Part shown: positions 1 through 64,000 of the stretch, piece after piece | How the letters are laid out: the number at the start of each line of letters is the position of its first letter | How positions within the stretch are numbered: position 1 is the stretch's first letter | NCBI RefSeq assembly: GCF_025685415.1 | Contig: NZ_JAGSYB010000001.1 | Span: forward strand, 1,302,001 to 1,366,000 | Direction of reading: 5' to 3' | Length of the DNA: 64,000 nucleotides | Source: Terriglobus aquaticus | GTDB taxonomy: Bacteria > Acidobacteriota > Terriglobia > Terriglobales > Acidobacteriaceae | Made by a program: the position numbers and the translations under genes | The notes under the pieces: generated by a model | The model's input: only the letters and a program-made list of their open reading frames with translations | The model's database searches: none | Told to the model about the DNA's origin: nothing

Positions 1-968
1 AGAGTTCGCTGAAGAAGCGAGCAGAGCACCTGTGGAATGGATAGCTTTCCTGGGGCGCCGCGTAATCCGTCAAGGATCAAGCTCTGACGCAGCTCACCAT
101 GTCCGATCGCATCACGGAGCAATCAAGGCAGCAGGTTCTGAGAGCATACTCGTGATGCCCACTGTCCTGGAAGTGATCGCATCCGGCAGACTTCATACCC
201 TGCCACGGACGTTCGCATAGGCACTGTTCGTCTCCATTGCAGACGCGACCATGTTATGCATGATTCAGGATGCGGGTCGGGCGGATAAGTACAGAGCGGC
301 CGGCTTTGCCTCTTTCTGGAGCGCCGCAACCGAAGCGTAATCGCCGACTCTGCCCTGTCGGCTGTCTTGCACTTGGCGGGAGGCTTACAGTTAGCGCGCT
401 GACATGACCCGATGCACCTCGTCACGCAACGTTGGAGCGTGTAGCGCCGACCCTGTTTGCATACATGCAACGGTCCCGCCAGGACGAACGCGAACCCTCA
501 GTGGCGCAGCATAGCCGTGCGGTGTGGAAGCGTTTTCCTCACGGCTCGTACGACGGACAAGGGTGCCTCTGCTGTAGCCCGGATACAGCGTGAAGTTTCC
601 TCAGCGAAGGTGCGCTTCGGAACCGTTGGACTTGGCGAGCCAGCAGTCGGTGCACACCTTCGCCGAGAGACTATTCTCTTCGTGGGCCCAAATTTCAGCC
701 GCCAAAGATCGATTGTTCAGCTACTACTTGCATTCTGGAGCTGAGCAAAATCGGTTCTGTCTCCCTAACGCTAGATTGCGTCTGGCTTGGATGGCTTGGG
801 ACTGACCACTTCTCGTGAAGGGACTTGAACCGCTACACAGGCTGAGGTACTTTGCACTTAATGCCTCTCAGACTAGCAGAGAGAAAACGTCCGCTTGGTG
901 TCACTAGGGGCCGCTCGCTTTGCCAAAGCTTTGATCCGGCACCAGCCTTCCAGCACACGGAACACCTC
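1..968. other. No gene recognised
   Basis: Only short open frames on both strands are present, none with a convincing ribosome-binding site, domain or codon pattern. The stretch lies downstream of the leftward histidine kinase gene. It could be decayed coding DNA; I see no RNA gene, insertion-sequence end or CRISPR. Confidence 0.5.
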
Positions 969-2402
969 TCAGCTCGTTTCACGCAGGTGGTGTGCCGGCA
1001 ATCGGATTACACAGCGAGCACCGGTCTGCGTGTGCCTGTCAAATCGGATCTCCCCTCCAGATCTTTCGACAACCAGCTTCGCGATAGACAAGCCGAGTCC
1101 GGTGGACTGGGATTCATGCCCGTTCTTACTTGAACCAGTGTAGAAGCGGCCGAACACTGCATCCACCTCCGCTAATGGGATGCCCGGACCTTGATCTTGA
1201 ACGACCACCTCGATCGTTCTGGACGCGGTGTCGGAAACGGAGTACGTAATCTGCACCGTGGAATCGACGGGAGAAAACTTGATTGCATTGTGAACCACGT
1301 TCATGATCGCGCTGCGGATCAGGCTTCGATCGCCCGTAACAACGGCGTTGTGCTCTTCGTCGCGAACACTTGTAACGAGCCGGATGCGGCGTTCTTCCGC
1401 AAGGACCTCTAGTACCTCCGCGACCTCATGTACAACGTCCACTAGAGAAAATCGGTTGGGTCCGACTGCTCCCGCCCTTTCTGCCCGGGCCAGCAGAAGC
1501 AGGCCGCTGATCGTCTCGTCCAAGCGGGAGGCTTCCTCCAGCATGCTGACCACCGCTTCTTTACCACGCTCACTCGTCGCGGGCTGTTGCAGTGAGACTT
1601 CGCCTACCGCGCGGATTGCAGCAAGCGGCGTTCGAAGCTCGTGCGCGGCGTCTGCGGTGAAGCTGTTCAGCTGTTGAAATGCTTGCTCAAGCCTGTCGAG
1701 TAGTTCGTTGAAGGCCTGCCCCATGTGTCCTAGTTCGTCGTTCGCATCGGCGATACGCAAACGGTCATGCAGGTTGCTGGCAGTGATCTGTTTCGCTTTG
1801 CGCGCCATCTCTTCCAGGGGAACGAAAGCGCGCTTGGCGATCTGGTAGCCTGCGATGCCAGCGAGGATCAACGCCACCGGAAAGGCTAGCAGCAGGATGC
1901 CGAGAAACTGCTTCATTCGCTGATGGAACGGCACCAGGCTATAGCCAAGCCGAATAAGCAGCACGTGCCCTTGCAACGTGTGCAAATGGCTGATCAGTGA
2001 CACGTGCGAACCGTCCGGCATGCGGACAATACGCTGGTTGAAGCTCGAGTCTCCTTCGCCCGGCATCGTCGATCCACCCAGCGAGACCCCTCCCAGATTC
2101 GGCGTTCGATAAAGCACTGCCCCAGACAGATCCCGAACCTCCATCAAGCGATCGATCAGCAGATGTGACTGCGGGCGGCTGAAGTAGTTCTGTTGCAATT
2201 GCAGTTTGCCGTTGCTCTCGAAATACAACAGGCCTTCGACCGTCTCCACGTCCTGCACCTCATCGTGGTAGATCTGGCTCGCTACGATGCGGTACTGAAA
2301 CAGAAACACTACAACCAGGTAAGTGGCCAAGATCGCCGCCAGCACCCCAACGTACCAAGCAGTCAGCCGGCCGCGAATCTGCTTTGCAAGCAGCCAGTTC
2401 AT
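969..2402 (-). CDS. Sensor histidine kinase, OmpR/CusS type
   Basis: Membrane-bound two-component sensor of 477 aa. Two membrane segments (about residues 13-35 and 167-186) flank a periplasmic sensing region. They are followed by a HAMP linker, a HisKA domain with the phospho-acceptor His254 in AAHELRTPL, and an HATPase_c domain with an N box (NVVHNAIKF) and glycine boxes (DQGPGIP, GLGLSIAKLV). The ATG at 2402 overlaps the response-regulator stop as ATGA, so the pair is translationally coupled; a longer upstream reading would run inside the regulator gene and is unlikely. The position opposite a TolC/HlyD/RND operon suggests it senses a pump substrate, as in heavy-metal CusS-like kinases. The actual ligand cannot be read from the sequence. 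Confidence 0.93.
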   Translation of the reverse strand: MNWLLAKQIRGRLTAWYVGVLAAILATYLVVVFLFQYRIVASQIYHDEVQDVETVEGLLYFESNGKLQLQQNYFSRPQSHLLIDRLMEVRDLSGAVLYRTPNLGGVSLGGSTMPGEGDSSFNQRIVRMPDGSHVSLISHLHTLQGHVLLIRLGYSLVPFHQRMKQFLGILLLAFPVALILAGIAGYQIAKRAFVPLEEMARKAKQITASNLHDRLRIADANDELGHMGQAFNELLDRLEQAFQQLNSFTADAAHELRTPLAAIRAVGEVSLQQPATSERGKEAVVSMLEEASRLDETISGLLLLARAERAGAVGPNRFSLVDVVHEVAEVLEVLAEERRIRLVTSVRDEEHNAVVTGDRSLIRSAIMNVVHNAIKFSPVDSTVQITYSVSDTASRTIEVVVQDQGPGIPLAEVDAVFGRFYTGSSKNGHESQSTGLGLSIAKLVVERSGGEIRFDRHTQTGARCVIRLPAHHLRETS

Positions 2403-3106
2403 GCCTGCGGCTCCCGCAAGGCGAAGCCAAGTCCCCGCACCGTCTGCAGTAGCTTGACTGAATGGCTGTCGTCGATTTTCTTGCGCAGGCGCGCAATCTG
2501 TACATCGATGACGTTGTCCAGCGGAGTAAAGCGCGAGGTCTCCTTCCACACATCGCGTGCCAACATTTCACGCGACACGATTCGGCCCGCGTTCTCTGCC
2601 AGATAAAGCAGCAGGTCGAACTCACGCTGCGACAATTCAAGAGTCGAACCGGCTCTCGTTCCGGTGCGATACTTCGTGTTCAGACATAGATCGGCGACCC
2701 TGACCTCATGCGAATTCTCCTGGGGCAACGTCCGGCGGAGCAGGGCCTCAATGCGCGCCAGCAGTTCCGGGAAAGAAAATGGCTTTCCCAGGTAGTCGTC
2801 CGCGCCCGTCCTCAGGCCTTCTACCCGATCTTCTATCGTGTTGTGCGAGGTCAGCATCAGAACGCGCACGTCGACGCGCTCCTTCCGCAACTGTCGTAAG
2901 AGATCGATACCGCTGCGCTGGGGCAGCGTGACATCCAGAATCATCAAGTCGGGCCGTCCGCTGTGCAGCAGGAAAAAGCCCTCCTCTGCGGAAGTGGCCA
3001 GCGATGCAGCGTATCCTTCCGCCTCGATTCCAGAGACGAGGGCTGACGCCAACTTGGCGTCATCTTCCACGATCAGAACGTGCGACCTGTGCGCTGCGTT
3101 TCCCAA
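2399..3106 (-). CDS. OmpR/CusR-family response regulator
   Basis: DNA-binding response regulator of 235 aa, partner of the adjacent kinase. The receiver domain has the acidic pair in VEDD near the N-terminus, phospho-acceptor Asp58 in MILDVTLP, the conserved Thr/Ser in MLTSHN and Lys in GKPFSF. The C-terminal winged helix has the family pattern (LSQREFDLLLYL, DNVIDVQIARLRKKID, VRGLGFAL). The start is a TTG preceded by AGGAGAGGA. It is first in a two-gene operon and divergent from the efflux genes. A direct repeat in the intergenic region is a candidate binding site for regulating both directions. Confidence 0.93.
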   Translation of the reverse strand: MGNAAHRSHVLIVEDDAKLASALVSGIEAEGYAASLATSAEEGFFLLHSGRPDLMILDVTLPQRSGIDLLRQLRKERVDVRVLMLTSHNTIEDRVEGLRTGADDYLGKPFSFPELLARIEALLRRTLPQENSHEVRVADLCLNTKYRTGTRAGSTLELSQREFDLLLYLAENAGRIVSREMLARDVWKETSRFTPLDNVIDVQIARLRKKIDDSHSVKLLQTVRGLGFALREPQA

Positions 3107-3166
3107 GGAATTCCTCTCCTCTGGATCATAGGCAAGCGTTCGACCTGCCGCTCTGGCGATCCCTAC

Positions 3167-3184
3167 TTGTCAGAAAGTTGTCAG
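3167..3184 (+). promoter_or_regulatory. Direct repeat TTGTCAG x2, candidate regulator box
   Basis: Two copies of TTGTCAG (3167-3173 and 3178-3184) spaced 11 bp apart, about one helical turn, lie between the divergent response-regulator gene and the secreted-protein/efflux genes. OmpR-family regulators typically bind such tandem half-sites. Assignment to this regulator is inference from position. Confidence 0.5.
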
Positions 3185-3241
3185 AGTTCTGTAAGGAACG
3201 AAGATGGTCCACTCCTTGTGAATACAGACGGAGGACCTCTT

Positions 3242-4003
3242 ATGACAGCTCTTCGCATCGCTCTGGTTGCACTCGCCGTTGGTGGTGCGTTGCCCGCCCA
3301 GGGTGGGGGGAACGCCGGAAGTATGGCACACCTGCCCGATGATGCAGCCCTCCCCATTGTGTTCACCAGGACGGTAAGCGCTGCACACGCCCGGCCCGGC
3401 GATCCCGTTCAGGCAAGAACGACGCAGGCCGTTCGCCTGAGCGATGGCCGTGAGGTGCCTTCGGGATCGCTCGTGAAAGGTCACGTGCTGGCTTCGAAGC
3501 CGTTTCAGTATGACAAAACGCCCTACGCCACGCAGGTTGCCGGAACTCTCGAGATCCAGATTGACTCTCTTGATGCTCAAGGTCAGGCTGTGCCTCTGCA
3601 CGTTGCCTTGCGAGCGCTGGCTGATCCCTTCGCGAGTCAAGCGGCATGGGAGGCGAAATCCACCGACCTTGATTCGCTCGGAACTACGACGCAGGTTGGC
3701 GGCGACCTGCTGGTGCCCTCGCAAAGCGAAATCCGCAACCAGAATGGCGACGTTATTGGCTACAACAAAAAAGGCGGCCAGTTCGCGCATCTGCTTGCGG
3801 CAGGCGGCGGTGCTGTGACGTGCAAGCCTGGAAATACCGAACAGCCGGTATCGCGCTTTTCAGCATCGGCGTGCGGTCTTTACGGCTTCGGAGATATCTC
3901 TTTGACCTCGTACACCGACTCCCAGATCGGCCTTAGCTCCACTCACGTCAGCCCTGCGATCGATAAGCACAGCACAGCCCTTCTTGAGTCGCTGCAGGAC
4001 TGA
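3242..4003 (+). CDS. Secreted hypothetical protein near efflux operon
   Basis: 253 aa. The ATG at 3242 has a GGAGG-type ribosome-binding site; upstream in-frame codons overlap the regulator promoter and are rejected. An N-terminal signal peptide (TALRIALVALAVGGALPAQG) suggests export. The central part contains VFTRTVSAAHARPGDPVQAR and LVKGHVLA, a beta-rich pattern common in acidobacterial exported proteins. Two late cysteines (CKPG, ACGLYG) could pair. No enzyme motif is seen. It precedes the DUF190 and TolC genes in the same direction and is probably under the same two-component control. Function unknown. Confidence 0.8.
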   Translation: MTALRIALVALAVGGALPAQGGGNAGSMAHLPDDAALPIVFTRTVSAAHARPGDPVQARTTQAVRLSDGREVPSGSLVKGHVLASKPFQYDKTPYATQVAGTLEIQIDSLDAQGQAVPLHVALRALADPFASQAAWEAKSTDLDSLGTTTQVGGDLLVPSQSEIRNQNGDVIGYNKKGGQFAHLLAAGGGAVTCKPGNTEQPVSRFSASACGLYGFGDISLTSYTDSQIGLSSTHVSPAIDKHSTALLESLQD

Positions 4004-4045
4004 GGCCTGACCGGGCAAAGCGATCTCTCAACGTTGAGGAGGCAC

Positions 4046-4405
4046 ATGCTGGCAGTCGGACCTGCAACAAAGGTGACCATTTACCTGAACCAAGATACGG
4101 GTTCTCCGCAAGGATTTCTGCGCGACGAAATCCTGACCTTTCTGCGGCAGAAAGAGGTCGGCATTGGGGGCGCAACGGTTCTTCACGCCTTCGCCGGCTA
4201 TGGCTCTCATGGTCAACTGCATAAGGCAGACGAACACGACGTGGCAGGGCTGCATCTTCCCGTTGTCATCTTCTTCGTGGAAGCGCAAGAGAAGGTGGAA
4301 TCAATTCTCCCGGCGCTGCTGGATCTGGTGACAGACGGGATGATCGAGGCGCACCCAACGCAGATCCTGAAACGCGTCGCCTCCAAGGAGCGGGTCATCT
4401 CCTGA
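4046..4405 (+). CDS. DUF190 family protein
   Basis: 119 aa, small ferredoxin-like alpha-beta protein of the DUF190 (COG1993) family, recognised from KVTIYLNQDTG, FLRQKEVGIGGATVLHAFAG and LPVVIFFVEAQEKVESILPAL. Family members often sit next to CrcB fluoride channels or transporters and may be PII-like signalling proteins. The start is ATG 4046 with GAGGAGG just upstream, preferred to an in-frame TTG at 4034. Its stop overlaps the start of the TolC gene by one base, so it is part of the efflux operon; here it may modulate the pump (inference). Confidence 0.85.
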   Translation: MLAVGPATKVTIYLNQDTGSPQGFLRDEILTFLRQKEVGIGGATVLHAFAGYGSHGQLHKADEHDVAGLHLPVVIFFVEAQEKVESILPALLDLVTDGMIEAHPTQILKRVASKERVIS

Positions 4406-5721
4406 TGCTCTGTCCCAAAATTCTTGCTGCTGCTCTCCTGTTCCAATCTCCTGCGACCCTGCTGTATGCCGGCCAGAACCCCGCTTCCTTCCCGGTGGCA
4501 ACAACGCCACTGACGCTTGCAGAGGCTGAGAGCATTGCCCTGGCCAACCAACCGCGACTGCAGGCAGCGCAGGCGCGTGCCAATGCCGCTGCCGCCCGAG
4601 TGCGCCAGACGCGGTCGGCATATCTGCCGACTGCAGCCTTCAATGCGACCGGTGTGCGCGTAGCGGATACGGGCACCTCCACCGCTGCAGGTGCCCTTAC
4701 CACTTCGGCACTCTCCAACCGCTTTGCCTATGGCGGCCAGCTTACCCAATTGGTGACGGACTTCGGACGTACCAGTGCCCTGGTCAGCAGTTCCCGGTAC
4801 AACGAACAGGCACAGGAAAGCGCAGCGACGCTGACGAAAGCGCAGGTGCGTTTGAACGTCCGCGCGGCGTTCTACCAGGTACTCGGTGCCGAGGCCGTGC
4901 TGCACGCCGCGCAAGCGGCACAGAGCAATCGTCACCTTGTAGCCCAACAGTTGAACGCACTGGCACAGAGCGAACTGCGTTCCACGGTAGACGTGAATTT
5001 TGCCGAGGTGCTCGCCAGCGAAGCGGATCTGGCGGTTGTCCGCGCCCAAAGTGTCGTCGCACAGCAAAGAGCGCACCTGACTACAGCAATGGGCGTGTCG
5101 AAGACCATCACGGCACCACTTGCTGAATCCGCGATGCCGGGGCCGCTCCCACCCGCTCCGGATGCGTTGCAGTCGCAGGCGCAATCGCAACGCGCCGATC
5201 TCGGGATTGCGGAAGCGCAGCAGAAGTCGGCGCAGCAGTTTGCAACAGCCGAAAAGCGTTTACAGTATCCAACGCTGACCGTTGGAGCCGCCGCTGGCGA
5301 CATCCCCTTTCGCGACCACACCCTGCACGACAGCTATGCCGCTGCTGGCTTCAATTTGAACATCCCGATCTTCAACGGCGGCCTGTTCACGGCGCGCAGA
5401 GCGGAAGCCGAATCGGAGGCCCGCGCCCGAAGCAGCGATGTTGCGGAGCTGCACCTGGAGATCACGGAGCAGGTTCGGAACAGCTGGCAGCGCGCCAACG
5501 AGGCATACCAGAGCCTTGCGGTGACAGATCGCCTGGTGGCGCAAAGCAAGGAAGCCCTGCGGCTTGCGCGGGCCCGTTACGACGCGGGGCTCGGAACCAT
5601 CGTCGAGCTGAACGAAGCGCAGGTCAACGAAACATCCGCGGAGATCGCTGTTGCAGATGCGAATTACACCTATCTCTCGCGTCGGGCCGAGCTCGACTTC
5701 GCCGCTGGGCTGCTTAACTGA
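4405..5721 (+). CDS. TolC-family outer membrane efflux protein
   Basis: 438 aa with an N-terminal signal peptide (ILAAALLFQSPATLLYAG). Two structurally repeated OEP halves contain TLAEAESIALANQPRLQAAQ in the first and LTVGAAAGDIPF plus NIPIFNGGLFTARRAEAESE in the second, the standard TolC signature. It forms the outer-membrane and periplasmic tunnel of a tripartite pump. It overlaps the DUF190 stop (TGATG), and the HlyD-type gene follows 13 bp later. The end (ELDFAAGLLN) is typical of the family. Confidence 0.93.
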   Translation: MLCPKILAAALLFQSPATLLYAGQNPASFPVATTPLTLAEAESIALANQPRLQAAQARANAAAARVRQTRSAYLPTAAFNATGVRVADTGTSTAAGALTTSALSNRFAYGGQLTQLVTDFGRTSALVSSSRYNEQAQESAATLTKAQVRLNVRAAFYQVLGAEAVLHAAQAAQSNRHLVAQQLNALAQSELRSTVDVNFAEVLASEADLAVVRAQSVVAQQRAHLTTAMGVSKTITAPLAESAMPGPLPPAPDALQSQAQSQRADLGIAEAQQKSAQQFATAEKRLQYPTLTVGAAAGDIPFRDHTLHDSYAAAGFNLNIPIFNGGLFTARRAEAESEARARSSDVAELHLEITEQVRNSWQRANEAYQSLAVTDRLVAQSKEALRLARARYDAGLGTIVELNEAQVNETSAEIAVADANYTYLSRRAELDFAAGLLN

Positions 5722-5734
5722 AAGGACTCACCAC

Positions 5735-6952
5735 GTGAACCGTACAGGCCGCGCTGTGGCCATCAGTCTGTCGACTGCTTGCTGCGTCAGCTTTCTCACA
5801 TCGTGCCGGTCCAGCGCACCGCCTCCAGCAGAGCTTCCCGTGGTGCCGGTCGCAGTGGTCGGTCCGGCCACGCTGCAGAACAACGTTGTCCTTTCTGCGG
5901 AGTTCCAGCCGTTCCAGGAAGTGGACGTGATGGCCAAGGTGGCCGGCTACGTGCGCAGCATCCGCGTCGACCTGGGATCGCACGTCCGCGCAGGCGATGT
6001 TCTGGCGACGCTCGAAGTGCCGGAAATCCAGCAAGACGTTCAGAAAGCGAAAGCCGGCTTGGCTGCTGCGGAGGCAAACATTGTCTCCGCGCAGGCGGGT
6101 GTGCAACGCGCCCAGGCTGCTGCAGATATCGCGCAACTCTCGTACCAGCGCATCAACGATGTCGCCACCAAAAACAAGGGCCTGGTGCCCCGGCAGGACG
6201 TCGACGTCTCCCGGTCGCGAAGTGCGGAAGCGGCCGCCCAACTGGCCAGCGCAAAATCAGCTCTGCTGGCTGCGCAGGAGCAACGGTCCGCCGCCGCATC
6301 GGACTTTGCACGCGCCGGAGCGATGGCACAGTACGCAACGATCCGGGCGCCCTTCGATGGCATCGTGACGAAGCGCTATGCGAACACGGGATCCATGATC
6401 CAGGCAGGGATCTCGTCCCAAACCCAGGCCATGCCTGTCGTCCGGCTCGCGCAGTACAACGTCCTGCGCCTCACGCTGCCGGTTCCCGTGACCGATGCAG
6501 CCGAGGTCAAAGACGGCCAGCCAGTCGACGTGACCGTGACCAACCCGCCGCGCCAACTGCACGGCAAAATCTCGCGCTACGCCGGATCGGTGCAGATGTC
6601 GACCCGCACCATGGACACGCAGGTGGACGTGCCCAATGCGGACGGCAGTTTGCTGCCGGGCATGTACGCGGAGGTTCACCTGCACCTTGCGGACCGGCCC
6701 AACGTGATGAGCGTTCCGATCGATGCCGTGGATGGGCTGGGCACAAGTGCCGAGCAGGCGTATGTGGTCCGTGGCGGCGTGGTTCATGTCGCGCAAGTGA
6801 CGACAGGCCTGCAGACAGCAACGCGGCTTGAGGTTCTTTCCGGCTTGCAACCAGGCGACCAGGTCATTGTTGGACGGCATACCGGCCTGGCTGAGGGAGA
6901 ACAGGTGAAAGCGCACCTTGCTACCTACGAGAACGACGCGAGCCACGGCTAA
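5735..6952 (+). CDS. RND efflux periplasmic adaptor (HlyD/MFP family)
   Basis: 405 aa lipoprotein adaptor linking the RND permease to TolC. GTG start at 5735 with AAAGGA upstream; a longer reading would overlap tolC. A lipobox (FLTSC) near residues 18-22 suggests membrane anchoring. The order is biotinyl-lipoyl half (VDVMAKVAGYVRSIRVDLG), long alpha-helical hairpin (residues about 80-190, Ala/Gln rich), second lipoyl half (IRAPFDGIVTKRYANTGSMI), beta-barrel (LRLTLPVPVTDAAEVKDGQ) and membrane-proximal domain (VIVGRHTGLAEGEQVK). It precedes the permease by 30 bp. Confidence 0.93.
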   Translation: MNRTGRAVAISLSTACCVSFLTSCRSSAPPPAELPVVPVAVVGPATLQNNVVLSAEFQPFQEVDVMAKVAGYVRSIRVDLGSHVRAGDVLATLEVPEIQQDVQKAKAGLAAAEANIVSAQAGVQRAQAAADIAQLSYQRINDVATKNKGLVPRQDVDVSRSRSAEAAAQLASAKSALLAAQEQRSAAASDFARAGAMAQYATIRAPFDGIVTKRYANTGSMIQAGISSQTQAMPVVRLAQYNVLRLTLPVPVTDAAEVKDGQPVDVTVTNPPRQLHGKISRYAGSVQMSTRTMDTQVDVPNADGSLLPGMYAEVHLHLADRPNVMSVPIDAVDGLGTSAEQAYVVRGGVVHVAQVTTGLQTATRLEVLSGLQPGDQVIVGRHTGLAEGEQVKAHLATYENDASHG

Positions 6953-6982
6953 GGCTCAGCAACACCGGAAAGAGCGAGGAAG

Positions 6983-9900
6983 ATGTCAGGATTCTCCATA
7001 CGTAACCCTTACCTGATCGTTGTGCTCTGCCTGGTCATGATGATTCTGGGTACGGTCAGCGCCGCGGATATGCCCGTGGACATGTTCCCGGCCGTCAACT
7101 TACCTGTCGTTGCGGTAGCCACCTTCTACTCGGGAATGCCACCCGCGCAGATCGAAACCAATATCACCTACCACCTGGAGCGCCAGTTCACCCTGGCCAG
7201 CGGCATCGATCACATGGAGTCGCGCTCGCTTCCCGGTGTAAGCCTGATCCGCGTCTACTTTCGCGCGGGTACGGACGCGGACGCCGATGCGGCAACCATC
7301 TCCTCGCTCGCCATGAGCGATCTGCGCGACATGCCTCCGGGCACGTATCCGCCCGTCATCCTCAAGCAGGACGCAGCGAGTATTCCTGTGAACCTGGTGA
7401 CGCTCTCCGGTTCAGGACTGGACGAGAGCAAGCTGAAGGATCTGGGGCAAAACTTCGTTCGCAACCAGCTTGCAAACGTGCCGGGAGCATCGGTTCCGCA
7501 GCCCTTCGGCGGGCGCTGGCGGCAGATCATGCTCTACGCCGATCCCTACAAGCTCGAGGCCAACCAGCTTAGCCCGATGGATGTGGTGCGCGCCGTGAAC
7601 GACGCCAACGTCATTCTGCCCGCGGGCGATGTCGAGATCGGGCGGAACGACTATGACCTCTACACCAACTCCATGCTGGGCGGCGCAAGCGACATCGCGC
7701 AGCTTCCGCTCAAGATGGTTGGGCAATCGCCGGTGCGCGTCGGTGACGTCGCGACCGCGCAGGACTCCTTCAGCAGGCAGTTCAACGTGGTGCGCGTGAA
7801 CGGCCAGCGTGCCGTGTACCTGCCGATCTTTAAGGCGGGAGCCGACGCTAACACGATCTCGATCGTGGAGGGTGTCCGCGCGACGCTCAAGAAGCTATAT
7901 GACGTTCCGGCCTCGCTCAAGACGTTGGTCGTCTTCGACCAGTCGCGCTTTGTGAAGACCGCCATTACAACGCTGCTGCATGAGGGCGGCATCGGTCTGT
8001 TCCTCACCTGCCTGATGATCCTGGTTTTCCTTGGCAGCATGCGGGCGACCCTGGCCGTCTTCTTCTCCATTCCCCTTTCGCTGCTCACTACCTTCTTTGT
8101 TCTGAAGCTCACGGGCAGTTCCATCAACAGCATGGTCCTGGGTGGACTGGCTCTTGCGCTGTCCCGGTTGATCGACAACTCGGTTGTGGTCCTCGAAAAC
8201 ATCTTCCGCCACCTGGAGGGCGGCGAAGCGCCGGTGGTGGCTGCAGAAAAAGGCGGCCAGGAAGTCGCGCTGCCGGTACTTGCAGGCACGCTCACCACGG
8301 TGGTTGTCTTCTTTCCCGTCACCATGTTGTACGGTGTGAGCCGGTTTCTCTTCTCGGCACTCGCGCTGGCCGTTGTCATTTCGCTGTTCGCTTCCTACTT
8401 CGTCGCACTCACCGTGGTCCCACTCTTTTGCGCACGCTTCATCAAGAGTCCGCATGGTGATGTTGTCCACGAATCGGCGGAGGCGGAGCATGCAATCAGC
8501 GCGGCACCCTCCAGGCGGCCAAGCTTTGGTGCACGCTTCAACGCGAGCTTCACGCGCGGTTTTGACGCCATGCTGCACCGCTACGACGCCTCGGTGAACA
8601 AGGTGCTCGAGGCTCCCAAACTTGTGCTCGCCGCGTTTGGTGTCGTGTTCCTGCTGAGCCTTCTTCTTTTTCCTCTGCTCGGGCTGTCATTCTTTCCCCG
8701 CACCGACGCCGGCCAGTTCGTTATCAACTTCAAGGCACCTTCGGGCACCAAGCTGACCGAAACGGAAGCCGAAGCAGCAAAGATCGAGGGCATCGTTCGC
8801 GGCATCGTCTCCAAGCACGACATGGGTCTGGCCGTGACGAATATCGGCGTCGATCCTGGCTTCTCTGCCCTCTTCACACCGAATGCTGCGACGCACACCG
8901 GATTCACGCAGGTAGCACTCACTGAGGATCACTCGGTCAGCAGCTACGCCTACATTGACCGGGTAAAGTCCGCGCTGGCGAACCAGATGCCGGAGCTGCA
9001 GACCTTCTTCTCCAGCGGCAGTCTTGTCGATGGCGTACTCAACATGGGCGCTCCCGCTCCCATCGATATCCGGGTGGCAGGCAACAACATCAACGACGAC
9101 TACGCGACAGCCCAGTCGATTGCCGAGAAGGTACGCCGCATCTCCGGAGTCGCAGACGTATACATCCCCCAGGACATCGACTACCCCTCTCTCCGCATCG
9201 CGGTAGACCGCACCCGCGCAGACGAGCTTGGCCTGACTGAGAAAGAGATCGTCTCCAACATCATCACCGCGCTCACCTCAAACCAGATGATCGCGCCCAG
9301 CGTTTGGATCGATCCAAAGAGCGGCAACAATTACTTCCTCACCGTTCAGTACAAGGAGGGTCAGGTCAAGTCGTTGGAAGACCTGAAGGCGATCCCGCTG
9401 CACGGCAGGGGCATCACGCAACCGACCCGGCTGGATATGGTGGCGGACATCCAGCAGTTCAAAGCACCCACGGAACTGGACCACACGCAGATCCGCCGCT
9501 TTGTTGACGTCTACGTTCGTCCACAGAAAGAAAGCCTGAACGGCATCGCCAGGCAGATCGACCAGATTGTTGCGTCTGCACATCCGCCTCAAGGAATCGA
9601 CGTAACCCTGACCGGAAGCGTGAACTCGATGAACGCGTCGTTCCGCAGCTTCGCTATCGGGCTCACCCTGTCGGTTCTTCTGCTCTTTCTTATTCTCGTG
9701 GCGCAGTTCCGCTCCTTCATCGATCCGTTTATCATTCTGCTGGCTCTCCCTCCGGGCATCACAGGAGTAATCGTCGCCCTGCTGCTGTGGGGCACCACAC
9801 TCAATGTCATGTCGCTGATGGGTGTCGTCATGCTCGCCGGCATCGCACTGTCCAACAGCATCCTGATCGTGGAGTTCGCTCACCACTTGATGAAAGAGGG

Positions 9901-10147
9901 CATGGCAGTGCGTGAAGCGATCACCACATCGTGCCGGGTACGCCTCCGCCCCATCCTCATGACCTCCTTGGCCACTTGGATCGGTCTGCTTCCAATGGCC
10001 CTCAAGCTCGGGGAAGGCAGCGAAGCCTACGCGCCTTTGGCTCAGGCGCTTATCGGAGGCCTCACCGTCTCCGTAGTTCTCACAGTGTTTCTTGTCCCCG
10101 CCGGCTTCTTCCTCGTCTATCGAGACCAAGGCCCGACCATTTCGTGA
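6983..10147 (+). CDS. RND efflux permease, HAE1/AcrB-like
   Basis: 1054 aa inner-membrane proton-driven exporter, a normal length for the family. It has the amphipathic start GFSIRNPYLIVVLCL, two large periplasmic loops, twelve predicted membrane helices, and the repeat boundary near residue 545 where KLVLAAFGVVFLLSLLLF begins the second half. TM4 carries RLIDNSVVVLENIF, so the usual Asp-Asp pair of AcrB is Asp398-Asn399 here. The C-terminal half has GVVMLAGIALSNSILIVEFA. It completes the DUF190-TolC-HlyD-RND operon. Substrate unknown; the divergent CusRS-like pair hints at metals or toxic small molecules, but metal-binding Met residues were not verified. Confidence 0.94.
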   Translation: MSGFSIRNPYLIVVLCLVMMILGTVSAADMPVDMFPAVNLPVVAVATFYSGMPPAQIETNITYHLERQFTLASGIDHMESRSLPGVSLIRVYFRAGTDADADAATISSLAMSDLRDMPPGTYPPVILKQDAASIPVNLVTLSGSGLDESKLKDLGQNFVRNQLANVPGASVPQPFGGRWRQIMLYADPYKLEANQLSPMDVVRAVNDANVILPAGDVEIGRNDYDLYTNSMLGGASDIAQLPLKMVGQSPVRVGDVATAQDSFSRQFNVVRVNGQRAVYLPIFKAGADANTISIVEGVRATLKKLYDVPASLKTLVVFDQSRFVKTAITTLLHEGGIGLFLTCLMILVFLGSMRATLAVFFSIPLSLLTTFFVLKLTGSSINSMVLGGLALALSRLIDNSVVVLENIFRHLEGGEAPVVAAEKGGQEVALPVLAGTLTTVVVFFPVTMLYGVSRFLFSALALAVVISLFASYFVALTVVPLFCARFIKSPHGDVVHESAEAEHAISAAPSRRPSFGARFNASFTRGFDAMLHRYDASVNKVLEAPKLVLAAFGVVFLLSLLLFPLLGLSFFPRTDAGQFVINFKAPSGTKLTETEAEAAKIEGIVRGIVSKHDMGLAVTNIGVDPGFSALFTPNAATHTGFTQVALTEDHSVSSYAYIDRVKSALANQMPELQTFFSSGSLVDGVLNMGAPAPIDIRVAGNNINDDYATAQSIAEKVRRISGVADVYIPQDIDYPSLRIAVDRTRADELGLTEKEIVSNIITALTSNQMIAPSVWIDPKSGNNYFLTVQYKEGQVKSLEDLKAIPLHGRGITQPTRLDMVADIQQFKAPTELDHTQIRRFVDVYVRPQKESLNGIARQIDQIVASAHPPQGIDVTLTGSVNSMNASFRSFAIGLTLSVLLLFLILVAQFRSFIDPFIILLALPPGITGVIVALLLWGTTLNVMSLMGVVMLAGIALSNSILIVEFAHHLMKEGMAVREAITTSCRVRLRPILMTSLATWIGLLPMALKLGEGSEAYAPLAQALIGGLTVSVVLTVFLVPAGFFLVYRDQGPTIS

Positions 10148-10689
10148 CCGGCGCCATGCCTTTCATGGGGGAGTACCGCCGAGTTTCACAGACAACGAGC
10201 CGTCCGCGCCGTCAGTGTTTGCAAAGGTCTTCCTACCCTTATTGCTGCCCCGAACTGAGCCATGCGTTTGCAGCCTGTGTACCCCTCGGACCACGGTTGA
10301 CGAGCGTAGCGCAAAGCTGCCCGGAAACCGCTGACCGACGACAAACTGTAGCGGAGTTTGTGGCGGGTACCCGCCCAGACAGCTTTGGCCGGTGCGCATG
10401 AGCGGCGTAGATTCGCTCGGAACGGTCACTTTGTACGATTTGGAGCTGGGTTCAGATACAGCCTCCCCAATATGAGTGAGCCTCAATCCGCGACTGCAGG
10501 TTACAAACCGAGATGGGTCAATCGTTATCCACGAGAGAGGAGATGACATGAGAACAGGCCCTTCAGGCGACTCTGGCAATCGAATCGCATGTGGTGTCAT
10601 CCCTTCGAAGCGATGATGTACTGAGGGCTTTCTGAACAACTCCTCATCATTGTAAGAAGCCACGCACAATCGGCATCTCAGACGCGTAC
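10148..10689. other. Intergenic, nothing recognised
   Basis: About 540 bp between the efflux operon and a small leftward gene. The longest reading here is leftward, up to 168 codons, but it lacks a ribosome-binding site, any family pattern or plausible composition. Probably decayed or spacer DNA. Confidence 0.5.
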
Positions 10690-10956
10690 CTAAGTTCGTC
10701 GGAAGTCGACTTCGTGAGCGGCGATGGCTTCTTCAATCGTGGCAAAAGTTTGGGTGCGTTCGTCAGGCGCCTGCTCGAAGAGCAGTTCGAGATCTTGCTG
10801 CTCTCGCCACGAGTCCTCTTGCGCTGCCTTGAAAGGGGCGGGGTAGCTGTCTGCGCTCTGCACGCAATACCTCCGCCCCGGAAGAGTTTCGAAGCATTGG
10901 TACCTTGTCAGTCCCACGGCTGTTCGTTTCCACACGTCGACGCTCTTGTACAGCAT
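10690..10956 (-). CDS. Small hypothetical protein, 88 aa
   Basis: Soluble 88-aa protein. The first half (VDVWKRTAVGLTRYQCFETL, RRYCVQSADSYP) looks like a compact beta domain and the second half (QEDSWREQQDLELLFEQA, FATIEEAIAAHEVDF) is acidic and helical. No signal peptide or membrane segment. Codon usage and composition look genuine, unlike the decayed surroundings. It stands alone, so context gives no function. Confidence 0.6.
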   Translation of the reverse strand: MLYKSVDVWKRTAVGLTRYQCFETLPGRRYCVQSADSYPAPFKAAQEDSWREQQDLELLFEQAPDERTQTFATIEEAIAAHEVDFRRT

Positions 10957-11124
10957 TGCCGCCGATCATATTGGGGCTGGTGGGCGGAGGACCAGCAGAT
11001 CACCAACTGCCAACATCAGTACCTGTAAACGCCCTTATGGGAAGTTTGGCAGATGACACCAAGTTGAGACGACGGAAGCCCAGGGTCGATGCCCTGGGCT
11101 GCCGTGGTACACCGTGCGGCTTAC

Positions 11125-11774
11125 CTACGCAGCGAAGCGACGACGTGCTGCAACGATCACACCCAGGACACCGGTGCCGAGTAGAGCCAGGCTGGATTGC
11201 TCCGGGGTGGACAACGTTCACCGGCACTGCTGCAGACGCTGTCGTAAAGTCAATGCCCACCACCAAGTTGTTATTCGCCCCATCGTCGAAGCAGATGTTG
11301 CCACTCGGCGAGATGAAGCTGAGGCCGTCTATGCTCGCACCCCAGTACTGCCCCCCGTAGACAAGGCTGACGTTGTTTCCGTGACCAGTCCAGATTCCAT
11401 GCTCACCGGCAAACACGTGACCGTTCTTGCAACCTTTTGTTAGCACGGTCGAGAGTTGAGAGTCCGGGGTTGATGTCGCATCCTCCGCCTGCAACCGGAT
11501 TGGGGTCGTTGGGTAGCTCCGACAGAAAGAGTGTGTACGTCGTCGTGTTCGTGAGCACGCTGTAAGTGGCGGAGAACTTCTGCGAAAGGCGACCACAGGG
11601 ACCGGTGCCGCCAGCATCGTTCAGATGCAGGATGTAGTCGCCATAGTCATCGCCGGAGACGAAGTAGCCTGCGCAGTACCGTGCGATCCGGGTGAGTGGA
11701 ATGCTTTTGCGGTAAGGCACGACGAGCACAGTCAAGCTGAGCAGGAGAGAAGGATCGGCCACTTCAACAGCCAA
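11125..11774 (-). pseudogene. Frameshifted PEP-CTERM exported protein
   Basis: Three leftward reading frames join into one protein. The first (to about 11450) gives FVSGDDYGDYILHLNDAGG and TYTLFLSELPNDPN. The second (about 11450-11215) gives GCKNGHVFAGEHGIWTGHG and ISPSGNICFDDGANNN. The third ends in PEQSSLALLGTGVLGVIVAA followed by RRRFAA and a stop at 11125. The last piece is a standard PEP-CTERM tripartite sorting tail (PEx motif, membrane helix, Arg cluster). At least two frameshifts, and no clean N-terminus, mark it as a dead gene unless the assembly is in error. Such proteins are normally processed by an exosortase at the inner membrane and exported. Confidence 0.75.
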
Positions 11775-11864
11775 ATCCTTGCGCCTAGAGCCTGTCTAGC
11801 CCGAGCAATGGCGTGAACCTTGCCGTAAGCAGTCCATGCATTGTCTGCAGCCACATACCGCAAC

Positions 11865-12091
11865 TCGAATCTCGGGCGAGACTGTGAAAAACGTTCAGGA
11901 CTGGGTTCTCGGTGGGAGAGCTATGTGGACGTGTCCACGCGATCTTCGTGACGGAGTCTGCAGAGGTACCTTGGTCCGCCAACAAAACCTCCAGCGTGTC
12001 GGAGCGTTTGTCGCTGTCCACCTCGTAGGCAAACGTGATGGTCGTGGCGGGTCCAGAGAAAGGCGTCAGCTCAGAGGTGACAACCTGCTGG
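11865..12091 (-). pseudogene. Decayed exported-protein fragment
   Basis: Leftward open stretch that reads as real protein: QQVVTSELTPFSGPATTITF, then AYEVDSDKRSDTLEVLLADQ and SVTKIAWTRP. The composition resembles a jelly-roll segment of secreted bacterial proteins. No start, no complete domain and no ribosome-binding site are seen. It may be the upstream part of the frameshifted PEP-CTERM gene or a separate remnant. Confidence 0.45.
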
Positions 12092-12299
12092 TTCTCTTAC
12101 AGGTCATCCAGGAACAACCGGCATCGTGGTAGCTCCCACCTTCCTGATCGGTGTCACCGGCAACGTTCTTCCTCCTTTACGAGTTGTCGCTGCTTTTCTT
12201 GGATGAACCGGCTACACCCTCTCGCGAAGCAAAGTGAGCACCATGATGGCCGTCCGGGTCTTCCGAGCGGTACGGGCCTTCATGACGCACACCTCTGCA

Positions 12300-12532
12300 C
12301 ACCAATGCTCTCATTGCCGCCGTTCTGCTATCGACGCCATCTTCGTCTCCCACAAGGGCGCCGCTGCCGCCCTGGGCATCAGTTTCCGCGCCGTTTGCCT
12401 ACCTCATTGCTGAAGGCGATTTGAAGATCCGGAAGCTGGGAGCCGGCACCATGATCGCCGTGGGAAGACCTCCACCGCTTTGCTCGCACTCCGCACCGCG
12501 AAGGATCAGCCCAGACAAGCGGGCAGCCTAAG
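12300..12532 (+). pseudogene. Broken excisionase-like HTH gene
   Basis: Three rightward frame segments join into a MerR/excisionase-type (HTH_17) domain: HKGAAAALGISFRAV, then YLIAEGDLKIRKLGAGTMIA, then DLHRFARTP. The frame breaks fall near 12400 and 12467. The pattern (A-A-ALGIS-x-R, YLI-EG-LK-R-LG) parallels the intact excisionase-like gene at the far end of the neighbouring element (RRAAAFALSLSLRSIDYLLA). It lies just outside the left attachment repeat and is probably a relic of an earlier integrated element or decayed chromosomal regulator. Confidence 0.55.
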
Positions 12533-12553
12533 CGTTCCATCCTCCCTCCAGCC

Positions 12554-12579
12554 GAGCCCAGCCCTCAATGGCTGGGCTC
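12554..12579 (+). terminator. Hairpin terminator
   Basis: Perfect 10-bp stem GAGCCCAGCC / GGCTGGGCTC around a 6-nt loop, followed by CTTCGTTC. It is downstream of the broken excisionase-like gene and could also act leftward. Confidence 0.5.
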
Positions 12580-12625
12580 CTTCGTTCAGGAGCAGAGGTG
12601 TCCCCGCTGGTGTAACCAAGACTAA

Positions 12626-12645
12626 GGCCAGCCCCTCGGCTGGCC
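12626..12645 (-). terminator. Hairpin, likely original tRNA-Lys terminator
   Basis: Read leftward, an 8-bp stem GGCCAGCC / GGCTGGCC is followed by TTAGTCTTGGTT. It sits 17 bp beyond the left copy of the tRNA 3' end, so before integration it would have followed the tRNA-Lys gene. It was carried 15.6 kb away by the insertion (inference). Confidence 0.5.
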
Positions 12646-12662
12646 CGTAAGTCCTCATTTAG

Positions 12663-12711
12663 TGGTGAGAGCTCTGGGGCTCGAACCCAGGACCAGCGCC
12701 TTAAAAGGGCG
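12663..12711. repeat. Left attachment repeat (attL), 49 bp
   Basis: Exact copy of the 49 bp at 28254-28302, from the CCA end through the TTT anticodon loop of tRNA-Lys read on the minus strand. Beyond it the sequence no longer resembles a tRNA, so this is a fragment left by site-specific integration. Confidence 0.9.
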
Positions 12712-12859
12712 CTTAGGCACTTCAGGACTATGCATCGTCGTGCAGCACAACCCCTCACATGCATGTCCCTAGACACTGCGTATTTACTGAACATTATCGC
12801 TGATGCAGTCTGCATAGCAGCGCATCACCACTTGTACACAAGCAATCGCGCTCAGACGA

Positions 12860-12882
12860 TTTTGTATCCCCGCGTATCCCCG
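12860..12882 (+). promoter_or_regulatory. Candidate integrase arm-type sites
   Basis: TTTTGTATCCCCGC (12860-12873) is followed at once by GTATCCCCG (12874-12882), just upstream of the integrase start. The same 14-mer recurs 62 bp inside the right attachment repeat at 28179-28192. Matching short motifs near both ends are what a lambda-type integrase needs as arm sites; they may also regulate int. Inference from position. Confidence 0.5.
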
Positions 12883-12900
12883 AGCGTATACCATCGCCTC

Positions 12901-14037
12901 ATGGCAAAGCCGAAGGCGAAGGTCGAAGGTGTCTACGAAAAGAACCCAGGAAGCGGCGTCTGGTACACCCGCCTCCGCGTAAACGGCAAGCTGGTTCGCA
13001 AGAGGATTGGCAGCTACAAGGACGCGAAGGAATACATCGAGAAAGCCCGTACCATCCGCAACACAGGCGCTGGGATCATCCCACAGACCGCGAAGCGCCC
13101 TGCCATGACGTTGGGTGAATTGGACAGGGTTGGAGGCTCCGTCACCCTTGGCAAACTCTGTGACGACTGGCTCCGGTACATCAAGGCGCATCCTCTGGAA
13201 TACAAGGATCAACGCAATCCGCCCTATCGGATCGGCCTCATCAAGGAAGCCTTTGGCGACTTGCCGGCCGGGTCGATCCGTCCCCCGCAAATTGCAGACT
13301 GGCTCGACGAGATGGCGAAAGACAGGGCTCCTGCCACCATCAACCGACTCAAGACCACCTGGTCAGCAATCTTTAGGTACGGCAAGGAACGGGGACACGT
13401 CGAGACGAACCCGGCTCGGGATGTGAAGCTGAGAAGAGTTGGCGGCGGTGTCATCCGTTGGCTTAAGCCAGAGGAAGAAGCTCGTCTCAGAGCGGTGCTG
13501 CAGAAGGCAGTAGACGACTGCCCTTCCCAGAAGCCGGGGATCCGTAACCGACTCTTGCACCACATCCTTGAGTTCGACATTTCCATCGGTACGGGGATGC
13601 GCAAGAGTGAGCAGTACGGGCTGCTCTGGTCAGACGTAGACCTGGAACACAAGATGATCACGGCGAGAGACACAAAGAATGGCGAGACACGCCACATCCC
13701 CATGATCAAAAGCGTTCATGCTGCATTCTTGCAGTTGGACGCCATGCGCCTCAAGCGAAAGAACCGCTCTAGCAAAAAGCCGAACCAATCCCCTGCCGAA
13801 TCCGTGTTTGGGCTTGCCGACAACAAAAAGTGGTGGCTGGCAGCACTCAAAGCAGCGAAGATCGAGAACTACCGCTGGCATGACAATAGGCACACGTTCT
13901 GTTCCCGCCTCGCTCAGAAGGGCGCCAGCCTCAAGGTGATCCAGGAGGCAGCCGGACACAAAACGATTCAGATGTCAGCGCGATATGCGCACCTGCACAA
14001 ATCCCACCTTGCAGATGCCATGTCTGTGCTTGATTGA
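12901..14037 (+). CDS. Tyrosine recombinase / phage integrase
   Basis: 378-aa site-specific recombinase that inserts and excises the element at tRNA-Lys. It has a basic N-terminal region (KPKAKVEGVYEKNPGSGVWY, an AP2-like arm-binding fold), a core-binding SAM-like domain (about residues 80-170) and a catalytic domain. Active-site residues visible are Arg234 in GTGMRKSE, His327-x-x-Arg330 in HDNRHTF, the GHKTIQMSARYAH box, and nucleophile Tyr362. The ATG at 12901 is chosen because upstream in-frame codons run through the candidate arm sites. Integrity of all motifs suggests an active enzyme. Confidence 0.95.
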   Translation: MAKPKAKVEGVYEKNPGSGVWYTRLRVNGKLVRKRIGSYKDAKEYIEKARTIRNTGAGIIPQTAKRPAMTLGELDRVGGSVTLGKLCDDWLRYIKAHPLEYKDQRNPPYRIGLIKEAFGDLPAGSIRPPQIADWLDEMAKDRAPATINRLKTTWSAIFRYGKERGHVETNPARDVKLRRVGGGVIRWLKPEEEARLRAVLQKAVDDCPSQKPGIRNRLLHHILEFDISIGTGMRKSEQYGLLWSDVDLEHKMITARDTKNGETRHIPMIKSVHAAFLQLDAMRLKRKNRSSKKPNQSPAESVFGLADNKKWWLAALKAAKIENYRWHDNRHTFCSRLAQKGASLKVIQEAAGHKTIQMSARYAHLHKSHLADAMSVLD

Positions 14038-14056
14038 AGAGATTCGGCTCATCTGA

Positions 14057-14734
14057 TCACGTCAGCTCGTTGTAACCCGGTGGCCCGTCAAGGAAGAGTT
14101 GATAGTTGCCAAGCCGGTAACAGAAGTGTGTCCTGTGCTCCCGATCAGTAAGCGTATCCGCATACTTAATTGCGCCATACAGAAATAGGCGGTTTAGGCC
14201 AGCTTCGAAATGCGTGCTGCTGCCGTCGAACTTTCCGTATACGCCGAAGCTGTCGAAGAGTCCTATCTGATCTCTGCCGCCAGGAGCAATCCATCTCGCA
14301 TTCACAAGCTGGCCGCCTTCTGCGAAGCCATAACCATATCGTGGCGGCTCAGGAAGAGTGGAGCCGATGGCTATCAGCTGCCCTGTGATGAGGGGATCCA
14401 ACCAGATGACCTTCGCGGGTGTCTTCCCTGCATTCCTAAGCCAAAAGCTGAAGCCTTGAATTAGATCGCCTTCCCACTCGACTAGCAACCAAGGCCGCTC
14501 AGAGTTGACTAGAATCTCCGCGCTCTTCAGTGCTGCTTCTGCTGAATCCGCCGCTGCCTTTGCCGCGCGTGAGTTCGCTCTCAATGTCAGGAGTAGCAAA
14601 GGAACGCCGATAATTGTGACCACCATCTGCACAACAGCAGCGGCCACCTGAATTGTTGGCGCATTCCAATAGACCCACAACCAAAAGCAATGCCACATGG
14701 GCGAAGCGTACACAGGGCCAGAAGTGCCATGCAA
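14057..14734 (-). CDS. Membrane protein of the 'ERPW' type
   Basis: 225 aa. One strong membrane segment (about residues 28-52, VAAAVVQMVVTIIGVPLLLL) is followed by a short Ala-rich helix (RAAKAAADSAEAALKSAEIL), the motif NSERPWLLVEW, and a beta-rich extracytoplasmic domain with LRNAGKTPAKV and a terminal FLYGAIKYADTLTD strand pair. AGGAAAAA lies upstream of the ATG. The same architecture recurs at 56996-57856 in the chromosome. Function unknown; it is convergent with the integrase gene. Confidence 0.75.
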   Translation of the reverse strand: MHGTSGPVYASPMWHCFWLWVYWNAPTIQVAAAVVQMVVTIIGVPLLLLTLRANSRAAKAAADSAEAALKSAEILVNSERPWLLVEWEGDLIQGFSFWLRNAGKTPAKVIWLDPLITGQLIAIGSTLPEPPRYGYGFAEGGQLVNARWIAPGGRDQIGLFDSFGVYGKFDGSSTHFEAGLNRLFLYGAIKYADTLTDREHRTHFCYRLGNYQLFLDGPPGYNELT

Positions 14735-14893
14735 ATTTTTCCTGCATTAAGGCTCAGCCTTCGAACACAGACTTTTTTTTGCCGCGTGTTTGCTGCACTC
14801 AGGTGGGTTTTCCAGACGGGAAAAAATCCCTTGATCTAGATTTCAGCCATGTTCACAGAGAGACTCTGTTCATGATCACTTGGGAGCCTCTCG

Positions 14894-15115
14894 ATGCAAT
14901 TGACTAGCTACTCTGATTTGTCTGCCAACCTCAACCGGGCTGCTGCCCTCTGCGCCTCATTGGAGGCAGAACGGCAACGCCTCTTCGCAATCCTCAGCAA
15001 TCGCTCACACACCCGCCGTGAGGCCGCTGCGTATGGTCGCGTTCGTGCCAACTTGGACCAGCTGAATGCCGTCTTCTGCTGGGATGTCGACTTCAACGAA
15101 ATGCCAACCGCTTAG
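14894..15115 (+). CDS. Small hypothetical protein, 73 aa
   Basis: 73-aa mostly helical soluble protein (NLNRAAALCASLEAERQRLF, REAAAYGRVRANLDQLNAVF) with a tail FCWDVDFNEMPTA. GGGAG-type site ahead of the ATG. The next small gene starts 7 bp after its stop, so the two form a unit ending at the strong hairpin at 15408-15462. No known family recognised. Confidence 0.65.
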   Translation: MQLTSYSDLSANLNRAAALCASLEAERQRLFAILSNRSHTRREAAAYGRVRANLDQLNAVFCWDVDFNEMPTA

Positions 15116-15122
15116 GAGACCC

Positions 15123-15404
15123 ATGGAAAACAACTTTCTCATAGCTATTTTCCGAATCGCAGAGCAGACAGGGAGCACTGAGCAGAATAAAGCGAAGTAC
15201 ATTGGCCTGGTGCCCAGCGAAAATCCCAACACCTGTCCGATCTACTACTTGAGTGACACGCTTTTCGGCCTGCGCGAGAAGATGACCGAGCGTGTAATCA
15301 AATGGGATGAAGTAGAACGTGCGCTCTCAAAGGGTGGGGAGTTTTACATACCTCGCCCCATGTCGATTTCACAAGGCGCGATAGATAAGCTCAAGGGAGC
15401 TTAA
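15123..15404 (+). CDS. Small hypothetical protein, 93 aa
   Basis: 93 aa. Start ATG 15123 with TAGGAG at the right distance; a longer frame upstream overlaps the previous gene and is rejected. Contains NNFLIAIFRIAEQTGSTEQN, YIGLVPSENPNTCPIYYLSD and a basic end (SISQGAIDKLKGA). No membrane segment or known motif. Likely co-transcribed with the 73-aa gene, with a factor-independent terminator directly downstream. Confidence 0.65.
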   Translation: MENNFLIAIFRIAEQTGSTEQNKAKYIGLVPSENPNTCPIYYLSDTLFGLREKMTERVIKWDEVERALSKGGEFYIPRPMSISQGAIDKLKGA

Positions 15405-15407
15405 CCC

Positions 15408-15462
15408 ACACCCAAAAAGCCCCTCTGAGTCCATGACGGATTCAGAGGGGCTTTTTGGGTGT
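15408..15462. terminator. Strong bidirectional terminator
   Basis: A 21-bp stem (ACACCCAAAAAGCCCCTCTG plus A on the left arm) closes over a 13-nt loop, with A-tract and T-tract flanks so it can end transcription from both sides. It separates the rightward 93-aa gene from the leftward 80-aa gene. Confidence 0.9.
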
Positions 15463-15470
15463 TGTTAGCT

Positions 15471-15713
15471 CTACGTGTCGAAGGCGAGTCTGCGAACCGC
15501 CTTCACTTCCTGCCGTGCTTCCCACCTGTCGATCATGGAATGGCCACAGCGGTTGCCGTGGGCTTCGCATTCCTTGGCGCCACGGTTCCAAGAGGGACTG
15601 CTTTGAGGATCCTGCCGCTCAGACCACGTACAGGTGCGTAGACGGGAGCGGTAGCGCTCACGGGCGACTGCACGAGCGAAACGACGCTCGGCACGGGTAG
15701 ACGGATGACGCAT
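15471..15713 (-). CDS. Small Cys/His-containing basic protein, 80 aa
   Basis: 80 aa, strongly basic start (RHPSTRAERRFARAVARERY) then a Cys/His stretch (CTWSERQ, CEAHGNRCGH) that could bind a metal. The ATG at 15713 has GGAGG nine bases upstream, which decides the start against the longer frame to 15812. Its 3' end abuts the bidirectional terminator. Possibly a small phage-type DNA-binding protein; no family name can be given. Confidence 0.5.
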   Translation of the reverse strand: MRHPSTRAERRFARAVARERYRSRLRTCTWSERQDPQSSPSWNRGAKECEAHGNRCGHSMIDRWEARQEVKAVRRLAFDT

Positions 15714-15800
15714 GGTGGCCGGCCTCCAGATCCGGTATGTCACGGGTGCGTCATCGCTCTCTTTCCTCACAGTTTTCGTGATTGATGGTACGCTGCGCAA

Positions 15801-16070
15801 ATGCTGCAACATCTGCTTACGTTGTCTTCTGCCTCAGCAGGTTTAGCCTCTTGGTTCTCAGTCCTAATCGCAGCGGCGGGACTCTTCTATCAGAACGCAA
15901 GAGCATTGCCTGCGGAAGCAAACTGGCCACGTGCTATGGTCTACATCACCTATTTGACGATGCTAGCGGTGCTGGTCTCTCCAGGTGGCACGTCCATAAA
16001 GAGTACAGCCAACTTCTTAGTGATCACCGGATTTGTGTGGATGTTCTATACCGGATTCGGTCGACGGTGA
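15801..16070 (+). CDS. Small membrane protein, 89 aa
   Basis: 89 aa with about three hydrophobic segments (SAGLASWFSVLIAAAGLFYQ, MVYITYLTMLAVLVS, FLVITGFVWMFYTGFG). No clear ribosome-binding site. Its last 54 bp overlap the 3' end of the convergent membrane-protein gene, so one of the two termini may be altered. Function unknown. Confidence 0.45.
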   Translation: MLQHLLTLSSASAGLASWFSVLIAAAGLFYQNARALPAEANWPRAMVYITYLTMLAVLVSPGGTSIKSTANFLVITGFVWMFYTGFGRR

Positions 16071-17051
16071 ATGCGCTTCTGCTGAAGGTTCAGCTTTGGG
16101 GGTAGCCGGCAGAAAAACGCTCGGCTTTGCTATCGCGAAGTCATAGTGGACTAGTGCGACCGCAGAACGAGGCAAAAATGTGGCCCTTTCTTCTCCCTTT
16201 CCCACAAGGAAGTAGCCCGCATCAGTCTCTGAGAGCAGGAAGCAGGATACTCGCGCGTTCGGGAGTACCGCAGAATCTTTACTGAGGACGATAGTGATCG
16301 GAATGGGCTCCCCGCCGCCCCAAGCGGTTTTTATATGTGGGTAGAAGTACCGTGAAAAGATGAACAGTGCGAGAAGGAATTCCAAAGGAAGGCGTTTCCA
16401 CCTGCCTTCAGGTGTTTGGTGTGTCATCTCATAGAAGACAACGGCTGAAATCCCTGTGATCCACAAGGTCAGGGATGTCGGCGTGAAAACGCCCCGCAGC
16501 ACTAGGCTTTCGCCCGATGTATAGAAGCCGAAGCAGATCAATGAGCTCAGCACAAAAGCGCTCACCTTTCTAAATCTTGCCTTTTCGAAGACAAACAAAT
16601 GAAAGGCGACCACGCTGAATGCTGCTATATACAGAGCAGTCTTCCAGCTAAAGGGACTTGACTTCACTTCGTCGAAATTGAAGACGGCCCAAGAGAAGAA
16701 GTAAAGAAAATTGGACGCGAGAATGATGCCGTAGTACCACCGTAGGAGTGCTTCCCATGGCTGCACCTCCTTCATCTTCTCTCGCGTTCGTACTTTCACT
16801 TCTTTGAGGATCGCGACTGGAATGAAGAGCAGAAACGCGAACCAAAGGCCAGCCGCCAGGATGTGTGGGCGTAATGGATTTCCCTCAGAGAATCCATAGC
16901 GGAAGCTGTGCAGTGATGTGATGAGAAAACCGAAAGCGTAAAGGCCAAAAACACTCGCAGCCAGCAACTTAGAAAGGCTTTCGAGAGACGAACCTGTCAC
17001 TCGACGTGCAAGAGCATCGCTCTGATCATCCGCCTGTACGATCTCACTCAC
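16017..17051 (-). CDS. Multi-pass membrane protein, 344 aa
   Basis: GTG start preceded by GGAGGAGAG. About eight hydrophobic segments between residues 30 and 245 (for example LLAASVFGLYAFGFLITSLH, ILAAGLWFAFLLFIPVAIL, ILASNFLYFFSWAVF, LTLWITGISAVVFYEM, FLLALFIFSRYFY). A soluble C-terminal part has IPITIVLSKDSAVLPNARVS. The tail is rich in Pro, Ser, Glu and His. No catalytic motif is seen. A zinc-ribbon-like gene follows upstream on the same strand. Cargo of the element with unknown role. Confidence 0.7.
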   Translation of the reverse strand: MSEIVQADDQSDALARRVTGSSLESLSKLLAASVFGLYAFGFLITSLHSFRYGFSEGNPLRPHILAAGLWFAFLLFIPVAILKEVKVRTREKMKEVQPWEALLRWYYGIILASNFLYFFSWAVFNFDEVKSSPFSWKTALYIAAFSVVAFHLFVFEKARFRKVSAFVLSSLICFGFYTSGESLVLRGVFTPTSLTLWITGISAVVFYEMTHQTPEGRWKRLPLEFLLALFIFSRYFYPHIKTAWGGGEPIPITIVLSKDSAVLPNARVSCFLLSETDAGYFLVGKGEERATFLPRSAVALVHYDFAIAKPSVFLPATPKAEPSAEAHSPSTESGIEHPHKSGDH

Positions 17052-17073
17052 CGTGCTCTCTCCTCCTTACTGT

Positions 17074-17487
17074 TCACCTCTTCTTATCACTTCGTCGCTT
17101 CCGCAGCCTTTCGTACTGCCCATCGTTCAACCTGAGACACACCATTCCCTTCCTAGAGGAGAACAGCGCGCGCTCTAGCTGGCGCTCCGCGTGCATCGGT
17201 TGGTAGCTAGCATTAACGATCCTGTAGAGCGGTTCCTGAGTCTTGTACCGGCCTGTCCAGGGCAGAGGCGTCATGCCGTCTTTCTCCAGGAAGCCCACAT
17301 GGTAGCTGTCGGTCGCCAGATCGAACGTGAACGCCATGATTACCGTCTTGAGATCCTGCTCCATGCAGCGGAGGCAGAGACGGGCGCCTACTGCCCCATC
17401 ATCTCTTGACGGCAGGATGTTCCTGCATCGGCAGCAGACCTTGCCGGCCTCGATCTGCCGGATTGTGGATGCTCTCGGGCCGCCCAT
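17074..17487 (-). CDS. Zinc-ribbon-like hypothetical protein, 137 aa
   Basis: 137 aa. Near the N-terminus VCCRCRNILPS and LCLRCMEQD form two CxxC pairs that could chelate zinc. The middle part (FTFDLATDSYHVGFLEKDGM) is beta-rich and the C-terminus is basic (RLRKRRSDKKR). It lies 22 bp upstream of the multi-pass membrane protein on the same strand, so the two may be co-transcribed. Possibly a nucleic-acid-binding small protein. Confidence 0.65.
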   Translation of the reverse strand: MGGPRASTIRQIEAGKVCCRCRNILPSRDDGAVGARLCLRCMEQDLKTVIMAFTFDLATDSYHVGFLEKDGMTPLPWTGRYKTQEPLYRIVNASYQPMHAERQLERALFSSRKGMVCLRLNDGQYERLRKRRSDKKR

Positions 17488-17677
17488 GATCGGCAGTATA
17501 GGCGAAGGTTTAGCGAAACCCGTTGGCTGTCCACCGGCTACAGTGGAAAACTAGACAGAAATTTTCCTATTGCACCTGAGCCGGTGCATAAAGCGAATGT
17601 GCAAGGTGTACCTATAGGTTGTGGGTATCGAGAGGCCACCCACGACTTGTGCGGTACGACTATCAGAAGGTGGGAGT

Positions 17678-18616
17678 ATGCGAAGCATTGTTTTGATTCT
17701 TCTTGGTTTGTTCCCTTGGTTTTCTGCATCGGCGCAGGTGCAGCCGCCCAAGAGCGAAGCGGGCTTCAAGCACGCGTTTAGGCGCCACACGGATGGATCC
17801 TTAGAGAAGCGCTTCGACGCCCTCAGCTGTTCGTTGGTCTTGCTCCGGGTTGCCAACCGGCTCGGAACGGGGTTCTTTGTCAGCGCAGACGGTGACGTCG
17901 CAACAGCCGCTCACGTCATGGGAGACAAAATATTCCCCAGGGTTGTAGGTGGTTCCGGAGTCGGCGTGACCTTGATCATTCCGCAGGACTTTAGTGCTCA
18001 GGACGCCAATGGCTCAGTGCATCCGCTGAAAGGAAGCACGTTGCAGAACAACATCGACGCCTTCGGGGCTGATGTCGCGCTCATCAAGACTGGGATCAAG
18101 CCGCCTTGCTGGCTGAAGACGGGGGATGACACCAAGGTGCGAACAGGTGAACCGGTCATCACCATCGGTTTCCCAGGTTTGGCTTTCGGCTCAGCCACTC
18201 TTTACTCCGGCTTGGTGAGTACTGCGCAATTACTGACGGGCCTCCCAATCGGCAAGACACCGGATGGAATGCCCGTCACAAGCCAGGTCAAGACAATCCG
18301 GGTGCAGATGCCGATCTCGCCTGGTCTATCAGGAGCTCCTCTGATAAACAGCAAAAACGAGGTGATCGGAGTGATCACCTCGGCAGGAGCTTGGAATCAG
18401 GATCTGGATGTCGTTATCGCGCTGCGTCGCATGCAGCAGGCTGGGCAGATCCCACCGGGCGTGAACCTACCGAACATACAGGAGTTGGGGTGGATCGCAG
18501 AGCTTGGTGAGATTCTTCACGACTACGCGTCTCCGGGGTATGGAGACGCTGTGCCGATGAGGTATCTGAGGCCATCAGCGGCAGCAACTCAGAAACCTGC
18601 AGCACCCGCCCATTGA
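17678..18616 (+). CDS. Secreted trypsin-like serine protease
   Basis: 312 aa with signal peptide (SIVLILLGLFPWFSASAQ). Chymotrypsin-fold S1C-type protease: His79 in VATAAHVMG, Asp132 in FGADVALIKT and Ser218 in SPGLSGAPLIN form the full triad, and the oxyanion GLSGAP box and the GTGFFVS strand are intact. There is no PDZ domain, so it is shorter than DegP/HtrA. ATG 17678 follows GAAGGTGGGAG. It acts in the periplasm or outside the cell. As element cargo it might serve host-surface modification or competition (inference). Confidence 0.85.
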   Translation: MRSIVLILLGLFPWFSASAQVQPPKSEAGFKHAFRRHTDGSLEKRFDALSCSLVLLRVANRLGTGFFVSADGDVATAAHVMGDKIFPRVVGGSGVGVTLIIPQDFSAQDANGSVHPLKGSTLQNNIDAFGADVALIKTGIKPPCWLKTGDDTKVRTGEPVITIGFPGLAFGSATLYSGLVSTAQLLTGLPIGKTPDGMPVTSQVKTIRVQMPISPGLSGAPLINSKNEVIGVITSAGAWNQDLDVVIALRRMQQAGQIPPGVNLPNIQELGWIAELGEILHDYASPGYGDAVPMRYLRPSAAATQKPAAPAH

Positions 18617-18746
18617 TTGCTACTTCTTTGTTCGTCTGACTGATGGAGATGGTGCTCGCGGTATCCGGATGCTTGCCTTCTTGTTGAGCCGCACAAACGG
18701 CCGAAACGTTCGTCGCGATGGCGAGACATGCAATGACCTTGAACAT
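18414..18746 (-). CDS. Possible small exported protein, antisense overlap
   Basis: 110-codon leftward frame whose start (FKVIACLAIATNVSAVCAAQ) looks like a genuine signal peptide and has TGAGG upstream. The following part (SISQTNKEVAINGRVLQVSE) reads well, but the 3' 203 bp run antisense to the protease gene. Either a short exported protein with an extended tail or a chance frame. Confidence 0.3.
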   Translation of the reverse strand: MFKVIACLAIATNVSAVCAAQQEGKHPDTASTISISQTNKEVAINGRVLQVSELLPLMASDTSSAQRLHTPETRSREESHQALRSTPTPVCSVGSRPVGSAQPAACDAAR

Positions 18747-18906
18747 GGGGGACCTCACAGGAGTTGTGGAACGGTCGGAAGAATTTTCACGACTACGGAG
18801 AAATTTAGTCATAGGGCGAACCTGCGTCAACCCACCTTAGAGGGACGCTCGCGTTCGGCAGCGGGTAGCACGACTCCGTCTATGGGCAGAGATCAGGGTG
18901 AGAGCC

Positions 18907-18931
18907 CGCCCCCTGCTCAACGGAGGGGGCG
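18907..18931 (-). terminator. Hairpin downstream of SGNH gene
   Basis: CGCCCCCT / AGGGGGCG stem with a 9-nt loop, 24 bp past the SGNH hydrolase stop read leftward. No T-tract follows, so it may be factor-dependent or only stabilise the mRNA. Confidence 0.4.
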
Positions 18932-18954
18932 TGTTCCGCCTACTGAAGATCGCT

Positions 18955-20571
18955 CTATTGAATGTCCGCAGCCATAGCCTCGGCAATGTGCATATGGCCG
19001 CAGTCGTTTGGGTGCTGTCCCACGGACCCCGCTGGAACTGCAGGGCAGCTTGTTCCCGAGTAGCCGGGTGCCCCCTCGCCAGCCGGTACCGTGGTCGCCG
19101 AACCACTCATATCGACTGCGTTGTTCATGTAGGCGTTCGTATTGGTGAAGTTCACGAGCAGGCCATCTGCTTGGAGGGAAGAAACCACACTCGACTCCAT
19201 GCCCGCATAGGCATCAGTAGCCGCTGAGATGTTCATTCCGTTCTCGTAGATCGGGGCATAGACGAACAGCGATGCCGGCGAAGCGACGGGAAGAGGCGTT
19301 TTGGCCTGACCCACACCGTAAAGCACGAAGTTGTTGGTCTGCGTCGCCGCGCCTGCAGTCTGCGATCCCGTGCCATTCGGCGAGGTGACCGTAAAGAGTA
19401 AGGTGTGGCTGCCGGCGGCTGACAGGACGTACCGCTTGGCCTGAACCGATACGGTGCTGCCCACCTTGGTGCAGAAGCACTGGCCGGTCTGCGATGCGGT
19501 GTAAAGGGTGTCGACCACTGAACCGTCGACGCTCAAGGTTGCGGTGCCGCCGTCGCCGTCACGTCCCAGGTACCAGACGTAGACCGGCTGGTTCGCTGCC
19601 GTCGTGGTGACTGTCGTGCTGGCCGTGCTGTTTTGCGTCGTGGAGAAGATGCCGCCCGTGCTGTGGTCTGTGTACGTCATCCACGTGCCGGTGGTAGTGA
19701 AGCCGGAACCAGGAACTTTGTTGCCTGTCGGTGTAGTCAGGTAGCTGAAGGTCGCAGTGAGGGCAGACCGAGCATTCGCCAAGCAGCCTGTAGTATTCCC
19801 GCACCAGTGCAGGTCATTATGCAGGGCGAAGTACGTGCGCACGGGGTTTGCGGCACTCGTCGGCTTGTCAGCGAAGGCGTAGGCGAACGCGATGTCCTCT
19901 GACTGATAGCCCGACGCGCCGTTATTCGTGAGGGTCAAACCGAGTTTGGCTGCCAGGATATTCGCGTAGCACGTGGAGTTGCCGGTCGCTCCCGTGCAGG
20001 CGGTGATGGAATCACCGTATGTGGTCAGACCCTTCGCGCCAGAGGACAAACGAGGCCCCATCAGAAAGCGATGCACGCTGTTGAATTGGGCAGGCAACTG
20101 AGCTTCTGCGATCTGGCCCGAGGCGCCTGATCCCGGTGCGCCCTGCGCTGCCAACAGACCCCAATAGGAAGAACCATTGGCCGGAGTGTTGCCGGTGTTT
20201 GCAGACTGCAGCGACACCCAGCTCGAACCGGAGTACGTCACGATGGCGCCATTCGCGTACGTCGTGCTGCCGCTGTACGCACCCTGGTAGCTGAGGCTGG
20301 ACCCGCTGGACTGCGAGGACGAGAGTAAGGCCCAGTAGCTGGAGGTGTTCGAAGGCGCATTGCCCGTGGTGTTCTGCAGGGCATAGTAGGCAGACCCGCT
20401 GCTAACGACGACGTCATTCTTGATGTACGCCGTGCTGGAGTTGTAGTTGCCTTGCATCTTGAGGGATGTGGTGAGATCGCTCAGATAAGCAATCGACTGC
20501 TGAGCCTGCGTATTGGCCAAAGGCGCAAAAAGGCTGACTGCACACAGTGCAGCGTAAAAAAGTTTCTTCAT
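18955..20571 (-). CDS. Secreted SGNH hydrolase with two CBM5/12-like repeats
   Basis: 538 aa with signal peptide (KLFYAALCAVSLFAPLANTQ). Two homologous segments, near residues 42-84 (STAYIKNDVVVSSGSAYYAL) and 102-142 (STTYANGAIVTYSGSSWVSL), each ending in S-SYW-LL, resemble chitin/cellulose-binding CBM5/12 modules. A GDSL-type block I (TTYGDSITACTG, Ser nucleophile) and the late block V Asp/His (HPNDCGHMHIAEA) frame an SGNH esterase domain, with a central Ser/Thr-rich beta region inserted. It lies just after the capsid gene and a strong terminator on the same strand. It could be an acetyl-esterase or lipase acting on polysaccharide, but unlike a tail spike it has a secretion signal. Confidence 0.8.
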   Translation of the reverse strand: MKKLFYAALCAVSLFAPLANTQAQQSIAYLSDLTTSLKMQGNYNSSTAYIKNDVVVSSGSAYYALQNTTGNAPSNTSSYWALLSSSQSSGSSLSYQGAYSGSTTYANGAIVTYSGSSWVSLQSANTGNTPANGSSYWGLLAAQGAPGSGASGQIAEAQLPAQFNSVHRFLMGPRLSSGAKGLTTYGDSITACTGATGNSTCYANILAAKLGLTLTNNGASGYQSEDIAFAYAFADKPTSAANPVRTYFALHNDLHWCGNTTGCLANARSALTATFSYLTTPTGNKVPGSGFTTTGTWMTYTDHSTGGIFSTTQNSTASTTVTTTAANQPVYVWYLGRDGDGGTATLSVDGSVVDTLYTASQTGQCFCTKVGSTVSVQAKRYVLSAAGSHTLLFTVTSPNGTGSQTAGAATQTNNFVLYGVGQAKTPLPVASPASLFVYAPIYENGMNISAATDAYAGMESSVVSSLQADGLLVNFTNTNAYMNNAVDMSGSATTVPAGEGAPGYSGTSCPAVPAGSVGQHPNDCGHMHIAEAMAADIQ

Positions 20572-20589
20572 AGAGATCCTTGTGTTTGG

Positions 20590-20634
20590 GGCAGAAATAA
20601 GAAGAGCGCCCCCACCCGTGTTGAGTGGGGGCGC
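20590..20634 (-). terminator. Terminator after the capsid gene
   Basis: Read leftward, a 10-bp GC-only stem GCGCCCCCAC / GTGGGGGCGC is followed by TCTTCTTATTT. It ends the portal-protease-capsid transcript 15 bp past the capsid stop and separates it from the SGNH gene. Confidence 0.85.
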
Positions 20635-20648
20635 GATTGCTGCCGTGC

Positions 20649-21848
20649 TTAGCTGGCTGCCTGGGTCAGGTACTTGACAGGATGTGTGCCGGCGTCGGTG
20701 ATGAACGAACCGCCGCGTCCCGCACCGACGAAAGCCACGCTGCCCTTAGTAGTGAGATACGTGTACGGGTCGCGGTAGACCGTGAAGTCACCAACCGAGC
20801 GTAAGGTGTACAGGGATTCGAAGTCGCCAAAGACCAAACTGGTCGAGTTGGCTGCGATGTTTGGCAAGAAGTTGTCGAGAACGATGGGCCGACCCAGCAA
20901 AGTGTCGAACGGCCCAGAAGTGGTGCTCGGCTGAAAGAGTGGGCGGCCTATCTGATCGACCACACCCATCAGAGCCGCACGAGTGGTAGTGTTCATCACA
21001 AACGTGCCCCTGTCGGCATACTCCTTGTCGACGGAAGCCCAGAGATTCAAGAGATCCTGGTAAGCAATAACGCCCTTAGCTGCGCTCGTGGCTCCGTTCA
21101 CAGCGCCGCTCAGATAGGAGACGTATGCTCCGACAGCTGAACCAGAGGCAGTGGAGCCCTGAGAAACGTACTTCGCGAGGCCACGATAGAGACGCTGGCC
21201 AAAGATGTCCTGGACAAACTTGTCGATGTCCCAAGCAGAGTCTTCTAACTCCTCCAGAGTCACCGAGATCACGCCCGTCGTGTAAGTTTCAGTCGCTGAA
21301 TAGTTCTTCGCTAGCGAAGGATCAGCTTCAGGCGCAGGGGTCGACTCGGCCCAAGGCTGAATACCAGCAGTAGCGTCATTGCTGCTTGCAAACTGCATAG
21401 AAGCGCCTGTATCGGTCTTCTTCTGATTCACGATATTGACGACACCGCCGTAGAACTTCTGCGCTTGGGTCAAAACCGGATAGAAAGCCGGCGCAACCAG
21501 TTGGTTGCCGCCCGTGATGCTGCCGCCAACAGTGCCCACACCTAGATCACGAAGCTCAGTCTGATCGCCAGTCACCATGAATTTGCGGAATGCTCGCTTT
21601 TCGAGCTCTGCATTTTCACCGTTGTCCATCGAGCGACCGGGGACCCCGCGAGGTGGGCGGTTCGTGCGTTGTTCAGCGGCGAAAGCCTCCACACGCTTGT
21701 GACGAGCGATGTCAGCGTCAAGTTCGTCCACCTGTTGCATCATCTGATCGAAAGCACTGCGCTGCTCAACAGCTTTGTCACCCTGCATGATGGCAGTCGC
21801 ATCGTGCATAAGCTTGTTACGTTTTTCTTGTAGTTCGAGAAGAGTCAT
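20649..21848 (-). CDS. HK97-family major capsid protein
   Basis: 399 aa. The N-terminal about 100 residues form a charged coiled-coil scaffolding/delta region (LLELQEKRNKLMHDATAIMQ, VDELDADIARHKRVEAF) ahead of the mature HK97 fold. The latter is recognised from VGGSITGGNQLVAPAFYPVL, PWAESTPAPEADPSLA, ISVTLEELEDSAWDIDKFVQ, GTFVMNTTTRAALMGV, LLGRPIVLDN and FGDFESLYTLRSVGDFTVYR. ATG 21848 with AAAGGA decides the start. It forms the icosahedral shell and follows portal and protease in the canonical order. Confidence 0.93.
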   Translation of the reverse strand: MTLLELQEKRNKLMHDATAIMQGDKAVEQRSAFDQMMQQVDELDADIARHKRVEAFAAEQRTNRPPRGVPGRSMDNGENAELEKRAFRKFMVTGDQTELRDLGVGTVGGSITGGNQLVAPAFYPVLTQAQKFYGGVVNIVNQKKTDTGASMQFASSNDATAGIQPWAESTPAPEADPSLAKNYSATETYTTGVISVTLEELEDSAWDIDKFVQDIFGQRLYRGLAKYVSQGSTASGSAVGAYVSYLSGAVNGATSAAKGVIAYQDLLNLWASVDKEYADRGTFVMNTTTRAALMGVVDQIGRPLFQPSTTSGPFDTLLGRPIVLDNFLPNIAANSTSLVFGDFESLYTLRSVGDFTVYRDPYTYLTTKGSVAFVGAGRGGSFITDAGTHPVKYLTQAAS

Positions 21849-21913
21849 AGGGATTCCTTTGGCGCCGGCTGGCACCATGTTTCGTGGATCAGTTGTAGGG
21901 GTGGAAGGCCGAG

Positions 21914-22642
21914 CTACTTGCGGCGGGCGAGCTCTAGGCGCATGTGCATCTTGTTGCGGTCAGACCTGCTGATCGAGCGATCTTCGTCATCCTGCTCTGG
22001 GCAGCCGTTAGCTGCACAGGCTACGTCGTCGCATTCCTCATCGGAACAGCGATCACAATCCCCGTCTTCACACGCGGAGCAGTCGCAATCGCATCCGTCT
22101 GCGTTCGAGCGCTTCGTCAGCTTAAGTTTGCCTCTGAGAGCATCAGGGCAGGAGCGGATGGACACAGAAGAGGAACTGTAAGCCTCAAAGATGCACGGCG
22201 ACACTTCGATCAAGTCGGCTTTAAGGATCGTCCGGACGACGCTCCCGTCCTTGTCTACGGCCCAATCATCGGAGATTGTCTGGAAGCCGAAGCTAGTGGC
22301 GTCCAAGTCCCCGCGATCAATTGCAGCGGCGAGAGATCTTGCCTGTTCCGTATCAGGAAGCCTGCAGCTGTAGCGAAGCGCCGTAGGGCTGTCAGTCAGC
22401 GTGAGCGTCTTCGACTTCGTTCTGCCCATGACCAGGTTCGGATCATGTTGTCGTAAGCAGTAGACGTCGGATCCCATCGAGTCAGCGAACACTCCTGGCG
22501 CCAGTAATTCGCGGAAACCGCCAAGATCCTCGCTCAATGAGGAGTAAACGATCGTCCCGCTGATGGTGCGAGAACCATCGGCGCTGGTTTGCACCCGCAG
22601 TTCTCGCGCTGGTTGGTACCGGAGTTCTTTGGTTTTAGGCAT
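21914..22642 (-). CDS. HK97-family prohead protease with Cys-rich tail
   Basis: 242 aa. It cleaves scaffolding/delta regions during capsid maturation. The herpesvirus-assemblin-like fold is seen in ISGTIVYSSLSEDLGGFREL, catalytic His66 in LRQHDPNLVMGRTKS and Ser117 in LDATSFGFQTI. After residue 180 comes an acidic Cys-rich tail (CDCDCSACEDGDCDRC, CDDVACAANGC) with nine or more Cys, possibly metal-binding. Its ATG overlaps the portal stop by 8 bp, indicating coupling. Confidence 0.88.
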   Translation of the reverse strand: MPKTKELRYQPARELRVQTSADGSRTISGTIVYSSLSEDLGGFRELLAPGVFADSMGSDVYCLRQHDPNLVMGRTKSKTLTLTDSPTALRYSCRLPDTEQARSLAAAIDRGDLDATSFGFQTISDDWAVDKDGSVVRTILKADLIEVSPCIFEAYSSSSVSIRSCPDALRGKLKLTKRSNADGCDCDCSACEDGDCDRCSDEECDDVACAANGCPEQDDEDRSISRSDRNKMHMRLELARRK

Positions 22643-23912
22643 CTGGTACCTGTCCTTGTTGAGGTGGCTTTCCCTGCTTCAAGAGCTCCAGAGAGTTCTC
22701 CATGTTGACAGGATTGCTGTAGACGTCCAACTCAGGCCCCGCTTCATGCAGACCTTGTATCCGTCTGCAGTCATTGCCGGTAAGCCAACCACCCTGCCGT
22801 CCAATAGCGCAACCTTGCATCTGTGTAAGGAAGTCACCACGGATGAGTTCTGCAGTGTCAAAGCCAATCTGGAAGACTGCCGCTTGCCCCGGTTTTGGCA
22901 TGAGCAGTTTAAGTGCGATCTCCGCTTCGATCCTTGCTAGTAAGGGGCTGATCGTTTGCGTGATGAACTGCAGGTTCATCTGCTCGGTGTTCGAGTTGGT
23001 CATCTTGCCGAGTTCGCCGATCATATGAGCTGGCACTCGGAAAATTCCCGCCACATCTGCACGAGTGAAGGCACGGGATTCTAGGAATTGCGCCTCTTCA
23101 TTAGTGATGCCGAACCGCTCGGCTTTCAACCCGTTATCCAGGATTGCGATCCGATGTTGGTTACTTCTGGTCTGCAGAGTTTCCCAATCGGTGCGCATCT
23201 TCTGCTTTGTGAGAGGATCAACCTTCTGCTCTGTTGACAAGGCCATCATCGGCACAGCACCATTGCTGAAGAAGCGTGAAGCGTACTGCTCAGCAGCAAT
23301 GCTGAGGCCGAGACTGCGCTTGCATTGGAGGATCGGGCTGAGACCCAAGATCCCGTTCCAGGTCATGAGGCGAAAGTGCAGCATGTCTTCTGCCGCGATT
23401 ACTCGCGACTGGCCTGCCGCCTCACCGTCAGATGTGCGGTAATAAAGTGTGTTGTCCGGCTTACGAGAGGGCTCTGTGAGTTGCGGCTGCAGATTCCACA
23501 GACCTACGGGCTTGCCGCTGCTGTCTCTTTCGATAAACACATAAGCGTTTCCAGTGAGACAGAGGTGTGTGACGAAGGTCTCTATGAGAGTCAGTGAGCT
23601 CTGTTCTTCATTCGGAGCCAAAGTGAGCAACCGACTCAGCGGGTGGGAAGTCTCCGGAGTCCTGCCGCCTGCAGTCACACGGTAAAGACGTAGCGGGAGA
23701 GACGATACTGTCTCGGCAAGCACCTTGACGCATGCAAACACAGTGCTAATCTGCATTGCGCTGCTATTGGAGATGACAGCACCCGCCTCAGTGCCACTGC
23801 CGATCCTGAAAACTTCAAAGGCTCCAGGGTTCATTGCTGGCTCCGTGGTGCTTCTTCGCTCTGACTCAGGCCGCTGAGGTGGAGGCGGCAATCCTAGTGT
23901 TTGAATTCCCAT
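22635..23912 (-). CDS. HK97-family phage portal protein
   Basis: 425 aa; forms the dodecameric DNA entry ring. Typical family segments include TVFACVKVLAETVSSLPLRL, HPLSRLLTLAPN, LCLTGNAYVFIERD, WNGILGLSPI, FTRADVAGIFRVPAHMIGEL and TEQMNLQFITQTISPLLARI. ATG 23912 is chosen for its AAGGA site; an upstream frame extends to 23960. The next gene (protease) overlaps it. No terminase gene precedes it, which is unusual because terL-portal-protease-capsid is the normal order. Confidence 0.92.
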   Translation of the reverse strand: MGIQTLGLPPPPQRPESERRSTTEPAMNPGAFEVFRIGSGTEAGAVISNSSAMQISTVFACVKVLAETVSSLPLRLYRVTAGGRTPETSHPLSRLLTLAPNEEQSSLTLIETFVTHLCLTGNAYVFIERDSSGKPVGLWNLQPQLTEPSRKPDNTLYYRTSDGEAAGQSRVIAAEDMLHFRLMTWNGILGLSPILQCKRSLGLSIAAEQYASRFFSNGAVPMMALSTEQKVDPLTKQKMRTDWETLQTRSNQHRIAILDNGLKAERFGITNEEAQFLESRAFTRADVAGIFRVPAHMIGELGKMTNSNTEQMNLQFITQTISPLLARIEAEIALKLLMPKPGQAAVFQIGFDTAELIRGDFLTQMQGCAIGRQGGWLTGNDCRRIQGLHEAGPELDVYSNPVNMENSLELLKQGKPPQQGQVPDA

Positions 23913-24049
23913 GTATTTCCTTACAGAAACGGCAGAAATAGATCGCTTTCTGCGCATCAATTAGCTATTTTTTAGGAGTCGATTGAGGGAGCAGAATCAA
24001 CGCTCAACGTCTCGAAATCCGCACATTGCTCAGCAACGTGAACACTCGC

Positions 24050-24060
24050 GCACAGTGTGC
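24050..24060. promoter_or_regulatory. Palindrome GCACAGTGTGC, candidate operator 1
   Basis: Near-perfect 11-bp dyad, 138 bp upstream of the portal start in a 264-bp intergenic region. Two more copies, one inverted and one with a single mismatch, lie upstream of the first small gene of the block (25512 and 25583). The regulator is unknown. Confidence 0.45.
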
Positions 24061-24176
24061 AGGGAGTTCAGAGGCGAGTTAGCGCGAAAATTGAAGTGTG
24101 GGCAAAAATGTTGCATGGGCGTACCGGTCGCAGTCGGTCGACCTTCCAGGTGCAAATGACCCCATACCCCATCGGG

Positions 24177-24455
24177 TCAGCCCCTAAGCCCAGCCGGATT
24201 TAGCAGTGTGTAACGTGGGAGCCGGTTCGTCTGCCTGTAGTCGATCAGTTCATGAGCGATCAGTTCTGTTCGAACATCGCTGATCTCGTGGAGCTTGCAT
24301 CCAGCTAACGTTGCTGCTGCTACGTCGCTCAGGTGGATCCATCTCCAGTCCCGTCGCAGAAGGCACACAGCGACGTTGCGGAGCAATCGGACAGCAGGCT
24401 GACTGAGACAGTCCAGGATGTCCTGTGGTGCGAGATCCTGATCGTTAACCCACAT
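24177..24455 (-). CDS. Small paralogous helical protein A, 92 aa
   Basis: 92 aa, third in translation order of three tandem related proteins. Shared core: LSQPAVRLLRNVAVCLLRRD, WIHLSDVAAATLAGC, then a helix and LPRYTLLNP. The pattern (helix, W-hydrophobic-SD, helix-turn-helix, terminal beta hairpin) resembles a small winged-helix domain. It lies directly upstream of the operator/portal region. Role unknown, possibly DNA-binding or packaging-related. Confidence 0.65.
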   Translation of the reverse strand: MWVNDQDLAPQDILDCLSQPAVRLLRNVAVCLLRRDWRWIHLSDVAAATLAGCKLHEISDVRTELIAHELIDYRQTNRLPRYTLLNPAGLRG

Positions 24456-24467
24456 CGGTGCTGTCCT

Positions 24468-24770
24468 CTAGCGCCGTCTTCTGAGGGGCTGTGGCACAAG
24501 CTGGAACTTGAGATAAGAACCGCTGTCTGTCACGATCACGAGGGTACTCGCGTGCAATTCGTTCACCATCGCTTCGACTTCATCCAGTGGACAATCTGCG
24601 GTCAGAGCAGTGTCATGAACGCTCAGCTTCATCCAGTCGCGATTTTTGGCGAGGGCGCGAGCGCGCAGGCGAATCAGGCAAACCCGAGCAGCAGCACTGA
24701 GCCGCATCAAGGCGTCCCTGTCGTAGCGGTATTGCTCGTGATGTGGTGCGAGCGTCTTCTGCTCTAGCAC
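24468..24770 (-). CDS. Small paralogous helical protein B, 100 aa
   Basis: 100 aa with a GTG start overlapping the stop of the preceding gene by a few bases. Core LSAAARVCLIRLRARALAKN, WMKLSVHDTALTADCPL, VNELHASTLVIVTDSGSYLK, FQLVPQPL lines up throughout with protein C. It ends in a basic tail (LRRRR). Duplication of a single ancestral gene is clear from the matched spacing of the W-hydrophobic-S and LVPQ motifs. Confidence 0.65.
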   Translation of the reverse strand: MLEQKTLAPHHEQYRYDRDALMRLSAAARVCLIRLRARALAKNRDWMKLSVHDTALTADCPLDEVEAMVNELHASTLVIVTDSGSYLKFQLVPQPLRRRR

Positions 24771-25033
24771 TGTGGCACCAGGCTGTAACGATGACGATTG
24801 CCGTCAAGGCTGTGCGTGATCAGGTTCTTGCTCTTGAGTTCTGCCACTAGGCGAACTACATCCCCTAGTGTGCATTCAGCACAGCGGGCGATGTAAAGGT
24901 CGCTGAAGTGCATCCAGCTCTGCTTGCGTCGTAAAGCACCGTTGCGTAGCCGGATTAGGAACTTGCGTGCTTCATCGCTTAGGTTCGCGATCACTTCTGT
25001 TCGGTAGTGGAACTGACTTGCTTCTGTCGTCAT
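24764..25033 (-). CDS. Small paralogous helical protein C, 89 aa
   Basis: 89 aa. ATG 25033 with AAGGA; the longer upstream frame overlaps the previous gene. Core LSDEARKFLIRLRNGALRRK, WMHFSDLYIARCAECTL, VAELKSKNLITHSLDG and YSLVPQ match protein B closely. First of the three tandem paralogues. A predicted winged-helix fold with its terminal hairpin is inference. Confidence 0.65.
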   Translation of the reverse strand: MTTEASQFHYRTEVIANLSDEARKFLIRLRNGALRRKQSWMHFSDLYIARCAECTLGDVVRLVAELKSKNLITHSLDGNRHRYSLVPQC

Positions 25034-25058
25034 GTCTATCCTTCGTGTGTTGGTGGTA

Positions 25059-25475
25059 CTAGACGTTTTGCGTGAGGCTGTCTGCGACTTGCCGCCGCAT
25101 TCTGCCCAGTACTTGAGGGTTGTCACTCTTGCGGAGTTCACGCTCGAATACCGCAATAGCAGTGGCGAAGATTCTTGCTAGGGTCTGTACCGGGTTCTGA
25201 GGAGTATCGAACTTCCGCCATCCAGCGAGTTCACTCGCGTGCGCAGTGACGAGTTCTTCCAACAGGAACCCCGCGAGGCTTTGTGCAATGCGAAAGTTGT
25301 GTTGCTGAGCTTCTGTCGCCACATCGTTCAGGCTCAGTGCCTTGAGCATCTGATCGACCACATATTCAACTTCGAACCAGTCACCGCCGAGGCGTTCTGC
25401 CTCTTGCTTGCCGGCTTCAATGAATTCGAGTAGAAGGCGATACCCCTCTGCGTTCTTAGGCTGTTGCTGGGGCAT
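25059..25475 (-). CDS. Hypothetical helical protein, 138 aa
   Basis: 138 aa, all-helical and acidic. ATG 25475 has GGAGGG upstream, decisive against the longer frame. Segments GYRLLLEFIEAGKQEAERLG, VEYVVDQMLKALSLNDVA and QTLARIFATAIAVFERELRK. It is the first gene after the long noncoding stretch and starts the block that runs to the capsid gene. Two copies of the GCACACTGTGC-type palindrome lie 37 and 108 bp upstream. No family recognised; a small-terminase-like or packaging role cannot be shown. Confidence 0.65.
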   Translation of the reverse strand: MPQQQPKNAEGYRLLLEFIEAGKQEAERLGGDWFEVEYVVDQMLKALSLNDVATEAQQHNFRIAQSLAGFLLEELVTAHASELAGWRKFDTPQNPVQTLARIFATAIAVFERELRKSDNPQVLGRMRRQVADSLTQNV

Positions 25476-25511
25476 GTCGCCCTCCGATCTTGGGAATGTT
25501 TGGTGACTGTT

Positions 25512-25522
25512 GCACACTGTGC
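25512..25522. promoter_or_regulatory. Palindrome GCACACTGTGC, candidate operator 2
   Basis: Reverse complement of the copy at 24050, 37 bp upstream of the 138-aa gene, a suitable place for an operator overlapping its promoter. Confidence 0.45.
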
Positions 25523-25582
25523 GACGTATGACGGGCGAAACTCAAGGAACAGCTGATATCTGCCTACGGCGTTCTGCCCTAC

Positions 25583-25593
25583 GCGCAGTGTGC
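25583..25593. promoter_or_regulatory. GCGCAGTGTGC, candidate operator 3
   Basis: One mismatch to the copy at 24050 and 71 bp from operator 2 (about seven helical turns), so co-operative binding is possible. Confidence 0.35.
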
Positions 25594-25662
25594 GAATTTC
25601 GCTAGAGTTTCCTCGCGCGCGGGCGCGTTGCAAACAATCCTGTTACCAGCAAGGAACAAGCT

Positions 25663-25685
25663 TGTTTACTCACTCTGTTTACTCA
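25663..25685 (+). repeat. Direct repeat TGTTTACTCA x2
   Basis: Two identical 10-mers 13 bp apart (25663-25672 and 25676-25685). A related inverted half (TGAGTACA) lies near 25714. This might be an iteron-like or regulator-binding array in the noncoding region. Confidence 0.4.
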
Positions 25686-25769
25686 GAAAGAGAACCTCTT
25701 CGTTGTTCCCTGAATGAGTACACGGAGAGTGTTTCTCAAAGACTGAGGCAGAAAGAGCAGCAAAATTGA

Positions 25770-26140
25770 ATGTAAAGAGGGGTTGGGGTGTCTCGGTGAC
25801 ACAAGACTCTTTACATCACGTCTTTGTCACCGGCCAGGGCTGATCCATTCACTAGACCCGCTATTTAGCGTTGCGAGGTCTACCCCTCACGACGTGGATC
25901 AATCTTGGCAAGACTGGGGTTCGCCGGGAACTTGTCGCGTTACCATACCGCGACGGCCTACACCGTCTCATAGCCGCACACTATGCAGCCGACCAGGTTT
26001 GACGCTGGGATAGTCAACCGTAACGACTCGCTCCCCACAGGCTTCATCTAGCAAGGGAACGGGTTATGAGAGAGAAGAACGGTTGCACTCGTATCGAGTG
26101 GCTAACCTGCTTCAGGCAGGGAGAGTGAAAAACACCTCAT
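25770..26140. ncRNA. Hairpin-rich noncoding region, candidate structured RNA
   Basis: No gene is seen in the 25476-26183 gap, but dense inverted repeats are. ATGTAAAGAG/CTCTTTACAT (25770-25779/25807-25816) overlaps CGGTGACA-C-AAGAC/GTCTT-TGTCACCG (25794-25807/25820-25832), so the two stems exclude each other. Nested stems TGATCCA/TGGATCA, TAGACC/GGTCTA and CGCTA/TAGCG follow at about 25842-25906. Later come GACGG/CCGTC, GGTTGCACTCG with CGAGTGGCTAACC, and CCTGC/GCAGG near 26107-26121. The density suggests a folded transcript or a cis-acting region. The strand and any known RNA family are not determined. Confidence 0.4.
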
Positions 26141-26183
26141 ACATATATGCGAGTCGAGAAATGGCAAAAGGTGACATCGCAAT

Positions 26184-26222
26184 GAAAAAAAGCTGTGGGG
26201 CAGCAGCTTTTCTGCCCCACGG
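26184..26222 (-). terminator. Terminator of the sigma-like gene
   Basis: Read leftward, GTGGGGCAG / CTGCCCCAC with an 8-nt loop followed by AGC and seven Ts. It directly follows the sigma-like protein stop. Confidence 0.88.
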
Positions 26223-26224
26223 CA

Positions 26225-27502
26225 TTACTTCTGGTGCTCTTTGGCTCTATTCTTCAGTCGGCTGACACGCTGTTTTAGCGCATCACTTGAGATCCCCAAC
26301 ACTGTGGCGACTTCGGGGTAGGAGTACCCTTCCTTGAGCAGTTCGACGATAACGCGATCATCCCCTTGCACCCAATCTGGAATTTCCGGGCTGATGTCCC
26401 AAAACTGCTGTGTCGGGTAGATGAGGGGATTGTCGTCGACCGATCCGTCCTCACTCATCAGAAACAGATCCAACGAGCTCCGCGACCGCTTCTCCGATGC
26501 CAGATCTTTGGTTCGCTTGCGTTCGGCTTGGACCGCTTCCCTGATGTCTTTCTCACTGACGGTGCCGAGGTTCGGACACTCTAGGAAGAGCGCGATAGTG
26601 CTCTCCTGTGCGATGTCGTCATGCGCAATTGCAGTCTCCCTCTTGTCTGAAAGCATCAGGCCGCGAGCGGTTCGAGTTGCGAAGCCAAGTATGGCAGCCT
26701 GCAAAGTGCCTTCAAGAGCTTTGCGCTCCTCTACAGAGGCAGTCCGATACTGCTCCTGCAATTCCGCAAGGCGCGTCTCTTTCCGCTTACGGTCTGCTCC
26801 AAGGTTAGGGACCAGAGGGGCATAGTCCGTTCGACCAGTGGCAGCAAGATAGGCGAGACAATCCCTCTTCAAAGAGGCAGCGAAGGCTTTGCCGGTCCTA
26901 CGAAATGAAAGGGCAGGAGGATCCGCCAAAAGGTAGTCCTCTGCAGCTTCTTCGTTGACATGCTGCAGAAGGAAGGCGCGCGCATTGTCTTCCAGGTCTT
27001 CTGCTTCGATCTGGTCGCTCTTGAACGCATCGAATGCAGCTGCAATCTCGCTCTGCCTGATCTTCGCCGGCTTCCAGCAATCACCAGTCCTCCTATCCCT
27101 GGCGAGTTCATGGGTGCAGCTTTTCGCCGTGTTGATGTGGATTTGCTCAGGATCCAGCGAGTAGCCATTCTCTGACGCGAAGGAGGCAGCAGAAGCGTAG
27201 CTCCGCATGGCCGCGAGATCGTAGATCTTGCCGCACTTCCAGCACCCGGTAAACCGTACCTGCTCTTTCGGCTGCGGAACATCGACATAGCTCTGGTGAC
27301 CACCACAGCGGGCGTAGTCCTCCGAACTCGGGTAGACGTCATTACGGATGCGGTCATAGATGTTGCCAGTGACGGCATCACGGATGACGTATGGCGCTTC
27401 GCCGGCCAGCTTGGCAGCCTGTAAGTCGACGAAAGGACCAATGGCCTCCGGCTGGGTAAAGAGTTCCTCAGACAGGGGCAGAGGGGCAGCAGTCGTCACC
27501 AT
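26225..27502 (-). CDS. Sigma-70-like regulator with Cys-rich N-terminal half
   Basis: 425 aa. The C-terminal region (VELLKEGYSYPEVATVLGIS then SDALKQRVSRLKNRAKE) is a sigma region-4/LuxR-type helix-turn-helix. A sigma region-2-like stretch (FATRTARGLMLS, AHDDIAQESTIALFLE) lies about residues 270-320. The N-terminal 130 residues have FTGCWKCGKIYDLAAM and SCTHELARDRRTGDCWK, four Cys that may bind zinc. ATG 27502 overlaps the excisionase-like stop as TAATG. Probably a transcription activator switching on element genes; this domain combination is unfamiliar to me. Confidence 0.65.
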   Translation of the reverse strand: MVTTAAPLPLSEELFTQPEAIGPFVDLQAAKLAGEAPYVIRDAVTGNIYDRIRNDVYPSSEDYARCGGHQSYVDVPQPKEQVRFTGCWKCGKIYDLAAMRSYASAASFASENGYSLDPEQIHINTAKSCTHELARDRRTGDCWKPAKIRQSEIAAAFDAFKSDQIEAEDLEDNARAFLLQHVNEEAAEDYLLADPPALSFRRTGKAFAASLKRDCLAYLAATGRTDYAPLVPNLGADRKRKETRLAELQEQYRTASVEERKALEGTLQAAILGFATRTARGLMLSDKRETAIAHDDIAQESTIALFLECPNLGTVSEKDIREAVQAERKRTKDLASEKRSRSSLDLFLMSEDGSVDDNPLIYPTQQFWDISPEIPDWVQGDDRVIVELLKEGYSYPEVATVLGISSDALKQRVSRLKNRAKEHQK

Positions 27503-27747
27503 TAGACTGCTACCCCTGAGAGAGTCGGCAGATCGTCTGTGCCGTAGGCGAAGCTCGTCAGTTCCGCGTGTGTGATCAGCACCTTCTTGCCAAGACGACG
27601 GAACGCGAGCTTCTTCTCAGCGAGCAAGTAGTCGATGCTCCGAAGTGACAAAGACAAGGCGAAAGCTGCAGCGCGGCGATCATAGAGCATTTTCTGCAGG
27701 GACAACTGGGGCGTTGCCGCCTTTGAGGCGGTTGCGTTGTGAGACAA
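27502..27747 (-). CDS. Excisionase-like MerR-type HTH protein, 81 aa
   Basis: 81 aa. RRAAAFALSLSLRSIDYLLA, then LAFRRLGKKVLITHAELTSF, is the HTH_17/excisionase pattern (winged helix with R-LG-K-x-hydrophobic after the recognition helix). TTG start with AAAGG upstream. It is coupled to the sigma-like gene by a one-base overlap and lies 506 bp from the right attachment repeat. Likely recombination directionality factor, or a transcriptional regulator of the same fold. Confidence 0.7.
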   Translation of the reverse strand: MSHNATASKAATPQLSLQKMLYDRRAAAFALSLSLRSIDYLLAEKKLAFRRLGKKVLITHAELTSFAYGTDDLPTLSGVAV

Positions 27748-28253
27748 GACGTATACCTTTCGTGGTTACAGGAACATGAGTGGTTGCAGTGAACGACTGC
27801 AGACGCACGCTTGCGCTGCTTCGGTCACAAAGGATTGCTGTGTGTGTCTCCGTTTTGGCCTGGTGGTTCCCCAGTCGGCTCTCAGAAAGAGAGGCCGGCC
27901 CGTTTGCTCTGCTCAGAAGCAGCCGGCACGGGAAGCCGGTAGAGGTCGGACTGGGTTACGCGAACCCTGCCCTAGTTGTCCTCACAGGTACGAAGAGAAG
28001 ACTCCCAAACGGGTGCCCGTCATCTCCCAACTGTTGTATTCAGGAGTACATACCTCGCGGCAGGATGTCAAGCGTTTTGACGCACAACTATCCCCTGCCC
28101 TCACGAATGAAGGTATTCGGATCAGGACTGCACCGTGCTGCGTTACGAACACCTATGCTGCTGGTGGCTACGTAACCCTTTTGTATCCCCGCAATCTGGC
28201 GGGCTAAAGCATCATCTTTTGTGACATATAAACCGCTCATTCGAGGAGGTTTA
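27748..28253. other. Right-end noncoding region of the element
   Basis: 506 bp between the excisionase-like gene and attR with no convincing gene. It holds a palindrome GTCAAGCGTTTTGAC (28067-28081) and the candidate arm site at 28179-28192, in keeping with a recombination/regulatory region. Confidence 0.45.
28179..28192 (+). promoter_or_regulatory. Right arm-type site TTTTGTATCCCCGC
   Basis: Exact match of 14 bp to 12860-12873 beside the integrase gene, both on the plus strand and both inside the element. Confidence 0.5.
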
Positions 28254-28302
28254 TGGTGAGAGCTCTGGGGCTCGAACCCAGGACCAGCGCCTTAAAAGGG
28301 CG
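28254..28302. repeat. Right attachment repeat (attR), 49 bp
   Basis: The 3' part of tRNA-Lys from the anticodon stem to CCA, identical to 12663-12711. The intact gene lies on this side, so the recombination restored the tRNA. Confidence 0.9.
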
Positions 28303-28329
28303 ATGCTCTACCAACTGAGCTAAGCTCTC
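28254..28329 (-). tRNA. tRNA-Lys (anticodon TTT)
   Basis: 76-nt cloverleaf with encoded CCA: acceptor GAGAGCT/AGCTCTC, discriminator A, D arm GCTC/GAGC, anticodon loop CTTTTAA (TTT), T arm CTGGG/CCCAG with TTCGAGC. The anticodon stem has four pairs plus a 27-43 mismatch. It is the integration target of the element; its 3' half now comes from the element copy. Confidence 0.95.
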
Positions 28330-28441
28330 ACAAACCCGGCAGACTCGAAAGCCTCCGGGGGCAGGTAGCCTGCTCAGGATACCGCATCGTCACGCGCCAA
28401 CCAAAAGCCGAGCGGACACAGGCGCCCCCAATCGGCTTGCG

Positions 28442-29644
28442 CTAGCTGGTCGGCTTGTCCGGTGGCGGCAGTCGAGTGCAGAAGTCCTGCTCAAACCGCC
28501 ACGCGTACTCCTCTACGAGGGCTCCGATTCGCTCCTTCGACGGCGAAGCCACGATCAACCCAGCGTGATGCTGCCTGTTCATCCGCAGAACCACTTCGGG
28601 AGCGTCGTAGGCGCTCAAGTCCGGATGCTCCTGCCGCGCCAGGCAGATCACGGAACCGGCGTAGTGCTCGCGCAACCGCGGCAGCCGGTACTCTTCGCCC
28701 CGCAGCATCGCGGCCTCCAGGCGCGCCCACTCCACCCACGGATTGATGCCCGACTCGAACTCGATCAGCTCGGCGATGTAAGCTCCGCCAACGCGTGCCG
28801 CCGTCTCCAGAAAATAAAACTTGCCGCTTTCGCTGCGGATGTATTCCGAATGCGTCACGCCGGTGACCATGCCCAACGCGGGCAGCAGCCTCGCGTCCGC
28901 CGCACACAGGTCTCGTGCGTCCTGGCTGCTCCGACTCACTGTCTGCGTCGTGAACACGCCACCCTTCTGCATGAGGGCCATGGGCGGTGTTCCGTACCGG
29001 TGCACGGCCTGCGTCAGCAGCGTTCGATTCCAGCACACCGAGTCAACGTGGTACACCTCGCCCGGGATGAAACACTCGAGCAGGTAGTTCACCTGCTCCG
29101 GTCCCAGTTCCTCTAGCGTCCGCCACAGGTCGCGCGCGTTTTCAATCCGCCGGATGCCAATGGCGGAAGCGCTGGTGCGTGGCTTCAGGAGCCAGGGCGA
29201 AGGCGTGCTCTCCAGAAAGGCACGCAGATCTTCGTAATTCAGCACCGGGGCAAACGGCGGCACCAGCAAACCGGCGCGCTGCGCGGCAAACCGCATGGCC
29301 AGCTTGTCGCGGAAGTTGCGCGTGGTGGTCTGCCCCATGCCGGGCAGCCGCAGTTCTTCGCGGACCAGCGCCGCTGCTTCGAGGTCGAACTCATCCAGCG
29401 GAACCACCCGGTCGATGTGCAGGTATCGCGCAAGCTGCTGTACTCGCCATAGCACGTCGGCCGGGCTCGAGTCATCGCTCATGGTGTGCAGTTCCGCCAA
29501 GGCGTCGCGGGGCCAGTCTGCGTCGCGCAGCTTCTCTGCCGTCAACAGAACCACCGCCAGGTCCTCTGCCGCTGCGGCCCGCAAAAACGCCTGTCCCTTT
29601 TCGTAGCTGGCGATGCACAGCATCACCGGTTTCCGCTCGCTCAT
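28442..29644 (-). CDS. ATP-grasp domain protein
   Basis: 400 aa, carbamoyl-phosphate-synthetase-like ATP-grasp enzyme that would join a carboxylate to an amine or thiol using ATP. N-terminal preATP-grasp part ([20 protein letters not shown]). ATP-binding core: [57 protein letters not shown], and the metal-binding [20 protein letters not shown] near residue 280. The ATG overlaps the hldE stop (ATGA). Substrate unknown; the context suggests an envelope-linked ligase. Confidence 0.85.
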
Positions 29645-31119
29645 GCCGCACCTCCCCCGGTCAGTTTGCGCACGATGTTCGTCGTGGAAAACCCTTCCAC
29701 GGTCGGCACGATCTCCACGCGGCCGCCGTATCCCGCCACCAGTTCGTGGCCGACCACCGTCTGCACGGTGTAGTCGCCGCCCTTCACGACCACATCCGGC
29801 CGTAGCAGGTCGATCAGCTCCAGCGGTGTCTGCTCAGCAAACAGCGTCACAAGGTCCACTGACGCCAGCGCGGCCATTACCTTTGCGCGCTCGTTCTCGC
29901 TCACGATCGGTCGCGAAGGCCCTTTCAAAGCGGACACCGACGCGTCCGTGTTCAGCGCCACCACCAGCTTTGACCCAAAGCGCCGGCAGTCCTCCAGCAG
30001 CGTGATGTGACCCACATGCAAGAGGTCGAAGCAGCCGTTGGTAAACACGATCGTTTCACCCGCCGCGCGCCAGTCTTCCACGCGGGCGCGGGCTCGCTCC
30101 CGCGTCAATACCTTCTCGTTGGAAGACACCACCGGCGACCGCGTCAGCAGGCCAACCAACTCCCCAGCGCTCACCGGCACAGTTCCCAGCTTGCCCACCA
30201 CAATGCCTGCTGCCAGGTTTGCCAGCTCCACCGCGGTGGGCAACCCAAGCCCCGCCGCTAGGCTCGCTGCCAGCGTCGCAATTACCGTGTCGCCGGCGCC
30301 TGAAACATCGAACACTTCACGTGCCTTCGCGGGCGACACAAAATCCGGCTCGCCCCGCTGCAGCACGCGAATGCCACGCTCACTCATCGTCACCGTCAGG
30401 AATGCCACGTCGATCTGCTGCAGCAGTTCATGCGCCGCTGCCAATAGAGCCTCGGTATGATGAGCCGCCACACCGGTCGCCACCGACAGCTCCGACAGGT
30501 TCGGGCAAATCGTCGTACTTCCGCGATACCGCGAGAAGTCCCGCGTCTTCGGATCGACCAGCACGGGGATGCCCTCTCGCCGTGCCGCCTCGATGACCCT
30601 GCGGCAAACCTCAGGCGACAGCGCGCCCTTCGCATAGTCGGAAAGCACAACCGCATGCATGCCGCGCACCGCTGCCGCCGCACGCTCCGCCAGCGCGGCA
30701 TCTTCGTCCGCCGGGATACTCTCGCGCGTCTCCACGTCCAGGCGCAGTAATTGCTGCGTTCGGCTCACCACACGCGTCTTGGTGATGGTCGGCACCGCGC
30801 TTTCCAGCACGCTCGTGGCGTCTATGCCCGACCCGCTCATCAGCTCGCGCAAATCCTCGGCAGCGACATCCCTGCCCAGGCGTCCGCACAACGCGGTCTG
30901 CAGGCCCAACCCGGCTAGGTTCATCGCCACGTTCGCCGCTCCACCCGGGCGGCTATATTCGCGCGCCTGGCGCAGCACCGGCACCGGAGCCTCAGGCGAG
31001 ATGCGCTCCACCTCGCCCTCCACATAGCGGTCCAGCATCAGGTCACCCACTACCAGCACGCGCAGCGACGCAAACCCGTGCTCCAGCAATTCCAGCACCC
31101 TTGCCAGTTCCGGCACCAT
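29641..31119 (-). CDS. hldE: Bifunctional heptose-7-P kinase / heptose-1-P adenylyltransferase
   Basis: 492 aa. The N-terminal PfkB-type kinase (about 1-330) phosphorylates D-glycero-D-manno-heptose 7-phosphate: VGDLMLDRYVEGEVERISPE, PGGAANVAMNLAGLGLQ and the anion hole DVSGAGDTVIATLAASLAAG. The C-terminal nucleotidyltransferase (about 350-492) makes ADP-heptose: VFTNGCFDLLHVGHITLLED, with SRPIVSENERAKVMAAL. Both domains are complete. It supplies ADP-heptose for LPS inner core, and the adjacent GT9 transferase is the likely user. AAGGAG upstream of the ATG. Confidence 0.95.
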   Translation of the reverse strand: MVPELARVLELLEHGFASLRVLVVGDLMLDRYVEGEVERISPEAPVPVLRQAREYSRPGGAANVAMNLAGLGLQTALCGRLGRDVAAEDLRELMSGSGIDATSVLESAVPTITKTRVVSRTQQLLRLDVETRESIPADEDAALAERAAAAVRGMHAVVLSDYAKGALSPEVCRRVIEAARREGIPVLVDPKTRDFSRYRGSTTICPNLSELSVATGVAAHHTEALLAAAHELLQQIDVAFLTVTMSERGIRVLQRGEPDFVSPAKAREVFDVSGAGDTVIATLAASLAAGLGLPTAVELANLAAGIVVGKLGTVPVSAGELVGLLTRSPVVSSNEKVLTRERARARVEDWRAAGETIVFTNGCFDLLHVGHITLLEDCRRFGSKLVVALNTDASVSALKGPSRPIVSENERAKVMAALASVDLVTLFAEQTPLELIDLLRPDVVVKGGDYTVQTVVGHELVAGYGGRVEIVPTVEGFSTTNIVRKLTGGGAA

Positions 31120-31121
31120 CC

Positions 31122-32330
31122 TTAGGCAGCTCCTTCCAACAGTTCCCGCAATGCTTCAGCAACTTCCGCCACTGTGATGGAAAGCAGGCACTTCTTCCGC
31201 TGCTCCAGGCATGTCTCCAGGCCACAACCCGCACAGTCCACCCGATGGTAGAGCACCCGGGACTGGGCTCCATACGGGAACCATGTTCGCGGAAGGTTGC
31301 GCGCGGCAAAGATCGCGACCACCGGCGTTCCCACCGCAGCGGCCAGGTGCATCGGCCCACTGTCATGCCCCAGGAACGCGCGCGCTCCGCGAAACGCCGC
31401 CGCACTTTCGCGCGGCGTCAGGTCTCCACACACATTGACTACTGGACCTGCACCGGCTACACCGGCCCATGCCTCCGCAACAGCATCGCTGCTTCCCCGC
31501 TCTTCGTTCGCACCGGCCAGCAACAGCCCGTGTCCCGGATACCGCCCCGCCACCTCGCGCAGCAGGTCCGCCCAGTTCCGTACACCCCAGTCTTTCGACT
31601 GCACCTTGGTCCCGATGCTCGCGGCGAAGAAAGGCGCACTGGCCAGAGGCGCACGCACGGCATCCGCACGCTCCACCTCGGCCGGGGTCAGGCGCAAGTC
31701 CCATGACTCGCCGCTCGCAGCATCCAGCCGACCCAGGTCACGCAGGCTCCGCAGCAGCCGCTCCACCTCGGGCTCCCAGTCGCCGTTCTCCAGGCGCAGC
31801 GCAGCCGTCTCGCCAGTGGCCGAAACGCCAACGATCCGGCGCGCTCCGGTCCACTGCAGAAAGCGTCGGTCGCGTTTGCTGTTCTGCTCGCCCGTCTCAG
31901 CCTTCAAATAGATCGCGACGTCTGGCCGGAAGCGCCTCAGCCGCCACAGCAGCCCAAGCAGCCGCAAAGGATTGCGCGTCCCCACCGGATAGCTCTCGTA
32001 TCCATGCACCAGGCCGGAGTCGCCCAGGATCGCTGCGGCCGCCGGAGCCCGCGATACCACCGGCACGTTCGTCAGCAGGCGCCGCTCGGCCCTGGGAAAT
32101 GCCTGCGCGATCAGGTGATAGCTGGGCAGCGCCACCAGCGTGTCGCCCAGGCTGCCCAGCCGCAGGATGACTATCCGCCGCACGGAGTCGTCGACCACCA
32201 CACCGGCGTGCTCGTCATCCGGCTCAGCAGCGCCATGCGCAGTAGCAGCGCTCAACACCCCGGCAGGCCGGCTTTCGTCACGATGAGTGTCCCCACGCTG
32301 TGCGTCTTCACGCTGTACGTCTACACTCAT
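31122..32330 (-). CDS. GT9-family heptosyltransferase-like enzyme
   Basis: About 402 aa. The GT-B fold of ADP-heptose:LPS heptosyltransferases is seen in RRIVILRLGSLGDTLVALPS, SWDLRLTPAEVERADAVR, AASIGTKVQSKDWGVRNWAD, FLGHDSGPMHLAAAVGTPVV and AIFAARNLPRTWFPYG. Near the end a Cys group (DCAGCGLETCLEQRKKC) is common in this family branch. The first about 60 residues are low complexity and the start is uncertain; ATG 32330, 32339 and 32420 are possible. It is two bases upstream of hldE in the same operon. Confidence 0.88.
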   Translation of the reverse strand: MSVDVQREDAQRGDTHRDESRPAGVLSAATAHGAAEPDDEHAGVVVDDSVRRIVILRLGSLGDTLVALPSYHLIAQAFPRAERRLLTNVPVVSRAPAAAAILGDSGLVHGYESYPVGTRNPLRLLGLLWRLRRFRPDVAIYLKAETGEQNSKRDRRFLQWTGARRIVGVSATGETAALRLENGDWEPEVERLLRSLRDLGRLDAASGESWDLRLTPAEVERADAVRAPLASAPFFAASIGTKVQSKDWGVRNWADLLREVAGRYPGHGLLLAGANEERGSSDAVAEAWAGVAGAGPVVNVCGDLTPRESAAAFRGARAFLGHDSGPMHLAAAVGTPVVAIFAARNLPRTWFPYGAQSRVLYHRVDCAGCGLETCLEQRKKCLLSITVAEVAEALRELLEGAA

Positions 32331-32337
32331 CAGGGAC

Positions 32338-32958
32338 ATGCTACAAGAGCCCGATGCCGCGGACCTGAAGCACGGGTGTGCCGACGCGCCGGCCACCTCG
32401 GCCGCGCTGAATGCGGCCACAGCACGCTGGCACCTTGAAACAGCTGCTCCGCGCGGCCTGATCTTTCAGCTCCATCTCGCCAACTTCGAGCTGTGGCACC
32501 TGGAGGACAAGGCTCGCGACACCACCAACGGTGATGCCCTGGTGGCTGAGACGAAGCGAGCCATCGACCGCGTGAACCAGCGACGCAACGACACCGTGGA
32601 AGCCATCGACACGGCCCTGCTTGCTCTGCTCGCGCCACGCAACCTGCCCGCGGCCGCAGCACCGTTGCACTCGGAAACGCCCGGCCAGATGCTCGACAGG
32701 CTTTCCATTCTCGCGCTCAAGCGCTACCACACCGCCGTGGAGTCCAAGCGGGACGACGCCACGCCCGAGCATCGCGACCGCAGCCTGCAGCGGCTCTCCG
32801 CGTTAGAGGAACAGGAACGCGACCTCGCCAGCTGTCTTCAGACGCTCTGGCGCGAAGTGGAGGCGGGGACGCGCCGCTTCAAACTCTACCGCCAGATGAA
32901 GATGTATAACGACCCAACGCTCAATCCCGTTCTGTATGCGGCAGCGAAGAAGTCCTAG
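32338..32958 (+). CDS. DUF4254 domain protein
   Basis: 206 aa helical protein of the DUF4254 family, seen in FQLHLANFELWHLEDKARDT, IDRVNQRRNDTVEAIDTALL, GQMLDRLSILALKRYHT and QMKMYNDPTLNPVLY. Members sit with LPS/glycan genes, as here, divergent from the GT9 gene with starts that nearly touch. Biochemical role unknown. ATG 32338 is preferred to an upstream frame that overlaps the GT9 coding start. Confidence 0.85.
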   Translation: MLQEPDAADLKHGCADAPATSAALNAATARWHLETAAPRGLIFQLHLANFELWHLEDKARDTTNGDALVAETKRAIDRVNQRRNDTVEAIDTALLALLAPRNLPAAAAPLHSETPGQMLDRLSILALKRYHTAVESKRDDATPEHRDRSLQRLSALEEQERDLASCLQTLWREVEAGTRRFKLYRQMKMYNDPTLNPVLYAAAKKS

Positions 32959-33100
32959 GGAGCCGCTTCAAGCAGTTCCCGCCTGCCGTGTCAAACCTTG
33001 ACCGTCCGCTGGCGCTTGCGTATAAACCTGACACGGGCGCGACATTCCATTTCATGATGGTTCTCTTTACTGGAGACCCGCGCCCCAGGACACGCAAGCT

Positions 33101-33670
33101 ATGGCCCCCATCAAATCCTCGAACCAGACCTCGGCAAAACCCGTCAAGAAAACGAAGACGCTGGAAGGCATCCTGGCGACCACGCCCGATCCCACCCGCC
33201 AGGCCGTGCTGGCCGACTACCAGGTTGCCGTCACTCTCATGCAGCAGGGCAAGTTCTCGGAAGCACATCCAGCCATGGAAAAGCTCCTGAAGGATGCGCC
33301 GCCTGAACTGACCGACCGCATCCGCATGTACCTGGCGGCCTGCGTCGCTCAGTCCGCAAAAGGCGAGCACCAGTTCAAGAACACCGAGGAGCAGTACGAC
33401 TTCGCCATCAGCCTGATCAACGACGGCCAGTATGAGGAAGCTCGCCAGCACCTGAACGAGATCGCCGACGGCGCACCCGAGGCCGACTACCCCTTCTACG
33501 GCCTTGCCGTGCTCGCCAGCATGACCGGTGACGCGGAAACCTGCCTCGACAAGCTCGGCGAAGCCATCCGCCGCAAGCCACAGAACCGCTTCCAGGCACG
33601 CTCCGACTCCGACTTCCAGTCCATGGCAGACGATCCCCGCTTTACCGAGCTGCTCTACCCCGACGCATGA
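33101..33670 (+). CDS. TPR-like hypothetical protein
   Basis: 189 aa. Basic N-terminus (NQTSAKPVKKTKTLEGILAT), then helical hairpins typical of tetratricopeptide repeats: YQVAVTLMQQGKFSEAHPAM, YDFAISLINDGQYEEARQHL, and ETCLDKLGEAIRRKP. It ends with SMADDPRFTELLYPDA, a pattern common to acidobacterial TPR scaffold proteins. Its stop overlaps the yvcK-like start by four bases, so it is translationally coupled. Probably a protein-protein adaptor. Confidence 0.82.
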   Translation: MAPIKSSNQTSAKPVKKTKTLEGILATTPDPTRQAVLADYQVAVTLMQQGKFSEAHPAMEKLLKDAPPELTDRIRMYLAACVAQSAKGEHQFKNTEEQYDFAISLINDGQYEEARQHLNEIADGAPEADYPFYGLAVLASMTGDAETCLDKLGEAIRRKPQNRFQARSDSDFQSMADDPRFTELLYPDA

Positions 33671-34719
33671 CCTCCTGCAGCACTGACCGGCCGCTGCGTG
33701 TCGTTGCCATCGGCGGCGGCACCGGCCTGTCCACCCTGCTTCGCGGCCTGAAGCATTACACTAAGCCGCTCGGCCCCAAGTCGAAGGATGCTCCGCAGGC
33801 ACCGTGCTGCATCCAGCAGCTCACCGCCGTGGTCACCGTCACCGACGACGGCGGCTCCTCCGGACGGCTTCGCCGCGACCTCCGCATGCTTCCGCCGGGC
33901 GATGTGCGCAACTGCATTGCCGCGCTCTCCGAAGACGAGTCGCTGCTCTCGCATCTGTTCCAGTTCCGCTTTCCCGAAGCCGAGGACGGACAGGACACAG
34001 GCCTCGCCGGACACTCGTTCGGCAATCTCTTCCTCGCCGCGCTCACCCACATCACCGGCGACTTTTCGCAGGCCGTGCAGATGTCCTCGCAGGTGCTCGC
34101 CGCCCGCGGACAGATCTTTCCCGCCACCAACACCGACGTCCATCTGTCCGCGGTCATGGACGACGGCACCGTTGTCGAAGGCGAAACCAACATCACCGCA
34201 TCAACCAAGATCATCCGCGAGCTGCACATGCATCCGGCTGACGCTCCGCCCATGCAGCAGACCTTGCGCGCCATCGCGGAAGCCGACCTCATCACCCTCG
34301 GCCCCGGCTCGCTCTACACCTCGCTCATCACCAACCTCCTGGTTCGCGGCATCCCGGAAGCGCTTGCCGCCTCGCGCGCCACCCGCGTCTACATCTGCAA
34401 CCTGATGACGCAGGCGAACGAGTCGCTGGGCCTCACCGCCTCGCAACACCTCAGCCGCATCCAGGACCACGCCGGTGACCGCATCTTCGACTACGCGCTC
34501 ATCAACGACGCTCCGCTGTCTCCCGAACTCGTCGAGCGCTACGCCCGCGAAGGCCAGAGCCCCATCGCTCCTGACATCGACGCCATCCGAAGCCTTGGCA
34601 TCGTGCCCGTGACCGGCAGCTTCGCCCACGAAGGCGAAAAGCTCCGCCACGACTACGACCGTCTCGCAGAATCGCTGATCGAACTCGGCCAGCGCGGCCG
34701 CCCCAGGCATAGTCCGTGA
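33667..34719 (+). CDS. yvcK: YvcK/CofD-like factor
   Basis: 350 aa of the gluconeogenesis-factor YvcK family (CofD-like fold, UDP-sugar binding). Visible: RVVAIGGGTGLSTLLRGLKH, VTVTDDGGSSGRLRRDLRML, PPGDVRNCIAALSEDE, GHSFGNLFLAALTHITGDF, LITLGPGSLYTSLITNLLV and NLMTQANESLGLTASQHL. In other bacteria the protein is needed for wall precursor allocation and growth on gluconeogenic carbon. Placement beside envelope genes fits. There is four-base overlap at both ends with neighbours. Confidence 0.92.
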   Translation: MTSCSTDRPLRVVAIGGGTGLSTLLRGLKHYTKPLGPKSKDAPQAPCCIQQLTAVVTVTDDGGSSGRLRRDLRMLPPGDVRNCIAALSEDESLLSHLFQFRFPEAEDGQDTGLAGHSFGNLFLAALTHITGDFSQAVQMSSQVLAARGQIFPATNTDVHLSAVMDDGTVVEGETNITASTKIIRELHMHPADAPPMQQTLRAIAEADLITLGPGSLYTSLITNLLVRGIPEALAASRATRVYICNLMTQANESLGLTASQHLSRIQDHAGDRIFDYALINDAPLSPELVERYAREGQSPIAPDIDAIRSLGIVPVTGSFAHEGEKLRHDYDRLAESLIELGQRGRPRHSP

Positions 34720-35321
34720 ACACCACACCGACGCTCGAGGGCCATGGCATGCGCCTCATCCCACTCGAGCGCGCTCACCTCTCAGCGCTCACCAAAACAC
34801 ACGACGCCTCCACCTGGCAGTGGATGAGCGAGTCTGGCGCCACGCCCGATCTGCTCGCGGCATTCATCGATCGCGGCCTGGCCCAGGCCGAATCCGGCAA
34901 CGCTCAGGTCTGGACCAGCACCCTCCTGGAGCCCGACGGCTCAGCTCGCGTCGTCGGCTGCACCCGGCTAGCCGACTGGAACCAGCACCATCGCACCGGC
35001 GAAATCGGCTGGACCTGGATCGCGCCCGACCTGCGCGGCACCGGTGCCAACGCCCGCGTCAAGCTCCTCCAACTCCGCCACTGTTTCGAGACGCTGAAAC
35101 TTCGTCGCGTCGCCCTGAAGACCCACCACAACAACCTGCGCTCGCAGCGTGCCATGGAAAAGATCGGCGCCACCTTCGAAGGCGTCTTCCGCAACCACAT
35201 GATCATGCCCGACGGCACCTCGCGCGACACCCACTGGTTCAGCATCATTGACCGCGAATGGCCCACCGTCGAAGCCCTGCTGCTGGACCGCATCGCGCGC
35301 GAACCCCTACATACCCGGTAA
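34716..35321 (+). CDS. GNAT acetyltransferase, RimJ/RimL type
   Basis: 201 aa; GTG start overlaps the yvcK stop. Conserved elements: GMRLIPLERAHLSALTK, VGCTRLADWNQHHRTGEIGW, WIAPDLRGTGANARVKLLQL (acetyl-CoA binding, R-G-T-G-A), NLRSQRAMEKIGATFEGVFR and MIMPDGTSRDTHWFSIID. The family N-acetylates protein or small-molecule amines. Substrate not readable. Confidence 0.9.
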   Translation: MNTTPTLEGHGMRLIPLERAHLSALTKTHDASTWQWMSESGATPDLLAAFIDRGLAQAESGNAQVWTSTLLEPDGSARVVGCTRLADWNQHHRTGEIGWTWIAPDLRGTGANARVKLLQLRHCFETLKLRRVALKTHHNNLRSQRAMEKIGATFEGVFRNHMIMPDGTSRDTHWFSIIDREWPTVEALLLDRIAREPLHTR

Positions 35322-35346
35322 TCGGCAAAGCCGATAAACTAGAGGG

Positions 35347-36666
35347 ATGGCAGAAACCCTCCAGGCCGCCTCCATCTCCGCGGCCACCGCAACACCCGAG
35401 CGCAACATCCGCAAATCCACGCTGCCCAACGGCATGCTCGTCCTTACTGAGTCCATGTCCCACATGCGCTCCGTCAGCATGGGCGTATGGATCGGCACCG
35501 GTTCCCGCGACGAATCTGCCGCACAAAACGGCATCTCTCACTTCGTTGAGCACATGGTGTTCAAAGGCACGACCAGCCGCGATGCCAAGCAGCTTGCGCG
35601 CGAAACCGACGCCATCGGCGGCAACCTGGATGCCTTCACCGGCAAGGAAACCGTCTGCTTCAACATCAAGGTGCTTGACGAGAACGTTCCGCGCGCCATG
35701 GACATCCTCGCCGACCTCGTCCTCCATCCCACCTTCGCGGCCGACGACATCCAGCGCGAGCAGTCCGTGATCCTTGAAGAGATCAAGATGGACGAGGACA
35801 ACCCCGACTATCTCGTGCACGAACTGCACGTCGCCAACTTCTGGAAGGGCGACCCGCTCGCCCGCTCCATCCTCGGTACTGCAAAGACGGTCTCCAGCTT
35901 CGATGCCGACGCCGTTCGCTCCTTCCACGCCGCACGCTTCACGCCGGCTAACATGGTCTTCTCCGCGGCCGGCAATCTCGAGCATGACAGCATGCTGGCG
36001 CTGATCGAGGAGCACTTCGGCGGCCTGCAGCCTGGCGACTTCACGCACGACCGCTCGCCCGCTCCGGTCGCCACGCCGCACATCACGCTGCGCAACAAGA
36101 AGTCGCTCGAGCAGGTGCAACTCTGTCTCGGCGTTCCCTCGCCCGCTGTCGACTCGCCCGATCGTTTCGTGCTCTACCTGCTCAACAACATCCTGGGCGG
36201 CGGCATGAGCTCGCGCCTCTTCCAGACCGTTCGCGAAGAAGCCGGCCTCGCCTACTCGATCTACTCCGAGCTTTCACCCTTCCGCGACACCGGCGCTCTC
36301 AACATCTACGCCGGCACCTCCATCGAAAAAACACCGGAGATGATCGAGCTGATCCTCAAGGAACTGCGCCTGCTCAAGGACGAACCTGTCTCCGACGAAG
36401 AGCTGACCCGCGCCAAGGACCAGTCCAAGGGCAACATCATCCTCGGCCTCGAAAGCTCCGCCTCACGCATGTCCAACCTCGCGCGGCAGCAGATGTATTA
36501 CGGCCGTTTCATCTCCACAGAAGAGATCACCGAAGAGGTGAATCGCGTCTCCGCCGCAGACATCCAGCGCGTCGCCCGCGAACTCTTCATCCCGGAGCGG
36601 ATCTCGCTGACCCTGCTCGGCAATCTCGGCGATCTCAAGGTCACCCGCGAACAACTCGCCTGCTAG
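35347..36666 (+). CDS. M16 zinc metallopeptidase
   Basis: 439 aa processing-peptidase-like enzyme. Inverted zinc motif His65-x-x-Glu68-His69 in SHFVEHMVFKGT, with the distal Glu in EREQSVILEEIKMDEDNPD. The C-terminal half has LNNILGGGMSSRLFQTVREE, AGLAYSIYSEL and NIYAGTS, typical of the non-catalytic M16 domain. No signal peptide, so it is probably cytoplasmic. The ATG has GAGGG upstream. It matches PqqL/YmxG-type peptidases in length. Confidence 0.93.
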   Translation: MAETLQAASISAATATPERNIRKSTLPNGMLVLTESMSHMRSVSMGVWIGTGSRDESAAQNGISHFVEHMVFKGTTSRDAKQLARETDAIGGNLDAFTGKETVCFNIKVLDENVPRAMDILADLVLHPTFAADDIQREQSVILEEIKMDEDNPDYLVHELHVANFWKGDPLARSILGTAKTVSSFDADAVRSFHAARFTPANMVFSAAGNLEHDSMLALIEEHFGGLQPGDFTHDRSPAPVATPHITLRNKKSLEQVQLCLGVPSPAVDSPDRFVLYLLNNILGGGMSSRLFQTVREEAGLAYSIYSELSPFRDTGALNIYAGTSIEKTPEMIELILKELRLLKDEPVSDEELTRAKDQSKGNIILGLESSASRMSNLARQQMYYGRFISTEEITEEVNRVSAADIQRVARELFIPERISLTLLGNLGDLKVTREQLAC

Positions 36667-36774
36667 CGGAACACGCTGCGGCTCCCATCAGGGGCGAAAA
36701 CTGCTACCCTTCACCTGTCAAACCGCGCGCTGACACGTCACACCTGTAGCGCCATCGATCAAGGACGAGACCGA

Positions 36775-37293
36775 ATGCATCGCAACACCGCCGAACGCCG
36801 CTCCGGGCTGAACTCCGAACAGGGCTTCACGCTCATCGAGCTCCTGATCGTCATGTCGATCATCATCATCATCGTCACTATCGCTCTGCCGAACATCACC
36901 AAGTACAAGCGCACCGGCAACGAGACCTCGGCTGTCGGCTCCATTCGCGCCCTGGTCGCGGCAGAGCTGCAGTACCAGCAGACCTACCCGCAGAACGGCT
37001 ATGCCTGCTCCGTCGGCGCACTCGGTGGTGAGAAGGGCGCCACGCCCACGCCGGCCGCCGCGGGCCTCATCGCCGCCGACCTGGCCAGCGGACACAAGGC
37101 TGGATACACCTTTGCCATCGTCAACTGCACCAAGGTGACCATCAACAACCAGGACCAGTACACCGGCTACGAAATCACGGCTGTCCCTGACGCAGTCGGC
37201 AAGACCGGCGACCGCGGCTTCTGCTCCGACGATTCCCAGCAGATCAAGGTCGACCCCAAGGGCGGCACCAACTGCTCCGTCCCGCTGCAGTAA
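36775..37293 (+). CDS. Type IV pilin/pseudopilin-like protein
   Basis: 172 aa. Prepilin leader ending Gly17, then FTLIELLIVMSIIIIIVTIA with the invariant Glu22 (+5), so it is a substrate of prepilin peptidase with N-methylated Phe18. The globular part has AELQYQQTYPQNGYACSVGA and four Cys in two likely pairs (C in GYACS, VNCTK, GFCSDD, TNCSV). It could be a PilA or a minor/GspG-like pseudopilin. A strong terminator follows at 37353, so it seems monocistronic. Confidence 0.88.
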   Translation: MHRNTAERRSGLNSEQGFTLIELLIVMSIIIIIVTIALPNITKYKRTGNETSAVGSIRALVAAELQYQQTYPQNGYACSVGALGGEKGATPTPAAAGLIAADLASGHKAGYTFAIVNCTKVTINNQDQYTGYEITAVPDAVGKTGDRGFCSDDSQQIKVDPKGGTNCSVPLQ

Positions 37294-37352
37294 CCGACAG
37301 CGAACGAGCAACACGACGACGGCAGCGACACAGCGCAGAACAACGGGTGAGA

Positions 37353-37372
37353 TCGGGGCCTTCCGGCCCCGA
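37353..37372 (+). terminator. Pilin gene terminator
   Basis: TCGGGGCC / GGCCCCGA perfect 8-bp stem with a TTCC loop, 60 bp after the pilin stop. No T-tract. Confidence 0.6.
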
Positions 37373-37447
37373 ACACACGGCTACCAATCACGGGCTTTAG
37401 CTCATCCGTCTGCGGCCCTATCCCGAAGCATCCTCATTCACAAGGAG

Positions 37448-37489
37448 TGTCATCCTGAGCGCAGCGAAGGACCTGCTTTTCTCCGCAGC
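37448..37489 (+). repeat. Dispersed repeat copy 1 (ATCCTGAGCG family)
   Basis: 42-bp segment beginning TGTCATCCTGAGCGCAGCGA, 39/42 identical by eye to 54935-54976. It supplies the apparent start codon and the first part of the signal peptide of the LolA-like gene. Confidence 0.8.
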
Positions 37490-38123
37490 CGCACTGCTGT
37501 GCGCATGCGCCGCGACCGCGCAGGCTCAGGACGCCGCCGCCCTTGCCAAACGCGTCGACGCCCACTACAACCACCTCACCAGCCTGCGTGCCTCCTACAG
37601 CGAGCGCTACAGCGGCATGGGCCAGACCCGCGAAGAGCATGGCACGCTGCTGCTGAAGAAACCCGGCCGCATGCGCTGGATCTACAACAGCGGCAAGCTC
37701 TTCGTGCTCGACGGCAAGTTCGCCACCAGCTACACGCCCGGCGACACCGAAGCGCAGCGCCTTCCCGCCAAACAACTTGACGACCTCCGCTCGCCGCTCC
37801 GGTTCCTGCTGGGCCATACCGATCTCGAAAAAGAGCTCGACCACCTCACGGCTACGCCCGCCGGCCCTGAAGGCATCACCCTCAGCGGCACGCCGCATTA
37901 CCGCATGACCCCGGGAAACCAGCCCGAGCGCATCCAGCAAATCGCCGTAACGGTCGATCCGGCAACCGGGCAGATTCACGCCCTCCGCATCGCCGAGATC
38001 GACGGCAGCACCACGGAGTTCCACTTCAGCGCCCAGCAGGAGAACGCTCCCGTCACCGACGGTGACTTCCGCTTCAACCCACCCGCCGGCGTCACCGTGG
38101 TCAACGGCCTGCCACCTTCCTAA
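37455..38123 (+). CDS. LolA-like outer-membrane lipoprotein carrier, apparent CTG start
   Basis: 222 aa from CTG 37455. The frame is open from 37401 but has no ATG, GTG or TTG before Met at 37617, which would remove the signal peptide and the first conserved strand. AAGGAG ends 7 bp before CTG 37455, giving signal peptide KDLLFSAAALLCACAATAQA and mature start QDAAALAKRVDAHYNHLTSL. LolA features: ASYSERYSGMGQTREEHGTL, LKKPGRMRWIYNSGKLFVLD, HFSAQQENAPVTDGDFRFNP. It shuttles lipoproteins through the periplasm. The 5' end is made of a dispersed repeat, an odd case. Confidence 0.72.
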   Translation: MSAAKDLLFSAAALLCACAATAQAQDAAALAKRVDAHYNHLTSLRASYSERYSGMGQTREEHGTLLLKKPGRMRWIYNSGKLFVLDGKFATSYTPGDTEAQRLPAKQLDDLRSPLRFLLGHTDLEKELDHLTATPAGPEGITLSGTPHYRMTPGNQPERIQQIAVTVDPATGQIHALRIAEIDGSTTEFHFSAQQENAPVTDGDFRFNPPAGVTVVNGLPPS

Positions 38124-38314
38124 GCCTCCCGGCCTCGTACCCGCTCCTCAGACGCCTCTGCGCAGAACGCGCAGACGTCCTTTGCGCAGCCACTCCTCCT
38201 CTTCGCTTACCGGCCAGCCTCACACGCTATCCGGCTTGCAATCCAGCTCACAATCCCCTACAAACAGATGAGCGACCGATTTGGTCCTCATTCCACTCAG
38301 GACCATTTGCCCCT

Positions 38315-39193
38315 GTGATTCGTCTTTCTGCCACGCTCTCTCTCGCCCTCGTCGCCGTTGCGCTCCAAGCCCAGTCCGGCCCGCAAACACCGCCGCGCCG
38401 TCTCGTTCTGGAAGCGCTCGACCTGAACCACGACGGCCAGCTCTCGCCCGACGAGATCGAGAAAGCTCCGCAGAGCCTCCTTACGCTCGACCGCAACCAC
38501 GACGGCCAGCTCACCGAGGACGAATACCTGCCCCAACAGCCCGATCGTGCCGCCGACTCCGATCTCCAGCAGCGCCTCATGGCGCTCGATCGCAACGGCG
38601 ACGGCGTCCTCACGCCCGACGAGATTCCCGAGCGCTTGAAACCCCTCTTTCAGCGCGCCGACGCGAACCACGACGGCAAGGTCACCCGCGAGGAACTCGC
38701 CGCCCTCGCCTCAGCCCAGTCGGTACCCCGCGGCCGCGGCGTTGGCCGCAACGGAGCCGAAGGTATGGCCCGGCTCGATCCCATCCTCAACGCGCTCGAC
38801 GTCGACCACGACGGCACGCTTACCCCGGCCGAAATCGCCAGCGCTCCCGGCGCGCTGAAGACCCTGGACACGAACGCCGACGGCACCCTGCAGGCCAGTG
38901 AGATCCGTGTTCGCCAGCAGACTCCCGCCGAACGCGCCGCGCACATCCTCGACGAGTGGGATACCAACAAGGACGGCGTCCTCACCAAAGCCGAATGTCC
39001 TGACCGCATCCAGGCGCAGTTCGACGCCATCGACACCAACCACGACGGCAAGCTGAACAGCGAGGAGCTGACCACCTTCTTCGCCACCCAGCCGCAGGGC
39101 CGCGGCCCGGGCACACCCCGCAATGACGCCCCGTCCGCACCCACCCTGCCGCCCGCCGGCGGCCAGACCGCGCAACCCGTTCCACCGCAGTGA
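38315..39193 (+). CDS. Exported protein with eight EF-hand loops
   Basis: 292 aa, GTG start, signal peptide (RLSATLSLALVAVALQAQSG). Eight Dx[DN]xDG calcium-binding loops start near residues 36, 59, 92, 116, 162, 185, 216 and 240 (for example DLNHDGQLSPDE, DRNGDGVLTPDE, DTNHDGKLNSEE), most with the closing Glu at position 12. The C-terminal 40 residues are Pro/Gly-rich and unstructured. Probably a periplasmic or surface Ca2+ buffer or sensor. The repeats look paired, as in calmodulin-like proteins. Confidence 0.88.
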   Translation: MIRLSATLSLALVAVALQAQSGPQTPPRRLVLEALDLNHDGQLSPDEIEKAPQSLLTLDRNHDGQLTEDEYLPQQPDRAADSDLQQRLMALDRNGDGVLTPDEIPERLKPLFQRADANHDGKVTREELAALASAQSVPRGRGVGRNGAEGMARLDPILNALDVDHDGTLTPAEIASAPGALKTLDTNADGTLQASEIRVRQQTPAERAAHILDEWDTNKDGVLTKAECPDRIQAQFDAIDTNHDGKLNSEELTTFFATQPQGRGPGTPRNDAPSAPTLPPAGGQTAQPVPPQ

Positions 39194-39278
39194 GCGGGTC
39201 TCGCATCGCGCAACGATCGTTCGGCTCGACCCAGCCATCACCCACTCAGGCGACGCTCGCTGAGTCTCACGCCGTGCC

Positions 39279-39310
39279 GATCCTGAGCGAAGCGAGGATC
39301 TGCTTTCCTT
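39279..39310 (+). repeat. Dispersed repeat copy 3 (diverged)
   Basis: GATCCTGAGCGAAGCGAGGA followed by TCTGCTTTCC, related to 37448-37489 and 54935-54976, in the intergenic space before apbE. Confidence 0.65.
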
Positions 39311-39372
39311 GTCGGTCTGTACGAACGCCGAACTGAGCTCAAATTTCGTTCTTGCAACATCTGGAGACCTCC

Positions 39373-40917
39373 ATGCCGCGCCCTTTCTCTCTCGCTCTCG
39401 CCGCAGTCTCTGCCCTGACCGCCGCGTACCCGTCGCCGCTCCTCGCCGCGCCAGAGCTCGCCGCGCACACCTCCGGCATCTGGACCGCGCACCACGAGAA
39501 CGTCCTCGGCACCTCGCTTGAGCTTCGCCTCCGCGCCGCGTCACAGGCTGACGCCGACCGCGCCGAACAGGCGCTGCTGGCAGAGTTCGATCGGCAGTCC
39601 GCCATCCTCAGCGCCTGGGACACAAGCAGTGAGTTCTCCCGCTGGCAGGCTACGCGCGGCACCGCCGTCCGGGTCTCGCCCGAACTCCTCGGTACCCTTG
39701 CCCGCTTCGATCACTGGAAGCGCCAGACAGACAACCTGCTCAACGCCGCCGCAGCCGATGCCGCCGCCATCTGGCAACAGGCCGGCACCACCGACGAGCG
39801 TCCCGCCCCTGCCGTCCTCCAGGCCAGTGCCGTCCGCATGCAGCAGCCGCAGTGGCAACTGGACGCCGTTCACAACACCGCAACCCGCCTCTCCGGGTCG
39901 CCGCTGGTGCTGGCCAGCTTCGTCAAATCCCGCATCTCGCAGGCAGCAGCAAACGCCGCTCTGGCCGCTGGCGCCACCGGCGTCATGCTCAACGTGGGCG
40001 GCGACATCGTTCTGCGCGGCGACATGACACAGCGCGTCAGTATCGCCGACCCGTCCTCGGACGCGGAGAACTCCGCCCCGCTCGACACCGTTCTACTGCG
40101 CGACCGCGCCATCGCCACCAGCGGCGGCTACCGCCGCAACAGCACCCTGAACGGCGAACAGATCTCTCACCTGATCGACCCTCGCACGGCACAGCCCGCC
40201 ACCGCCGTCCTCTCCGCCAGCGTCGTCGCGCCCGACGCCGAGCAGGCAGGCGCGCTCGCCACCGCTCTCGCCATCGCCAGCCCAGCCGAGGCACACCGCC
40301 TCCTTCGCGACTTCCCCGCCGTCGACGCCCTCGTCGTATACCGCGATGGCGACCGTCTGCAGACCGCCAACTGGTCACGACTGCAGGAGCCCCGCCTGGA
40401 CCGCACCGTCTTCCGCGCCGCTCCAAGAGCCGCAGGTGCTGCACCCGCAAATGCTGCGTGGAATCAGAACTTAGACCTCACCATTAAGCTGGACCTGCCC
40501 CGTACAGACGATCCGCGGTATCGCCGGCCGTACGTCGCCGTCTGGATCGAAGACGAAGACAAGTACCCCGTGCGCACAGTCGCTCTCTGGTTCCAGAAGC
40601 CGAAGTGGCTCAACGAACTCAAGACCTGGTACCGCGACGACCGGCTGCGCAACCTGTCCGAAGGCACTGATCTATCGGCCACCATCTCCTCCGCCACGCG
40701 CGCACCCGGCGTCTATACCCTGAAGTGGGATGGCAAGGACAACAGCGGCAAGCTCGTCAAACCCGGCAAATACACAGTCTGCGTCGAAGCAGCACGCGAA
40801 CACGGCGGCTACGGACTCAGCCGTTACACCATGGATTTCAACGGCACACCACAGCAGACCACGCTGCCGCCGCAGCCCGAGGTCGGCACCGTTCAGCTCG
40901 ATTACGCCAAGCGTTGA
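39373..40917 (+). CDS. ApbE-like FAD:protein FMN transferase fused to DUF2271
   Basis: 514 aa with signal peptide (FSLALAAVSALTAAYPSPLL). The N-terminal ApbE part (about 30-350) would attach FMN to Ser/Thr of target proteins: GTSLELRLRAASQADADRAE, GATGVMLNVGGDIVLRGDM, TLNGEQISHLIDPRTAQPAT, and AEQAGALATALAIAS. The C-terminal DUF2271 domain (about 370-505) has YVAVWIEDEDKYPVRTVALW, YTLKWDGKDNSGKLVKPGKY. ATG 39373 has GGAGA upstream. Usually neighbours PepSY-TM proteins; here that partner lies beyond the inserted arr gene. Confidence 0.88.
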   Translation: MPRPFSLALAAVSALTAAYPSPLLAAPELAAHTSGIWTAHHENVLGTSLELRLRAASQADADRAEQALLAEFDRQSAILSAWDTSSEFSRWQATRGTAVRVSPELLGTLARFDHWKRQTDNLLNAAAADAAAIWQQAGTTDERPAPAVLQASAVRMQQPQWQLDAVHNTATRLSGSPLVLASFVKSRISQAAANAALAAGATGVMLNVGGDIVLRGDMTQRVSIADPSSDAENSAPLDTVLLRDRAIATSGGYRRNSTLNGEQISHLIDPRTAQPATAVLSASVVAPDAEQAGALATALAIASPAEAHRLLRDFPAVDALVVYRDGDRLQTANWSRLQEPRLDRTVFRAAPRAAGAAPANAAWNQNLDLTIKLDLPRTDDPRYRRPYVAVWIEDEDKYPVRTVALWFQKPKWLNELKTWYRDDRLRNLSEGTDLSATISSATRAPGVYTLKWDGKDNSGKLVKPGKYTVCVEAAREHGGYGLSRYTMDFNGTPQQTTLPPQPEVGTVQLDYAKR

Positions 40918-41086
40918 GGGCTGCTGTCACGGCGTCCGCTCCAGGCGTGTCAGCCGCCGTGGCGACACTGCCGCCCACAAGTCCAGTATACGAAGCGGGT
41001 ACCGGCTTGCCACAAGCCCCGCCCCAGGCTCCATCCTTGACACTCGGCGCGCCAAGACGCACGCGCTTGCTAGGGAGGAGTACATC

Positions 41087-41500
41087 GTGTCAGAGCCAGC
41101 CACCCGCTTCAAGCAAACGTTCTTTCACGGCACCCGTGCCAGCCTGGTGACAGGGGATTTCATTCAAGTCGGATACGCATCCAACTTTCGCGACGACGCG
41201 CCTTTGTCGTGGGTTTACTTCGCCGCGACTCTCGACGCTGCTCTTTGGGGCGCTGAACTGGCGGCAGGCAACAATCCAAGCCGCATCTACGTTGTCGAGG
41301 CGACCGGTGACATCATGGACGACCCTAACCTCACGAACAAGATGTTTCCAGGCAATCCCACTCTCTCCTATCGTTCGCGGGCACCGTTGCGGGTTCTTGG
41401 CGAGGTGGTAGGATGGCACGGCCATCCGGCCGAACAACTACAACAAAGGAAGGATCGCTTGGGGGCGCAGAGCCCGCGAGGCGCGCACATCATCGATTGA
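41087..41500 (+). CDS. arr: NAD+-rifampin ADP-ribosyltransferase (Arr)
   Basis: 137 aa. It inactivates rifamycins by ADP-ribosylating the C23 hydroxyl. Near-complete family pattern: QTFFHGTRASLVTGDFIQVG, WVYFAATLDAALWGAELAAG, RIYVVEATGDIMDDPNLTNK, FPGNPTLSYRSRAPLRVLGE and GWHGHPAEQL. The catalytic set His14, Tyr44 and Asp78 or 79 is present. GTG 41087 with AGGGAGGAG ahead decides the start. Length is normal. Chromosomal arr in soil bacteria gives intrinsic rifampin resistance. Confidence 0.93.
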   Translation: MSEPATRFKQTFFHGTRASLVTGDFIQVGYASNFRDDAPLSWVYFAATLDAALWGAELAAGNNPSRIYVVEATGDIMDDPNLTNKMFPGNPTLSYRSRAPLRVLGEVVGWHGHPAEQLQQRKDRLGAQSPRGAHIID

Positions 41501-41529
41501 GAAACCAAGGCGAGCAGCGATCGAGTGGT

Positions 41530-42141
41530 TTGAAGCAGGCGTCCAGACCGTCGCCAGGTGCGGCGTGGCGCAAACGCATCGCCGTCGCCTCGCGCTGGCT
41601 GCACATCTACCTGTCGATGATCAGCTTCGGCGTGATCCTCTTTTTCGCCGTAACCGGGCTCACGCTGAACCACGCGGACAAGCTGAGCGGGATGCAGCGC
41701 GTAGCTCGGTACACCGGCACCATCGCTGCCACGGCCATGCAGCCGCAACCCGATCACGCCGCCATAGAGGCGCAGCTGCGCCGCGAGCACCACATCCGCG
41801 GAGCTGTCACCGACACCCGCGATGATCCCGACCAGGTCACGCTCTCGTTCAAGGGCGCAGGCTATGCCGCTGACGCCTTCATCGACCGCCCCGGCGGAAA
41901 GTACCAGATCATCGAGACGCGCTCTGGCGCGATAGCCACCCTGAACGACCTGCACCGCGGTGCAGTCACGGGCAGGGCATGGTCGCGGATCATCGACGCC
42001 TCGGCCGTCTTCCTCACCCTGGTCTCCCTAACCGGTCTGTGCCTGCTCCTTTTCGTCTACAAACGCCGCAGCTCCGGGCTGATCCTCGCCGCCATCGGCA
42101 TCGCCGTCGCCGTTCTCATTGCCCGTTTCCTCGCGGCCTAA
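41530..42141 (+). CDS. PepSY-associated membrane protein
   Basis: About 203 aa; TTG 41530 is the most likely start as upstream codons overlap arr. TM1 is WLHIYLSMISFGVILFFAVT followed by GLTLNHAD, the conserved PepSY-TM signature. A periplasmic domain follows (about 60-140: IIETRSGAIATLNDLHRG). Two further TM segments (IIDASAVFLTLVSLTGLCLL and LAAIGIAVAVLIARFLA) end the protein. Such proteins pair with ApbE/DUF2271 in FMN-linked electron transfer at the membrane. Confidence 0.82.
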   Translation: MKQASRPSPGAAWRKRIAVASRWLHIYLSMISFGVILFFAVTGLTLNHADKLSGMQRVARYTGTIAATAMQPQPDHAAIEAQLRREHHIRGAVTDTRDDPDQVTLSFKGAGYAADAFIDRPGGKYQIIETRSGAIATLNDLHRGAVTGRAWSRIIDASAVFLTLVSLTGLCLLLFVYKRRSSGLILAAIGIAVAVLIARFLAA

Positions 42142-42179
42142 GAGTTCCTCAAAATTGCGGCAACTCCCTGTTGCCGCCC

Positions 42180-42686
42180 CTAGACCGAGATCTTGCCTGA
42201 ATCACCAACGTTGTTGTTGTCGGCCCCGGTCACGCTTGCAATCGCCAGCTTGGCCAGGCGCACAATCGTGCTGCGATTCGCGTCCCAGTACTCGGCCGAG
42301 TCCACTGTCACCCGAATCAGTGCAGCCGCCGGATCGTCTTCGCCTTCCGGGAACCACGCCTTCGCGGCGGGCGTCCAGTGCTCGTGAATCTGCGCTCTGT
42401 CGCGGACGATCCGCGCCTTCCCGCTCAGCGCAATGTACTTTCCGTCTTTGGGCTCGGCATAGCTCACCAGAACTTCGCTGTCGTGCCGGATCTCGTCAGT
42501 CTTGCTGGAATCGATCCGCGTGATGAACCACAGCGTGCCGTCAAAGGGCCGGTCCGGGTTCGCCATCGGCCGCGCACGCAACGAGCCATCTTCCGTCACA
42601 GTGGTCAGCATCGCGATGTGAACATCGTGGATCAGCTCACGGATCTTCTCAATACCTTCCGCACCCGAGTAATTCTTCTCTGCCAT
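42180..42686 (-). CDS. PPOX-fold general stress protein
   Basis: 168 aa split-barrel flavin-binding protein (pyridoxamine 5'-phosphate oxidase-related, general stress protein 26 type). Visible: IREKIRELIHDV-type start (EGIEKIRELIHDVHIAMLTT), GSLRARPMANPDRPFDGTLW, FITRIDSSKTDEIRHDSEVL, YIALSGKARIVRDRAQIHEH and AKAWFPEGEDDPAAALIRVT. Cytoplasmic; may bind FMN/F420 and act in redox stress. Single gene, leftward. Confidence 0.88.
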   Translation of the reverse strand: MAEKNYSGAEGIEKIRELIHDVHIAMLTTVTEDGSLRARPMANPDRPFDGTLWFITRIDSSKTDEIRHDSEVLVSYAEPKDGKYIALSGKARIVRDRAQIHEHWTPAAKAWFPEGEDDPAAALIRVTVDSAEYWDANRSTIVRLAKLAIASVTGADNNNVGDSGKISV

Positions 42687-42981
42687 CGTTCTCCTCGTCC
42701 CCAGGAGGTTGGATGCGGTGACGGCGACGATGGTCCCCGGTTCAACCGATCACTGTGTTCGGTTCGAACGTTAGCGCTTACGTTGCCGGGAACGCCGAAT
42801 TGCGCCGGCTCCCGCCGCCAGCAATACATCTTTCAGTGCTTGCCAATCGTTCTCTCGTGCGCTTAGTATCCGACTCGCATCCGGTTCAGCCGCTTTTAAT
42901 GGGAGAGCCAGGCTGCCTGTTTTGAGTTAGTTGCGTTTACCTCAAAGCGGTGCGACACCGCCTGAACGGAGCCCAACCCAG

Positions 42982-43731
42982 ATGTCCTGGTACGCATATT
43001 GCATCGCGGAGAGAAGCGCTTTCCCCGAACTCCTCCGCCACCGCCGCCCCATGCCCCTTGAGCGCGTCTCGGGCCTCTTTGGCAATCAGATTTTCCTCTT
43101 CCCCGCCAGCGACTTGGCCATTGTCGTCTCCGAGCACAACCTGGAGGACGACACCCGCGTAGCTACGCCCGACAATCCTGACAAGCCGCAGCGCGACCAC
43201 GCCCGTGTCATTGCCGCGACCTTCAAGCATTCGCCGGTTCTGCCCTTCCGCTTCGGTACCAGCTTCCAGGATGATGATGCCCTGCGCCGAGCCGTCCGGT
43301 CCAATCACCGTCACTTCACCGACACGCTTGAGCGACTCCGCGGCAAAGCTGAGATGCATCTGAAGGTGCTCGTCGACGACAACTGCGCCGCCAGCAAGCC
43401 CGGCCTGCGCCAGCCCACCTCGACCGGTAAGGAATACCTCTCCAACCTGCGCGAAACCGCGTCAGCGCAACGTGAACGCCAGTCCCGCGCCCGTGCCCTC
43501 CAGGTGCAGATGCACCGCATGTTCCTTCCCATTGAGGAAGAAGTCACCTGCAAACGTGCCGGCGAAGGCAAGATGCTGCTCGACATCGCGCATCTGATCG
43601 ACTCCAAGTGCGTGGAGCGCTACCAAAACAAGTACTCCACCGCGACCAACGAACTGAAGGGCTGCCAGATGCAGCTCTCCGGTCCGTGGCCGCCCTACCA
43701 CTTCGTCCACCGCAATCACGCCCACGCGTAG
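42982..43731 (+). CDS. GvpL/GvpF-family protein
   Basis: 249 aa. Gas vesicle GvpL/GvpF pattern: YAYCIAERSAF, FPASDLAIVVSEHNLEDDTR, HARVIAATFKHSPVLPFRFG, RGKAEMHLKVLVDD, and LQVQMHRMFLPIEEEV, ending GPWPPYHFV. No other gvp gene occurs nearby, so it is an orphan; such orphans occur in many non-buoyant soil bacteria. ATG 42982 follows a longer upstream frame with poor coding character. Confidence 0.85.
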   Translation: MSWYAYCIAERSAFPELLRHRRPMPLERVSGLFGNQIFLFPASDLAIVVSEHNLEDDTRVATPDNPDKPQRDHARVIAATFKHSPVLPFRFGTSFQDDDALRRAVRSNHRHFTDTLERLRGKAEMHLKVLVDDNCAASKPGLRQPTSTGKEYLSNLRETASAQRERQSRARALQVQMHRMFLPIEEEVTCKRAGEGKMLLDIAHLIDSKCVERYQNKYSTATNELKGCQMQLSGPWPPYHFVHRNHAHA

Positions 43732-43751
43732 AAGAGTCCTGCACGGTAGCA

Positions 43752-43780
43752 GCAAGGCCCGCCGCCATGGCGGGCCTTGC
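43752..43780. terminator. Shared hairpin between convergent genes
   Basis: GCAAGGCCCGCC / GGCGGGCCTTGC, a 12-bp perfect stem with a 5-nt loop, lies between gvpL/F-like and pgsA stops; likely stops both transcripts. Confidence 0.75.
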
Positions 43781-43817
43781 TCATTGAAATTCCTCAATCG
43801 TGCCTTCGGGACGAAAT

Positions 43818-44492
43818 CTACAGCCCCGGTCCGACAACGCCGCGGCGGCTCAAGACCTTCGCCGCCCGCGCGTTCTTCGCCGTCTGATCCACCTTGCTCC
43901 AGAACGCCGCGAAGTAGTCCACGGCACTGATGATCGACACAACCGTCATCCAGTAGATTGCCGCGACCGCGATCCAGTGGACCGGCAGCATGAACCAGCC
44001 CGGCCCATTGCCGCCCATTAGGTTCGACCCCGGCCCAAACGTCCACTCCGTGTAGCCGCGATCGAAGATGCAGGCCACCACGCTGACAATCTGGATCACC
44101 GTCTTCAGCTTGCCAATGTCGCTCGCGTCGATGGTGAAGCCCTCGTTGGCCGCGATGGACCGCAACCCACTCACCAGGAACTCGCGACCGATCACGATCA
44201 CGGCGATCCATGGCTTCACCACGGCGGGGTCAAACGCGACCAGCACCACATATGCCGAGCAGACCAGCAGCTTGTCGGCCAGTGGATCGAGCAGCATGCC
44301 CATGGTTGTGATCTGCCCACGCCTGCGCGCCAGGTAGCCATCCAATCCGTCCGTCACACTTGCCGCGATAAACAGCAGCGACGCCACCCATTCCTGGGCA
44401 TGGCCATGCAGCGGCGAACTCGCCGACAGCAGCCAGATCAGCAGCGGTACCACCGCGATCCGGCTCAGCGTCATGGAATTGGGAAGATTCAC
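43818..44492 (-). CDS. pgsA: CDP-diacylglycerol-glycerol-3-P phosphatidyltransferase
   Basis: 224 aa integral membrane enzyme making phosphatidylglycerophosphate. Start LPNSMTLSRIAVVPLLIWLL is typical. The CDP-alcohol phosphotransferase motif D-G-x2-A-R-x8-G-x3-D-x3-D is seen as DGLDGYLARRRGQITTMGML then LDPLADKLLV. About five TM segments. The C-terminal part (INDVSII-like region, VDYFAAFWSKVDQTAKNARA) is slightly longer than usual. Confidence 0.93.
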   Translation of the reverse strand: MNLPNSMTLSRIAVVPLLIWLLSASSPLHGHAQEWVASLLFIAASVTDGLDGYLARRRGQITTMGMLLDPLADKLLVCSAYVVLVAFDPAVVKPWIAVIVIGREFLVSGLRSIAANEGFTIDASDIGKLKTVIQIVSVVACIFDRGYTEWTFGPGSNLMGGNGPGWFMLPVHWIAVAAIYWMTVVSIISAVDYFAAFWSKVDQTAKNARAAKVLSRRGVVGPGL

Positions 44493-44535
44493 GCCACCGC
44501 ACCCCTCCGCGAGCTCACAGCACCGGCAGGTGCCC

Positions 44536-45555
44536 TCATTCTGTCACACCCTCCGCCGTGTGGAATATCTTTACCGCGCCCGTGTTGACATCGATGCTCC
44601 ACGGTTCAGGCTTAGGCAGCATCATGGCACCATTGCGCACCTGCAATGGCATCCACAGATAGCGCGAGTCCCACAGTGCCTGCGGCTTCCAGATGTCCCC
44701 AATGAAGATCACAGCGTCCGGGCGGCCATCGCGGCCAGCCACCTTCAGCAGCTCCGCGCTCTGGCCGCCATACGTGTTCATCTCTGGCGGAGCAAGATTC
44801 TGAAACGTCGACCACGGCCCTGCCAGTGACTTCGCCGTCGCGTACACATCCGGGTTCGGCTTCCAACCCGTCATGTGCGACCCGATGCAGAAGTACAGGC
44901 CGCCCGTCCGCACCACGGCCCCACCCTCCAACGGCGCCGGCACAAACGCCGTCTTCTCGACAACTTCCAGAGCATCCGCGCTCAGCTTCGCGATGAAGAA
45001 GCCCTTGGTCGGCCGAGCTTCAAAGATCAGGTAGTTCGTGCCATCGTCGTCCACAAACTGGCCGATGTCCCGGCTTTCCTCGCCCAGCGGCCGAAAATGC
45101 TTCACTAGCGTGTACGGCCCTTCCATCCGGTCGGCAACCGCGACGCCGACCTCCGCAGCCTTGTAGGCCGCGTCCAGATGCACATACATCACGTAACGGT
45201 GCTTCGATCCGGGTGCCGCGACAAAGACCTTGGGCCGTTCCAGTTGCCAGTCCGTCCCATACTGCGCGACGTACTCCGCAGGCTCACCCATCTCCAGCGC
45301 GCGTCCCCGGTCCTCCCAGGTCATCAGGTCTCTGGAGCGATACACGTGCACCGCCCGTCGCTCCTTAGGTAGGTCCTGCGACCGGTCTTCACCAAACCAG
45401 TACCAGTACGCACCCTCCGGCGTCACGCCGCCGCCATGCGCCTGGATGACCTTGCCACTGGTGTCGCGCCACACGGCGCCCGGCACAACGCGCTGCGCCA
45501 CAGCGCTCGTTGCGGTCAGTGAGAGTAAAGCAAATCCGACCAAGTGCCGACGCAT
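44536..45555 (-). CDS. Exported GH43-like beta-propeller hydrolase
   Basis: 339 aa with signal peptide (HLVGFALLSLTATSAVAQRV). It resembles the GH43 subfamily of galactan/arabinan enzymes: WRDTSGKVIQAHGGGVTPEG, AYWYWFGEDRSQ, VHVYRSRDLMTWEDRG, ERPKVFVAAPGSKHRYVMYV, VAVADRMEGPYTLVKHFRPL, SRDIGQFVDDDGTNYLIFEA and GLYFCIGSHMTGWKPNPD. Acidic residues in these blades fit the catalytic set but were not verified. Probably a periplasmic or secreted polysaccharide-degrading enzyme. Confidence 0.85.
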   Translation of the reverse strand: MRRHLVGFALLSLTATSAVAQRVVPGAVWRDTSGKVIQAHGGGVTPEGAYWYWFGEDRSQDLPKERRAVHVYRSRDLMTWEDRGRALEMGEPAEYVAQYGTDWQLERPKVFVAAPGSKHRYVMYVHLDAAYKAAEVGVAVADRMEGPYTLVKHFRPLGEESRDIGQFVDDDGTNYLIFEARPTKGFFIAKLSADALEVVEKTAFVPAPLEGGAVVRTGGLYFCIGSHMTGWKPNPDVYATAKSLAGPWSTFQNLAPPEMNTYGGQSAELLKVAGRDGRPDAVIFIGDIWKPQALWDSRYLWMPLQVRNGAMMLPKPEPWSIDVNTGAVKIFHTAEGVTE

Positions 45556-45624
45556 CGCTACCCCCCTCTCTCAACGTAAACCGGCGACGCACTGCGCCGC
45601 CGGTCGCTGCGCCCGTGCGGACAG

Positions 45625-46953
45625 CTACGCGTAGATACCGCGCTGCTTCGTCGTATACGCGACACGATCAATCGCCAGCATATAGCTCGCGATGCGATTG
45701 TTCACCTCGTGCGACTCCGCATAGCGAATCACATCGGTGAAGCTCGCCATCATGATGCGGTCCAGACGATCGTTCACCTCGTCTTCGGTCCAGAAATACC
45801 CCATGCGGTCCTGCACCCATTCGAAGTAACTGGCCGTCACCCCGCCCGCATTCGCCAGGATGTCCGGCACGACGAACACGCCATTGCTTGCCAGGATCTC
45901 GTCTGCTGCGGGCGTGGTCGGCCCGTTCGCGCCTTCGCACACAATCTTTGCGCGAACCCTTCCTGCGTTGCGGCTGGTCAAGACGTTTTCCGTCGCGGCC
46001 GGGATCAGGATCTCGCATTCGCTGGTGATCAGGTCGGCGGAGTCCGCCGCCTCGGCTCCCGCAAAGCCGTGAATCGTCCCTGCCTTGCGACGATGCTCCA
46101 GCAGCGCCGGGATGTTGATGCTCACCGAGTTGTAGAGACCGCCATCCCATTCGGCGATCCCGACCACGCGGTAGCCCTTTTCCTGCAGCAGCAGAGCCGC
46201 ATTCGACCCCACGTTGCCGAAGCCCTGCACGATCACGCGGCAGTCACCGGGCAGCATGCCCAGGTAGCGAAGACTTTGATCGCAGGCCACGCTCACGCCG
46301 CGGCCCGTTGCAGCAGTGCGCCCGCGCGATCCGCCAATGTTCACCGGTTTGCCGGTTACTACACTGGTCACCGTCTGCCGCATGTGCATGGAGTAAGTGT
46401 CCATGATCCACGCCATGGTCTGTTCGTTGGTGTTCATGTCCGGCGCCGGAACGTCCTTCTCCGGCCCAATAAACTCGACCAGTTCGCTGGTGTAGCGCCG
46501 GGTCAGCCGCTCCAGCTCGCCCTGGCTCATGCGCTTCGGATCACAGATGACGCCGCCCTTGGCTCCGCCAAACGGAATGTTCACGACGGCGCACTTCCAG
46601 GTCATCCAGCTTGCCAAGGCCCGCACCTCGTCCAGGCTCACGTCGGGCGCATAGCGAATGCCGCCCTTGGCCGGCCCGCGCGCCACCGAGTGCTGCACAC
46701 GATAACCGGTGAACACCTCCACCTTGCCGTCGTCCATCAACACCGGGAAGTGCACAATGATTTCGCGGGAAGGCTGCCGCAGCATCTTCCAGATTCCCTC
46801 GTCCAGCCCCAGCTTCTGCGCGGCAAAGTCGAAGCGCGCCGCCTGTGCCTCCCAGGGATTCAACTCCTTGCTCATCGCGGCGCTTGCCGCCGCGCCCGCT
46901 GCTTCCGGGTTTTGCGATTCTTCTGCCTTCAACTCCAGTTCTGCTACTGCCAT
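45625..46953 (-). CDS. Glu/Leu/Phe/Val dehydrogenase (glutamate dehydrogenase)
   Basis: 442 aa from ATG 46953 (a longer frame reaches 47127 but looks non-coding). It oxidatively deaminates glutamate to 2-oxoglutarate with NAD(P)+. Family landmarks: [36 protein letters not shown] (catalytic Lys region), [40 protein letters not shown], the Rossmann segment [20 protein letters not shown], and [16 protein letters not shown]. An N-terminal extension of about 30 residues is Ala/Glu-rich. Confidence 0.93.
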
Positions 46954-47181
46954 ACCAAGACGCCTATACCTTTCTTCCGGTGCACCGCCACAGGCCGCGC
47001 ACCTCTCATCTGACGCGGTGGGCAGGTCTCGCGACGCCAATGTCGTCAACGGACATGTGCAGACGAGGAGACGCTCCAACGGACAAACTTTGCGAAGATA
47101 CGCCCTGCTGTAGTGGATTGGCAACACGCGGGAGCGCTCCGCTGCTGCCTGCGGAGGTTCGTTTTGGCACGCGATTCCGCG

Positions 47182-49410
47182 CTACTCGGCCGTCGGCAAA
47201 AACATGCTGAATACTGTGCCGTGCATGACCGGGTGCTGCGTGGAACGCACCCACAAATGGCCCTGATGCCGCTCCACAATACCTTTCGAGATCCAGAGCC
47301 CCAGGCCGTTCCCGTTCAGACCTTTGGTCGTGTAGAACGGCTCAAAGATCCGACTGGCCGTATCCCGAGACATGCCATGCCCCGTATCTGCCACGGCAAT
47401 CCGCACGCCCGGGGTGTCGGATCGCAGGTCGAAGGCGTCGTGCGCCCGCAACAACAGCCGTCCCCCGGTCCGCATGGCGTCGATCGCGTTGGCGATCAAG
47501 TTGTTCAACACCTGCCGGATGTCGTTCTCAAAGCAGAAGACCTTGCGCGCCGTACTGTAGCTCGCCTCCACGTGAATGCCGCTGTTGACCAGCCGGCCGG
47601 CGTACAGGTTCAGCACCGGATCGATCAACTGCGCTGCCGTGACCGCCGTGGGGTTATCGGCCTGCCGATGGAAGCGCAGAGTCTGCGTCGCAATCTGCGA
47701 CACGCGGCACAGTTCATCCTGCGCCAGCCGCAGGTAGCTCTGGGTCGTCTCGTTCAGGTTTTCATCCGACAGCGACAGGTAGAGCAGGTTCGTCACTGCC
47801 TCAAGCGGGTTGTTGATCTCATGCGAGATGGACGACGCCAGTCGCCCCACCGCTGCCAGCTTTTCGCTCTGTACCAGAGCCGCCTCGGCCTTCCACAACT
47901 GCGTGATCTCCAGCACCGCCGCGCTGATGGCTCGCACCGAGCCGTCTTCGGCAAACACCGGCGAGTAGTTCACGTTGAACGATCGCTTCTCGCCCGGCCG
48001 AGCGTGAAACTCGGTGGTAAACGTCAGGTCGCGCACGGTCTCGCCCTGGGCCACCCTGGCAAACATGGCGGGAACCAGCTCGGTGGCTACCACCTCCTGG
48101 AAGCGCCGGCCCAGGATCTGTTCCCGAGGCAAACCGATGATTTCTGCCTGCCTCTGGTTCACCTGCAGGTACCGGAACTCCTTCGGCTCAAACAAAGCGA
48201 GGCCCACCGGCGCCGTGTCATACACGGCCTGCAACTCGCGCCGCCGGCGTTCCGTCTCAGCCTGCTGGGCTTCCAACTGCTCGCGCGCCATCTTTGCATC
48301 GTGAATGTCGTTCGCGATGCCCAGCCACATGGTGATCGCCCCGGAGTCGTCCCGCACCGGCACTGCCTGCAGCCGCCACCAGCGCGATGCCCGGTCTTGG
48401 GCGCGAACCATCCGCGCCTCCACGTCATAGCTCTCGCCGGTCGCCACCGAGTGCAGCCAGGCAGACATCACCCGATCCCGGTCCAGCGGATCGAAGCCCC
48501 TCCGCCACTGCTGACCCGCAGAAACCTCCGCTGCGCCCAGGTACCGCAGGAAGCGCTGATTGGCATACGTGATCTCGCCGTCCGGCGACCCGGTCCAAAC
48601 GGCCTGCGGCCCCAGCTCCGTCAGCGCGCGATACTTCGCTTCGCTGGCGCGGATCGCTTCTTCGTCGTTGCGCTCTCGCGTCACGTCCCGAAAGATGAGA
48701 AGGATGCCTTCGTCTGACGGCCGCACCTGTACCGTGACCGTCACGTTCAACGGGTCACCATAACTCGCTTCGAACTCGGCCGACACCCGGTCGTTCATCG
48801 CCGCAAAATAATGCCGCATGAAGTTGGGACCTGGGTACATGATCCCGGGGAAAGCGTGGAACAGACCTCGCCCTACCACTTCGCCCATCGCATCGAGCAG
48901 GCGCCGACCCGCCCGGTTCACGAAGGTGATGATCCAGTCCCGGTCCACAGTCAGAATGCCGTCTGTAACCGAATCCATCACCTCCTGCATGCGCGACGCG
49001 TTTGCTTCCTTCTCCGCGTTCGCTTGCTTCAGCGCCGTAATGTCCGCGTAGTGCACGGCGATGCCCTCGCCCGCAGGAAACGCGCGGATTCTCAGCCAAA
49101 CATCGAACGGAGCATAGTACGTTTCCAGTTCCTGCGGAACGCGCTCCTCCATCACGCGCCGATACTTCTCTTCCAGCTCCGTTCCCACGGTGGTCGGAAA
49201 CAGCTCCCAGTGGGTCGGTCCGTGCAGGTCCGTAGGTTTGAATCTGCTGATCCGGCGACTCTGCTCATTTGCGAAGACGATGCGGTATTCGCGATCCATC
49301 AGCAAGAGGCCGTCACCTAGCGAATGGACCGCCTCCGCAAGGCTCTGACTCACATCCACAGGCATGACCGCCTGCGGTACCGCACTGACTTGCCGCTGCA
49401 TGGATGGCAT
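47182..49410 (-). CDS. Four-PAS sensor histidine kinase
   Basis: 742 aa cytoplasmic kinase without clear TM segments. Four PAS modules precede the kinase: about 25-130 (LGDGLLLMDREYRIVFANEQ), 145-245 (SVTDGILTVDRDWIITFVNR), 255-380 (ALTELGPQAVWTGSPDGEIT) and 400-510 (YDTAPVGLALFEPKEFRYLQ). HisKA has the phospho-acceptor His in GRLASSISHEINNPLEAVTN, HATPase has NNLIANAIDAM, VADTGHGMS and GNGLGLWISKGIVERH. No receiver or regulator gene adjoins it, so it is an orphan kinase. ATG 49365 is an alternative start. Confidence 0.92.
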   Translation of the reverse strand: MPSMQRQVSAVPQAVMPVDVSQSLAEAVHSLGDGLLLMDREYRIVFANEQSRRISRFKPTDLHGPTHWELFPTTVGTELEEKYRRVMEERVPQELETYYAPFDVWLRIRAFPAGEGIAVHYADITALKQANAEKEANASRMQEVMDSVTDGILTVDRDWIITFVNRAGRRLLDAMGEVVGRGLFHAFPGIMYPGPNFMRHYFAAMNDRVSAEFEASYGDPLNVTVTVQVRPSDEGILLIFRDVTRERNDEEAIRASEAKYRALTELGPQAVWTGSPDGEITYANQRFLRYLGAAEVSAGQQWRRGFDPLDRDRVMSAWLHSVATGESYDVEARMVRAQDRASRWWRLQAVPVRDDSGAITMWLGIANDIHDAKMAREQLEAQQAETERRRRELQAVYDTAPVGLALFEPKEFRYLQVNQRQAEIIGLPREQILGRRFQEVVATELVPAMFARVAQGETVRDLTFTTEFHARPGEKRSFNVNYSPVFAEDGSVRAISAAVLEITQLWKAEAALVQSEKLAAVGRLASSISHEINNPLEAVTNLLYLSLSDENLNETTQSYLRLAQDELCRVSQIATQTLRFHRQADNPTAVTAAQLIDPVLNLYAGRLVNSGIHVEASYSTARKVFCFENDIRQVLNNLIANAIDAMRTGGRLLLRAHDAFDLRSDTPGVRIAVADTGHGMSRDTASRIFEPFYTTKGLNGNGLGLWISKGIVERHQGHLWVRSTQHPVMHGTVFSMFLPTAE

Positions 49411-49465
49411 TTCCCAGCAGTGTAATCACGACAGACCAGACTTCGGCAATCCGTAGAATCACTGG

Positions 49466-50200
49466 ATGCCGCATCCACCGGAGAAGCCGGCTGCCACGTT
49501 CACACGATCGCAACGATGGCTCGTCCGCCTCGTGCCACCGCTGGCGGCGCTTGCCATCCGGCTTTTGTGCGCAACGCTTCGCTTTCACGAAGTGCTGGCG
49601 CCCGATGCACACCCGGCCGACCGCGATCGTCGCGCCGACCTTTATCCCTTCTGGCACAACTGTCTTCTGTTAGCTGCCTACCGATATCGCAACCTCGGCA
49701 TTCGCATTCTGATCTCGTCTTCGTTCGACGGTGAACTCATCGCGCGCACCGTTGCTCTGCTGGGCTTCGTGCCCGTGCGAGGATCCTCATCCCGCGGCGG
49801 CGCGGCCGGCCTGCTGGGCGTTGCACGAGCGCTTGCCGCCGGCCATAAGTGCGCCATCACCGCCGACGGTCCGCGCGGTCCCGCCTTTGTCGCCAAACCC
49901 GGCGCTGCCGCGATCGCCACCAACGCACTGGCGCAACGACGTCGTCAGAGCGATATCGGGCTTCAGAACGATTCGAACGCCGCACACGATCCCGACCCCA
50001 TCCTCATCAGTGCCTTCCACCTGGAGCCGCACCGCGCCTGGCGGCTGCGCTCCTGGGACGGCTTCCTCATTCCCAAACCGTTCAGCCGCGTCACAGTCGC
50101 CTGGCAAACGCCCCTGCCCGCGACCACGCCCGACCTCCAATCCGCCTTGCAACGCGCTCTCGACGAGGCTCGCCGCGTTGCCACCGAGCCCGCCCGCTGA
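49466..50200 (+). CDS. DUF374 lysophospholipid acyltransferase-like protein
   Basis: 244 aa of the DUF374/LPLAT family: RLVPPLAALAIRLLCATLRF (membrane-associated N-terminus), DLYPFWHNCLLLAAYRYRNL (H-x-x acceptor motif variant WHN), SSSFDGELIARTVALLGF, RGSSSRGGAAGLLGVARALA and ITADGPRGPAFVAKPGAAAI. Likely acylates a lipid precursor such as lipid A or a phospholipid. Divergent from the PAS kinase with 55 bp between starts; queA follows 37 bp downstream. Confidence 0.87.
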   Translation: MPHPPEKPAATFTRSQRWLVRLVPPLAALAIRLLCATLRFHEVLAPDAHPADRDRRADLYPFWHNCLLLAAYRYRNLGIRILISSSFDGELIARTVALLGFVPVRGSSSRGGAAGLLGVARALAAGHKCAITADGPRGPAFVAKPGAAAIATNALAQRRRQSDIGLQNDSNAAHDPDPILISAFHLEPHRAWRLRSWDGFLIPKPFSRVTVAWQTPLPATTPDLQSALQRALDEARRVATEPAR

Positions 50201-50236
50201 CTTGCCCGCCGGCTTGCACACTGCTCTCATACCTGA

Positions 50237-51367
50237 GTGCGCGTTTCCGACTTCCACTTCCATCTGCCGCCGGAGCTCATCGCCAAACATCCGCCCGCCG
50301 AACGCGACGCCGCTCGCATGCTCACCTTCGACCGTGCCACCGGGCAGACCGCCGACCGCTACTTCCGCGATCTGCCCGATCTGCTCAACCCCGGCGACCT
50401 CGTAATCTTCAACGACTCCCGCGTCATCCCCGCGCGACTCTTCGGTCGGCGCGCCGGCCTTCGCACGCAAACGAACTCGCCCGGCCCCAGCGGCACCATA
50501 GAAGTCCTACTAACCGAGCAGCTCAGCTCCACCGACTGGCGCACCCTGGTCAAACCCGCTCGCAAGGTCCAACCCGGCGAAACCCTCCTCTTCAGCGCGA
50601 AGGCCATGCAGCCGGAAACGACCCTCACCGCCGACGTCATGGCCGCCGGGGATCGCGGCGAACGCACCCTCCGGTTCCAGGACACCCCTGACTTCTTCGC
50701 CCGTCTTGACGCCCTTGGACACATCCCGCTGCCGCCGTATCTCCACCGCGCCGACACCGCCGAGGACCGCGCCCGCTACCAGACGGTCTACGCCGATCCG
50801 GCTCAACCCGGCTCCGCTGCCGCACCCACCGCGGGCCTCCACTTCACGCCCGCGATCCTTCACCGGCTTGACGAGCGCGGTGTTGAGACGGCAACCGTCA
50901 CCCTGCACGTAGGCCTGGGCACCTTTCAGCCCGTACACGTAGAAGACATCGCAGACATTCACCTACACGCCGAGCACTACACGCTTCCCGCCGCGACGGC
51001 AGACGCCATCAATCGGGCTCGCCGCGAAGGACGCCGGATCGTCGCCGTTGGCACCACCACCGTCCGCACCCTGGAGCACTGCGCCCGCGAGGCCGTTGCA
51101 CGCGCTTCCGCCGCCGACTGGCAGCTCCATCCTCACTCCGGCAGCACCAGCATCTTCCTCAGACCCGGCGACACCTTCCAGCTCGTGAACGCCCTGCTCA
51201 CCAACTTCCACCTTCCGGAATCCACGCTGCTTATGCTCGTCAGCGCCTTCGCCGCCCAGCGTTCCGATCCGCAGCAAGGCATCGCCCATGTACTCGCCGC
51301 CTACCGCCACGCAGTCCAGCAGCAATATCGCTTCTTCAGCTACGGCGACTGCATGTTCCTGCAGTAA
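50237..51367 (+). CDS. queA: tRNA preQ1-34 S-adenosylmethionine ribosyltransferase-isomerase
   Basis: 376 aa. It transfers the ribosyl part of AdoMet to preQ1 at tRNA position 34 in queuosine synthesis. Family markers: [106 protein letters not shown] and [13 protein letters not shown], and SLIFLRPGD-like [23 protein letters not shown] start. Slightly longer than usual because of an insert near residues 70-80. Confidence 0.95.
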
Positions 51368-51498
51368 CCAGCACTCGCTCTCCTTGCCGTCGAGCAACAA
51401 GTTCGCGAAACGCCATCTCACGCAATGGCGAAGAAATAGCGAAGACAGCGCGCCAGCTTGGGCCTACAATCACCAAACAAAGCGAGGTCCCCTAACCA

Positions 51499-53127
51499 AT
51501 GCCCAAGCTCACCTTCGCCGCCCAAGCCCGCACCGCCCTTTCCGGAAGTCAGAGGCCGCCCCTGCCAGGCGGTCAGCAGGACACCAAGCCGGTCCGGTCC
51601 TCCGCCCAGATAACCGTCTCCGTGATCGTTCGCCGCAAGCAGCCGCTGAACGCAAACGCGCTGGGCGAGCAGCGCCTTACCCGTGCCCAGTACAAGGCGC
51701 AGCACAGCGCCGATCCCGCCGCGCTCAAAGCCGTTCTCGCCTTCGCGAAGGAGTTCAACCTCTCCGCAGAGGCGGACGCTGCCCGCCGTACCGTACAACT
51801 CACCGGAACCGTTGCCGACATGCAGCGCGCCTTCGACGTCAAGTTGAGGCACCACGCCGCTGCCAATGGCGAAATCTACCGCGTCCGTCAAGGCGATATT
51901 TGCCTCCCCGAATCGCTGCAAGGGATAGTCGAAGCGGTGCTCGGTTTGGACAACCGCCCCCAGGCCAAGCCGCACTTCCGCATCCACAAGGGCGCGGCTC
52001 AGACGCCGGACGCGATCGTGCATCCACGAGCCACCAACACGTCCTTCACCCCCGTTCAGGTCGCTCAGCTCTACGGTTTGCCCCCAAACAGCAGGGCGAC
52101 CGGCCAGACCATCGCGCTCATCGAGCTTGGAGGCGGCTTCAAGACCGCTGACATTAAGGCCTACTTCCAAGGGCTGAACCTGCCCGTTCCCACGGTCACC
52201 GCCGTCTCGGTCGACAAAGGCAAGAACAAGTCCGACGGCCCCAACGGTGCCGACGGCGAGGTCATGCTCGACATTGAAGTGGCGGCCGCTGTTGCACCTG
52301 GAGCCAAGATCGTCGTCTACTTCGCCCCCAACACCGACCAGGGCTTCATCGACGCCATCACCACCGCCGTCCACGACACGGCCAACAAGCCGTCCGTCAT
52401 CTCCATCTCCTGGGGAGGCCCGGAGGATAGTTGGACCGCGCAGGCTCGCAACGCACTCGACCAGGCCTGCCAGTCGGCCGCCGCACTGGGCATCACCGTG
52501 CTCGCTGCCGCGGGAGACAGCGGATCCTCCGACGGTGAATCCAGCGGCAACCACGTCGACTTCCCTGCCAGCAGCCCGCACGTGCTTGCCTGCGGCGGCA
52601 CCAAGCTGACCGGCAGCGGCACAACCATCCAGTCAGAAGTTGTCTGGAACGAAACCGCGGCCAACGAGGGTGCCACGGGCGGCGGCATCTCCACCGTCTT
52701 CGCGCAGCCGTCCTGGCAAGCCGGCATCGCCGCCACGAAGTCCGGTCGCGGCGTCCCTGACGTCAGCGGCAACGCCGATCCGGCGACCGGCTACCAGGTC
52801 CGCGTGGACGGCCAGAACCTCGTCATCGGAGGCACCAGTGCCGTCGCTCCGCTGTGGGCCGGCCTGCTCGCCGTCGTCAATGCTCAAAGCAAGACAACCG
52901 TCGGCTTCGTCCAGCCCAGGCTGTATGCCGCAAACGGCAGTAGCAGCTTCCACGACATCACCAGTGGCAACAACGGCGCTTTCAAGGCAGGCCCGGGCTG
53001 GGACGCCTGCACCGGCCTGGGCTCACCCAACGTGCCCAACCTGATTACGCTGCTCGCGCAGTCCGCCTCCACGACGAAACCCACCAAGCCCAAACCGACC
53101 CGGAAGACCAGCGCAGCGACAAGTTAA
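51499..53127 (+). CDS. S53 (sedolisin/kumamolisin) peptidase with prodomain
   Basis: 542 aa. N-terminal pro-kumamolisin activation domain (about 35-160: ITVSVIVRRKQPLNANALGE, VQLTGTVADMQRAFDVKLRH). The catalytic domain has Glu254 and Asp258 in GEVMLDIEVAAAV, oxyanion Asp in AAAGDSGSSDGES, and the nucleophile Ser447 in GGTSAVAPLWAG. A C-terminal Ca2+ site is suggested by FHDITSGNNGAFKAGPGWDA. No signal peptide is evident, as in several secreted sedolisins exported after processing. Acid-active endopeptidase fitting acidophilic soil bacteria. Confidence 0.93.
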   Translation: MPKLTFAAQARTALSGSQRPPLPGGQQDTKPVRSSAQITVSVIVRRKQPLNANALGEQRLTRAQYKAQHSADPAALKAVLAFAKEFNLSAEADAARRTVQLTGTVADMQRAFDVKLRHHAAANGEIYRVRQGDICLPESLQGIVEAVLGLDNRPQAKPHFRIHKGAAQTPDAIVHPRATNTSFTPVQVAQLYGLPPNSRATGQTIALIELGGGFKTADIKAYFQGLNLPVPTVTAVSVDKGKNKSDGPNGADGEVMLDIEVAAAVAPGAKIVVYFAPNTDQGFIDAITTAVHDTANKPSVISISWGGPEDSWTAQARNALDQACQSAAALGITVLAAAGDSGSSDGESSGNHVDFPASSPHVLACGGTKLTGSGTTIQSEVVWNETAANEGATGGGISTVFAQPSWQAGIAATKSGRGVPDVSGNADPATGYQVRVDGQNLVIGGTSAVAPLWAGLLAVVNAQSKTTVGFVQPRLYAANGSSSFHDITSGNNGAFKAGPGWDACTGLGSPNVPNLITLLAQSASTTKPTKPKPTRKTSAATS

Positions 53128-53204
53128 CCTCGTGGCCCGATCCATGTGCGCAAGCTGCGTTCGTGGATCGGGCCGACCACCATCCGGACGGAACACATCA
53201 GGCC

Positions 53205-53396
53205 TCAGCGCCCACCCAGCAGCCGCACCGGCAGCATGAACACCGCCCGCAACAGCTCCAGCACACCGTCCACCGCCACGCCGACAATCCGAAACGGCAG
53301 CAGCAACACCCACACCACCGGGTACAGCACAAGTGCCAACAGCGCCAGCGGCCAGTACACCACCAGCAACAAGCAAAACAGCAAAAGCTTGATCAC
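53205..53396 (-). CDS. Small membrane protein, 63 aa
   Basis: 63 aa with about two hydrophobic segments (LLLFCLLLVVYWPLALLALV, VVWVLLLPFRIVGVAVDGVL) and a short basic end. Composition strongly suggests a real membrane peptide; the role is unknown. Convergent with the S53 peptidase gene. Confidence 0.5.
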   Translation of the reverse strand: MIKLLLFCLLLVVYWPLALLALVLYPVVWVLLLPFRIVGVAVDGVLELLRAVFMLPVRLLGGR

Positions 53397-53431
53397 ACGC
53401 GTTTCCTCAAGCGGGAATACGCCGGCTGCCG

Positions 53432-53638
53432 CTATGTGGTTCCGTGCCTGTCGCCGAGCGCTACATCAAGCGTGCGGTCGGATGCGCGTGGCTGCTGCGC
53501 TGCCTTGTGGGCAGCGTCCAGCACTTGCCGCGACGTAAGCTTCACACACTCTCCCGTCTCGAACCGGATCAAGACGTGTGATTCGTGATGGTGCACATCG
53601 GTAATCTCCGGCCCTGGGTCTTGTTCTAAACCGGTCAT
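53432..53638 (-). CDS. Small hypothetical protein, 68 aa
   Basis: 68 aa from ATG 53638, which has AGGAGA six bases upstream; a longer frame to 53917 is non-coding in character. TGLEQDPGPEITDVHHHESH and VLIRFETGECVKLTSRQVLD suggest a small beta domain with a His cluster. No function assigned. Confidence 0.55.
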   Translation of the reverse strand: MTGLEQDPGPEITDVHHHESHVLIRFETGECVKLTSRQVLDAAHKAAQQPRASDRTLDVALGDRHGTT

Positions 53639-53870
53639 CTTCGTTCTCCTGGTAGACCATTCACACAAGCGATCAGCTTTTGCGCCATCCACTCTAACAA
53701 CTCTTGCGTCAGCGCAAGCTACTCCGAATGAACCACATACGAGTGTCTGGAAGCGGACGAAAGGCAGAATGTTCAGTGAAAAGAGCCTTGGCTTCGGGGC
53801 GCGGCAACGCGAATCGGCCACGTTCCTCAAGTCCATGCGTCGACTGTCCTCGCATCTATCCTGAAGACCT

Positions 53871-56800
53871 ATGCCGGACACCACCCAGAAGCCGCCCGTA
53901 TACCTCCTCGACAGCATGGCCTTTGTCTTTCGCGCCTACCACGCCATGCAGCGCTCGCGGCCCATGTCCACGCGCACCGGCATTCCCACGGCGGCCACAT
54001 ACGTTTTCATCAACATGATTAACAAGCTGCGGCAGGACTTTCAGCCGCAGTATCTCGCCGCCATCTACGAGGGCGGTGCCCCCGTGCACCGCAACGAGCG
54101 CGCCGCCGAGATGAAGACAGTCCAGAAGTTCAACATCAAGACGCAGCAGTTCGAAGAGATCGACTACGGCGGCTACAAGGCCACACGCGCCGAAACGCCA
54201 GACGACCTCAAGCAGCAGCAGCCCTACATCCGCCGCGCGCTCGAGGCCTTTCACATCCCCATCCTCAACTACGAGGGCTACGAGGCCGACGACGTCATCG
54301 GCACTCTCTCCAAGCGCCTCGCCGAGCAGGGCCACCACGTCTACATCGTCTCGTCCGACAAGGACATGATGCAGCTGGTGAACGAGAACGTCAGCATCCT
54401 GAATCCCATGAAGGACAACCTGATCCTCGACCCCGCTAAGGTCGAAGAGGTCCTGGGCGTGCGCCCCGATCAGGTCATCGACGTGATGGCCCTGCGCGGC
54501 GATTCAATCGACAACATCCCGGGCGCCCCGGGCATCGGCGACAAGGGGTCCGTCGAGCTGATTCGGCAATTCGGGACCGTTGAAGCCGCGCTCGACACCG
54601 CCCGCGACAACCCCGACGCCATCAAGGGCAAGCGCCAGCGCGAGTCCCTCGCCAACAACCGCGATGCCGTCCTCATCTCCAAGGAACTCGTCACCATTCA
54701 CTGCAGCCTGCCCGTCGAGTACACCCTCGACGCCATGCAGACCACCGAGCCCGACTTGGCCGCCGTCCGCGCCCTCTACACCGAACTCGAGTTCACCACG
54801 CTGCTCAAAGAACTCCCCGCGCCCGAAACCGCCAAGGTCGACTACAACCTGGACCCGACCGCGAAAGACATCGAAGCGCTCCTCGCAGCGGCCCGTGAAC
54901 CGCTGGGCGGCGAAGCCTCGAACTCAGCAAGCAGTGTCATCCTGAGCGAAGCGAAGGACCCGCTTTTCTCCGAAGCGGCAACAACTACTTCTGGGACGGC
55001 AACGAAGAAATCCGCAAAGTCCAAAAAGCAGGAACCCGACACCGACAGCCTCTTCTCCGAATCAACGTCGAAGAGCGAAGCCCATCTCCCCACCCCATCC
55101 GACCCGCTCTTCTACACGGGCGCAAACCTCGCCGGCCTCGCCATCTTCCTCCCCGAAGATCCGCAAGCTATCGCCGAGGAGACCGCTCCCGAAGACTCCG
55201 ACGCCGAGCCCGAAGAGCCCGCCGACCTCCCCGCCTCAAACCTGAACCTCTTCGGCACCGCACCCGAACCTAACGACTCGCAACCGGCAAGCGCAAACAC
55301 CGAACCCTTCGCCCCACCGCAAACCGAACCGCTCCTCATCGGCCTCGCCGCCGCGGGCGACACTGCCATCCTGCTCGACCTGCACAGCGAAGCCGCAGCC
55401 CCCATCCGCGCCGCCCTCGCCGACGCCACGCTCCCCAAGGCCGTCCACGACCTCAAGTCGGTCCTGCGCACCCTCGAACTCGCCCGGCTTCCCATCGCCG
55501 GCGTGCGCGACGATGTCATGCTCTACAGCTACCTCATCAACCCCACGCACCTCAGCCACACCCTGGCCGACGTCGCCGCCCGCTTCAACGACCGCGCCCT
55601 CACCGGCACCAACCGCGAGGCCACCAGCAAAAAAGCCAAGCCGGTCGAAAACCCCAACCGCCTGCCCGAGGCCGCCAGCGCGGTCCTGCAACTGCAGCGC
55701 ACCCTCGCCGCGCAAGTCGACGAAGCCAGCCTCCGCCAGACCTACACCGACATCGACCTCCCGCTCGTCCCCGTCCTCCTCCGCATGGAACAGGCCGGCT
55801 GCCAGGTCGACACCGCGCTCCTCCGCGACCAGAACTCCCGCCTCGCGCTCATGATGGACGACCTCGCCAAGCGCATCCACCAGATGGCCGGCGTCACCTT
55901 CAACATCAACTCACCCAAGCAGCTCGGCGACGTCCTCTTCAACACCATGGGCCTGCCCAAGCCGCTCAAGTACGGCAAGGGCAAAGTCGTCTCCACCGCG
56001 CAGGACGTGCTCGAAGAGCTCTCCGTCCACCACGAAGCCCCGCGCCTCGTCCTCGAGTACCGCCAGCTCGCAAAGCTCCGCTCCAACTACACAGAGCAAC
56101 TCCCCTTACTCGTAGACAAGCAGAGCCGCGTCCACACCACCTTCAACCAGGTCGCCACCTCGACCGGCCGCCTCAGCGCCACCAACCCCAACCTGCAAAA
56201 CATTCCCGTCCGCACCGAGCTCGGCCGCGAAATCCGCGCCGCCTTCACCGCCGCGCCGGGCAACATCCTGCTCTCCGCCGACTACTCCCAGATCGAGCTG
56301 CGACTCATGGCGCACTTCTCGCAGGACCCGCTGCTCGTTCACGCCTACCGGAACAACCTCGACATCCACACCCTCACCGCCAGCGAGGTCTTCGGCGTCC
56401 CCGAAGCGCAGATGGACAAGGAGACTCGCGGCCGCGCCAAAGCCGTCAACTTCGGCATCGTCTACGGCATTTCGCCCTTTGGCCTCGCCGCCAACCTCGG
56501 CATTGACCAGAAGACCGCCAAGACCTACATCGAAACCTACTTCGACCGCTACAGCGGCGTCCGCACCTTCATCGAGCGGACCCTCGCGGAGACCCGCGAA
56601 TCCGGCAAGGTCAGCACCCTCTTCGGCCGCACCCGCCCCATCCCGGACATCCACTCGCGCAACCCCAACGCCCGCGGCTTTGCCGAACGCACCGCCGTCA
56701 ACACACCGCTACAGGGCACCGCCGCCGACATGATCAAGGTCGCCATGCTCCGCATCGACGCCGCCCTCCGCGCCCGCAACCTGCAGACGCAGATGACCCT

Positions 56801-56954
56801 CCAGGTCCACGATGAACTCCTCTTCGACGCCCCACCCACCGAAGTCGAAGAAGTCACCCAGCTCGTCAAAACAGAAATGGAGAAGGTCATCACCCTCTCC
56901 ATACCCATCGTCGCCGAAGTAGGCCAAGGCCCCAACTGGCGCGATGCTAAATGA
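53871..56954 (+). CDS. polA: DNA polymerase I, long linker, proofreading site lost
   Basis: 1027 aa, about 100 longer than usual. The 5'-3' exonuclease (1-310) is intact: VYLLDSMAFVFRAYHAMQ, YEADDVIGTLSKRLAEQGHH, VSSDKDMMQLVN, GDSIDNIPGAPGIGDKGSVE. A low-complexity linker (about 350-510) contains SVILSEAKDPLFSEA, the translated dispersed repeat. The 3'-5' exonuclease fold (about 515-640) lacks the DxE of motif I and the YxxxD of motif III, so proofreading is probably absent. The polymerase domain is complete: ADYSQIELRLMAHFS (motif A), ETRGRAKAVNFGIVYGIS (B) and LQVHDELLFDAPP (C). Confidence 0.95.
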   Translation: MPDTTQKPPVYLLDSMAFVFRAYHAMQRSRPMSTRTGIPTAATYVFINMINKLRQDFQPQYLAAIYEGGAPVHRNERAAEMKTVQKFNIKTQQFEEIDYGGYKATRAETPDDLKQQQPYIRRALEAFHIPILNYEGYEADDVIGTLSKRLAEQGHHVYIVSSDKDMMQLVNENVSILNPMKDNLILDPAKVEEVLGVRPDQVIDVMALRGDSIDNIPGAPGIGDKGSVELIRQFGTVEAALDTARDNPDAIKGKRQRESLANNRDAVLISKELVTIHCSLPVEYTLDAMQTTEPDLAAVRALYTELEFTTLLKELPAPETAKVDYNLDPTAKDIEALLAAAREPLGGEASNSASSVILSEAKDPLFSEAATTTSGTATKKSAKSKKQEPDTDSLFSESTSKSEAHLPTPSDPLFYTGANLAGLAIFLPEDPQAIAEETAPEDSDAEPEEPADLPASNLNLFGTAPEPNDSQPASANTEPFAPPQTEPLLIGLAAAGDTAILLDLHSEAAAPIRAALADATLPKAVHDLKSVLRTLELARLPIAGVRDDVMLYSYLINPTHLSHTLADVAARFNDRALTGTNREATSKKAKPVENPNRLPEAASAVLQLQRTLAAQVDEASLRQTYTDIDLPLVPVLLRMEQAGCQVDTALLRDQNSRLALMMDDLAKRIHQMAGVTFNINSPKQLGDVLFNTMGLPKPLKYGKGKVVSTAQDVLEELSVHHEAPRLVLEYRQLAKLRSNYTEQLPLLVDKQSRVHTTFNQVATSTGRLSATNPNLQNIPVRTELGREIRAAFTAAPGNILLSADYSQIELRLMAHFSQDPLLVHAYRNNLDIHTLTASEVFGVPEAQMDKETRGRAKAVNFGIVYGISPFGLAANLGIDQKTAKTYIETYFDRYSGVRTFIERTLAETRESGKVSTLFGRTRPIPDIHSRNPNARGFAERTAVNTPLQGTAADMIKVAMLRIDAALRARNLQTQMTLQVHDELLFDAPPTEVEEVTQLVKTEMEKVITLSIPIVAEVGQGPNWRDAK
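54935..54976 (+). repeat. Dispersed repeat copy 2, in frame within polA
   Basis: TGTCATCCTGAGCGAAGCGA followed by AGGACCCGCTTTTCTCCGAA, 39/42 identical to 37448-37489. It is read in frame as SVILSEAKDPLFSEA at about residues 356-370 of DNA polymerase I, in the linker. Confidence 0.85.
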
Positions 56955-56995
56955 CTCCCTACATAGGGTGACTCTGGATTTGGGGGTTAAAACTC

Positions 56996-57856
56996 ATGCG
57001 CCGCAGGTCAATGAAGAACGAAGTCAAGAAGAAGAACCAAGTCAAGAATACGGGAGGGCTTCATGGGCCAGTTATTCCGAATGAAGACAAGACACTAAGC
57101 AGTTCGTACCCCGAAGCAAGCTTCAGAACCAAAGCACCTGCACAGGTAGTGCAGACCTCAAAGGACGCCTCCGAGCGTGATCTGCTTAAGATCCAGACTT
57201 GGATTTCTGGTGCTGCGGCTATTATCAGTTTGGGCGGGTTACTCCTATTGTACGGTAGCTTCTACGTCTCCAAACTTGCGGCTGACGCTGCTCGAGAACA
57301 ATCTGAAACCGCTTCGCGGCAGTTATTCGTCGCTGAAAGACCATGGGTTTCCATTCAAGGGCAGGCCATCACTCCACTCACCTTTCCCGCTGAAGGACCT
57401 CGACTGACTCTGCTCTTCAAGCTGCATAATCACGGTCAGACCCCGGCGATAGCGACCTCCTTTATCGCAGAAATGCATTCACGAACGAACTTAACGGATG
57501 CCGTTCCGCAGGCTGACTCTGTATGTCACATGTTGATGGGAAACACAGAAGGGAACGGCTTAGGCCAAGAGACTGTCTTTCCGGGCGAAGATGTAACAAC
57601 GAAGGAAGAATTTAGTCAGTCGTGGGCAGATGTAGGCGCGAGCAGCGTGAATAAATCATTACGGCTTTACATCGTTGGTTGTGCTGTCTACCGATCTACT
57701 GTAGGACCAAGTGAATGGCACTACACAGAGACGCTTTTCGATCTCAACAAACAAGCCGATGTTGGAGGCGCCAACACGGACATCAGTGCGGCGAAAGCAG
57801 TGGGTCCGAGTTCACTATTTCTAAACACAATGGCGTATCCACAAAAGGCTAACTGA
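56996..57856 (+). CDS. Membrane protein of the 'ERPW' type
   Basis: 286 aa. A basic, Lys-rich N-terminus (MKNEVKKKNQVKNTGGL) is followed by one TM segment (about 70-90, ISGAAAIISLGGLLLLYGSF), a helix (KLAADAAREQSETASRQLF), then VAERPWVSIQ and a beta-rich domain with LHNHGQTPAIATSF and RLYIVGCAVYRSTVGPSEWH. Same architecture as the protein at 14057-14734 within the element. ATG 57011 is an alternative start. Role unknown. Confidence 0.75.
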   Translation: MRRRSMKNEVKKKNQVKNTGGLHGPVIPNEDKTLSSSYPEASFRTKAPAQVVQTSKDASERDLLKIQTWISGAAAIISLGGLLLLYGSFYVSKLAADAAREQSETASRQLFVAERPWVSIQGQAITPLTFPAEGPRLTLLFKLHNHGQTPAIATSFIAEMHSRTNLTDAVPQADSVCHMLMGNTEGNGLGQETVFPGEDVTTKEEFSQSWADVGASSVNKSLRLYIVGCAVYRSTVGPSEWHYTETLFDLNKQADVGGANTDISAAKAVGPSSLFLNTMAYPQKAN

Positions 57857-57915
57857 GAAGACCAAGCAATCCTTAAAGAGGCTAAGGCAATCGGCCCCAT
57901 GCTACCCTGACCCGC

Positions 57916-59070
57916 ATGAGCAAGGTCTTTTTGGCGAACGGCAATGGAGCAGGCTTACAACTTGAGCGCATTCAGTGCCGCAACGAAACGACGGAGCTGC
58001 AGGAACGATTGCTGCACCAACCAGGCCTACTGGCAGGCGATCAGATCGATCCCCTCAGCCCTCGTAAATGGTTATTGATCCGCCGAGAGATGCCCGTGGT
58101 CAATCCAAGCACCGGCACTACAGACTTCTCGCTGGATTTCCTTTACTCCGATCAGGATGGGACACCGACTTTTGTGGAGGCTAAGCGCTGCAATGACCCA
58201 CGCGCGCGCCGGGAGGTCATCGGCCAGATGCTTGAGTATGCCGCCAACGGAAAAGCCTACTGGTCCGCAGACGATATCAAGTGTGCTCTTCTCCACACGC
58301 ACAAGGGGGAATTAGCGAATGCTCTCCGTGAGCTGGAACGGGGATTTGAGGACGACATTGATGGCTTCTGCACCAACTTCATATCCAAGGTTCGTTCCGG
58401 TAACATTCGCCTCATCTTCTTTCTGGAGCAAAGTTCGAACGAACTCCGCACTCTTGCGGAATATTTGAATGATCAATTCACGAATGTCGAAGTCATGGTT
58501 GTAGAGGCCAGGCAGTATTCTCTTCCCGATCCCAACGCGGGCACCGTCATCGTGCCTCGCGTGGTCGGCTTCTCAGAGGCTGTTCGCATCACCAAGGAAG
58601 CTGCTCGCGCAGACAAAGCTCAAACCACGATAGCGAGAGGCGAAGCTAATTTCTGGCAGAACATCGAAGGGGCGCTCACTGCCGAGCAAGTCGCAATCGT
58701 GCGCCACACCATTGCGGAGTTGAGCGGCATCCCTGACGCTCGTGTAACGTGGATCGTCAGCGCCGTTTTCCTCCTAGCCCGTACCCTGCCCAAGCGGGGC
58801 CTCTTCGGCATACGCAAGGACGGTTCGCTTGAGATCTATCTCGCCTACTGGCGGCCCGAGAACTATCCCGACATCACGGAAGCCCAAGCATCGATCAGGG
58901 ATCGCTTCATCGACGGGATGCAACAGCTTGGCTTCAACAAAGTCAACCAGAACAGCGCATATCCGCTCCTCAAGCCCAACGATTGGCTGCACAAAGCAGA
59001 TGTGATCGTCGCGCTTGTCCGGTCGCTTGAGACTCTTGAACAGGCCAGTGCTCCGGCAAGGAATGAATAA
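57916..59070 (+). CDS. NucS/DUF91-like PD-(D/E)XK protein
   Basis: 384 aa. Residues about 60-120 hold the nuclease core: DFSLDFLYSDQDGTPTFVEA then KRCNDPRARREVIGQMLEYA, matching D-x(10-15)-(E)xK...Q-x-x-x-Y of the NucS-type branch. The rest (NIRLIFFLEQSSNELRTLAE, VEVMVVEARQYSLPDPNAGT, PRVVGFSEAVRITKEAARAD) could be a second RNaseH-like or specificity domain, ending with AYWRPENYPDITEAQASIRD. Perhaps a mismatch or defence nuclease; no methyltransferase or partner gene is nearby. ATG start, monocistronic with a hairpin at 59080. Confidence 0.75.
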   Translation: MSKVFLANGNGAGLQLERIQCRNETTELQERLLHQPGLLAGDQIDPLSPRKWLLIRREMPVVNPSTGTTDFSLDFLYSDQDGTPTFVEAKRCNDPRARREVIGQMLEYAANGKAYWSADDIKCALLHTHKGELANALRELERGFEDDIDGFCTNFISKVRSGNIRLIFFLEQSSNELRTLAEYLNDQFTNVEVMVVEARQYSLPDPNAGTVIVPRVVGFSEAVRITKEAARADKAQTTIARGEANFWQNIEGALTAEQVAIVRHTIAELSGIPDARVTWIVSAVFLLARTLPKRGLFGIRKDGSLEIYLAYWRPENYPDITEAQASIRDRFIDGMQQLGFNKVNQNSAYPLLKPNDWLHKADVIVALVRSLETLEQASAPARNE

Positions 59071-59079
59071 GCTGGGTGC

Positions 59080-59110
59080 CCCACACATCGCGTTCTTTGC
59101 GATGTGTGGG
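59080..59110 (+). terminator. Hairpin terminator
   Basis: CCCACACATCGC / GCGATGTGTGGG, 12-bp perfect stem with a 7-nt loop, 10 bp after the nuclease-like gene stop. Confidence 0.65.
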
Positions 59111-59169
59111 TTCGCAGCAGCCAATGCTCGCTCCCGCATACGGGCGTGAGGACGTGGTAACGTCCCGGC

Positions 59170-59661
59170 ATGCCAATTGAACACGAACCTTGAGTTCCCA
59201 ACACTTTCACACAGATCAACGGCCAGAAGATTGCCATCGTCGGCTATTCTCATTACCGCGCGGAGCGGGACGAAGATAGCCCCGACTTCACGAAGTGGGT
59301 CGTCCAGCGCGTCATCAGCGGCGAGCAAAAGGGCGACTCCTTCTTCGGTCCGGTCAGCAGGTACTTCGGTTCCGACAACAAGGCGGACTTCTGGTCCGGC
59401 GTCCTGTTCTTCAACTTCATCCCTGAGTGCATCGGCCTGACCACCAAAGGCTGGCGTCACTTCCCGCTGACCGACCAGGAGCGCGCGGGCGGTCGCTGCA
59501 CGCCACTCCTGGCGGATCAGGCAACAACCGGCCGCGAAGACCCATCGTGGGGCGATTACACCTCCGGCGACCACCTCATCCGCGCCTGCGGCTTCCGGCA
59601 CCCGCAGGGTGCTTCCCTCGTCCAGATGCAGCAGCAGATCGCTGCCTTCCTCAACGTGTAG
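59170..59661 (+). pseudogene. Broken gene with in-frame TGA
   Basis: Open rightward frame of 164 codons from ATG 59170 to TAG 59659, interrupted by TGA at 59191 (MPIEHEP then stop then VPNTFTQINGQKIAIVGYSH). After it runs SPDFTKWVVQRVISGEQKGD, FWSGVLFFNFIPECIGLTTK and GFRHPQGASLVQMQQQIAAF. FIPECIGLTTKGWRHFP looks like two parts joined, so an internal deletion is possible. I suspect a uracil-glycosylase-fold hypothetical protein family, not sure. Expression would need a stop readthrough. Confidence 0.6.
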
Positions 59662-59861
59662 ATCTGAATCGCAAAGACTCGTCCGTTGCATCGCGACACG
59701 CAGAAGCGCATGCACCACAAAGTGTGCAAGCACTCACAACTCCAACCGCAGCAGGAACTTACGCCTAAGCTCCGTCGTTCGAAGAAGTTACACCAGCCTG
59801 AAATTGCAACCCATAGGAAATGAGGAACTTACCATTTCCCCAGGAGGGGGAAGGGTATCCC

Positions 59862-60446
59862 CTATTTCGCCCCGGTGACCGCCGGAGCCTCCCGCCGCAC
59901 GAGGCGGTACAGGTGCCGAAAGGCAAAGGCGTCCTGAGATCCGGCAGAACGAGTCTCTTCCAGCACCTCCAGCAGATTGCGCCGGATCGTCATCATTTCG
60001 CGGATCTCGGCCGGCTTGCCCGAATCCGTGCCGCTGCCCGTCAGCGTCAGCGTTCCGCGCCCACCCTTCAGCGCGGAGTAGCCCGCGACATGGAACGTCT
60101 GCGCCGGTTTGCCGTTGTCGACCGCCGTGTACTGCTCACGCGCCGGATCGAAGGTGACGGCTTCGATCTCATCAACCGTCTTGTTCGGCCCGTCATCATA
60201 GACGTAGTGCCAGGTCTGCTTGCCCTCGCCGTCGCTCGTCACACTGAGCCACGTCGGCAGGTCGACGCGCTTCGTTGAGGTCGGCGGCTCACTGTAGTCG
60301 CGGTATTCCAGTACACCCACCCAGTCGCCGCGCAAGGCCGACTTCAGATCAGCCGCAACGGTGCTGCCGCTGCTCTGCCCTGCCGCGGACACGCCAACCA
60401 GCGCAGCCCGCACACCATCCACAGATCGTCCGCATAGCCCGAACAT
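59862..60446 (-). CDS. Hypothetical, probably exported protein
   Basis: Up to 194 aa; the start may be one of several GTG codons near 60410 so that VRAALVGVSAAGQSSGS becomes a short signal segment. The body is beta-rich: SALRGDWVGVLEYRDYSEPP, WHYVYDDGPNKTVDEIEAVT, YTAVDNGKPAQTFHVAGYSA, GRGTLTLTGSGTDSGKPAEI, then MMTIRRNLLEVLEETR and a basic tail. It resembles lipocalin-like extracellular domains but no family is certain. Leftward, single gene. Confidence 0.65.
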   Translation of the reverse strand: MFGLCGRSVDGVRAALVGVSAAGQSSGSTVAADLKSALRGDWVGVLEYRDYSEPPTSTKRVDLPTWLSVTSDGEGKQTWHYVYDDGPNKTVDEIEAVTFDPAREQYTAVDNGKPAQTFHVAGYSALKGGRGTLTLTGSGTDSGKPAEIREMMTIRRNLLEVLEETRSAGSQDAFAFRHLYRLVRREAPAVTGAK

Positions 60447-60691
60447 ACCCGAGACACGCCGGCGGACGGGATAAAATCTTGCCGCAACATCTCGGTTCGG
60501 AACGGGTCAGAGCATCCATCCGTGAAGTGGAGCAGTTGCAAACCTTCTGGTCCAAGTTGGGCAGAGCCGCCCATTCTGGCACCATCAGGCAGCTTTTGTC
60601 CAAGCAAATTCGTCTTACCTCTTGCAAAGCCTGCGATATCACGTTAGCTTTGTAGTCAACCGTCGTTACTCTAAGTTTGGAGATCGTGCCC

Positions 60692-60943
60692 ATGACGTTC
60701 CGCCGAATCCTCGCCTTGGCAGTGTGCGCCATTGCTGCCCCTCTCGCCTCCCGTGCACAGAGCTGCCCTCCGGGATACACCTTCACGTCCACCCCGACCG
60801 GCTTCACATGCACCCTGAACCCGCCGTCCGCGCCCGAAATTGGAGCTTCCTCCAGCATCGGTGGCGTTGCCGTTCTGCTGGGTGGCGCACTGATGCTCCG
60901 CGGCCGCAAGCGTAAGGTCGCAGTTGCTGAAGTAGCAGCGTAA
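60692..60943 (+). CDS. VPEID-CTERM-like exported small protein
   Basis: 83 aa. Signal peptide (FRRILALAVCAIAAPLASRA), a short Cys-containing middle (QSCPPGYTFTSTPTGFTCTL), and a C-terminal sorting tail: APEIGASSSIGGVAVLLGG, then ALMLRG and RKRK. The [AV]PEI-x-A plus helix plus basic cluster matches the VPEID-CTERM type processed by exosortase E. It lies 21 bp upstream of the exosortase gene, so the enzyme and its likely substrate are adjacent. Confidence 0.75.
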   Translation: MTFRRILALAVCAIAAPLASRAQSCPPGYTFTSTPTGFTCTLNPPSAPEIGASSSIGGVAVLLGGALMLRGRKRKVAVAEVAA

Positions 60944-60964
60944 GTTCCTCCGTCGGATACCAGT

Positions 60965-62599
60965 TTGGAGGCGCTGGCTCCCAATACCGCCTCCACCCGG
61001 CAACGGACGTACGCAACGATCGCCTGTTTTCTGACAGCGATTGTCGTTGAGAAGCTGACCTTATTGCATTTGCCCCCCGACTGGATGTTGGGCGCGGTGC
61101 AGCGATTTGGAGGAGCGCCAGCAGCCTTTGGCCTGGCGCTTCTGCTTTTTGGCTGGCGTCGGCTCGTGCGCTTCCGGTTGCCAGCGCATTTGAACCGTCC
61201 TGCTCTGCTCACCCACATCGGCCTGCTCGTACTAATGCTGGCACTTCGGCCCGTTTATGCCAGGGTCGCAGCCGCGCATAGCTTGGCGGACCCGCCGCTC
61301 TTCTGGCTGGCAACGCTCTGGACAGCGCTGATCCCGCTGCTCGTTCTAACGCTCCTTCTCGTTTTCGTTCCGTGGCACACCCTGCTGTCACTAGCCCGAT
61401 CTCTCGGTTTAGCTTGGCTTTACGCGCTCGGCGTTACGCTTGCGATCTCGCTGCTGCGGATGATGGGAACGCTGGCGTGGACCACGTCGTCGGACGGGTT
61501 CGTCGGATGGGTGCAGCAGGCGTGCTTTGAACAGACCCGGGCTCTGCTGAGGCACTTCTACACCACCGTCGTGAGCAACCCGGAGAAGCACCTCCTCGGC
61601 ACCGAACGGTTTCAAATCCAGGTTTCCTGGCTCTGTTCCGGCGTAGAAGGCCTGGTGCTGGTCGCCTTGCTCATCCCGCTCTGGGTCGTCTTCTTCCGGC
61701 GAGAACTAAATGTCCGCCGTGCCCAGCTCGTTGCTCCAGTGGCACTGCTGCTCACGTGGTTCGCAAACATTGTGCGACTCGCGATTCTGATTGCAATTGG
61801 AGATCATGGCCACCCGCTGCTGGCCGACATTGGATTCCATGCTCAGGCTGGTTGGGTCAGCCTGAATCTGATCACCCTGGGCTGCCTGCTTCTGGTTCAG
61901 CGACACCCGTGGTTCCGCCAAGACGGAGTTCCGGAGGCGGGCAGGCGGGTGTCGGAAGCCGTGAACTACCCCGTCGTTTACCTCCTTCCCTTCACTCTCA
62001 TTCTTGGCACGTCCCTCATCACGCAAGCCCTGTCGGCAGGCTTTGAGGCCTTCTATGTCGTGCGGCTGGTGGTCGCGTTGGCGGCGCTCTGGATTCTGCG
62101 CTCGCACTACCTCCAGATGGACTGGAGGTTCAGCAGCCTCTCCATTTTGGCGGGGGTTGCGGTCGGAGTGATCTGGCTTGCAATCCGACTCAAGTTCAAG
62201 GTCGTCACACCTGGCGTTTTGATCACGACGAACGCCCTCACAGTCATGTCTCGACCGCTGCGGCTTGCGTGGATCGCGACGCGCGTTGCCGCAGCGACGA
62301 TCACGGTACCGATAGCCGAGGAACTCGCGTTCCGCGGCTTTGCGGCCCGTCGTGTGATGCGAGTCGACTTCGAGCATCAGCCGTATCGTGGCATGAACTG
62401 GGTTTCATTGCTGGTCAGTTCCGTCGCATTTGGAGCGATGCACGGTCGCATGTGGCCGGCCGGTGCCGTCACCGGAGCGTTGTTTTGGTGGCTGGCCAAG
62501 AGCAAGAACCGGATCGGCGATGCAGTCGCAGCCCACGCGGTGGCGAACGCGCTGATTGCCGTCGTGGCGGTTCATCTGCACGACTACTCCTTGTGGTGA
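60965..62599 (+). CDS. Exosortase E fused to CPBP intramembrane protease
   Basis: 544 aa with about 14 TM segments. Exosortase half: Cys224 in SWLCSGVEGL, Arg271 in WFANIVRLAIL, His292 in IGFHAQAGW, the Cys-Arg-His set. CPBP (CAAX-protease-like) half: Glu452-Glu453 in IAEELAFRGFAARRV and His493 in FGAMHGRMWP, the glutamyl-His metal site. This is the known XrtE/VPEID-CTERM arrangement, which sorts and anchors or releases tailed proteins. TTG 60965 is the start; no good Shine-Dalgarno is visible, so coupling to the small gene upstream is possible. Confidence 0.85.
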   Translation: MEALAPNTASTRQRTYATIACFLTAIVVEKLTLLHLPPDWMLGAVQRFGGAPAAFGLALLLFGWRRLVRFRLPAHLNRPALLTHIGLLVLMLALRPVYARVAAAHSLADPPLFWLATLWTALIPLLVLTLLLVFVPWHTLLSLARSLGLAWLYALGVTLAISLLRMMGTLAWTTSSDGFVGWVQQACFEQTRALLRHFYTTVVSNPEKHLLGTERFQIQVSWLCSGVEGLVLVALLIPLWVVFFRRELNVRRAQLVAPVALLLTWFANIVRLAILIAIGDHGHPLLADIGFHAQAGWVSLNLITLGCLLLVQRHPWFRQDGVPEAGRRVSEAVNYPVVYLLPFTLILGTSLITQALSAGFEAFYVVRLVVALAALWILRSHYLQMDWRFSSLSILAGVAVGVIWLAIRLKFKVVTPGVLITTNALTVMSRPLRLAWIATRVAAATITVPIAEELAFRGFAARRVMRVDFEHQPYRGMNWVSLLVSSVAFGAMHGRMWPAGAVTGALFWWLAKSKNRIGDAVAAHAVANALIAVVAVHLHDYSLW

Positions 62600-62821
62600 C
62601 GGGAAGTCGACTTCGAGCAAGTTGCATTGAAGGCCCACCATCTCTTCGGAAGGGCTGTTCCCAAGACGCCTTCCTGCTGGTGGCAGCCCGCGTTGTGGTG
62701 CCCAGGAGCCAAAGCGCGGGGTTTCCCTAGCTCTCACAGGTGCTAGGGATCGGTATCGTCAAGCGCGTATGTACAGCCGAAATGTATGTCCGACTCCAAT
62801 AAGCGCTGACTGGAACCGTCT

Positions 62822-63508
62822 GTGACTAACAACTGCCTCCTGGATGGATTACCCGAACCGGTGCGGGCTAACCTGCTCTCGCAAATGGAGACCATCCCTT
62901 TGCCGGTGCCGAGCAGCATCTTTGTCCCGGATCAAGAGCCGCGGTTTGTCCACTTTCTCACCTCGGGTTTGGCCTCGGTTGTCACGACGATGGAAGGCGG
63001 TGAAAGCGTTGAGGTCGGACTCACCGGACGGGAAGGTTTTCCGGAACGGGTGCACCTGCTGGGTCCACAGCGAGGGAATACACGGTGTTTTGTTCAGATG
63101 GCGGGCGAAGCTCTGCGCATGCAGTTCCGCGCTTTTCAGGAGTATTTCCTGACATGTCCGCCTCTGATGCACTCGGTACACCAATTCGTGCAACACGATT
63201 CGCTGGTGTTGGCACAGTTGAGCGCGTGCAATCGGCTGCACGAGGTAGAAGCGCGGCTAGCGCGATGGCTGCTGATGGCGCAGGATCGCGTTGCTTCAAG
63301 GGATCTGCCGCTCACCCAGGAGTTTCTGGGCCAGATGCTTGGAACCCGCAGGTCGACAGTGAATCTGGCGGCAGGCAGCCTGCAACGGGCGGGAGTCATT
63401 ACATTCACGCGCGGACGCGTCCGCATTGAGGACCGGGAGGCACTGGAGGGCATGGCATGTGAGTGCTATCCGATCGTCGCGGAGTTGTTTCGGTCCCTGT
63501 ACCGCTGA
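62822..63508 (+). CDS. Crp/Fnr-family transcription regulator
   Basis: 228 aa. N-terminal cNMP-binding-like beta barrel (about 15-120: LPVPSSIFVPDQEPRFVHFL, VEVGLTGREGFPERVHLLG), long dimer helix (LAQLSACNRLHEVEARLARW) and C-terminal winged helix (LPLTQEFLGQMLGTRRSTVN, GVITFTRGRVRIEDREALE). No Fe-S Cys cluster of FNR is seen. GTG start. Located after the exosortase pair on the same strand but 220 bp apart. Confidence 0.9.
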   Translation: MTNNCLLDGLPEPVRANLLSQMETIPLPVPSSIFVPDQEPRFVHFLTSGLASVVTTMEGGESVEVGLTGREGFPERVHLLGPQRGNTRCFVQMAGEALRMQFRAFQEYFLTCPPLMHSVHQFVQHDSLVLAQLSACNRLHEVEARLARWLLMAQDRVASRDLPLTQEFLGQMLGTRRSTVNLAAGSLQRAGVITFTRGRVRIEDREALEGMACECYPIVAELFRSLYR

Positions 63509-63570
63509 GTGTCAAGCGCTGCGGACTGCAACTGCGCAAGCATCTTGAGCATTGCTTCTAAACGCCCAAC

Positions 63571-64000
63571 CTAGAGCTCCGACTCAGGAATTACTTGGAC
63601 GGTCGGATAGCGATCCAATGGAAGGTTGAGCGAAGGCGGGCGATAAGAAGGCAATCGCTGGTATCGCAACAGCGTAGTGTTCGACAACGCTGCGCATGCA
63701 GGCACGGTTCGGTGAACAGGCAAGCCCCACGGGATCAGCGACCAGGCATCATGCATGGGGCCAAGCGGCTGGAACGGCATGGGTGCATAGCACTGCTGTA
63801 CCAGAGCTTCGTCGAACGTGAGTCCACATTCCTCTGCCTTGTCGATCATCCAGCGGAGCGTGATGTTCGCCAGTTGAGGTTCTTTTTCTCCGCCGCCCAC
63901 GTCGGTGTGAACGCCTGGAAACCAGATCTGTGTCACTTGCCCGTCGTTTTCTCGAGGACTGCCGTCAGGGTTCGTCCAGAGCGTGGGCTGGAAGGCTGCA
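63571..64000 (-). CDS. DUF2235 hydrolase, partial (runs off the window)
   Basis: C-terminal part only; the frame stays open to the right edge (LWTNPDGSPRENDGQVTQIW). The signature FPGVHTDVGGGEKEPQ of DUF2235 (alpha/beta-hydrolase, T6SS Tle1-like phospholipase) is followed by ITLRWMIDKAEECGLTFDEA. The catalytic Ser would be outside the window. Could be a lipase effector or a housekeeping hydrolase. Confidence 0.8.
   Translation of the reverse strand, partial: AAFQPTLWTNPDGSPRENDGQVTQIWFPGVHTDVGGGEKEPQLANITLRWMIDKAEECGLTFDEALVQQCYAPMPFQPLGPMHDAWSLIPWGLPVHRTVPACAALSNTTLLRYQRLPSYRPPSLNLPLDRYPTVQVIPESEL

Follow-up and report, generated by a model that had tools for sequence, protein, structure and literature searches.

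Integrated island and its genes

The window, that is, the whole 64,000-nucleotide stretch of Terriglobus aquaticus DNA that was analysed, contains an island of 15.6 kb (12663-28302) integrated in the genome of this soil bacterium. Its borders are exact, and both copies of the attachment-site repeat are identical over 49 bp. The features are as follows.

12663-12711: distal attachment-site repeat (49 bp), the same sequence as the 3′ part of tRNA-Lys
12730-14037, plus strand: tyrosine integrase (PF00589, E 8.5e-23; phrog_1, E 2e-62)
14057-14734, minus strand: 225-aa protein of unknown function, cargo region
15123-15404, plus strand: 93-aa protein of unknown function, cargo region
16017-17051, minus strand: 344-aa ORF, cargo region, membrane-protein-like by eye
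17074-17487, minus strand: 137-aa protein of unknown function
17678-18616, plus strand: trypsin-like protease (PF13365, E 1.6e-17; PADLOC RT-Protease_XI, E 5e-14)
18955-20571, minus strand: SGNH/GDSL-hydrolase-like protein with tail-fibre-like repeats (phrog_5073, E 4e-14; PF13472, E 4e-4, below cut-off)
20649-21878, minus strand: HK97-fold major capsid protein (PF05065, E 6e-32)
21914-22642, minus strand: prohead protease, S78 (PF04586, E 1e-32)
22635-23960, minus strand: portal protein (PF04860, E 6e-100)
24084-24172, minus strand: cos-like packaging site, with core GGGGTATGGGGTC at 24158-24170 and GACCG at 24125-24129
24177-24455, minus strand: small protein, first of three tandem paralogues, winged-helix-like by eye
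24468-24770, minus strand: small protein, second paralogue
24764-25033, minus strand: small protein, third paralogue
25059-25475, minus strand: 138-aa protein, weakly similar to a conserved island family whose position it occupies
26225-27502, minus strand: sigma-70-like/HTH regulator (PF08281, E 3.4e-5, below cut-off)
27502-27747, minus strand: excisionase-like HTH protein (PF12728, E 0.03, below cut-off)
28254-28302: attachment-site repeat inside tRNA-Lys(TTT), second copy, the 3′ part of the tRNA
28254-28329, minus strand: tRNA-Lys(TTT) gene

The attachment-site repeats and the cos-like site (24084-24172) were absent from the feature list of an earlier, sequence-only reading of this DNA.

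As that reading had stated, the portal, protease and capsid genes are intact and in order. Profiles from related prophages match them with E values of 6e-98 to 4e-188, and the capsid gene is the sole PF05065 match of the host genome. The reading had also claimed that the element lacks terminase, connector, tail and lysis genes. Searches of the predicted ORFs with Pfam and PHROGs bore this out, and they recognised no replication gene on the island either. The profile search for TerL, TerS and adaptors that the reading had proposed was run on the 326 island ORFs of at least 30 aa, using custom profiles: those for TerS, connectors and tail were made from 13 related prophage loci, that for TerL from 15 loci. 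No terminase, connector or tail match was obtained in these ORFs: all E values were at least 0.11, the limit reached with TerS, with a best value of 0.41 for TerL and values of at least 0.28 for adaptor, head-closure and neck profiles. Weak PHROGs matches were observed for the repeats of 18955-20571 (tail-fibre families, E 4e-14; portal family, E 2e-4), for the HTH of the sigma-like protein (TerS family, E 0.009; HNH family, E 0.025) and for a 130-aa ORF (head family, E 0.03).

A TerS hidden in the small genes at 24177-25475 was sought by profile alignment and not found. The three tandem paralogues (24177-25156), which by eye look like winged-helix proteins, align with small proteins of L033, L035 and L041 (hhalign 93.8%); s92, s100 and s130 align with proteins that L041 has in addition to TerS. 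Profile alignment gave no firm match for the 138-aa protein, which is predicted, with low confidence, to be all-helical (pLDDT 50). Repeats within the gap at about 25520-26220 showed no clear origin.

The "sigma-like activator" of the sequence-only reading stays tentative, because the match is present but below the Pfam cut-off (23.8 versus 25.7 bits). The AlphaFold model of this protein is poor (pLDDT 45); a homologue in island L035 is 30% identical, the protein occurs in just two other genomes out of 397, and it was seen in no viral contig searched. The excisionase-like protein clusters with genes of L036, L038, L039 and L049. The SGNH/GDSL-hydrolase-like gene adjoins the capsid gene, and its homologue in L034 is likewise capsid-adjacent. 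Both profile matches of the trypsin-like protease were scored on the 17621 start, and its N-terminus resembles, by eye, a signal peptide.

Related islands in the family

The sequence-only reading had suggested looking for islands of the same order elsewhere. Six further genomes of the family carry tRNA-bounded islands with the portal, protease and capsid trio and no TerL; together with that of the window, the seven islands measure 14.3-16.5 kb. A cultured relative, Granulicella aggregans M8UP14, carries the L039/L065 island. Among 14 TerL-less islands, terS is kept in seven. In related prophages, the homologous module is preceded by terS-terL and followed by connectors and tail, and none of the prophages examined contains this island inside. 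Thus, neither of the outcomes that the earlier reading had named as speaking against it, a terminase found by profile or relatives placing the region within a longer prophage, occurred.

The trees include the window together with 22 stretches from the family and 31 hand-chosen loci of the 193 fetched. L153 and L246 were left out of the portal set because of their short portal ORFs; the careful tree omitted L145 and L148, whose upstream side is short or absent, and kept L229 with 1.0 kb upstream. In the portal tree, 12 TerL-less islands form one group with moderate support (UFBoot 75, SH-aLRT 90), and the window's subgroup of eight islands is supported at 100/100. In the capsid tree the islands are not one group (4 changes), a pattern that we take to mean that capsid genes are exchanged between elements of this group. 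As estimated from sequence, the head genes of related islands are under purifying selection: dN/dS ranged from 0.05 to 0.13 in seven comparisons (three L039/L145, three L147/L149, one L146/L147).

These results bear on the view that the island is a decaying HK97-like prophage remnant without terminase, connectors, tail and lysis genes, its cos-like site being a leftover. In its favour, related prophages share both the gene order portal-protease-capsid and the cos-like site, and other prophages of these genomes are visibly damaged (L055, L059, a TerL fragment at 2.199 Mb). However, the same genes are absent from seven exactly bounded islands of similar size, which differ in their tRNA gene or their host species. 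The grouping of the island portals, the low dN/dS between related islands and the intact att repeat also argue against decay, which we consider unlikely. The earlier reading of the element as a satellite rather than a decaying prophage is well supported, since it is exactly tRNA-bounded, yielded no terminase or tail gene in the searches and has relatives of similar size and content at other tRNA genes.

The head genes could also serve interference or defence rather than transfer, with decoy heads, or with portals or proteases that poison phage assembly. In favour of such a role, some islands keep single morphogenesis genes (a neck-like gene in L033, a major tail protein in L036 and L150) that might act as dominant-negative parts, and the trypsin-like cargo resembles a PADLOC family. 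A complete head set, a cos-like site, an integrase and exact borders nevertheless exceed what interference needs, and this role appears improbable.

The cos-like site upstream of the portal gene

New here is a cos-like site in the gap upstream of the island's portal gene, resembling the site found upstream of terS in related prophages. As read in the sequence, its layout is of HK97 type: a G-rich core, GACCG about 40 nt on and an A/T block, just upstream of the head genes. The host genome (4.16 Mb) contains a single copy of the 13-bp core (reversed control 0), with chance expectations of 0.27 per genome and of 7e-6 for the 216-bp gap and strand. In three prophages, 13 of 13 bases of this core are the same even though the nearest portal found is 53% identical, which again speaks against a decaying leftover.

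A 110-position cos model built from 10 phage sites retrieved two places in the host genome at E ≤ 10: the island (E 0.14) and a locus (E 8e-9) with a terS-like ORF 3.9 kb on and a TerL fragment 4.5 kb on. With a 9-site phage profile, the best match lay on the sense strand at most 320 bp upstream of terS or portal in 8 of the 14 islands, as compared to 0.22 expected (P 7e-12); a profile from the six family prophages alone placed it there in six (P 3e-8). The 320-bp limit was set after the hits had been seen, and at 700 and 1100 bp P remained ≤ 3e-6 with the four profiles. Over the whole 15.6 kb of the window's island, the cos-like site is the top match in all four. Its flank scored 16.1 bits (cp) and 11.1 bits (cp3), the top background being 1.5 and 3.2, whereas with cp2 and the six-prophage profile it scored 3.9 and 4.2 bits, below the top background of 4.6 and 6.8. 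No profile found a cos-like site in place in L039, L048, L049 or L146; that of L153 scores just 0.7 bits and that of L149 sits 1035 bp upstream.

A 26-bp cos weight matrix, with a rigid flank, had for that reason missed the island site, and was superseded by a 13-bp core matrix and the profile HMMs. Over the 14 islands, the core matrix gave a Fisher P of 4e-5, with p < 0.05 in four (the window's, 0.0015; L150; L033; L153); the k-mer discovery set had held six of the 14 (L036, L039, L049, L146, L147, L150), the window's not being one of them. In IMG/VR, AGGGGTATGGGGTC was near packaging genes at 11 of 118 sites versus 1 of 82 for a control pattern (P 0.03), the 11 including repeats (L373 duplicates the L043 site; L328 resembles L397). 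The island's own longer core, GATGGGGTATGGGGTC, was near packaging genes in none of 10 IMG/VR contigs.

HK97, a full tailed phage, shares the portal, protease and capsid families of the island; its record shows the portal, and terS starts there at base 50. The top match spans the joined genome ends in three of four phage-built profiles, the first profile having missed these ends. By these three profiles, HK97 also shares the cos region, some 100 bp upstream of terS. Related prophages thus appear to have a terS-proximal site that resembles the HK97 cohesive ends and, by this likeness, the island's cos-like site may be cut by terminase to cohesive ends. HK97 differs from the island in that terS and terL lie between its cos and its portal gene.

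A proposed satellite with its own head and a borrowed motor

The island has its own shell genes, no recognisable motor or tail genes, and a cos-like label like that of related viruses; it therefore probably borrows the motor of a visiting virus. We propose that it is probably an integrated satellite that makes its own prohead, carries cos in cis and takes terminase, tail and lysis from a helper. The island encodes portal, protease and capsid, from which it would build a small prohead, together with integration and excision genes, and has its cos-like site where terS-terL would stand. Upon infection by an HK97-like cos phage, the putative helper, the island would be induced, excised and replicated, and its DNA cut at cos by the phage TerS and TerL. 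The cut DNA would then be driven through the island's own portal into an island-sized head, which would be completed with phage connectors and tail, and lysis by the helper would allow transfer.

Only a fragment of the HK97-type TerL family was found in the host genome, so the host has no known resident helper of this kind. Full-length TerL of this type was present in 3 of 14 host genomes searched, two of these genes lying within the tail-less islands L038 and L041. Alternatively, a conserved GTA-like locus on the same chromosome, with its TerL and portal genes at 3.00-3.02 Mb, might fill the island proheads. The lack of a full-length HK97-type TerL among the host's genes found would fit this, as would the distribution of the GTA-like TerL: all seven hosts of the bounded TerL-less islands have it, as does G221 with its truncated island, and it occurs in 219 of the 397 genomes from the order. 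However, this TerL is common anyway (169 of 268 good genomes of the order), so the 8/8 co-occurrence says little. Moreover, this TerL belongs to a distant type and comes with a portal of its own, and it is the site of the other terminase family that the island's cos-like site resembles. We regard filling by this locus as very unlikely. An association between islands and the GTA-like TerL, suggestive at first, faded with a better profile.

The proposed borrowed-motor satellite can be compared with known systems. The earlier reading had called it cf-PICI-like. This holds in that it is a capsid-forming satellite, integrated in a bacterial genome by an integrase at a site-specific att, that encodes capsid, protease and portal itself, has no tail genes and presumably depends on helper tails. 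According to the text of PMC10690885, cf-PICIs additionally encode connectors between head and tail, both terminase subunits and an HNH endonuclease. The profile search of 326 ORFs revealed no connectors, and no TerS, TerL or HNH nuclease was found in the island; lacking terminase and connectors, it falls outside the cf-PICI definition. It equally lacks the ordered terminase, connectors and tail of an ordinary HK97-like prophage. In P4 and cos-type PICIs, cos in cis is recognised by the helper terminase (same text), the mechanism proposed here, but they use helper capsid proteins, remodelled in the P4 type, which has no capsid of its own, whereas the island encodes capsid and portal. The Streptomyces phage satellites Mulch and Flayer likewise have their own encapsidation genes, but these include both terminase subunits, and their DNA has direct terminal repeats, as that text describes.

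To the sequence-only reading, the combination with a sigma-like activator and secreted enzymes had looked undescribed in Acidobacteriota. One correction applies: Mycobacterium candidate PICIs and phiRv-type islands, in the available parts of PMC10654092 and PMC3986857, combine integrase and capsid (and protease), some at tRNA genes and only some with terminase genes; a terminase-less capsid island is thus not wholly unprecedented. Their hosts are unrelated, however, and a cos-portal arrangement or helper-terminase dependence is not among the features those parts report.

We lean towards the view that Acidobacteriaceae harbour a lineage of motor-borrowing satellites with their own head, portal, cos and often terS, in which the TerL of an infecting phage fills a foreign head; loss of terL with cos, and sometimes terS, kept would define it. 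Such satellites would be the reverse of classical ones, which steal the head. Of the satellites described in PMC10690885, those that make capsids (cf-PICIs, Mulch and Flayer) come with a terminase of their own, and the terminase borrowers P4 and cos-PICIs use the helper's head. If true, the island would fill the step between these two kinds, and its own head and cos with a borrowed motor would mean that, in nature, portal and motor from different elements can work together. The ends of packaged DNA are predicted, by alignment to the HK97 ends, near 24110-24130. The cos-like site provides a DNA landmark for finding such satellites, which lack the terminase marker gene. In Acidobacteriota, such elements may have been tallied as prophages: strain KBS 89, in Table 1 of PMC5900883, has two capsids, two portals and no TerL, and is listed with three active prophages.

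Borders and gene content of the island

The window carries one complete mobile island (12663-28302, 15,640 bp), with a G+C content of 55.7% as compared to 62.2% in its surroundings. Both ends of the island are formed by an identical 49-bp repeat, one copy of which is the 3′ part of tRNA-Lys(TTT). A tyrosine integrase lies inside the distal end. Two genes adjoin the tRNA, one for an excisionase-like HTH protein and one for a sigma-like regulator; their matches fall below the Pfam cut-offs, and the sigma-like activator of the sequence-only reading is therefore tentative. The features discussed here are as follows.

17621-18616, trypsin-like cargo protease
20649-21878, minus strand, HK97 capsid
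21914-22642, minus strand, S78 prohead protease
22635-23960, minus strand, portal
24084-24172, minus strand, cos-like site
25520-26200, roughly 700 bp in which no gene was called

By Pfam, the portal, protease and capsid genes are all intact and their order is the usual one. The trypsin-like protease matches the PADLOC RT-Protease_XI and PDC-M35A models and, from these matches, is a possible defence cargo. The minus strand of 25520-26200 folds better than shuffled sequence (z -3.0, 20 shuffles) and has no match at the Rfam gathering threshold.

Thirteen related prophage loci share a conserved gene order, from which profiles were built for TerS, TerL, portal, protease, capsid, adaptor, head closure, neck, major tail, tape measure and other genes; the function names come from gene position and size, with PHROGs used for part of them. 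Run against 326 island ORFs of at least 30 aa, they recovered integrase, portal, protease and capsid with E values of 6e-98 to 4e-188. Among the same ORFs, neither TerL (E 0.41) nor TerS (E 0.11 to 0.31) was found, nor were connectors (adaptor 0.28, head closure 0.5, neck 0.64) or tail genes (E 0.11 or more). In distant loci outside the training set (L290 to L293, L296; L-numbers designate fetched loci), these profiles do detect TerL, TerS and portal. The earlier claim of a head module at 18955-25475 without terminase, connector or tail genes is thereby upheld.

The whole host genome contains a single PF05065 capsid match. Its TerL matches are a fragment of the profiled family at 2.199 Mb and a distant TerL inside a GTA-like locus at 3.01 Mb. 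The fragment follows a strong cos-like site and a terS-like ORF (G000:C1:2,194,674-2,199,472, L269); this is apparently a decayed prophage, which may once have been the island's helper. The second locus (G000:C1:3,003,489-3,015,778; L267, L053, L268; L272 and L273 are similar) is a conserved phage-derived chromosomal locus encoding TerL (phrog_2), portal (PF04860) and a head-tail adaptor (phrog_442). Its 323-aa protein is 85% identical in G034, a genome of another genus, and its TerL is present in 219 of the 397 genomes of the order. The locus resembles an Acidobacteriaceae gene transfer agent or domesticated phage.

A probable lineage of TerL-less islands

Capsid matches were found in 35 of the 397 genomes of the order, and surroundings of up to 20 kb were read in 30 of these (G025, G209, G126, G091 and G370 being left out). 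The sequence-only reading suggested a search for same-order islands; tRNA-bounded islands with portal, protease and capsid but without TerL occur in seven of the 30, the window included.

Arrangements around capsid matches in 30 genomes, and IMG/VR partial contigs
tRNA-bounded, portal, protease and capsid, no TerL (7/30): window, L033, L035, L036, L039, L048, L049; 14.3 to 16.5 kb
Ordinary, TerL with connectors or tail (13/30): the L058 stretch stops within the adaptor
TerS-TerL-portal-protease-capsid, no tail module (2/30): L041, bounded, 13.7 kb; L038, plus adaptor and neck-like gene, borders not found
TerL absent, adaptor and tape measure present (1/30): L051
Capsid gene, no portal within the stretch (5/30): L037, L055, L059, L061, L062
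Truncated contigs (2/30): L034, L046
IMG/VR partial contigs, no TerL ahead of portal: L146, L147, L149, L150, L153, 3.0 to 7.5 kb upstream; L145, 1.7 kb; L229, 1.0 kb

Portal and capsid queries of genome contigs and IMG/VR yielded 193 loci, 189 with a portal. TerL is present in 169 of the 189 and absent in 20, just six of which have more than 3 kb upstream. Half of the 14 TerL-less islands retain terS (L036, L039, L049, L146, L147, L150, L229); that of L036, L039 and L049 aligns with prophage TerS (hhalign 99.7%), and that of L039 matches phrog_83 (E 2e-8).

Twelve TerL-less islands group together in the portal tree (UFBoot 75, SH-aLRT 90, 72% of bootstrap trees), the window falling inside a subgroup of eight with support of 100/100; a quick portal tree placed 14 islands together (SH-aLRT 95). 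The islands are not one group in the capsid tree (4 changes), and capsid genes have therefore probably moved among island elements. Seven comparisons (portal, protease and capsid for L039/L145 and L147/L149, capsid for L146/L147) gave dN/dS of 0.05 to 0.125 at dS 0.9 to 1.9. With the window, two of three comparisons were saturated and capsid against L033 gave 0.19 (dS 2.1). Overall, the TerL-less islands are probably one lineage rather than the outcome of repeated decay.

Other arrangements were also seen. L062 (1696-11587, bounded by a 49-bp tRNA-Cys repeat) and L061 have a capsid gene and integrase with no portal match, and are still smaller capsid islands. A gene for the major tail protein stands between TerS and portal in two relatives of the island (L036 8155-8601; L150 6851-7297, a partial contig), with no further tail profile match. 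L289 (G037, same genus) is the converse of the window's island: a TerS-TerL-portal-protease-adaptor locus with a cos-like site (E 2e-5) and no capsid match within its 20-kb stretch. L294 and L295, both in G579 from a different family of the phylum, are protease and portal loci without a TerL or capsid match; L294 has an integrase and an upstream cos-like site (E 0.0005).

A cos-like site upstream of the portal

K-mers common to regions upstream of terS yielded GGGGTATGGGG. The site spans about 110 bp: a core GGGG(TAT/ATA)GGGG, GACCG some 41 nt further along, an A/T block and finally a GCAATTCAAA-like block. The core lies 89 to 108 bp from terS in five of the eight core-defining loci, and 0.6 to 2.3 kb in three. 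In the window, the site sits in the 216-bp gap that separates the last small gene from the portal; its core (24158-24170) is identical to that of L043, L047 and L239, with GACCG at offset 41. The 4.16-Mb genome has the core GGGGTATGGGGTC just once, in the island gap, and lacks the reversed control. Base composition predicts 0.27 chance occurrences per genome and 7e-6 for the gap and strand; the place of the core therefore outweighs its uniqueness. A model from 10 phage sites gave two genome matches at E <= 10, one upstream of the terS-like ORF and TerL fragment (E 8e-9) and the other in the island (E 0.14).

In a placement test, an island's best hit overall counted as in place if it lay on the sense strand and no more than 320 bp upstream of terS or portal, a limit set post hoc (widening it to 700 or 1100 bp leaves P at or below 3e-6 in all four profiles). 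With the nine-phage-site profile (cp), the best hit is in place in eight of 14 islands including the window (expected 0.22, P 7e-12). Two re-aligned 23-site profiles (cp2, cp3) gave 9/14 and 8/14, and the six-family-prophage profile alone (cp6) gave 6/14 (P 3e-8). L149 has a strong site, but 1035 bp upstream; L039, L048, L049 and L146 have a site in place with none of the four profiles. The hit that adds L153 to the cp2 count, at 0.7 bits, was discounted.

The cos-like site is the window's best hit with all four profiles. It scores 16.1 (cp) and 11.1 bits (cp3), clearly above the top scores of 224 kb of chromosome background (1.5 and 3.2), and 3.9 (cp2) and 4.2 bits (cp6), below background (4.6 and 6.8). 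The linear HK97 genome served as an outside check: its joined ends score best with three profiles (14.2, 13.0 and 7.8 bits), and cp misses them. In the HK97 record, terS starts at base 50 and the ends, taken to be the physical cohesive ends, fall directly after GACCGCCGCCAAA. HK97 is a cos phage according to excerpts of PMC10359639.

Proposed packaging and relation to known satellites

As described in excerpts of PMC10690885, cf-PICIs encode terminase and connectors. In contrast, neither was found in the window's island, which is therefore not filed as a cf-PICI; what stands of the earlier cf-PICI-like proposal is a satellite with a likely similar tail step. Mycobacterial integrase and capsid islands, only some of which have a terminase in the portions seen of PMC10654092 and PMC3986857, are the nearest published precedent found for the absent motor genes. 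Within the parts consulted of the literature searched, few subscription papers included (PMC12324425, PMC11389934 and PMC5900883 among the sources), neither satellites that form capsids and have a cos site but no terminase nor any satellites in Acidobacteriota are described.

What is observed is a cos-like site, head genes and no recognisable motor gene; the later steps are proposed. In the simplest order, upon infection by an HK97-like cos phage, the island would excise and replicate, and its cos would be recognised by helper TerS and TerL. The helper motor would then dock on the island portal and fill the island head, whose size would suit the 14-16.5 kb of such islands, and helper connectors and tail would complete the particle. 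Islands keeping terS could steer helper TerL to their own site. For its tail the island probably works like a cf-PICI, and for packaging like P4.
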